From contig JADFOP010000025.1 of NCBI GenBank assembly GCA_022562795.1, positions 1 to 28,476 on the forward strand: a stretch of 28,476 bases of DNA. Direction: 5' to 3'. The notes below the pieces were generated by a model. The model was not told where the DNA came from, made no database searches, and worked only from the letters and a program-made list of their open reading frames with translations. The DNA is from Nitrospinota bacterium. Its GTDB lineage: Bacteria > JADFOP01. Of this stretch, positions 1 through 28,476 are shown piece after piece; positions within the stretch are counted from its first letter, which is position 1, and each line of letters starts with the position of its first letter. The translations under genes were made by a program, and so were the position numbers.

Positions 1-674
1 GAGGCCGCCTCATCCTCAACCTCGGCGGCATCGCCAACATCTCGGCGCTTCCCCCCGGCCCCCGTGGTAAAAGCCCCTCGGACGTCCTGGCCTTCGATAC
101 GGGCCCGGGCAACATGGTCCTCGATGCCCTGATGGAGGAGCTGAGCCGGGGCCGGGAGACCTTCGACCGAAGCGGCCGGGCCGCGGCCCGCGGAAGAGCG
201 GACGAAACGCTTCTCGCCAGACTCCTCAAGCATCCATATTTCTGGGATTCTCCGAATAAGAGCACCGGACGAGAGACATTCGGCCGCGCCTATGCCATGC
301 GATTGCTGAGAAGCGCCCGCCGGCGCGGCGGCGATCCCGAAGACGCCCTGGCCACCGCCACCGCGCTGACGGCTCAATCTATCGCCGATCAACTGGAGCG
401 CTTCGTCTTCGGACAAGGCACGTATAGGGAGCTCTATCTGTCGGGCGGGGGAGCTAAAAACCGAACCCTGGTGAGAATGATTCAAGAGGCTCTTCCGGCC
501 CTCGCGGTCCAGCCCGTCGACGCCCTCGGCATCTCCGCCGACGCCCTCGAGGCGGTCATTTTCGCTCTGCTAGCAGCAGAGACCATTGACGGTAGAGCCG
601 TCTGGCTGCCCCACGCCACGGGCTCCCGGCACCCGGTCCTGCTTGGGACCATCGTCCCGGGCCGGGCGGGGTGA
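1..674 (+). CDS. anmK: Anhydro-N-acetylmuramic acid kinase, 5'-truncated by the window edge
   Basis: AnmK phosphorylates and hydrolyses 1,6-anhydro-MurNAc to MurNAc-6-P in cytosolic recycling of cell-wall sugars. The reading frame is already open at base 3 and starts inside the protein with the family motif NLGGIANIS. FDTGPGN follows, just before the first in-frame ATG at 114, so that ATG is internal and not the start. The C-terminal part carries a GGGAKN nucleotide-binding segment and the family ending GISADALEAVIFALLAAE. About 224 codons remain of a family of roughly 370, so the N-terminal third, with the first ATP-binding loop, lies outside the window. It is convergent with pafA, with only 18 bases between the two stop codons and no visible terminator. 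Assignment is by motif and is secure. Confidence 0.93.
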   Translation, partial: GRLILNLGGIANISALPPGPRGKSPSDVLAFDTGPGNMVLDALMEELSRGRETFDRSGRAAARGRADETLLARLLKHPYFWDSPNKSTGRETFGRAYAMRLLRSARRRGGDPEDALATATALTAQSIADQLERFVFGQGTYRELYLSGGGAKNRTLVRMIQEALPALAVQPVDALGISADALEAVIFALLAAETIDGRAVWLPHATGSRHPVLLGTIVPGRAG

Positions 675-692
675 CGCCCCCTCGTCCCTCCC

Positions 693-2141
693 CTACCTAT
701 AGAAAAAGTTAGAAAGCCCTCGGGGCAGGTGGGCGAAGATGGACTGATCGTCGAATTTGAGGTGGAGGTCCCGCGCCGAAGAGCGTCTGATGCGCTCCAT
801 TAGTTCTGTAAACTCGGCGTTTTCCGTCTCAAACGGGTCGTCCAAGACGATTTTTATGTTCAGGAAGTTGTTGAGCCTGATGTAGGACCAGTCGATGTCG
901 TACTGGAGGCGCTTCTCCCGGGCCAGCCGAATGAACTCACCCCTAAGGCGCGCCCGCGTGTCGGCGGGCGGAGTCGAGCGGGCTTCCTCGATCTCCTCGT
1001 CGTTGAGAATCCGATCGACGAGGCCGTTGCGCTCCAAAAGGTAGTAAAGGCCCTTGTCCCGGCGGATGTTGTGGTACTGGAGATCGAGCATGAGGAGCCG
1101 GTCGTTGTTCCATGAAATATCATGGTACTCCTGGTAGGTTTCAATCAGTCGCTTCTTGATGACCCAGTCAATCTGCCGGTCAAGTTGCATCGGGTCGGTG
1201 GCCAGGGCCTCGAGGACCGCGCCCCACCGCTGAAGCATGTCGGCCGCAATGGGGCCCGCTCCACGGCTTTCGAAGTAGCGGACGCTCAACTCGTAGTACG
1301 CCTGTTGAATCTCCAGGGCGCTCATCTTTCGCCCGTCTTCCAAGTCCACCCGTCGGGTGAGGGTCGTGTCGTGCGAGATGTCCTTGATGGCCTTGACCGG
1401 GTTGCGCAGCGCAAAGCCCTTATTAATCCCCCCCTCCTCGATGACCTCCAGCACGAGGGCCGTGGTGCCGAACTTCAGATAGGTTGTGTACTCGCTCATG
1501 CTGCTGTCGCCGACGATGACGTGGAGGCGTCGGTATTTTTCGCGGTCCGCATGGGGCTCGTCGCGGGTGTTGATGATGGAGCGGTCGTTGGTCGTGGCCC
1601 CGGAGATTTTCTGGCACACGTGTTCGGCCCGCTGCGAGATGAAATAGTCGGTGCCCCAACGGGTTTTGAAGAGTTTGCCGGCGCCGGTGAAAATCTGGCG
1701 GGCCACCAAGAAGGGGATGAGGCGCTCGGCCAGGTAGTTGAAATCAACGGCACGGTCAACGAGGTAGTTCTCATGGCAGCCGTAGGAGTTGCCCACAAAG
1801 TCGGTGTTGTTCTTGAAGATGGAGAGGTTGCCGGCGAGGCCTTCCTTGGTGGCTCTCCGCTCGGCGAAGTGTAGTAGGTCTTCGATAATCCGCTCACCGG
1901 CCTTGTCGTAGCGAATAACATCATGCAGGGACGCGCATTCAGGGGTTGCGTATTCCGGATGGTAGCCAGTATCGAGGTAGAATTTTGCACCGTTATCGAA
2001 AAAGACGTTAAGGAAACCCTCCATGGTGTCGAGCTTCTCGAAGAGGTACCGGACGGCCTTCTCCACCGGGAGGGTCTTCTTCCCATCGGTGGTAAAGATG
2101 ATTCCGTACTCGCTCTCCAACCCGTAGATGCGCTTTTTCAT
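693..2141 (-). CDS. pafA: Pup-protein ligase PafA
   Basis: PafA joins the C-terminal glutamate of Pup to substrate lysines using ATP. It belongs to the carboxylate-amine ligase fold related to glutamine synthetase. The 482-residue protein opens with RRIxGxExE-type sequence (KKRIYGLESEYG) and has the catalytic Asp in FYLDTGYHPEYATPE (D57). It also has NNTDFVGNSYGCHENYL and NTRDEPHADREKYRRLHVIVGDS. It lacks the roughly 40-residue insertion found in Dop, which separates the two paralogs in this operon. It is slightly longer than mycobacterial PafA (about 450), mostly at the C-terminus. The ATG overlaps the prcA stop as ATGA, indicating translational coupling. It is the last gene of the proteasome operon. 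Confidence 0.97.
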   Translation of the reverse strand: MKKRIYGLESEYGIIFTTDGKKTLPVEKAVRYLFEKLDTMEGFLNVFFDNGAKFYLDTGYHPEYATPECASLHDVIRYDKAGERIIEDLLHFAERRATKEGLAGNLSIFKNNTDFVGNSYGCHENYLVDRAVDFNYLAERLIPFLVARQIFTGAGKLFKTRWGTDYFISQRAEHVCQKISGATTNDRSIINTRDEPHADREKYRRLHVIVGDSSMSEYTTYLKFGTTALVLEVIEEGGINKGFALRNPVKAIKDISHDTTLTRRVDLEDGRKMSALEIQQAYYELSVRYFESRGAGPIAADMLQRWGAVLEALATDPMQLDRQIDWVIKKRLIETYQEYHDISWNNDRLLMLDLQYHNIRRDKGLYYLLERNGLVDRILNDEEIEEARSTPPADTRARLRGEFIRLAREKRLQYDIDWSYIRLNNFLNIKIVLDDPFETENAEFTELMERIRRSSARDLHLKFDDQSIFAHLPRGLSNFFYR

Positions 2142-2833
2142 GAAGCCCCCTGCTCCAGGAGGCGTGCTACCGCCTCATTGGAAAGCCTTTTGAAGGTGCG
2201 ATCCTCAGCCCGCTCCTCGAGCATCGCCACCTCCAGATGCTCGTGAGGGATCGAGCGCTTCTCCACGTGGGCGATGGTATCACTCGACAGCCGGAGAGCC
2301 TCGCCCAGGCTGAGGCCCGCTCTGTAGTGCTCAGAGAGGTAGCTTTCCAGCTCCTTGGTCTGGCCCCCAATGGCGGAGAAGTCTTGGTGGTCGGAGATGG
2401 AGCCGTCATACAGGATATGGAAGATTCGATTGCCCGCACGCCCTGCGCCACCCACCTCCACGATAAGAATCTCAACCTCGAGGGGCTTGAGCTGCTGGGT
2501 GAAGATCTCCCCGATGACCTGACTGAAGGCGTTGGCCAGGCTCTTGGCGGTGACGTCCTCGCGGCTGTAGGCGAACCCTTTGAGGTCGGCGTACCTGATG
2601 GCGGCCTTGCGGAGGTTCTCAAACTCGCTGTACTTGCCCGCTCCCGCGAAGGCGATGCGGTCGTAAACCTCGCTGATCTTGTTTAGGCTCGCAGAGGGGT
2701 TCTCTCCGGCCAGCAACAGCCCTTCGGAGAACTCCACCGCCACGAGGCTTTTGCTCTTGGCTATCCCCTTTCGGCAGTACTCCACCTTGTCCTGGACCAA
2801 CTGCTCGGGGGTTACGTAGAAAGGTATTGTCAT
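2138..2833 (-). CDS. prcA: Proteasome alpha subunit PrcA
   Basis: Structural alpha-ring subunit of the bacterial 20S proteasome, which gates substrate entry and docks the Mpa ATPase. The 231-residue protein begins MTIPFYVTPEQLVQDKVEYCRKGIAKSKS, the usual alpha-type N-terminal gate and H0 helix, and contains AVEFSEGLLLAGENPS and KISEVYDRIAFAGAGKYSEFENLR. No N-terminal catalytic Thr is present, as expected for an alpha subunit. The C-terminal tail is Glu/Arg-rich and ends ARLLEQGAS. It starts 3 bases after the prcB stop and overlaps pafA by 4 bases. Order and spacing match the standard prcB-prcA module, so the two rings should be made in equal amounts. Confidence 0.96.
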   Translation of the reverse strand: MTIPFYVTPEQLVQDKVEYCRKGIAKSKSLVAVEFSEGLLLAGENPSASLNKISEVYDRIAFAGAGKYSEFENLRKAAIRYADLKGFAYSREDVTAKSLANAFSQVIGEIFTQQLKPLEVEILIVEVGGAGRAGNRIFHILYDGSISDHQDFSAIGGQTKELESYLSEHYRAGLSLGEALRLSSDTIAHVEKRSIPHEHLEVAMLEERAEDRTFKRLSNEAVARLLEQGAS

Positions 2834-2836
2834 CTC

Positions 2837-3622
2837 TTAGCTCTTTTGTCGGGCCGCTGTCAGGGTCTCGATTATGGAGCGGACCTCATCTTCGGGAACT
2901 TCGTGGACCCCCTCGGCGGAGATAACCTTTACCGTGGGGAAGATACCTCGAAAAATATCGGGCCCACCCGTTCCAACGTCCTCGTCGGCGGCATCCATAA
3001 GGGCCTCGAGCCCGATGCGGATTCCTTCATCCGTGGGCAGCTCATCCCTGTAAAGCTTTTTCAAGGCCGCTTTTGCCTCGCGGCCTCCGCTTCCCGTGGC
3101 GTGGTAGTCATCCTCCTCGTAGCGGCCCCCCGTGATGTCGTACTTGAAGATTCGGCCCACCCCGGAACGGTCATCGTATCCGGCTAAGATGGGGATGACG
3201 ATGAGCCCTCGAAGGGCTGAAGGCAAGTTTGCCCGGACCATCTGGGCCAGCTTATTAGCCTTGCCCTCCAATACAAGCTGCTCGCCCTCGATTTTCTCGT
3301 AGTGCTCAAGCTCGGTCTGAAAGAGGCGGACCGCCTCGAGGCACGGTCCCGCTACCCCGGCTATAGCGATAAGGGTGGACCCGTCGGCCTTGAAGACCTT
3401 CTCGATTCGTCGGTCCGAGACGTGGAAGCCTTCGGTGGCCATCCGGTCGCCTACCATCACGACGCCGTCGGCCACCTTGAGGGCCAGGATGGTTGTCCCG
3501 TGAGGCTGGCTGGGCGGCAGCTCGGCGCCGGGCTCAAGAAGTACGCTAGGGACGAGGTCAGGAGTGTCGGTCCTCAACAGCTCCCAGAAACTGCTACCCT
3601 GGTACTGAGTGGGGAGTTGCAC
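2837..3622 (-). CDS. prcB: Proteasome beta subunit PrcB (Thr protease)
   Basis: Catalytic beta-ring subunit. The 261-residue precursor has a 42-residue propeptide ending HG, followed by TTILALK. With T43 as the mature Thr1, D59 (in VGDRMAT) falls at mature position 17 and K75 (in RRIEKVF) at position 33, exactly the Thr1/Asp17/Lys33 triad of active beta subunits. GSGG and the C-terminal half follow the family. The start is a GTG one base after the pup stop. A GGGGAGG Shine-Dalgarno sits inside the last codons of pup at suitable spacing, so translation is likely coupled to pup. Activity requires autocatalytic propeptide removal, as known for the family. Confidence 0.96.
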   Translation of the reverse strand: MQLPTQYQGSSFWELLRTDTPDLVPSVLLEPGAELPPSQPHGTTILALKVADGVVMVGDRMATEGFHVSDRRIEKVFKADGSTLIAIAGVAGPCLEAVRLFQTELEHYEKIEGEQLVLEGKANKLAQMVRANLPSALRGLIVIPILAGYDDRSGVGRIFKYDITGGRYEEDDYHATGSGGREAKAALKKLYRDELPTDEGIRIGLEALMDAADEDVGTGGPDIFRGIFPTVKVISAEGVHEVPEDEVRSIIETLTAARQKS

Positions 3623-3623
3623 C

Positions 3624-3878
3624 TCACTGACCTCCCCGCTGGACGTAGTTGCGGACGAACTCCTCGGCGTTTTCTTCCAGCACCTCGTCTATCTGGTCGA
3701 TGAGTTGATCGAGGTCCTCTTTGAGTTTCTGGTCCTTGTCGGATGATACACTCTTGGCGCTCTCGGTCTGCTCGGTTTCCTGGGGTTCGCGACTGCGTTG
3801 ACGCTGCTCCTGCCCACCCGTCGCCCAGGCACCAACGCCCACCCACGAGTCTGAACGCCTGGATTGCGGAACCTGCAT
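3624..3878 (-). CDS. pup: Prokaryotic ubiquitin-like protein Pup (GGQ type)
   Basis: Pup is the protein tag that marks substrates for Mpa and the proteasome. The chosen start gives 84 residues. It is disordered and Gln/Ser/Arg-rich at the N-terminus, then has the conserved amphipathic Mpa-binding helix (LDQLIDQIDEVLEENAEEF) and the ending VQRGGQ. The terminal Gln means the tag must be deamidated by Dop before ligation. The start at 3878 is preceded by AAGGAG at 8-base spacing. A longer GTG start at 3923 (99 aa), overlapping the dop stop as GTGA, is possible but has no comparable ribosome site. The protein is longer than the usual 60-70 residues because of the N-terminal extension. Confidence 0.95.
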   Translation of the reverse strand: MQVPQSRRSDSWVGVGAWATGGQEQRQRSREPQETEQTESAKSVSSDKDQKLKEDLDQLIDQIDEVLEENAEEFVRNYVQRGGQ

Positions 3879-3919
3879 AGAGTCTTCTCCTTCTTCCATC
3901 GGGGCGCGCCGTGCGGCCC

Positions 3920-5404
3920 TCACTGAGTGATGTTTTTCACGAGGTCATGGGCCGATCCCGAGGCGTTGAGCAGCTCCTCCACGTGGGCCCGCGTGCCCCG
4001 CAACGGCTCAGCCATGATAATTCGTTTGATGGGCTCTGTGCCGCCCAGGTTAAAAGAGATCGAGGCCCAGTTGACGCCGTAGACCTCGTCACTGTACCGC
4101 ATCAGACACTGCCCTCGGAAGTATGCGCGGGTGCCTTCGGGCGGCTTATGCATTGCATCCTCGATGTCCTCATCTGTCGTAAGCCTCTCGACGCGGCCCT
4201 GCCTCTCCAAAAGGTGATAAAGCCCTCGATCCTCGCGCGTATCGTGGTACTGGAGGTCCATCATGGCGATGCGGGGGTCGCCCCAAGCCACACCCTTTTT
4301 CTCCTGGTACGATCTTAGCAGAAAGCGCTTGGTCACCCAGTCGAGCTGGCCGATAAGCTCGTCGGGATCGCGAGCCAAGGCATCGAGGGCCGCCTCCCAG
4401 CGATCGCAACAAGCCTCCAGCTCGGCCCCCTGGGGTTTCCGGGCGATGTACTGGCGGGCCTGGTCGAGGTATTCGCGCTGAATTTCCAGAGCGGTCATCC
4501 GCTGTCCATCTTCCATTTCCAAGGGCTGGCGAAGCGAGAGGTCCCGGCTCACTTGTTTCATGGCGGCCACGGGCTTCCGGATGGCCAGGTTAGGGAGGAA
4601 GACGTTGTCTTCGATCATTTTCAACACAAGCAGGGTGGTGCCCCACTTGAGGAAGGTCGCCACCTCCGCCATGTTCGAATCCCCCACGATTAAATGGAGG
4701 CGCCGGTACTTCTCCCTGTCGGCGTGAGGCTCGTCGCGGGTGTTGACGATCGCACGCTTATTCATGGTATCGAGTCCTACCTCGACCTCGAAGAAGTCGG
4801 CACGCTGTGAGATCTGGAAATCACAGGTCGGTGCATTGTTTTCTGCCATCGCCTTGCCGGCCCCGCAGAAAATCTGACGGGTGACAAGAAACGGAATGAT
4901 GTGCTCGACGATGAGCTTAAAGGGGGCACGGCGGTCCATTAAGTAGTTTTCGTGGTAACCGTAGGAGTTGCCCTTCTGGTCGGAGTTGTTCCGGTAGATG
5001 ATGAGGGCACGGCCGGGCGGGAGAGTGGCGTTGGCGTTACGGCGGCAGTTATCAATTATCCGCTCTCCGGCCTTCTCATAAGTGATGAGTTCGATTACCG
5101 AGGAGCACTCGGGCGTCGAGAACTCCGGATGGGCGTGGTCCACGTAGAGGCGCGCCCCGTTGATGAGCATCTTGTTGATCTGGACGTTGTCAGCGTAGCT
5201 CGGAACCTCGAGCTGCTCCTCGACTTGAAACCCGCGCGCGTCGGCATACGGGTTTTCCTCCTCGTAGTCCCATATGACGTTGGCCGTGGTCTGGTGGCTG
5301 TTGACCAGGAGGATGGAGTTGGTTACGGCGTCGAAGTCCTCTTCCCCCAACAGGGAAATGCCGTACTCCGTCTCCGAGCCAATTATGTGGCCGGGAAGCG
5401 CCAT
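3920..5404 (-). CDS. dop: Pup deamidase/depupylase Dop
   Basis: Dop converts the Pup C-terminal Gln to Glu and also removes Pup from substrates. The 494-residue protein is a PafA paralog that begins IIGSETEYGIS. It carries the extra N-terminal insertion with WDYEEENPYADARGF (the Dop loop region, about residues 30-75) that PafA lacks. The catalytic Asp is D89 in LYVDHAHPEFSTPE. NNSDQKGNSYGYHENYL and NTRDEPHADREKYRRLHLIVGDSNMAE complete the ligase-fold signature. The ending GSAHDLVKNITQ is not distinctive. It lies between mpa and pup, 25 bases after the mpa stop. Its presence agrees with the GGQ ending of Pup, which requires a deamidase. Confidence 0.96.
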   Translation of the reverse strand: MALPGHIIGSETEYGISLLGEEDFDAVTNSILLVNSHQTTANVIWDYEEENPYADARGFQVEEQLEVPSYADNVQINKMLINGARLYVDHAHPEFSTPECSSVIELITYEKAGERIIDNCRRNANATLPPGRALIIYRNNSDQKGNSYGYHENYLMDRRAPFKLIVEHIIPFLVTRQIFCGAGKAMAENNAPTCDFQISQRADFFEVEVGLDTMNKRAIVNTRDEPHADREKYRRLHLIVGDSNMAEVATFLKWGTTLLVLKMIEDNVFLPNLAIRKPVAAMKQVSRDLSLRQPLEMEDGQRMTALEIQREYLDQARQYIARKPQGAELEACCDRWEAALDALARDPDELIGQLDWVTKRFLLRSYQEKKGVAWGDPRIAMMDLQYHDTREDRGLYHLLERQGRVERLTTDEDIEDAMHKPPEGTRAYFRGQCLMRYSDEVYGVNWASISFNLGGTEPIKRIIMAEPLRGTRAHVEELLNASGSAHDLVKNITQ

Positions 5405-5429
5405 GTATAACCCAGTGAATTAACCCCGA

Positions 5430-7256
5430 CTACATATATTGACGGGCTATGACGTCTTCAATGTCACTTCTTGGAGGGACATGGCCTCGAAGAAGCGTGC
5501 GCACGTTGACGATTCGCTCGCCCTTGCGGCCGGCGATTCGCGCCCAATCGTCCGGGTTGGTGGTATTGGGCAGGTCCTCGTTCTCTTTGAACTCCTCTCG
5601 GACGGACTCGAGAAGGTCAGATGCCCTAAGGCCCCTCTCCTCGCCGGCGATGGAGCGCTTAAGCGCCAGCTTCTTGGCCCGCCGGACGATATTCTCTATC
5701 ATGGCGCCAGAGGCGAAGTCTTTGAAGTAGAAGACCTCTTTATCCCCTTTCGCGTAGGTCACCTCGAGGAACCGGTTATCGTCGTTCGAGGCGTACATGG
5801 CCTTGACGGTCACGTCGATAAGGCGAGCGACGCAGGCCTCCGGGCCATCGCCGTCGACGGCGAGCTCCTCGCTGTGGATTGGAAGTGTGGAAAGGAGGTA
5901 TTTGGAGAAAACCTCTTTGGCCGCCTCTTCGTCGGGCCTGTCCACCTTGATTTTGAGGTCCAGCCGGCCGGGCCGGAGGATGGCCGGATCGATGAGGTCT
6001 TGGCGGTTGCTCGCCCCAATGATGATCACGCCCCGGAGGGACTCGACTCCATCGATTTCGCTGAGGAATTGGGCGACGATGGTCGTCTCCACGTCCGATG
6101 AGATGCCGCTGCCCCTTATGCGGAAAAGGGCGTCCATCTCATCAAAGAAAACGATGACCGGACACTTCTCATTGGCCTTGGCCTTGGCTTTTTTGAAGAC
6201 CTCCCGAATCTTAAACTCCGTCTCACCCACATACTTGTTGAGCAGCTCCGGGCCCTTGATGTTGAGGAAGTAACCCTTGGTCTCCTCGCCCGTCCTAAGG
6301 CTCATCTCGGTTGCGAGGCTGTTGGCGATGGCCTTCGCGATCATTGTTTTTCCGCACCCCGGCGGACCATAAAGGAGGATACCCTTAGGAGGGTCAAGCC
6401 GGAAGGCAGCGAACTCTTCCGGGTAGAGGTAGGGCAACTCAATGGCGTCTCGCAACGCCTCGATCTGCTCGGAAAGCCCACCGACGTGGTCGTATGTGAC
6501 GTCGGGCACCTCTTCGAGGACAACCTCCTCCACCTGAGTTTTGGGGATCTTCTCCAGAGCGAAGCCACTGCGAGAGTCAACCATCAAGGGGTCACCCACC
6601 TGTGGCATATCCACGCGCAGGGGCTCAGATAGTTGGAAGACCCGTTCTTCGTCGACCCTTCCGAGCAGCACGACGCGATGGTCGTCAAGGAAGTCCTTGA
6701 CAATCATCACCTCACCCTTCGTTTCAAACTCGCGGGCGGCCACGGCGTTGAGCGCCTCGTTGAGTATGAGGGACTGGCCGGGCTCGAGGGACTCCGGATC
6801 CATCCCTGGATGGACATTGACCCGGATTCGGCGGCCGTCTAGGTCAACGTCCACCGTCCCGTCAGCGTTGAGGGCGATGAACTTTCCGTAGGAATTGGGT
6901 GGCGCGGAGAGCTTATCAACCTCCTCTTTCAGCAGATCGATTTGGTGCTTGGCCTCTTGAAAGGCCATGACCAGCTTCTCGTTTTGCTTCCTTGCGTCAG
7001 AGAGCTGCCCGGTGATGCTCTGGTTGGTCTGCTTCATGTCGTCAAAGTCGGAACGCAACTGCTCTAAGCGCTCAGAAAGATCGGTCGATTCGCCCTCGAT
7101 ATACCCCAACTGGCCAAGGAGGTCCTCAATGAGGCTCTCGTATTGGGTCAACTTTTCGTCCAGCCCAGACTCCGATCTTGGGATGTAGTCGGACACCTTC
7201 TTTACAGTATCCCGAACGACCCACTTGCGCTCTCGGTCTTTGAAGGACTTCCCCAT
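5430..7256 (-). CDS. mpa: Proteasome-associated AAA ATPase Mpa/ARC
   Basis: Hexameric unfoldase that captures pupylated proteins and threads them into the 20S core. The 608-residue protein has a long N-terminal coiled coil (about 35-115, the Pup-binding part), tandem OB-type interdomain (about 120-245) and one AAA module. Walker A is GPPGCGKT (297-304), the pore loop contains KYVGE (341-345), Walker B is [10 protein letters not shown] (367-376) and the arginine-finger region is RPGR (429-431 area). It ends ARQYM: the penultimate Tyr resembles the QYL/HbYX-type tail that docks in the PrcA ring. The first gene of the operon, it has GGGAG 6 bases before the ATG and a candidate promoter just upstream. 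Confidence 0.97.
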
Positions 7257-7309
7257 GGTCTTCTCCCGCGGCTGTAAGGAGCAAATGGAAAGCGACTAGA
7301 CCCCATTAG

Positions 7310-7337
7310 ATGGTAACATCTTTTATGTGCAAGTCAA
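7310..7337 (-). promoter_or_regulatory. Candidate sigma70-type promoter for the proteasome operon
   Basis: Read on the minus strand: TTGACT (7337-7332), 16-base spacer, TACCAT (7315-7310). This places the start of transcription near 7303 and gives a leader of about 45 bases before the mpa ATG. The -35 is close to consensus and the -10 is moderate. It is the best match in the 246-base gap between the DksA-like gene and mpa. Assigned by sequence only. Confidence 0.35.
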
Positions 7338-7502
7338 GGGAGGTAAAGCTAATATGGCTAGCTATTATAATTTCTTATGGGAACTTGGCTTGTGATAACT
7401 TGACCCGGCGCGGGACCTATTATCGGGGGGGGGTGCGCCTCACTTCGGTAAGGTCTAAGACAATCTCTATAGCGACCAATAGGGCAAGTGGAGCCAATGT
7501 CC

Positions 7503-7886
7503 TCAGAGGCCCAGCTCCCGATGCCGTTTCTGGGCAAGCTCCATCTCCGACTGGCAATCGCGGCAGTATGGCGCGAGGGGAAGTGCTTGCAACCGCTTGG
7601 CGCCGATAGTCTTCTCGCAACGCTCGCAGACCCCGTATAGCCCAGCTTCAATCTTCTCGAGGGCCTCCTCGATGGCACGCAGCTCTTCTCGCTCCCGGCT
7701 GGAGAGCATGTAGTTGATATCCCGGTCACGGGAGGCGGCGGCCCTGTCAAGGTCGTCTCCCCGATCGAGCTCTATGGCGCTTTCCTCCCGCTTGCTCTCG
7801 GCCAACTTTCGGACGAGTTGCTCGCGCTTTTCCAGCAATAGCTGCTTCTGAGACTCAGATTTCTTTGTTGGCTTCGGTGTGGTCAT
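7503..7886 (-). CDS. DksA/TraR-family zinc-finger transcription regulator
   Basis: Small RNA-polymerase secondary-channel type protein of 127 residues. An N-terminal helical pair (about 10-80) carries DDLDRA (44-49), which fits the DxxDxA motif at the tip of the DksA coiled coil. A C4 zinc finger follows: C87-x2-C90-x17-C108-x2-C111. Members of this family tune transcription with or without ppGpp, or act as general stress regulators (YocK-like). The tip motif supports a genuine DksA-like role, though length and sequence do not separate DksA from TraR/YocK relatives. It starts 14 bases after speB ends and is probably the last gene of the speD-speB unit, an uncommon partnership. Confidence 0.88.
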   Translation of the reverse strand: MTTPKPTKKSESQKQLLLEKREQLVRKLAESKREESAIELDRGDDLDRAAASRDRDINYMLSSREREELRAIEEALEKIEAGLYGVCERCEKTIGAKRLQALPLAPYCRDCQSEMELAQKRHRELGL

Positions 7887-7900
7887 GCTCGCATCCGTCG

Positions 7901-8809
7901 TTATCCGTTCCCGGTAAGATCGAGGCAGAAGAGGTATCCGACCATTTTGTACAGCAGCTTGGCCGCCAGGACATCGGGAGCCCTCAGGCCAGGAATGGGG
8001 GCCAGCTCCATGAGGTCAAACCCTACAATCTCGCGCCGGGCCGCCAGCGTCTTCATTAGGAGCGTCACCGTTGACCAGTCGAGGCCCCCCGGCTCCGGGG
8101 TGCCCACGGCGGGCATTACGGCCGGGTCGAAGACGTCGAGGTCGATGGTGACGTAAACCCTCTCGCCGAGCGACGAACAGACGGCCTCGGCCCATGTTGC
8201 ATCGCCGGTTGCCTCGCTCGCCCAGAAGCACTCCCCGCCTCTCTCGGTCAGCCAGCTACGCTCTTCGGCGGAGCAGCTCCTAACCCCCACAGCAGTCACT
8301 GGAGCCACGTCCCATACCCGCCGCATCACACAGGCGTGGCTAAAGGCGCTGTCATGGTAAGTGTCACGCAGATCTAAGTGGGCGTCAAGCTGGAGGACGC
8401 TTAGGCTCCCGTAGGCCGTCACGTGAGCTCCTACGGCCGCCCTCGTCAGGGTATGCTCCCCGCCTACCGTGGCCACGGTCTTACCCTGATCAATCAAATA
8501 TGAGACGAGGGCCTCCACCCTGTCCAGCATGGCCTTTGGGTCGCCGGCCACCGGCTCCACCTCAGGAGATGTGTAAATCCCCACGGTGCAGGGCTCGACC
8601 CCCAGCTCCTCGTCGTACTCCTCAAGGTATCGGGATGCATCGATTATTGCCCGCGGACCGAACCGACAGCCCGGCTGGTAGGAGGTCGTGGCGTCGTAGG
8701 GAACCGGGAGGATAGCCACACGAGCCCGCTCCCATCCGGCCTGCTCCTCGTCGAGGGCTAAGAACCGATTGGGTAGAATGGGGGCATGGGCCTCGAAGGG
8801 GTTCTTCAC
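7901..8809 (-). CDS. speB: Agmatinase-family ureohydrolase
   Basis: Hydrolyses agmatine (or an aminopropyl derivative) to the diamine plus urea. The 302-residue form chosen here has the full binuclear manganese set: H119 in GGEH, D142/H144/D146 in LDAHLDLRD, and D223/D225 in TIDLDVFDPA, plus SHA in the SHACVM segment. The start is a GTG at 8809 preceded by GGAGG about 9 bases upstream. An upstream in-frame GTG at 8842 (313 aa) has only a weak ribosome site. Lying directly after speD, it fits a route from arginine via agmatine to putrescine and spermidine. N1-aminopropylagmatine ureohydrolase is an alternative specificity. Arginine decarboxylase and spermidine synthase are not in the window. 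Confidence 0.92.
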   Translation of the reverse strand: MKNPFEAHAPILPNRFLALDEEQAGWERARVAILPVPYDATTSYQPGCRFGPRAIIDASRYLEEYDEELGVEPCTVGIYTSPEVEPVAGDPKAMLDRVEALVSYLIDQGKTVATVGGEHTLTRAAVGAHVTAYGSLSVLQLDAHLDLRDTYHDSAFSHACVMRRVWDVAPVTAVGVRSCSAEERSWLTERGGECFWASEATGDATWAEAVCSSLGERVYVTIDLDVFDPAVMPAVGTPEPGGLDWSTVTLLMKTLAARREIVGFDLMELAPIPGLRAPDVLAAKLLYKMVGYLFCLDLTGNG

Positions 8810-8913
8810 GCCTCCTTCTCCTCCGTTACGAGAGAGATTCACCGCATAGTTCCCAGCTAAGTGGAGCGCCGGGAAAGATGCATGTGGCAGGCCGCGCCAC
8901 CGGGTCGAGGCAG

Positions 8914-9339
8914 TTAACCGAAGCGCACGAGCCGGTCCTGGCGAACCAGGTCGCCGGCCTTGTCGATCTCCGTGGGAAACTCCCTGCCTCGATCGAAGCT
9001 CTGGACCTCCAGCTTATCAAGCCCGAAGGTCACTTCCACCTCCTTGGAGGCGGCCTCCGTGTCAAACCACTTACAGGAAAAGAAGTCCACGCTCAAGAAC
9101 CCCTTCTCCGGAAAGGTATGTACGGTGATGTGGCTCTCGGCGATCAGGACCACGCCGGAGAGCCCCCAATCCTCGGGCTTGGAGCCTTTGTATTCAAAGA
9201 CGTACGGGGGCATGATTTTCGTCATGCCCATCTTCGCAGGGTATTCATCCAGGAAGCGGTAGAGACCCTCCAAATCCGTCAGACGATCCCGCTCCCCGCC
9301 GTATCCGTCAATTATCAGGTGCTTTCCAAATCCCATCAT
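8914..9339 (-). CDS. speD: S-adenosylmethionine decarboxylase proenzyme
   Basis: Makes decarboxylated AdoMet, the aminopropyl donor for spermidine. The 141-residue proenzyme is the small prokaryotic class. The self-cleavage site is IAESHITVHTFPE, where S69 becomes the pyruvoyl group. H74 and C89 (FFSCK) sit 5 and 15 residues further along, the same spacing as the catalytic His and Cys of the Thermotoga enzyme. KIMPPYVFEY precedes it. Some close SpeD homologs are known to decarboxylate amino acids instead, and that cannot be excluded by eye. The ATG (two in tandem) follows a strong GGAGG at 8 bases. A hairpin lies just before this site. Confidence 0.94.
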   Translation of the reverse strand: MMGFGKHLIIDGYGGERDRLTDLEGLYRFLDEYPAKMGMTKIMPPYVFEYKGSKPEDWGLSGVVLIAESHITVHTFPEKGFLSVDFFSCKWFDTEAASKEVEVTFGLDKLEVQSFDRGREFPTEIDKAGDLVRQDRLVRFG

Positions 9340-9496
9340 TGCACCTTCCTCCCCCCGGACGGCTCAATCGAGCTTCGTCCGTCCCTCAAATGGAAGGTGA
9401 GGTCTGCTGTCCTTCCAGTTTTCTCGTGGTCCAAATCCCCCGCCTGCCCGGCGGGCGGAGCCAAACGGCCCTTCCGTTAAGTCCGTGTTCCGGACG

Positions 9497-9556
9497 CTAC
9501 GGGAGAGAGTAATGGGGCCGACAGCGGCGGGCCCCTCCGTATCGGAAGAAGTCCAT
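9497..9556 (-). CDS. Second leader mini-ORF (19 aa) upstream of speD
   Basis: Begins MDFFRYGGARRCRPHYSLP and is then stopped by TAG. Its ATG shares a base with the TGA of the preceding mini-ORF (TGATG), a classical reinitiation junction. It contains four Arg codons in 19, three of them within four codons. It lacks its own clear ribosome site, so translation would depend on the upstream ORF. A peptide this short may be a leader with no cellular function. Not homologous to anything I recognise. Confidence 0.3.
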   Translation of the reverse strand: MDFFRYGGARRCRPHYSLP

Positions 9557-9654
9557 CAGGATTTTAAGAAGGGAGGGCGCGGAACACACGCCCTCTCGGC
9601 TCCTATGGCCGGTAGCCCTCTACTGCCGGTGTGGTGAACATCCACCCTTCGCAT
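9556..9654 (-). CDS. First leader mini-ORF (32 aa) upstream of speD
   Basis: A 32-codon ORF beginning MRRVDVHHTG and ending PPFLKS. Its ATG is preceded by GGGAGGAG at 8 bases, a ribosome site as good as those of the real genes nearby. It lies within the speD leader and ends in a TGATG junction with the next mini-ORF. It has five Arg codons. The start codon sits in the loop of a short CCACC/GGTGG stem. A role as a regulatory upstream ORF is inferred from position and ribosome site only. Confidence 0.35.
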   Translation of the reverse strand: MRRVDVHHTGSRGLPAIGAERACVPRPPFLKS

Positions 9655-9773
9655 GGTGGTTGCTCCTCCCATCCTTGGTGCGGCTTCGGAGCGGAAGGCT
9701 CCTCGTCTCGGTGGGGGAATGGAACGACCGGCCAGCACGCCACACCCGTGCCGGCCGGCTTATAGTAACCGCA

Positions 9774-9803
9774 TTAATATACAGCCTTTATCTAGCCTGT
9801 CAA
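9774..9803 (-). promoter_or_regulatory. Strong candidate promoter for speD-speB-dksA-like unit
   Basis: Minus strand: perfect TTGACA (9803-9798), then TATATT at 16-base spacing (9781-9776) within the A/T-rich block TATATTAAT, which also allows TATTAA at 18. It starts 21 bases after the secF stop and is the best -35 match in the window. Predicted start near 9767. Confidence 0.55.
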
Positions 9804-9824
9804 TAGCGAAGTTCCATTGTCCGC

Positions 9825-10751
9825 CTACTGGGTTTCGCGGCCCACGACAAGCCGTTTCTTCGACGGCATTAGACGCTGCCAGAAGACGAGGATGGGGCTC
9901 GCCACGAAGATGGAGGAATAGGTTCCGACGACGATGCCCACCAAGAGGGCAAAGGCGAAGTCGTGGATAACCTCTCCTCCAAGAAAAAAGAGGGCCAGGA
10001 CGACGAGCATGGTGGTGAAGCTGGTAAGGATGGTCCTGGAGAGGGTTTCGTTGATGCTTCGGTTGAAAACCGCCTCGTAGCTCTCCCGTCGAAATAGCTT
10101 CAGATTTTCCCGGATGCGGTCGAAGACGACGATGGTGTCGTTGAGCGAGTAGCCGACGATGGTGAGAAAAGCGGCGATGACCGGCAAGGAGAGCTCCTTG
10201 TTGGTCACGGCAAAAGCCCCGAGGGTGATGAGTACGTCGTGGACGAGCGCTAAGATGGCGGCCACGGCGAAGCGAAACTCGAAGCGGATGGTAATGTAGA
10301 TGAGTATCCCAATGAGCGCATAGGCCATCGCAAGGGCAGCCTGCTTGCGAAGGGCCGCGCCTACCTGAGGGCCCACCACCTCGGTGCGCCGAAGCTCTAT
10401 CTTGCCCTGTCCGTAGACCACCTCAAGGGCCTTGATGATCTCGCCCTGAAGGCCCTCGATTCTCTTAGGGCTCCGCATCATCCGGATGAGAATCTCGTCC
10501 TTCGAGCCGTAGTGTTGGATGGTGCTGTCGCCCATGCCGATGCCTCGAAGCTCACGCCTCACGTCCTCGATGTCGACGTCCCTTGGCATCCTCAGCTCCA
10601 CCAGCGTCCCACCGGCGAAGTCTATTCCGTAGTTGAGCCCGCGAATGCCGGCCGTCAGGAGGCCGATGACGATCAGGACGGCTGAGGCGGATATTGCTAT
10701 CCATCGGCGGCCGATAAAATCAAATGTGGTTCCAGGTTTAATGAACTCCAT
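9825..10751 (-). CDS. secF: Protein translocase accessory subunit SecF
   Basis: Inner-membrane partner of SecD that uses the proton-motive force to help pull proteins through SecYEG. The 308-residue protein has TM1 near 18-35, then the family motif NYGIDFAGGTLVELRM (40-55), a periplasmic domain, and five clustered TM segments from about 137 onward. The RND-type signature GYSLNDTIVVFDRIREN (200-216) lies in the fourth of these. It starts 8 bases after secD and is the last gene of the tgt-yajC-secD-secF run. Length is typical. The final residues are basic and cytosolic. Confidence 0.97.
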   Translation of the reverse strand: MEFIKPGTTFDFIGRRWIAISASAVLIVIGLLTAGIRGLNYGIDFAGGTLVELRMPRDVDIEDVRRELRGIGMGDSTIQHYGSKDEILIRMMRSPKRIEGLQGEIIKALEVVYGQGKIELRRTEVVGPQVGAALRKQAALAMAYALIGILIYITIRFEFRFAVAAILALVHDVLITLGAFAVTNKELSLPVIAAFLTIVGYSLNDTIVVFDRIRENLKLFRRESYEAVFNRSINETLSRTILTSFTTMLVVLALFFLGGEVIHDFAFALLVGIVVGTYSSIFVASPILVFWQRLMPSKKRLVVGRETQ

Positions 10752-10759
10752 GGCCGGCC

Positions 10760-12298
10760 TCAGATGGAGAGCTTCGTAACCCGCTGGGTCTTGATGTATA
10801 TGTCGAAGACCACTCGTGAGACGAAGAGGGCAGTGAACATGCTGGCCGCAATTCCAATAGAGAGTGTTACGGCGAAGCCTTTGACCGTCCCGGTTCCGAA
10901 CTGAAAGAGGACCAAAGCGGCAATGAACGTCGTCACGTTGGCGTCGAAAATTGTCCAGAAGGCCTTGCTGAACCCGGCCTCCACACTGGCCTTGACGCTT
11001 TTTCCGGTGCGGAGCTCTTCACGTATCCGTTCAAATATCAAGACGTTGGCATCGACCGCCATACCGATGGTCAAGATGATCCCGGCGATGCCCGGCAGGG
11101 TCAGGGTCGCTCGAAGGTAGCCCATCGCCCCGACGAGGATGATGAGGTTCAGCATCAGGGCGATGTCGGCCACCGAGCCGCTGAAGCGGTAGTAGAAAAC
11201 CATAAAGACGATGACGAGAATGCTGCCGATGATGATGGACCGCAGCCCCTGGCGGACGGAGTCGGCCCCGAGCGACGGCCCCACGGTGCGGTTCTCCAGA
11301 ATCTCCACGGGAGCGGGAAGGGCGCCAGCTCTCAAGACGATCGCCACGTCCTTCGCCTCTTCCAGGTTATCTATGCCCTCGATGATAGCGCTCCCGCCCT
11401 CGATCTTCGCCCTGATCACGGGGGCGGTCCTCACCACATTGTCAAGCACTATGGCGAGCCGCTCACCCACGTGATCGCCTGTGATGCGGGCGAAGCGACG
11501 CCCTCCCACCCGGTCAAAGCGGATATTGACGATGGGTTGGTTGAACTGCCCCCCCAGCGAGACGGAGGCGTTGGTGAGGTGCTCGCCCGTCATCAGGGTA
11601 CGGCGCTTTACGACAATGGGCGTCACGACGTCCCGACCCGACTGGCTGTCGCGTCGCCGGTAGGAAAGGATCTCGGAATCGGCCGGAACCCGCCCTGCTC
11701 GCGTATCGGCCTGGCTAACGCTGGCGTCGACGAGGCGAAACTCCAGCTGGGCGGTCCGCCCGATTAGGCGCAACGCCCGCTGTGGGTCCTTGATCCCGGA
11801 GAGTTGGATGAGGATTTGTCGGCCGCCCTGGCGCTGGATGACGGGCTCGGCAACGCCGAATTGGTCCACCCGGTTGCGGATGGTCTCAAGCGCCTGGCTG
11901 ACGGCGTTGTCTTTGACCTGCTCGGCGTATGCGGACCTTAGGCGAAAGCGCAGCGTTGGCGGCCCCGCCTCCTCGGGGATGACGGGGAAGTCCTTGAGCA
12001 GCGCGGCGGCACGCTCCATGTCGCGTGGGCGGATTATGACGACCTCGATGGAGTTGTCCGGGCCGCGGGCCGAACGGCTGACACGCACCTGATTCTCCCG
12101 AAGGAGCCTGCCCATATCCTCGGCCATTTGCTCGACGGTGTTCTCCACGGCTTTGTCCGTCTGGACCTCCAGCACCAAGTGAATGCCGCCTTGGAGATCG
12201 AGACCAAGGTTGATTTTCTTCTTCAGGGGTGTGGCGGACCAGATGGAGACCCCTACGACAAGGACGATGAGCAGCGGTTTCCAGCGTCCTGCGCCCAT
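10760..12298 (-). CDS. secD: Protein translocase accessory subunit SecD
   Basis: Works with SecF after SecA-driven export. The 512-residue protein has TM1 (about 7-24), the signature LGLDLQGGIHLVLEV (31-45), a large periplasmic region with the P1 base and head (about 50-320), and five TM segments near the C-terminus. These include GMAVDANVLIFERIREEL, which carries the proton-relay Asp. Shorter than E. coli SecD (about 615) but within the range of SecDs with a compact P1. Starts 23 bases after yajC and is 8 bases before secF, so co-transcription is very likely. Confidence 0.97.
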   Translation of the reverse strand: MGAGRWKPLLIVLVVGVSIWSATPLKKKINLGLDLQGGIHLVLEVQTDKAVENTVEQMAEDMGRLLRENQVRVSRSARGPDNSIEVVIIRPRDMERAAALLKDFPVIPEEAGPPTLRFRLRSAYAEQVKDNAVSQALETIRNRVDQFGVAEPVIQRQGGRQILIQLSGIKDPQRALRLIGRTAQLEFRLVDASVSQADTRAGRVPADSEILSYRRRDSQSGRDVVTPIVVKRRTLMTGEHLTNASVSLGGQFNQPIVNIRFDRVGGRRFARITGDHVGERLAIVLDNVVRTAPVIRAKIEGGSAIIEGIDNLEEAKDVAIVLRAGALPAPVEILENRTVGPSLGADSVRQGLRSIIIGSILVIVFMVFYYRFSGSVADIALMLNLIILVGAMGYLRATLTLPGIAGIILTIGMAVDANVLIFERIREELRTGKSVKASVEAGFSKAFWTIFDANVTTFIAALVLFQFGTGTVKGFAVTLSIGIAASMFTALFVSRVVFDIYIKTQRVTKLSI

Positions 12299-12321
12299 GG
12301 ATGTCGGCTCCAGTCGTAGGC

Positions 12322-12687
12322 TTAGTCAGCGGCCTTTTCTTTTTTGGATGGCTTGGACCGCAGTCCTGTGATGGCGCTCTTGGATACGCGCAAGCGCACG
12401 CCTTCGGCAACTTCCAGCGACACCGTCTCGTCCTTAATCTTGTAGATGGACCCATATAGGCCGCCCTGTGTGAGCACTTCATCGCCCTTCTTTAGTTCCT
12501 CGAGCATCTTGGAATGCTCCTTACGCTGCTTCTGCTGAGGCCTGATGAGGAGGAAGTAGAATATGGCTATGAGAAGGCCGAACGTAATGAAGGGGGCCGC
12601 GAAGCCTCCAGCGCCGGCGTCACCGGTTCCGCCCGGCCTACCGCCCAAGGCGTGGGCCGCACGCAACCAGGGCAGAAGTAAGTCCAT
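12322..12687 (-). CDS. yajC: Preprotein translocase subunit YajC
   Basis: Small single-span component of the SecDF-YajC complex. The 121-residue protein has a Gly/Ala-rich N-terminus, one TM helix (about 30-49, APFITFGLLIAIFYFLLIRP), then the family motif RPQQKQRKEHSKMLEELKKGDEVLTQGG. It ends in a short beta-rich domain with a lysine-rich tail. The position between tgt and secD is the usual one. The residues before the TM are longer than in most YajC, but the TM would still allow insertion. Confidence 0.95.
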   Translation of the reverse strand: MDLLLPWLRAAHALGGRPGGTGDAGAGGFAAPFITFGLLIAIFYFLLIRPQQKQRKEHSKMLEELKKGDEVLTQGGLYGSIYKIKDETVSLEVAEGVRLRVSKSAITGLRSKPSKKEKAAD

Positions 12688-12758
12688 GGCGGGGGTCTCC
12701 AGGGATCAGGGAAGGCAAAGCCCTTGATTCGCAATGAAGGGAGTTTTTATCAGATTTT

Positions 12759-13931
12759 CTAGGCGATGTCAACAGGACCGACCGCCTCGCCCTCCTCGTT
12801 GTGGCCTCCCGCCTCGGCTCCGGCCGGCATGAAATTCGCTTCTACCCGCTCTCTGATGGTCTCCAGGCCCCCCTTCGGGATGGCCCCGCGTATCTCGGCC
12901 ATGAGCCGCATGTAGAAGGTAAGGTTGTGGAGGGTATTGAGCCGGGAGGCGAGAATTTCGCCCGCCTGGAACAGATGACGGAGATATGAGCGGGTGAAGG
13001 TCGCGCAAGTGTAGCACGGACAGTCGGGATCGAGGGGCCGCAGGTCGTCTAGGTAACGGGCGTGTTTAATGATGATGCGGCCCTGGCTTGTGTAAAGCGT
13101 CCCGGTCCGGGCGTTGCGTGTCGGTAGGACACAGTCAAATAGGTCGATGCCCCTCATTACCTGCTCGACCAGGTCCAAGGGAGTGCCGACTCCCATGAGG
13201 TAGCGGGGGCTAGCTTCGGGCAGCAACGGCACCGTCGCCTCCACAACGGTTCTCAAATGCTCCTTGCTCTCGCCCACGCTCAGGCCTCCGATGGCGTAGC
13301 CGTCGAACTCGAGAGCCGTAATGGCCCGGGCGCTTTCGGCCCGAAGGTCGGCGAACATCCCCCCCTGGACGATCCCGAACAAGGCCTGGTCGTCCCGACG
13401 TTTGGCCGCCCTGCATCGCTCGGCCCAGCTGTTGGTCAGGACCATGGACTCGCGGGCGTAGTCATAGGTCGTCGGGTAGGGGGCGCACTCATCGAGGGCC
13501 ATGATGATGTCGGCCCCCAGGGCCTCCTGGATGGCGACAGCCTTCTCGGGGCTCAAGAGGTGCTCGGAGCCGTCGAGGTGGCTTTGAAACATGACGCCGT
13601 CCGAGGTGATCTTCCTTAGTTTCGCCAAGCTCATCACCTGGAACCCCCCGCTGTCGGTCAAAAGCGGGCCGTCCCAGCCCATGAATCGGTGAAGCCCCCC
13701 GTGGGCCTCCACCACCTCCACTCCGGGCCGCAGGTAGAGGTGGTAGGCGTTGGCCAAGAGGATCTCGGCCCCGAGTGAGCGGCACTCGTCCGGGGTCATG
13801 GCCTTAACAGTGGCTTGGGTGCCGACCGGCATGAAAGCGGGGGTGGCCACACGCCCGTGGGGGGTTGTGAGAACGCCGAGACGGGCCTTCGAGGCGGCGT
13901 CGGTTTTCGTAACTCTAAAGGAGCATCCCAC
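12759..13931 (-). CDS. tgt: tRNA-guanine transglycosylase (queuosine synthesis)
   Basis: Exchanges guanine-34 of GUN-anticodon tRNAs for preQ1 in the queuosine pathway. The 390-residue protein has the substrate motif LLTDSGGFQVMSL with catalytic D93, GIVQGG (186-191), GGLSVGE, and the nucleophile D266 in GIDLFDCVLPTRNARTG. The zinc site is C304, C306, C309 and H335 (CPCYTC then LNTLHNL), matching the bacterial type. The start is a GTG; no ATG is in frame nearby, and the N-terminus FRVTKTD fits the family. It lies 8 bases after the upstream membrane-protein gene, which suggests read-through from the cyclase promoter. Confidence 0.97.
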   Translation of the reverse strand: MGCSFRVTKTDAASKARLGVLTTPHGRVATPAFMPVGTQATVKAMTPDECRSLGAEILLANAYHLYLRPGVEVVEAHGGLHRFMGWDGPLLTDSGGFQVMSLAKLRKITSDGVMFQSHLDGSEHLLSPEKAVAIQEALGADIIMALDECAPYPTTYDYARESMVLTNSWAERCRAAKRRDDQALFGIVQGGMFADLRAESARAITALEFDGYAIGGLSVGESKEHLRTVVEATVPLLPEASPRYLMGVGTPLDLVEQVMRGIDLFDCVLPTRNARTGTLYTSQGRIIIKHARYLDDLRPLDPDCPCYTCATFTRSYLRHLFQAGEILASRLNTLHNLTFYMRLMAEIRGAIPKGGLETIRERVEANFMPAGAEAGGHNEEGEAVGPVDIA

Positions 13932-13939
13932 GGCGAGGC

Positions 13940-14860
13940 CTACGCCGACGCCTCAGGTCGAGGGATGCCAACCAGCTCGTCGTAGAGGATTGTAATGAGC
14001 ACGGCGTGGGCGGGAAATAGCAGGCCGCCGATCACAAGATCGCCCGCAAAGAGGAGGCTCGGCCAGTTGACGATTTCTGCCACAGCCGACAAAGACATCA
14101 ACACCAGGAAGCTCACCACCGTGATGCAGAGCTCCGTCAACACGATTATGGCCAAGACCTGCAGGGCCTGCTGGAAGCCACTGCGGCCGATGACCAAACG
14201 GGGGCTCGCCTGGAGGGCCTCCCAAGCGGTGGCCTTGTCGAGTACGACCAGCGGCTGCACCATGCTGAGCAGCGACAGGGCTGCAAGCCCCGGGACGATG
14301 AGGAGCAGGAAGCCGGTAAATATAGCGAGCCCGTATGCCACTGTCGCAAGCCAGAGAACGCCGATGGTGCCCCAAGGTGGTTGGGAGTAGAAGGGCCCTA
14401 AAGCCAGATCCTCGTCCCGCACGGAAAAGGCCGTCAAGACGACGAGGTAGTAGGAGGCCAATGTCACGAACCCAGTCAGTAGCGTTGTGACGGCTAGTAT
14501 TGAGCCGCTGGAGGCCCGGCCCTCCATCACCGCGTTCGATATCTCGATATAGCCAAGCTGAATGGGAATGACGAGCAGGAGCAAGCCTGGCACAAAGGGC
14601 CCCAGGATACGCCTGTAGTGGATTAGGACGCGTCGCAAGGTGCGACCTACGAACCCCGCAGCCGGCGGCCGCCGGTCCTTCCAGTCGGTCGGCGGCGGCG
14701 ATACGGGAGCCTCGGGGCTCTCCAAGACGCCCCAGGCCTCCCCGCCATCTGTTCCAGCTTCCTCCTCCGGTCTCTCGGTCTCGGGCCGGGGCTTACCGCA
14801 ATCTACGCACCGGACGTTGTGATCGATATTTGCACGCCCACAGTCGCATAGCCAAATCAT
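13940..14860 (-). CDS. Zinc-ribbon multi-pass membrane protein, copy 1
   Basis: Not recognised as a named family. The 306 residues start with a cytosolic zinc-ribbon-like C5-x-C7-x10-C18-x2-C21, then a Pro/Glu-rich linker (about 25-75). Six or so hydrophobic segments follow (about 90-112, 120-145, 165-190, 195-215, 235-260 and 265-290). The membrane part resembles the DUF975/glycerophosphoryl-diester membrane-domain type of six-helix proteins, with Pro-Gly-rich loops such as LLIVPGLAALSLL. It has the same layout and identical cysteine spacing as the next gene (14863-15771), so the pair arose by duplication. Two bases separate them. The neighbours are tgt and a diadenylate cyclase. Function unknown. 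Confidence 0.85.
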   Translation of the reverse strand: MIWLCDCGRANIDHNVRCVDCGKPRPETERPEEEAGTDGGEAWGVLESPEAPVSPPPTDWKDRRPPAAGFVGRTLRRVLIHYRRILGPFVPGLLLLVIPIQLGYIEISNAVMEGRASSGSILAVTTLLTGFVTLASYYLVVLTAFSVRDEDLALGPFYSQPPWGTIGVLWLATVAYGLAIFTGFLLLIVPGLAALSLLSMVQPLVVLDKATAWEALQASPRLVIGRSGFQQALQVLAIIVLTELCITVVSFLVLMSLSAVAEIVNWPSLLFAGDLVIGGLLFPAHAVLITILYDELVGIPRPEASA

Positions 14861-14862
14861 CT

Positions 14863-15771
14863 CTACCCACTCTCACCAGTAACCGGCGGCATTGTACCAT
14901 AAGCTCCGCTCTTCGGGGGCAGTGGCGCGAGAGCATCGTGCCTGGAGCTCAGCCCCACGTAAAAGAGCGTCGGAATGATGGCCCAGAAGGGCCCGAAGAG
15001 GGCCTGGACTAGCATGGCGCTGCCGCCTGTCCAGAGGTGAAGGATGGTCCGGGCTGTCGTCCACGTCCCCCAAACCGACCATAAGGAGCCTCCAAGGGCG
15101 ATGCTGCCTACAACGGTCGCTAGAAACATGATGAAGAAGGCCCCTAAGACCGACCAGAAGCGGCCCCTCACCAGCCGGCTGCTACGCTTCATCGCCGCAA
15201 CGGGCCTGAGGCCCTCGCAGACGATCACGGGCAGGGTCAGGGAGAGTTTTACCGCAACGTAGATCCCGGGAATTATAAACATCAGGGATGCGAAGCCCGT
15301 GGCCACGGATATCAGAGCCTGCGCGAGGAGCGCCCAGGCGAACGTCGAGGCCGAGAGCCTGCTCACTGCTTCGCCCAGCCCCTCGGCGAACCCCCCTATC
15401 TCGTCGGCGGCCAGGCGAATCATCACGACCACCCAAAAGACGTTCCAGAGCGCAAGGAGGGCAGCTCCCATTAATGGAGGCCCGATACCCTTAAAAAGGC
15501 CCATATGATCGGCGCGCCACTGCCAGGCCTGAAAGAGGAAGAGCGGGAGGGCCATCAAGAGGCCGGCTGCAACGAAGCCTAGAACCCTACGGGCGTAGAG
15601 CGAGGCGGAGTCGGCCATGACCGCCCAGGCCCGGGCGGAAGCGAGGGAGCGGTAGCGGGCCTCGTCACGCGGGAGCTCGCCGTGGGGGGCGCCAGGCCGT
15701 TGCGCAGTGCATGCGAGGCAGACCTTTGCCTCGACAGGGTTGGTATGACCACAGAGGCAGGTCCATCTCAT
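14863..15771 (-). CDS. Zinc-ribbon multi-pass membrane protein, copy 2
   Basis: Paralog of the 13940-14860 gene. The chosen start gives 302 residues and places W3, C5, C7, G8, N11, C18 and C21 in register with the paralog. An ATG 33 bases further upstream (15804) adds 11 residues with no better ribosome site. The linker (about 22-55) is shorter. Hydrophobic segments lie near 62-84, 92-115, 135-160, 165-190, 215-240 and 258-285, including IPGIYVAVKLSLTLPVIVCEG, a motif common in six-helix DUF-type membrane proteins. Its function is unknown. The cytosolic CxC/CxxC finger could bind zinc and a partner protein or RNA. Confidence 0.83.
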   Translation of the reverse strand: MRWTCLCGHTNPVEAKVCLACTAQRPGAPHGELPRDEARYRSLASARAWAVMADSASLYARRVLGFVAAGLLMALPLFLFQAWQWRADHMGLFKGIGPPLMGAALLALWNVFWVVVMIRLAADEIGGFAEGLGEAVSRLSASTFAWALLAQALISVATGFASLMFIIPGIYVAVKLSLTLPVIVCEGLRPVAAMKRSSRLVRGRFWSVLGAFFIMFLATVVGSIALGGSLWSVWGTWTTARTILHLWTGGSAMLVQALFGPFWAIIPTLFYVGLSSRHDALAPLPPKSGAYGTMPPVTGESG

Positions 15772-15858
15772 TGGCGAACCCGTGTTCTCTGCACCCCTAA
15801 CCATTACCCGGGGGGTCGCAAGGCTTAAGGCAAGCGGGGTGACGGTGTTGAGGGGTGA

Positions 15859-16776
15859 TTACGGACGCACCTTGGCTCGCTCAATTTCCATGAAGATAGA
15901 ACCATTCTTGAAGATGCGGACGTCACCCGTGGACTCAGAGATGACGATTGCCAGGGCGTCGGTGGCCTCGGTGATTCCAGCCGCAGCTGCGTGGCGGCTG
16001 CCCAATCCCATGGGCATCTTTTCGGTATCCAGAGCCGCGGCCAGATGGCGGCCGGCCGATACAATGACCCCGTCGCCGCGGATAATGAAGGCGCCGTCCA
16101 TCATGGAGAACTCCTTGATCGTCTCCCGGAGCCTGCGGTCAAGGATGTTGCGCTCAGATTCGGGATAGCCCTTAAAAGGGTTGATGATCAACTGACGCGA
16201 GATCGGGAGGACTCTTTCTTGATCGCCAAGGACAAAGGTAGTCCCTATGGGCTTGCCCTCACGGCCCTCGCTGGCGAGCTCCACGGCGAGATTGAGAACC
16301 CCCTCAAAGACTTCCGGGTTAACGCCCGACGAGACGGCGGAGACATCCTCACTCGTCAGAAGCTCGAACTCCCTGCTGATGTCCAATACCACGAGGCTGT
16401 CCAGCGTCTTGAGCTTTGGCAGGCCCGAGAGGCAAACGATTTTCTCATCACTTCCGACGAGGTTTGCTGCGAGGCTCATGATGACGCCCATCTTAACCTG
16501 ACCCATGCGCGTCAGGGCGACCTTGGGCACCATGAGGACGTTGTCCAACACCTTGCTGGCCTCTTCGTAGGTTTCCTCGTCGCGGGTGGCGAAGACCACC
16601 TTGAATCGGCCTTTGAAGCCCTCGAAGAACTCCCAGTCTTCGAGCAGGTCGCTTACGACCAGGATGGTGTCGGCCCCAATTTTGTCGGCGATGAGGCAGG
16701 CGTGCTCCAGCATGAGGCGATTGACCGCCTTGATGCCCTTCCCCTTTGTGGCGCCCTTGGCTGGCTTCTTCATCAT
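15859..16776 (-). CDS. DacZ-like diadenylate cyclase (DisA_N domain)
   Basis: Likely makes cyclic di-AMP from two ATP. The 305-residue protein has no predicted membrane segment. Residues about 15-135 look like the pyruvate-kinase C-terminal-like domain (AVNRLMLEHACLIADKIGAD, then LVVSDLLEDWEFFEGF). Residues about 155-300 form a DisA_N cyclase domain with DGA at 227-229 and GLGSRHAAAAGIT at 257-269. This order is that of the archaeal DacZ class rather than membrane CdaA or octameric DisA. The usual RHR triplet reads RHA here, so the second Arg is replaced; in DacZ-type enzymes this site varies. It is the first gene of the cluster, with a promoter 30-60 bases upstream. Confidence 0.85.
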   Translation of the reverse strand: MMKKPAKGATKGKGIKAVNRLMLEHACLIADKIGADTILVVSDLLEDWEFFEGFKGRFKVVFATRDEETYEEASKVLDNVLMVPKVALTRMGQVKMGVIMSLAANLVGSDEKIVCLSGLPKLKTLDSLVVLDISREFELLTSEDVSAVSSGVNPEVFEGVLNLAVELASEGREGKPIGTTFVLGDQERVLPISRQLIINPFKGYPESERNILDRRLRETIKEFSMMDGAFIIRGDGVIVSAGRHLAAALDTEKMPMGLGSRHAAAAGITEATDALAIVISESTGDVRIFKNGSIFMEIERAKVRP

Positions 16777-16809
16777 GGCGACCCCCAGGTCATTGAAAGA
16801 ACTAAAGTA

Positions 16810-16838
16810 AATATAGCACGTTAGAGCCCCTCAAGCAA
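16810..16838 (-). promoter_or_regulatory. Candidate promoter for the cyclase-tgt-sec cluster
   Basis: Minus strand: TTGCTT (16838-16833), exact 17-base spacer, TATATT (16815-16810). Predicted start near 16803, only about 27 bases before the cyclase ATG, with GGGGG as ribosome site. The spacing and the TTGCTT box are the same as in the ino1 promoter candidate. Confidence 0.5.
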
Positions 16839-17497
16839 CGCCTTTCGCTCCGTGGTTGGGGTAGGGGAAGGGATAAGAATCGGAGCCGCTGCCTGGGTCG
16901 GCTCCCCCTTTGCCTTGATTTGCATCCTCACAAATTGCTATTCTCTTACACCAACGACTCCTTAAGACTTAACACGTGGCGGACGCCGTGCTCTGCCACT
17001 TCGAGGACGAGACGGCCTAATCCCCCACTCAAAAATGACCCCCCACGCAAGCCGGTAGGCTATACCCCATATTGGTTGATAAACTCAGACAGAATTTTAC
17101 CGATAAATAAGATAAGCTGCGTGCCTTCGCCGGGACCGCCAGGACGGCGGACGAATAAGGGATCGAGAAGGGGTGACAACCACTCACACGTCCCTCTTGG
17201 GAGGCACAAAATACTAACCAAAGGCACTTCAAGGACTCAGACGAGCCCTTGGATGGCTATACGGCGTGCCTCTGGCAAGCCGGAGGGTATGAACGTGGGT
17301 GCTCTTGAGTATGTCTTTTGGATGGGCTTAATGCTACCGCCGCCTGAATCCATGATGACGCCCTGGCTCTCGATTGTAGCTGTGGTGGGCATGTTCTGGT
17401 TCTGGTACGCTAAGCTTCCCAACATCTAAGCCTGCCTCGCCCCAGGGGTCCGCTCTCCCGCCGAGCGAACCGCGCCGTGTGGCACTCCTGCTGCGCA
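16839..17497. other. Intergenic region between the cyclase and globin genes
   Basis: About 660 bases without a convincing gene of usual size. A 169-codon frame on the plus strand (16920-17429) has a Pro/Arg/Thr-rich, non-protein-like first part; only its last 46 codons look plausible and are listed separately. No tRNA, known riboswitch or T-run terminator was seen. The region is more A/T-rich around 17060-17120 than its surroundings. The rest appears to be non-coding or decayed. Confidence 0.5.
17289..17429 (+). CDS. Possible small single-span membrane protein (46 aa)
   Basis: Starts MNVGALEYVFWMGLMLPPPE and contains one strongly hydrophobic stretch (TPWLSIVAVVGMFWFWYAKL) before ending PNI. 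GGAGGG precedes the ATG but only 2 bases away, which is too close to be a good ribosome site. A start at the internal Met codons is also possible. It is on the opposite strand from its neighbours. The composition, with aromatic residues clustered in a 20-residue hydrophobic block, resembles real short membrane proteins, but there is no homology that I recognise. Low confidence. Confidence 0.22.
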   Translation: MNVGALEYVFWMGLMLPPPESMMTPWLSIVAVVGMFWFWYAKLPNI

Positions 17498-17513
17498 TCA
17501 CTTAAGTGATGCG
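17494..17513. repeat. Perfect 20-bp palindrome over the globin stop codon
   Basis: CGCATCACTTAAGTGATGCG reads identically on both strands and contains the globin stop and its last four codons. There is no following T-run, so it is not a standard terminator. It could be a protein-binding site or a 3' stabilising hairpin. Confidence 0.6.
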
Positions 17514-18010
17514 ACAATATCCTCCTTCGTATAATCGACAATCGCTGCAAGCTCGCGCCGTTCAGCCTCAGGCACCTTGAACTTATCAAGGGTCTTTTGG
17601 AACTCGGCCATCATGACCTTCCATTCGGCCTCGGAGATTTTGAGCCCATCGTGGGCCTCCACCATCGAGCGCCCAATGTAGGTGCAGGGGCCACCGGTGG
17701 CTTGGCAGAAGTACTCCGTAAACATGAACTTGGGCACGGCCGGGTGGGTCCGAAGATGGGCCGCCTGGACGGCTGGGTTTTCATTGATGATGGGGTTGAA
17801 ATAGAGCCGGTCGATCAAATCGTCCATCATCGCGGCAATCTTCGGCACTCCGCCCAGCCGATCATAGAGCGTCTTGGCGGCCTGCTCGCTGCCCACTGCG
17901 GCCTTCGCGTAGTACCCAATAACCAGCCCAACGACAAACAAAACCGGCAGGACCAGGATCAACAGGCTCGAGGCCTTCCACGGACGGCCGATACGGCGTA
18001 GAACAGTCAT
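17498..18010 (-). CDS. Membrane-anchored group I truncated hemoglobin
   Basis: Haem protein of the 2/2 globin fold. The 170-residue form chosen here starts at an ATG preceded by AAGGAGG at 9 bases; the longer frame (from 18082) has no such site. Residues about 14-34 form a hydrophobic anchor or uncleaved signal, placing the globin domain outside the cytosol. The domain begins TLYDRLGGVPKIAAMMDDLIDRLY and has the proximal His H120 in GRSMVEAHDGLKISEAEW. The GG turn and Phe-rich CD/E region fit group I (trHbN). C102 and C109 flank GGP in an FCQATGGPC loop and might form a disulfide if periplasmic. Roles in NO, O2 or redox chemistry are possible. It is the last gene of the inositol unit, though 138 bases after the TIM-barrel gene. 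Confidence 0.88.
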   Translation of the reverse strand: MTVLRRIGRPWKASSLLILVLPVLFVVGLVIGYYAKAAVGSEQAAKTLYDRLGGVPKIAAMMDDLIDRLYFNPIINENPAVQAAHLRTHPAVPKFMFTEYFCQATGGPCTYIGRSMVEAHDGLKISEAEWKVMMAEFQKTLDKFKVPEAERRELAAIVDYTKEDIVASLK

Positions 18011-18148
18011 AGCTCTTCTCCTCCTTGGAAAGGGGACCGCGTCTTGGGCCTTTCCGCCCTCATTTCTCCTATGCTCCAACATTATTCATTACGCGACCCA
18101 CCCACACTATAGGCTTCGAGAATCAAAGCCTGACTTCGATACCACCGG

Positions 18149-18982
18149 TCATGGGGCATCAACAGTCTCGAGGTGAGCCTCGAGGTAGGCCATGCTGGCA
18201 TCGATATCTGAAAGTGAATTCATTTCCAAGATGACAGGGACACCGGCTTCAAAACATCGCTGAATAACTGCGCCTTCGATCGTCCCCGTCCCTAGAGGAA
18301 GGTGCTCATCGCGGATACCGGAATTGTCGTGCAGGTGAATGCCGGCCAAGTACGGCTGGAGGCGTTTCAAGTACGAGGCGAGATCCACGCCGAATGTATT
18401 GGCATGTCCGACGTCCAAGAGGGCTTTCAGGGCGGGGCTTGCGACCTCCTTTATGAGGGCGGCGTGCTCGTCCCCGTTGGTGATGAGCGGGTAGTTCTCC
18501 CCCTTCCAGCCGTTTTCCAAGGCGACCGTCACCCCAGCGGCCTTCGCTTCGGCGCTAAGGGTGGCCAGGCTTTCGTGCAGGCTTGAACGGGCCTCGGGTA
18601 GGAGCGAAGGGGGATAGTCCCTGTTCAGGTTGCCCGCATGGACGACGAGGAACTCGGCCTCGAGATAGGCCGCCAGCTCCAGACACCGAAGCGTTTGGCG
18701 GAGCGCCGCCTCCCGAAGGTAGGGGTTCAGGCTTGATAAATTCAACTCGACGTAGGAGGCGTGAACGGTGGGGAGCAAGCCGTGGCTCCTCAACAGCTCC
18801 TTGATCTGGCGCCAACGGGCCTCCCCACCCCCATCGGGGAGATCCCAGAACCGCTCTGCCACGATCTCCAGATATTGGGCCCCGCATCGGCCGGCGACGG
18901 CCGCAACATCCTCGATGGTCTTGTCCTTGACGTGAGCCGAAAGGCCGAGGCGGCTCTTCCACGTCGGGCCAGCAGCATCCAT
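18149..18982 (-). CDS. Sugar phosphate isomerase/epimerase-like TIM barrel
   Basis: Member of the xylose-isomerase-like/AP-endonuclease-2 superfamily, of 277 residues. It has a short Gly-Leu-Ser start (RLGLSAHVKDKTIED) and the metal ligands expected of the fold: E in VALENGWKGE, D and H in LLDVGHANTFG, H in IHLHDNSGIRDEHLPLGTG, and E in VILEMNS. AAGGAGG stands 7 bases before the ATG. The usual substrates are sugars, inosose or sugar phosphates. Lying directly downstream of the inositol nucleotidyltransferase, it may act on an inositol derivative (for example inosose isomerisation), which is an inference from context. Specificity cannot be read from the sequence. Confidence 0.82.
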   Translation of the reverse strand: MDAAGPTWKSRLGLSAHVKDKTIEDVAAVAGRCGAQYLEIVAERFWDLPDGGGEARWRQIKELLRSHGLLPTVHASYVELNLSSLNPYLREAALRQTLRCLELAAYLEAEFLVVHAGNLNRDYPPSLLPEARSSLHESLATLSAEAKAAGVTVALENGWKGENYPLITNGDEHAALIKEVASPALKALLDVGHANTFGVDLASYLKRLQPYLAGIHLHDNSGIRDEHLPLGTGTIEGAVIQRCFEAGVPVILEMNSLSDIDASMAYLEAHLETVDAP

Positions 18983-19020
18983 AGGGGCTCCTCCTTAGAA
19001 GAACACCAAAGAAGAAAGCC

Positions 19021-20415
19021 TTATTCCAGGGCCTTTTTGACCGTATAGAGCCGAAGGATGGTCACCAGATTCGGGACCACGGCTAAGAAGTAGATGGCCA
19101 GCCGCAGCTGGTTAAAGATTCCCCCGAGAAAGATGACGAAGAGGCGGACGTCCCTGGAGTAGGGGAGGTATCGCAAGAGCCCGTCATCCTCATCCACGTA
19201 ATTGCGCTTTGCCTCGGCCAGGAACTTGGCCCGGTGGATGGACGAGAGCGGGAGGCCCATGAGGGCCACAAAGCCTACGAAGATGATGGAGAAGCTGCCT
19301 GAAAGCAGGTAGGAGGAGTAGACCATGCCCATGACCGTCAGACCATCAACGTACCGGTCGAGCATGTGTTCGAAGTAAGCCCCATATGGGCTGACCTGGT
19401 GCTTGAGCCGGGCGATCTCCCCGTCCACGCCGTCGAGGATCGAGGAGGTCTGGACGAGAATGCCAGCCAGGGCCGAGAGCAACCAAACGAGCACAGGGCG
19501 CCCGGCGGCCACGAGGCCCATGGCAAAGAAACAGGCGGCCCCGAGGATACCCAGGGCGAAACCGACCAGGGATATCTGGTTGGGGGAGATGGGATAGGGT
19601 GCCAGCAGGCGGGTCACCTTGATGGAGAAAAACCGGTTGATTTGCTGGCTGACCGGGCCGTCTATGCGCTTGGCAAGCTTGAGTCTCGCAAGGAGACGCT
19701 CCTCTCCCGCGATGAGCGCCTCCGGGGTGTCGACGTCTAGCCAGAAGCGCCCGCCGATCTCCACCGCCCGGATTCCGCCATTCGCGATCAGGCGGCGAAT
19801 TCCTCCTGAGAGGGAGCCGTCGCCTAGCCGCCGTGCATCTCCAAGGGCCTCAAAGAGCATCGGCTGACACAGGAAAATGCCCGTATCGGCGGCGTCGGGC
19901 TCCTCAAGCCCCTTTCCGATGGCGGTGATGGCTTCTCCCTCGAGGCGCACCAAAGTGGCGTCGTCCGGATCAAATAGATCGCTCAAGCGGCGGTCCACGG
20001 CCAGAAGGCATTCCCCGCTCCCATTATCAGCGGCCAAGAGATTTTTAAGAAGGGCTGGCTCGAAAAGATGGTCGCACATTAGAACGAGGAAGGGACCCGA
20101 GACGTACGGGGAGCAGGCGGCCACGGAGGTGCCGTTGCCGGCCTCCCAATCGGGGTTATCCACCACCCTAATGGTCAAGTCGTTCCGCTCCTGGAGCCGT
20201 TCCACATGAGGCAGAATCTCTTCCTTCCGGTGCCCCACGACGACGAGGAACTCCCGCACACCCACCTCCAGACAAGAGAGAATGGAGCGCTCCAGAAGTG
20301 TGAGCCCCAACAGGGGGATCAGCGGCTTGGGTAGGTCTCGCCCGCCCTCCCGCAGGCGGCTGCCCTCCCCGGCAGCCAGGATCACCGCAGGAGGAGTTGC
20401 CGCCTTAGCGGTCAC
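19021..20415 (-). CDS. Fused CTP:inositol-phosphate cytidylyltransferase / CDP-alcohol phosphotransferase
   Basis: Bifunctional protein of 464 residues resembling IPCT-DIPPS of Archaeoglobus and Thermotoga. Residues about 8-245 form a nucleotidyltransferase: LAAGEGSRLR (13-22), LPKPLIPL with K30, and the metal Asp in MCDHLF (115). Residues about 255-464 form a membrane CDP-alcohol phosphotransferase with about six helices. The CDP motif runs from D328 (DGVDGEIAR, 328-336) to D353, but the third acidic position is E349 (GAYFEHMLD) instead of Asp. In the known pathway, inositol-1-phosphate is activated as CDP-inositol and condensed with a second molecule to di-myo-inositol phosphate-phosphate. 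Upstream ino1 supports this. A lipid or other polyol acceptor is also possible. Confidence 0.9.
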   Translation of the reverse strand: MTAKAATPPAVILAAGEGSRLREGGRDLPKPLIPLLGLTLLERSILSCLEVGVREFLVVVGHRKEEILPHVERLQERNDLTIRVVDNPDWEAGNGTSVAACSPYVSGPFLVLMCDHLFEPALLKNLLAADNGSGECLLAVDRRLSDLFDPDDATLVRLEGEAITAIGKGLEEPDAADTGIFLCQPMLFEALGDARRLGDGSLSGGIRRLIANGGIRAVEIGGRFWLDVDTPEALIAGEERLLARLKLAKRIDGPVSQQINRFFSIKVTRLLAPYPISPNQISLVGFALGILGAACFFAMGLVAAGRPVLVWLLSALAGILVQTSSILDGVDGEIARLKHQVSPYGAYFEHMLDRYVDGLTVMGMVYSSYLLSGSFSIIFVGFVALMGLPLSSIHRAKFLAEAKRNYVDEDDGLLRYLPYSRDVRLFVIFLGGIFNQLRLAIYFLAVVPNLVTILRLYTVKKALE

Positions 20416-20424
20416 GGCGTTTCC

Positions 20425-21588
20425 CTAGCTCTCTTGCAGGAAGGGGCCCTCGGTGAGGGCCTCGGCGCCGTCCAGGGTGGGTGCGGCGAACCGCTTCAGC
20501 ATCTCCCGCGCCTCCGAGTCGTCATACTGCTCTACCGGCGACTTGAAGAGATAGGCGCTCGCCTCGACGATGGGCCCGGAAAGCCCCCGGTCCAGCGCCA
20601 CCTTGGCCGCCCGCACTGCATCCATCATGACGCCCGCCGAGTTGGGGGAGTCCTCCACAGATAGGCGGACCTCGATGTCCATGGGGACCCCGCCGAACTG
20701 CTCGGCCTCGATCCGCAAGAAACAGAGCTTGTTGTCGTTGAGCCAGGGCACGTAATCGCTGGGTCCGATGTGGAGGTCGTCGGGGTCGAGAGGTTGGCCG
20801 TCCATCTGGCTCACTACCGACTGGGTTTTGCTGACCTTTTTGCTCTGCAGGCGGGAGCGGTCCAGCATGTTGAAGAAATCGGTGTTACCCCCCACGTTCA
20901 ACTGGTAGGCCCTCTTGACCGGATGGCCACGGTCGTGGAAGAGCTTCGTCAAGACCCGGTGGACGATGGTGGCGCCCACTTGGGACTTGATGTCGTCGCC
21001 CAGCACAGGGAGCCCCGCCTCTCTGAACCGTTCGCCGTAAAGCTTGGAGATGAAGACCGGTACGGCGTTGACGAAGGCGCACCCGGCCTCAATAGAGCAG
21101 TCGGCGTAGAAATAGGTGTTCCGCTCACTTCCCACAGGCAGATAGTTGATCACCACGTCCACTTGCTTATCCCGCAAGGAGCGTACGATGGCCTCCTGGG
21201 CCTCCGCCTCGCTGGCGTAAATATTTCTCCTCGGCATGAACCGCCGCTCCTCCGGGATCATGTCGTTGTGCTCCGGGATACTGTCGATCACGTATCCCAT
21301 CTCGACCGGACAATCGAGATACGGAATTTCTGGCTGGAAGACGACGGTGCAGTTCGGCTCGGCAAAAACCGCCTCGGAAAGGTCCAGGCCCACCTTACGC
21401 TCATCCAGGTCAAACGCGGCGACAAACTGAATATCGCATGCCCGATAGCCGGCGAAGTCCTTGGTGAGCAGGCCTGGAATCTCGGCCTCCGGATCCGCGT
21501 AATAGAATCGCCCCTGGACCAGCGAGCTTGCGCAGTTTCCCACACCGATTATGGCTGTTCTAATACCATTCCAAGTGGACGCACTCAT
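20425..21588 (-). CDS. ino1: Inositol-3-phosphate synthase (actinobacterial/archaeal type)
   Basis: Converts glucose-6-phosphate to inositol-3-phosphate using internal NAD. The 387-residue form begins MSASTWNGIRTAIIGVGNCASSLVQG, the Rossmann loop that matches Mycobacterium Ino1 almost word for word. YLPVGSE, AFVNAVPVFI, GDDIKSQVGATIVHR, LNVGGNTDFFNML, KKVSKTQ, HIGPSDYVPWL and SPNSAGVMMDAVRAAK follow. The start at 21588 has GGAGGAG at 5 bases; an upstream in-frame ATG at 21705 would add 39 non-conserved residues. The stop lies 9 bases before the cytidylyltransferase start. With its long leader it heads the inositol unit. Confidence 0.96.
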   Translation of the reverse strand: MSASTWNGIRTAIIGVGNCASSLVQGRFYYADPEAEIPGLLTKDFAGYRACDIQFVAAFDLDERKVGLDLSEAVFAEPNCTVVFQPEIPYLDCPVEMGYVIDSIPEHNDMIPEERRFMPRRNIYASEAEAQEAIVRSLRDKQVDVVINYLPVGSERNTYFYADCSIEAGCAFVNAVPVFISKLYGERFREAGLPVLGDDIKSQVGATIVHRVLTKLFHDRGHPVKRAYQLNVGGNTDFFNMLDRSRLQSKKVSKTQSVVSQMDGQPLDPDDLHIGPSDYVPWLNDNKLCFLRIEAEQFGGVPMDIEVRLSVEDSPNSAGVMMDAVRAAKVALDRGLSGPIVEASAYLFKSPVEQYDDSEAREMLKRFAAPTLDGAEALTEGPFLQES

Positions 21589-21941
21589 ATGTTCTCCTCC
21601 CTCCATAAAATCAATTGATCCTATAGCTCTCCTCCCCAAGATAGGATGAATTGGGTTAAACCGTCTCGACCACGCGAGACCATCCTTGTCGCATTGTGCA
21701 TTCACTACCCTCCAACGCCTCGAGCAAGGCGTCCCTCAAGGTCGCCACGCCGCCCACACCCAAGTACGGTGGATGCGAAATGAACATTATTCGGCGCGAA
21801 GGGTAAAGCTTACAAAACTGTGACTCGTTTGCTCCTCACGTACTGCGGCCCCTCGACCGAAGCCGACGACAATACAGCCAACCATCTCATGGGACGGCAA
21901 AGAGGCCTAAAAGTTCTCGTCGGGCTAATATGTGAGGAACT
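21589..21941 (-). promoter_or_regulatory. Long leader of the ino1 transcript
   Basis: About 350 bases between the candidate transcription start and ino1. It contains an ACGCCT/AGGCGT hairpin around 21714-21731 and no clear ORF other than the in-frame extension of ino1. No known riboswitch core was recognised. It may be regulatory or simply a long untranslated region. Confidence 0.3.
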
Positions 21942-21947
21942 AAAAAA

Positions 21948-21976
21948 ACTATATCACAATAATACAGCTAAAGCAA
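21948..21976 (-). promoter_or_regulatory. Candidate promoter for the ino1 unit
   Basis: Minus strand: TTGCTT (21976-21971), 17-base spacer, TATAGT (21953-21948). The surrounding block is strongly A/T-rich within a GC-rich neighbourhood. It gives a leader of about 350 bases; a nearer weak promoter cannot be excluded. Confidence 0.45.
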
Positions 21977-22146
21977 GCCCTACTGAGGAGCGGGGGCAAA
22001 TTGTGCCAGGCCGCCCAAAGAGTACGCACCTATGGGACCTGTGTCCTCGCCAGTGCCTAAGAGGACCAAACAGTCCAGAAAATGCTCTAATTGGCTGGAT
22101 TTGAAGGTAAACGGGTCTCAGCAGGGTCGCGAATGCTTTATGCCTC
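21977..22146. other. Short gene-free stretch after the zinc-ribbon gene
   Basis: No convincing gene or RNA. The sequence between the stop of the zinc-ribbon gene and the ino1 promoter has no T-run terminator. Confidence 0.4.
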
Positions 22147-22512
22147 TCAGCAGCAACCGTCCTTGTACCGACATCGCGGACAGCGCCAACTGGCATGAGA
22201 CCAGACCATTGAGGTACTGCACACCGGACAGGGCTCCTGTTCCCATACGAGCCCGACGGGCGGTCTATCCAGATTCCACCGGTCCTCCAGCGAAGAAATC
22301 GGGCTTCGACAGTCCGGGCAGGCCCAGCGCCAAGGCGTCGGGACTGAACCCCAGAGCACGACCTCACCTCGCAGCGCCTGGTCCTCTAGCGCGGGAGTGG
22401 GCTCACCAACCACCAAAGGAACGGCGGCCACCTCCCTGGAACAGGCCTGGCAACTGAGCTTTTGAGCGCCCCAGGAAGTTTCCGTTCTCTTCAACGAGTC
22501 AGCCCCTTGCAT
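22147..22512 (-). CDS. Ten-cysteine double zinc-ribbon protein
   Basis: Hypothetical protein of 121 residues with CxxC pairs at 21/24, 65/68, 95/98 and 111/114, and a final CC at 120/121. The first two pairs could close one ribbon with a long loop, and the last two a compact ribbon (PCPVCSTSMVWSHASWRCPRC). It has no membrane segment and no other domain. The ATG at 22512 has only a GGGGGG run directly upstream; a TTG at 22521 or a later start is possible. It is 55 bases downstream of the amidohydrolase on the same strand. The cysteine regularity makes it a real gene rather than a shadow. Function unknown; a nucleic-acid or protein-binding role would be typical. Confidence 0.7.
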   Translation of the reverse strand: MQGADSLKRTETSWGAQKLSCQACSREVAAVPLVVGEPTPALEDQALRGEVVLWGSVPTPWRWACPDCRSPISSLEDRWNLDRPPVGLVWEQEPCPVCSTSMVWSHASWRCPRCRYKDGCC

Positions 22513-22567
22513 GCCCCCCAATATAGCATACCCGTGCTGCTACGGCCACGGGGCTTGCGTGCACGAG

Positions 22568-23713
22568 TCACACCCCCGCCACATCGAGCCGGTAGAGCTT
22601 TTGGGCATTACCGTGGAGGATCGCCTCAGCCGCCTCCAGCGCCTCCTCTTCCGTGAGGGAGCCGAAGGCCACTATCTCGCCCAGGGTGGCCGCCAGGGCC
22701 TGCTTGGCGTGGGTTGCGCCCCACCAGTAGAGCTCGGGAATGGTAAAGCCGTCGGAGCCGTACAGGACCTTGCTCCAGGGAGCAATCCCCAGAAGGTCGC
22801 CCAGGATGGAGACCATGCTGTAGTGGACGAACGGGATGGCCAGCGAGAGCCCCACGTAGACATTCGCGTAGAGGCTCACCAGGTAGCCCGCTTCTCGAAC
22901 AAAGGGGTAGCCGGCGTGGAGCAGCACGACTGAGGCCCCATCGCAGACCTCATCTTCCAGGAGCGAGCGCAGGTGGAGAGGGTTACTCAGCCTTAGGTCA
23001 AGGTCGGAGTCCCCGAACCCGGTGTGGAATTGAATTGGAACCTTCAGCCTGCCGCTCATCTCAACACCCTGCCAGATGCAGTAATCGAGCAGTTGTTTGT
23101 GCTGGAGCCGGATGGCACCCTTCCGTTCGGCCTCGCTGCGCACTTCGTCGAAGGCCGCCCCGGCCTCATCCACAGTGGTTGGCTCCAAGGCAAGCCCGGT
23201 CCGGTAGGCGATAATGCTTTTCAGGGCCACACAGCCGGCCGCAACCCCGGCCTCCACCTCCTCCCGGTACCGCGACAGAAAGGAGGTGAAGTCGTTCTCC
23301 TCCATTATGAGCCGTTCCAAAAGGTCTTCGAGGCGAAGGATGGGATGGACCTGGCACGGAAGCAGCGCCCGCAGCTCAGAGACGGGAAGGCTCCCCGGGG
23401 GGAAGGCCTCGTCGACGAGCAGCGCTACGATTCTCGCCTCAGTGACGAGCCTCCCCCCATAAGCGGCGATGTCTTGAGCCTTGCGGGCCCGGAGGATTGC
23501 CGTCAGTGTGGGCTCACACCCAAGCAGCGAGCTCCAGTCTTTTATCGCCCGGCGGAAAAAGAGCGAAGTGGGCACGTGGTGGCGGGCCTGGTCGCGCTCG
23601 TCGCTCTCGCTGAACAGAGCCAGGGCCTCTTCTTCGCCAAGCGGGACATGGGGCGGGGAGAGGGAATGGCAATGATGGTCGATGACGGGGAGTTCTAGGA
23701 TGGAGAGGCGCAT
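22568..23713 (-). CDS. Amidohydrolase, partner of the GS-like ligase (FluG N-half type)
   Basis: Metal-dependent hydrolase of 381 residues in the amidohydrolase-2 family. Seen are H14-x-H16 in DHHCHS, a possible carbamylated K165 (ALKSIIAYR), H230 in QFHTGFGD, H266 in LLHAGYP and D321 in YGSDG. These are the positions expected of a TIM-barrel metal centre. It starts 4 bases after the GS-like gene. In fungal FluG and plant nodulin/GS-like proteins these two domains are fused in the order amidohydrolase-GS; here they are separate genes in the order GS-amidohydrolase. The natural substrate is unknown and may be an amide made or used by the ligase. Confidence 0.86.
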   Translation of the reverse strand: MRLSILELPVIDHHCHSLSPPHVPLGEEEALALFSESDERDQARHHVPTSLFFRRAIKDWSSLLGCEPTLTAILRARKAQDIAAYGGRLVTEARIVALLVDEAFPPGSLPVSELRALLPCQVHPILRLEDLLERLIMEENDFTSFLSRYREEVEAGVAAGCVALKSIIAYRTGLALEPTTVDEAGAAFDEVRSEAERKGAIRLQHKQLLDYCIWQGVEMSGRLKVPIQFHTGFGDSDLDLRLSNPLHLRSLLEDEVCDGASVVLLHAGYPFVREAGYLVSLYANVYVGLSLAIPFVHYSMVSILGDLLGIAPWSKVLYGSDGFTIPELYWWGATHAKQALAATLGEIVAFGSLTEEEALEAAEAILHGNAQKLYRLDVAGV

Positions 23714-23717
23714 GGGC

Positions 23718-25070
23718 TTAAAACTTGTAGAAGTGCTGGGCCAGCTCGAACTCCAGGTCCTTATCTTTGAAGCCTTCCCAGACGGCCCGCTTCACGATGA
23801 TGTACTCTTTTGCCAGGACCGGCCCCATGGCCTCGCAGAGGACCTCATCCTGCTCGAGGGCGTTGATGGCTTCTTCGAGCGTGGTGGGCAGGCGTTCGAT
23901 GCCGCGGGAAGCCCGCTCCTCCTCGCTCAGGCGCGCCGGGTCGACCATCAACGGCTCGCCCGGGTCTATCTCTTTTTCAATCCCGTCCAGCCCGGCGGCC
24001 AGCAGCCCTCCCAGGGCGATGTAGGGGTTGTTGCTAGGGTCGGAGCACTTGAGCTCGAGGTTGAGGCTCTTCATCTCCCGCTCCCAGTAGCCCGAGGCGA
24101 TGCGGACCGCCGCCTCCCGGTTGTCGGGCCCGTAACAGGTGTAGGCGGACGCCCATGTCTGAGGCTGAAGCCGCCGGTAGGAGTTGACGCTGGGGGCGGT
24201 AAGGGCAACAAGGGCGGGCAGGTGGGCAAGGACCCCACCGATAAAGTGATAGCCGTGGCGACTGAGGCGATGGGGGTCATCGGCGTCGAAGAATAGATTC
24301 AGCTGGCCGTCCTCGTCCCAGGCGCTAAGGTGGATGTGGCAGCCGTTGCCCGGGAGGTCGGCGAATGGTTTGGGGGCGAAGGTAGCCCACAGCCCGTGGG
24401 TGCGCGCCACGCCCCGGATCGTCTCTCTAAAGACGATCTGGTTGTCCGCCGCCTTGAGGGCCGTAGTGTGGACGATGGGAATCTCCTGCTGGCCTGGACC
24501 CAGCTCGGGGAAGTATTTTTCCACCCTGACGCCCTGCTCGCTCAGGGCGTCGATCATCTCATGGATAATCGCCTCGGCCTCGTCCATACCGATGGAGCTG
24601 AAACAGAGGCTCTGGTCAATGGGCAAAAAGCTCTCCCCGCTTTGTCGGACGAGGTAGAACTCGTTCTCGAATGCCGCTTGCCACTTAATCCCCCGCCGGC
24701 TGGAGCGCTCGATCATTCGACCGAGGAACGAGCGAGGGCAGGCCTCCCAGGGCGTGCGGTCGTGCTCGACGAGGTTAACCAGCATCCTGGCGCTTCGGGG
24801 CGCATACGGCAACTGGGTGAACGACTCTAAGTCGGGAACCATCCGAATCTCCCCCACGGGGCCGAAAGTCCCCTCAGGAGCGATGGCGTCCAGCATGATG
24901 AACGACTGCATGGCGACGGTGAGTCCGATCCCAGATTCCATGGAGGACTTGAGAAAATCGATGTGGGTTGTCTTGCCCCGGATGACCCCGTCGCTGTCAC
25001 AATAGAGAAAGCGGACGAGCTGGACCCCGGCCTCGCGGGCTCGGGCGATAACACGATCCGGATCAGACAT
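23718..25070 (-). CDS. Glutamine-synthetase-like gamma-glutamyl ligase
   Basis: A 450-residue class I-like glutamine synthetase homolog. Metal and substrate ligands are present: E135 and E137 in AFENEFYL, E189 and E196 in FPELGPGQQEI, H245/H247 in GNGCHIHLS, R299 in NSYRRLQP, R323 in EAAVRIASG and E339. No adenylylation Tyr is visible. Family relatives that pair with amidohydrolases (FluG-type) or act on polyamines and amines (PuuA-type) ligate glutamate to amines other than ammonia. The adjacent amidohydrolase and divergent XRE gene favour a catabolic or dedicated role rather than the housekeeping GlnA. GAGGTG precedes the ATG by 7 bases. Confidence 0.9.
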   Translation of the reverse strand: MSDPDRVIARAREAGVQLVRFLYCDSDGVIRGKTTHIDFLKSSMESGIGLTVAMQSFIMLDAIAPEGTFGPVGEIRMVPDLESFTQLPYAPRSARMLVNLVEHDRTPWEACPRSFLGRMIERSSRRGIKWQAAFENEFYLVRQSGESFLPIDQSLCFSSIGMDEAEAIIHEMIDALSEQGVRVEKYFPELGPGQQEIPIVHTTALKAADNQIVFRETIRGVARTHGLWATFAPKPFADLPGNGCHIHLSAWDEDGQLNLFFDADDPHRLSRHGYHFIGGVLAHLPALVALTAPSVNSYRRLQPQTWASAYTCYGPDNREAAVRIASGYWEREMKSLNLELKCSDPSNNPYIALGGLLAAGLDGIEKEIDPGEPLMVDPARLSEEERASRGIERLPTTLEEAINALEQDEVLCEAMGPVLAKEYIIVKRAVWEGFKDKDLEFELAQHFYKF

Positions 25071-25172
25071 GGGGCACCTCAGATTATCGGCGAAGGAGCG
25101 TGAAATATTTCCGAATACCCTATCGGCTCACGGTCGGCGCGGGCTCGCCCGAGGCCCAAAAGCCCCCTTATT

Positions 25173-25200
25173 CGGAAAATCGCGGAAAATCGCGGAAAAA
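25173..25200. repeat. 10-bp phased direct repeats (CGGAAAATCG), 2.8 copies
   Basis: Two full units at 25173-25182 and 25183-25192 and a partial unit to 25200. Their period equals one helical turn, as is typical of cooperative binding sites. They sit from about +5 to +32 of the predicted GS-like transcript. Confidence 0.75.
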
Positions 25201-25210
25201 ACCCTGCCCC

Positions 25211-25239
25211 ATTATAAAGCCTCCCGCCGCGTACCGCAA
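25211..25239 (-). promoter_or_regulatory. Candidate promoter for the GS-like/amidohydrolase operon
   Basis: Minus strand: perfect TATAAT (25216-25211), 17-base spacer, TTGCGG (25239-25234). It predicts a leader of about 135 bases before the GS-like ATG. Confidence 0.5.
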
Positions 25240-25324
25240 AACCATTTCGGGGGATTCGCGCATTTTCACGGTCCTCCTCGCCATCGCCGCCGATTCCTCG
25301 GCCCCTTCCTATAGGGATTTTCTC

Positions 25325-25353
25325 TTGTCAACGGCCGGGCGTTGTGCTATCTA
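25325..25353 (+). promoter_or_regulatory. Candidate promoter for the XRE regulator
   Basis: TTGTCA (25325-25330), 17-base spacer, TATCTA (25348-25353). The -35 is near consensus, the -10 moderate. The predicted start near 25360 precedes the chosen ATG by about 50 bases. Confidence 0.4.
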
Positions 25354-25410
25354 GAATGGAAAGCCCCCGGTATGGAATCGGGCGCTCACCATTTGTTGAT
25401 TTCAATCTCC

Positions 25411-25815
25411 ATGCGCCGACCCAAAGCATCGAAGAAGGGCCTCCCGCCGAGCATCGGACAGCGCCTTCGGATGGCGCGCCTCGCCCACGGGCTGACCCTC
25501 AGAGAGGTGGAGCTGGTCACCGGGATCGGTGTCTCCCACCTCTCGCAGATCGAAAACGGCTACAGAAACGTCAACGTCGTCAAGCTCGAGGCCATGGCCG
25601 TCTGTTACGACTGCGCCGTGGCGGACTTCTTCCCCCGGGCCGGCGAGCCAAAGCCGGATTTCTACAAGGCCAAGCGCCTGACCCCCACCCAGCGCAAGGT
25701 GCTCAACGCCATGGAGAATGAGGCGATGGCCGGGCACCTCCTCGAGCAGGCCCGAATGAAGGTCAAGTACAAGGCCGCCAAGGCCCGCCGCCGCCGGGCG
25801 GCCAAGGAGCGCTAG
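25411..25815 (+). CDS. XRE-family helix-turn-helix regulator
   Basis: DNA-binding protein of 134 residues from the chosen ATG. Residues about 14-70 form an HTH_3/XRE domain: GQRLRMARLAHGLTLREVEL, then VSHLSQIENGYRNVNVVKLEAMA and CAVADFF. The rest (about 75-134) is a short helical region (LTPTQRKVLNAMENEAMAGHLLEQ) with a very basic tail (KAAKARRRRAAKER), and no cupin or peptidase domain. The chosen ATG lacks an obvious ribosome site; in-frame starts at 25342 and 25372 lie at or before the predicted transcript start or are weak. It is the only plus-strand gene in its region, divergent from the GS-like operon, and is the most likely local regulator of it. Confidence 0.85.
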   Translation: MRRPKASKKGLPPSIGQRLRMARLAHGLTLREVELVTGIGVSHLSQIENGYRNVNVVKLEAMAVCYDCAVADFFPRAGEPKPDFYKAKRLTPTQRKVLNAMENEAMAGHLLEQARMKVKYKAAKARRRRAAKER

Positions 25816-25930
25816 TCAGCCGGAACCCCGACACCTTTTTGAACCATCCGGGTAGTCGGGCCGACTCAGCCTCAGGTCCGCCTCAGGCGGACTACATAAC
25901 CAGAATTCGATGGTTTGGGGACGAATCTCG

Positions 25931-25993
25931 TGTAGGGACAGGGTTTACCCTGTCCGCAAAGAAAACCCGGACAGCCTAAAGGCTGTCCCTACA
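25931..25993. repeat. Palindromic repeat unit, copy 1
   Basis: 63-base inverted repeat with 11-bp ends TGTAGGGACAG/CTGTCCCTACA. Each arm is itself a hairpin: GGACAGGG-TTTA-CCCTGTCC and GGACAGCC-TAAA-GGCTGTCC. Confidence 0.85.
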
Positions 25994-26159
25994 TCTTTAT
26001 TACCAAAAAACAGGCGGGCCTGTCGTCACGCACTTCTTCCCGAATGGAGAGCGTTTTTTTGCTATTTTAGTCGATCCGGGTAGGTCCGCCTCAGGCGGAA
26101 CCCCGACACCTTTTTGGCCGGACAGCCACAAGGGGCGTTCCTGCGTTGGCCTTTTCCCC

Positions 26160-26279
26160 TGTAGGGACAGGGTTTACCCCTGTCCGTGGGTTTTTCCCTT
26201 CCGGGTAGTCGGGGTCGCCCCCGACCCCGACACCTTATCCTACCCTAAAGGCCGGACAGCCATAAAGGCTGTCCCTACA
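26160..26279. repeat. Palindromic repeat unit, copy 2 (expanded)
   Basis: Same terminal arms as copy 1 but with about 60 extra bases between them, including the GTCGGGGTCG/CGACCCCGAC stem. Its right end abuts the remnant toxin frame. Confidence 0.8.
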
Positions 26280-26329
26280 TGGTCTGTTACAGGGTTTTGT
26301 GAGCGCTTGATCTCGACCAGGAAGGGCAT
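26240..26329 (-). pseudogene. Truncated toxin partner, cut by a palindromic repeat
   Basis: Immediately after the antitoxin stop, a short frame begins MPFLVEIKRSQNPVTDHV. Its opening, with a short start then VEIKRS, resembles RelE/ParE-type toxins. From about residue 17 the frame runs into the TGTAGGGACAG arm of the palindromic repeat and stops at 26240 after 29 codons. Normal toxins of this type have about 85-110 residues. Read as a toxin gene broken by repeat insertion or recombination; the family call is tentative because so little remains. Confidence 0.45.
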
Positions 26330-26332
26330 CTA

Positions 26333-26539
26333 CTATTGGCCCGACCCCGATTCTTCGAGATAGGTTCGGAAGGGCCTCGATGGTTCGTCCTTTCGCTCCT
26401 CCATGAGCGCCAGGTCCATCAGGTCGTGCCGGATGCGTTTGTCTTTGATGATTTTGGCCAGCACCTCCTGCCTTTCCTCCTTCGGCAGGGCCTTGAAAGC
26501 GGTCCAGAAAACCTCGGCTGTCGCCTGAGTTTTTGTCAT
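26333..26539 (-). CDS. Small antitoxin-like protein
   Basis: A 68-residue protein, MTKTQATAEVFWTAFKALPK then EERQEVLAKIIKDKRIRHDL. It is helical and highly charged, with the ending DEPSRPFRTYLEESGSGQ. The FxALPKxERxxVL and EERxDEPSRPFxxYLxE features fit small antitoxin components usually followed directly by a RelE/ParE-type toxin. GGGAGG lies 9 bases before the ATG. The stop is followed within 4 bases by the truncated toxin frame. If the toxin is dead, this gene is an orphan antitoxin, and the last few residues may already be altered. Confidence 0.65.
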   Translation of the reverse strand: MTKTQATAEVFWTAFKALPKEERQEVLAKIIKDKRIRHDLMDLALMEERKDEPSRPFRTYLEESGSGQ

Positions 26540-26717
26540 TGGCTATCGCCTCCCTCATCCAGGGCCTCGAGCGTCTCTTCAGTATACCAGCCCTACACCG
26601 GAGGAGGGAAGGGAGAGTTAGGCGATCCGGGTAGTCGGGCTCGCAATGCCCCACCTCAGGCGGACCTCTACAAAAGGAGGACCCCTAGGCCCTAAAAAAA
26701 GAACTGTCCGCGATTAA
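26540..26717. other. Repeat fragments between the antitoxin and the DUF5131 gene
   Basis: Contains another partial GATCCGGGTAGTCGGG and CCTCAGGCGGACC block (about 26621-26666) related to the palindromic cluster. A T-run on the minus strand (around 26694) follows the DUF5131 stop, with no convincing stem. Confidence 0.5.
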
Positions 26718-27509
26718 TTACGCAAAAGCCGGGAGAGGTTCAACTAAACGTTGTGGCTTGACCTTACGAGTAGGTCTATCTTTTGCCTGAGGCAGTTCAT
26801 CCCATGTCCTGCCATCTAACAACCTACCATTGTTTTTCTTTCTCACGCCTCCCCACTGCTTGAAAAAGAAAGGAACTCCATGCTCAATGCATCGATCCCG
26901 GATTTGACGAACCCAATCAGGGTCCATGGGCCGACACCGGGGGCCTGACTCTCCTCCAACGATCACCCAATCCACGCCATTCAGAGGCAATCGGGGAATC
27001 GGCTCCAGCAAAGGCTCAACAGATAAGAACCGTACTGCAGCAGGGACCTCACGAAGGTCACGAATCCGGCGAACATAGTGGGGCGACTCGACACTCACGC
27101 CCATCCAGATATTCTTGGGCCATGGGAGACGGGGGGCAAGTTCGGCAAGCCTTTCGGAGCGTTTTGTCAAAATCTGAAAGGTGTGCCAATGGGCAGTAAC
27201 CATCGTTTCGAAAACGGCATGCACAAATGGTTCTGGGACTATTTCATGAAACAAGTCGCTCATGGAATTGACAAAGATAAGGCGGGGCTCGCGCCAGCGA
27301 AGCGGGAGCCTCAAAATATCCGGTTGGAGGGTAACATCGAACCCGTTGCGGTAGCGCTTCTGCCCCATTGCTTTCAGGCGCTTTGCCATTCGCTCAGCAT
27401 AGCAGTTTTTGCACCCCGGACTGACTTTGGAGCACCCGGTCACCGGGTTCCACGTTGACTCTGTCCACTCTATACTAGACCGTTGTGCAGCCACGAAAGA
27501 TAACCTCAC
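26718..27509 (-). CDS. DUF5131 (phage Gp37/Gp68-like) three-Cys-motif protein
   Basis: A 263-residue protein of the Gp37/Gp68 family. It begins with [35 protein letters not shown], giving the cysteine motif C26-x6-C33-x2-C36, similar to but not the standard radical-SAM CxxxCxx[33 protein letters not shown] and [29 protein letters not shown] are family blocks, and FFFKQWGG is near the end. A GTG start overlaps the tcmP stop (GTGA). It is found with TcmP as a pair in many bacteria and phages; the biochemical role is unknown. The region is A/T-richer than the rest, suggesting transfer. Confidence 0.9.
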
Positions 27510-28366
27510 TCAAAGGGTAACGCAGGTTGGTCGGGCACGTACCTAAGCGCTTGTTCCCAAAATTTTCGACCCCGATCACTTCTGGAAAAAAACGCTAAGT
27601 AATAGAGCGATAAGTCTCTATCTGAAGGCGTTATTCTCTTCATTTTTTCAAGAGAAGTACCTGTGTATCCAATAGTTTCCATCTGGGATGCATATTTCTT
27701 TGCAAGGAACGTTCGGAACATAACACCCTTCTTCCGTCTTTCTTGTTCCCACTCATCCCGCCAGTTAATATCACCCAAGAAATAATCTACGCGCGTTACA
27801 TCTGGCCTACAATAATGTGACTCATTACGTTGGGCATCCATACCTAATGCCAGGACCATAAGAAAGTCTATAAAAAAGTCACTAAGTCTTCGGACAGTTT
27901 CAAAGTGTATGTCGATATTATAGGGGTCTATAAAGCAAAATGACAGAACAGTTCTCCTTGGAGAGGGCTTTGGTATAGCAGCACAAATCTCATCAACCAT
28001 CTCATTACAATCACCAAGCACATACTTGACATCCGCATGGGAGTATTCCTTTTCGATGCGAGATTTTAAAGCTTCCATTAGTTCTTCATCTTTCTCGCAA
28101 ATTATGTACTTGTCGTATTGGTCCGGCACACCAAGAGCCAAGAGTGGGGAACCGGCAAGGATTTTGTTGGTGCGTCGAATCCTTGATCTTCCTGCTCCGG
28201 CAAAGAGGTCAATGTATGTCCGACAATCCCATCTGTCCTTCATACTTGTAGAGAAAAGTTTATTGTAATAGCTGACGTACTTATATTTTTCCTCTGCCCA
28301 AGGGCCGACTTCAGGAGTTAGCAGTTCATCGTCGTCGAGATATTCGAGCTTCTCTGGAGGTGTCAT
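27506..28366 (-). CDS. tcmP: Three-Cys-motif partner protein TcmP
   Basis: A 286-residue protein that occurs beside the DUF5131 three-Cys protein. It has a methyltransferase-like fold: [12 protein letters not shown] (51-62), an acidic residue after strand 2 (ICEKDEE, near 91), LGDCNE near 117-122 and FIDPYN (145-150). [16 protein letters not shown] near the N-terminus is the family's conserved start. It overlaps the next gene by 4 bases, so the two are surely co-expressed. Members are thought to modify a target with SAM or to act in mobile-element biology; nothing here decides it. Codon use and A/T content differ from the core genes. Confidence 0.9.
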
Positions 28367-28476
28367 GCCCTCGTCCCCTACTAGAAATTGCCTTTATTAA
28401 CCGACGGTCGGCAAAGACGATCACTTACCATTTTTCTTCATACAAATTTACAAACCTCTCTAGAAACTTCCCATTA
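28367..28476. other. A/T-rich edge upstream of tcmP
   Basis: About 110 bases, rich in A/T, with no gene. It should hold the promoter of the tcmP pair, but I see no convincing -35/-10 pair. Confidence 0.4.

Follow-up and report, generated by a model that had tools for sequence, protein, structure and literature searches.

In eukaryotes, the upstream open reading frame (uORF) that precedes the AdoMetDC gene encodes a MAGDIS-type peptide. Control of bacterial polyamine genes by uORFs is already known in kind: in Salmonella and E. coli, orf34/speFL controls the ornithine decarboxylase gene speF (PMC6386406), and mdtU controls mdtJI, which encodes a spermidine exporter, in E. coli (PMC7815308). 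SpeFL stalls the ribosome with ornithine as its ligand. Since orf34/speFL and mdtU came before, the kind of control considered here is not new, and the original prediction went too far in stating that a bacterial analogue of the eukaryotic uORF would be.

The enzymes of the SpeD fold form the second part of the background. In the portion of Li et al. 2023 (PMC10407285) drawn on here, the presence of SpeD without SpeE serves as the criterion for SpeD homologs that have turned into arginine or ornithine decarboxylases, and a SpeB or AguA/AguB partner points to arginine as the substrate. According to the same portion, the loss of one Pro is the main difference between the pyruvoyl L-arginine decarboxylase SpeDA and AdoMetDC, and the diagnostic residues of the pyruvoyl L-ornithine decarboxylase SpeDC are Gln, Thr, Phe and Tyr in the central region. 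This portion describes no leader of SpeDA genes, and a partial coverage of the literature gave none of the sort reported below for any bacterial speD or SpeDA gene.

The locus lies in a stretch of 28,476 nucleotides (the window) from the genome of a marine bacterium of the Nitrospinae (G000, 97% complete). Three species genomes represent the phylum in our sample. A speD homolog was not found in the third, and the sole close relative for the leader comparison is the congeneric 'Nitrospinae bacterium AH_259_B05_G02_I21' (G001, JALLOF010000001.1; the sister), so that all conservation evidence on the leader is a comparison of these two genomes. Both have the gene order secF-speD-speB-dksA-like, and the leader lies within 485 bp of intergenic DNA between secF and the speD homolog (Table 1).

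Table 1. Features of the speD homolog, its leader and the adjoining agmatinase gene
Feature	Position	Strand	Remark
Sigma-70-type promoter, TTGACA-16-TATATT	9776..9803	minus	11/12 consensus bases; 82% identical in sister
-35 element, TTGACA	9803-9798	minus	16-nt spacer to -10
-10 element, TATATT	9781-9776	minus	sister form TTGACA-16-TATAGT
5' hairpin GCCGGCCGGCACG...CGTGCTGGCCGGTC, GC-rich, at transcript start	9726..9759	minus	stem kept in sister, with one-sided wobble changes
15-nt pyrimidine-rich element CGTTCCATTCCCCCA, candidate anti-SD	9712..9726	minus	identical in both genomes
ORF1 ribosome-binding region GGATGGGAGGAGC	9662..9674	minus	invariant between congeners
ORF1 Shine-Dalgarno (SD) sequence GGGAGGAG	9670-9663	minus	strong
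Mini-ORF1	9556..9654	minus	ATG, 32 codons + TGA; MRRVDVHHTGSRGLPAIGAERACVPRPPFLKS, then stop
9-bp hairpin GAGGGCGTG/CGCGCCCTC inside ORF1	9573..9595	minus	U-G to U-A change, pair kept
Mini-ORF2	9497..9556	minus	19 codons, MDFFRYGGARRCRPHYSLP, then stop; 4 Arg
Hairpin GGGGCC/GGCCCC inside ORF2	9514..9535	minus	stem invariant, loop changed
Hairpin directly before speD SD	9357..9384	minus	predicted from sequence
speD SD region GGGGGGAGGAAGG, G-rich	9344..9356	minus	abutted by the preceding hairpin
speD homolog (PF02675), probable pyruvoyl L-arginine decarboxylase SpeDA	8914..9339	minus	from family and context
Agmatinase speB (TIGR01230)	7901..8842	minus	same operon as speD homolog

In layout the locus resembles both enterobacterial systems. 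The speF leader measures 516 nt against about 430 nt here, with a uORF of some 32 to 34 codons in both (PMC6386406), and mdtU (34 codons) likewise belongs to the long leader that precedes a polyamine gene and is predicted to pair with the downstream ribosome-binding site (PMC7815308). Unlike speFL, the present leader has two TGATG-coupled ORFs before an enzyme of the SpeD fold in a different phylum, and its ligand sensing is hypothetical; its peptides are unrelated, and neither mini-ORF matches PF10940 (DUF2618). The mdtJI operon, in turn, specifies an exporter rather than a biosynthetic enzyme and has another peptide, and Rho termination has been shown for it (PMC7815308).

The speD homolog and its operon

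Against TIGR03330 (AdoMetDC), the window protein scores 75.0 bits, just below the equivalog cut-off of 75.65, a difference that carries little weight alone. Spermidine synthase (speE, PF01564) is absent from G000 and G001 and present in 11 of 14 control genomes; OKR-type decarboxylase (PF01276) and PvlArgDC (PF01862) are likewise absent from the two congeners. LysA is the sole PF02784 protein in G000, and G001 also encodes a PF02784 protein; a SpeY-like PF01916 protein is encoded in both genomes. Among the relatives, speB adjoins the speD homolog at five loci (L007, L009, L010, L012, L013), a SpeY homolog lies nearby at two (L012, L037), and two of the genomes hold a second, more distant SpeD homolog.

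Canonical SpeD homologs carry the pattern xPxG[VI]SG...HTWPExGYAA...TCG. In the window protein, and in relatives at least 46% identical to it, the corresponding pattern is EDWG/KDWG/MDWG/QDMG/DDEG/GEDG...HT[FYW]P...FSCK. The pyruvoyl Ser and the catalytic His and Cys are kept (ESH-x-x-x-H and FSC, aligned to the T. maritima AdoMetDC 1TLU). We infer that the Pro missing from the window protein is the one that marks AdoMetDC versus SpeDA in the consulted portion of PMC10407285.

The absence of SpeE, the adjoining speB, the SpeY-like gene in the genome and the loss of the AdoMetDC-specific Pro are all traits of SpeDA as set out in that portion of PMC10407285. Because of these traits, and of the apparent lack of another arginine or ornithine decarboxylase, the gene is probably not an AdoMetDC gene; it is most likely speDA, whose product would convert arginine to agmatine for the adjacent agmatinase, which would then yield putrescine. 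The clade of the window protein (HTFPxK...FSCK) is absent from the characterised SpeDA proteins named in that portion, and the activity here is a predicted one. The annotation would need correction: speD in these genomes without spermidine synthase probably denotes an arginine decarboxylase. A pyruvoyl ornithine decarboxylase was also considered and judged unlikely, as the protein has no Gln in the central region (the SpeDC diagnostic positions being known approximately from the same portion) and speB would be pointless.

This assignment divides the interpretation first given to the leader. The analogy with the polyamine-sensing uORF of AdoMetDC is weakened, as the gene is probably not that of an AdoMetDC; the likeness to the eukaryotic case consists in an upstream ORF before a gene annotated as AdoMetDC, whereas MAGDIS occurs in neither mini-peptide. 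The other half, a link of the Arg codons to arginine or agmatine supply, is the better one, with a candidate SpeDA beside an agmatinase.

Directly downstream of the agmatinase gene lies a DksA/TraR zinc-finger protein gene (7503-7886), and the order speD-speB-dksA-like recurs in L007, an unrelated genome. Elsewhere in the window, a protein resembling gamma-glutamylputrescine synthetase, which scores 548 bits against a cut-off of 650, adjoins an amidohydrolase (22568-25070); these are possibly genes of polyamine breakdown.

Conservation of the promoter and mini-ORFs

The architecture first proposed for this DNA is borne out on the minus strand: the consensus-like promoter, the leader of about 430 nt from promoter to speD homolog, the 32-codon ORF with an excellent SD, the overlap of its TGA with the ATG of an Arg-rich 19-codon ORF (TGATG at 9556) and the hairpin that ends next to the speD SD are all present. 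The promoter is the sole promoter-like match in 1.9 kb, where 0.4 would be expected in shuffles. ORF2 has no SD of its own.

Between the congeners, the promoter has an identity of 0.82, the 5' hairpin of 0.74, the 5'UTR before ORF1 of 0.81, ORF1 of 0.77 and ORF2 of 0.78; for the distal leader, from ORF2 to speD, the value is 0.59. At 4-fold sites, the same pair of genomes gives 0.61 for secD, 0.59 for secF and 0.57 for speB. Measured against this level, the module of about 300 bp from the promoter to the end of ORF2 (about 74-82% identical) is constrained. The distal leader shows no such constraint, except that both genomes have an SD-proximal hairpin, of different sequence. Purifying selection between the two species thus acts on the promoter, on mini-ORF1 and on the beginning of mini-ORF2, while the remaining leader drifts neutrally. 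The best-conserved stretches are the promoter and the ORF1 ribosome-binding site. Within the speD homolog (8914-9339), the 4-fold sites are unusually conserved (0.76 of 55 sites), and a further constraint at the RNA level may exist inside the gene.

Conservation among relatives, which the original prediction had made a touchstone, extends to the sister species and was found no further than the genus. Matches were confined to the two congeners in a BLAST search of the leader in 60 relatives, in a covariance-model search of 145 genomes and, at significance, in a search of 98 genomes with the mini-ORF2 peptide. Three weak leader matches (G077, G102, G110; E 0.003-0.006 per genome) are what chance predicts over 145 genomes. 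No matching peptide occurs in the leaders of the more distant speD homologs (L007-L013, L037); the L007 leader contains a TTGACA...TATATT promoter, together with a 27-codon ORF of the kind that chance would give.

Open frames of 20 or more codons are common in this G+C-rich DNA (the six frames of a 540-bp stretch contain 14 of them), so that mini-ORFs alone prove nothing. The evidence for them is instead that start, length and TGATG are conserved in the sister and that the substitutions there are specific to the reading frame. Sister ORF1 (MLGPDVHHPGKPGLPAIGAQRACVPRPHFLES, then stop) begins with GTG, spaced as the ATG is in G000 from an SD that is unchanged, and runs for 32 codons, free of indels, to the same TGATG stop. 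Sister ORF2 (MDCFRHGGARRCRPLDSLTP...) keeps all four Arg, one of them through a double change from CGC to AGG; the consecutive Arg codons of its ARRCRP segment are CGC CGC in G000, against AGG CGC in the sister genome. ORF2 does not keep its length of 19 codons: the sister lacks the TAG stop, and its frame would continue for about 280 nt and enter speD in another reading frame.

When the same substitutions were placed at random, the amino-acid conservation of ORF1 had a p of 0.013-0.02 and that of ORF2 a p of 0.07-0.10 (jointly, p~0.006), and the other same-strand frames were not significant. One antisense frame, which has wobble positions in common with ORF1, scores p~0.01-0.05 and shows the limit of a coding test with two genomes. 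Because SD, start, length and TGATG are kept and the conservation is specific to the frame, ORF1 is probably translated; initiation on ORF2 is plausible. An antisense gene on the plus strand was dismissed, being broken by indels in the 5' leader, as was a programmed -1 frameshift joining ORF1 to ORF2, whose candidate site TTAAAA reads TTAGAA in the sister.

Conservation is strongest in the second half of ORF1 (LPAIGA-[EQ]-RACVPRP) and in GGARRCRP of ORF2. Such peaks would be expected if the nascent peptide of ORF1 or ORF2 stalled the ribosome with a small molecule such as arginine, agmatine or putrescine/homospermidine bound, as SpeFL does with ornithine; if the short peptide arrested in this way, the sister could do without an ORF2 stop. 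The conservation is, however, too shallow to define a motif, no arrest-peptide family was matched (the Pfam search with both mini-ORFs of both species had no match at E<=10), and the likeness to SpeFL is one of position and role, not of sequence. Arrest by the peptide appears improbable, the most so of the explanations weighed here.

RNA pairing and the proposed control

The leader folds more stably than its dinucleotide shuffles (z = -3.15). The loop of the GGGGCC/GGCCCC hairpin contains the consecutive Arg codons of ORF2, with alternative pairings also predicted, and at the place of the hairpin before the speD SD the sister has an 8-bp hairpin (CCGGACGG/CCGTCCGG). RNAalifold found one two-sided compensatory pair only. 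A search of Rfam 15 with the window and related loci had no match at the gathering threshold, and the sub-threshold matches ar14, mir-4672 and Termite-leu are at chance level.

The fold invites the thought that the leader is a structured RNA, riboswitch-like or bound by a protein, whose conserved blocks serve folding while the mini-ORFs are incidental in a G+C-rich leader. Many invariant blocks are indeed mutually complementary (UUCCAUUC:GGAUGGGA, GGAGC:GCUCC, GAGGGCG:CGCCCUC), and the folding z value, the abundance of open frames and the unconserved ORF2 stop agree with it. Yet this would leave unexplained the joint frame-specific conservation of amino acids, the swap of ATG for GTG with SD and TGATG intact and the lack of indels in the ORFs, and the Rfam matches are weak and below threshold. 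We regard it as unlikely.

By predicted duplex energy, no other part of either leader complements the speD SD as well as the element CGTTCCATTCCCCCA (rank 1 of 372 and 1 of 339 in the two genomes), even though the speD SDs of the two genomes differ. Its predicted alternative partner is the ORF1 SD region GGATGGGA, the pairing having P about 0.5 when 5' fragments of the two RNAs are folded. Shuffling the element is a weak control (11/30 for the window RNA, where pairing is not clearly abolished, and 3/30 for the sister). When ribosome masks were set at several sites, the folding outcomes differed between the two species.

The simplest mechanism, modelled on Salmonella orf34, would be a switch between the pairings of CGUUCCAUUCCCCCA driven by translation of ORF1 and ORF2. 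Ribosomes would load at the strong ORF1 SD, terminate at TGATG and re-initiate on the Arg-rich ORF2, where arginyl-tRNA supply, or a ligand read by the nascent peptide, would set the speed of translation or cause stalling. The translation state would then select among the alternative RNA pairings and so free or hide the speD SD, with the invariant CGUUCCAUUCCCCCA element, a complement of both the ORF1 SD and the speD SD, as the likely switch strand. No intrinsic terminator lies on the minus strand between the promoter and speD, so that control would act on translation, perhaps with the help of Rho, in the manner of the speF leader of Salmonella. Attenuation at an intrinsic terminator, including a classical amino-acid attenuator, is rejected on the same ground. 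The Salmonella leader has in common with this one the lack of an intrinsic terminator and a CU-rich strand opposite the decarboxylase SD, here a predicted one, and orf34 likewise has consecutive Arg codons in a conserved peptide, which here fall in the second ORF (PMC6386406).

The same features would also be compatible with mini-ORFs that regulate nothing, a strong promoter and a translated 5' leader protecting the mRNA or fixing the level of speD. The promoter and the ORF1 ribosome-binding site are, after all, the best-conserved parts, ORF2 varies in length, a terminator is lacking and masked folding differs between the species. A length of 430 nt, a conserved anti-SD element and the conserved TGATG coupling exceed what such a role needs, and the Arg codons of ORF2 are conserved as well; this explanation is put on a par with that of a structured RNA, as improbable.

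The locus appears to be best read as a uORF leader that would respond to arginine and resemble Salmonella orf34/speFL in function. The regulated leader of the original prediction accordingly keeps its ground through conservation in the sister and the coding signature of ORF1. We propose tentatively, with somewhat less than even confidence, that 9803-9497 supplies a speDA-speB operon with its promoter and with a regulatory leader that acts through translation of ORF1 and ORF2. The fuller claim, that tandem TGATG-coupled leader peptides sense arginine or polyamine and, by means of an anti-SD strand acting at long range, control an operon for a pyruvoyl arginine decarboxylase and an agmatinase, as a switch that evolved independently of speFL in a little-studied marine lineage, is doubtful.

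Should this claim hold, bacteria outside the enterobacteria would have evolved uORF control of polyamine synthesis anew and on a different enzyme, with a uORF rich in codons for the enzyme's own substrate acting at the entry of arginine into polyamine synthesis. Reading amino-acid supply through leader translation would then suggest itself as a recurrent solution to polyamine homeostasis.

Other genes in the window

An actinobacterial-type Pup-proteasome cluster outside Actinobacteria occupies 693-7256. Its members are two PafA/Dop-like proteins of the Pup ligase family (3920-5404, confirmed by PF03136, and 693-2141, assigned by sequence similarity), what look like proteasome subunits (2138-3622), an ARC/Mpa ATPase (5430-7256) and, as a candidate Pup, a small protein with a GGQ end (3624-3923). 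The product of 15859-16776 is closest to the haloarchaeal-type diadenylate cyclase DacZ, at 146 bits against a curated cut-off of 430. At 19021-21705, a sugar-nucleotidyltransferase/CDP-alcohol phosphotransferase-like fusion adjoins a homolog of inositol-3-phosphate synthase; these genes may possibly serve di-myo-inositol phosphate synthesis, which would be unexpected in a presumably mesophilic marine bacterium. Finally, two adjacent genes at 26718-28366 resemble, as judged from their sequences, phage Gp37/Gp68-type and three-Cys-motif partner (TcmP) genes.
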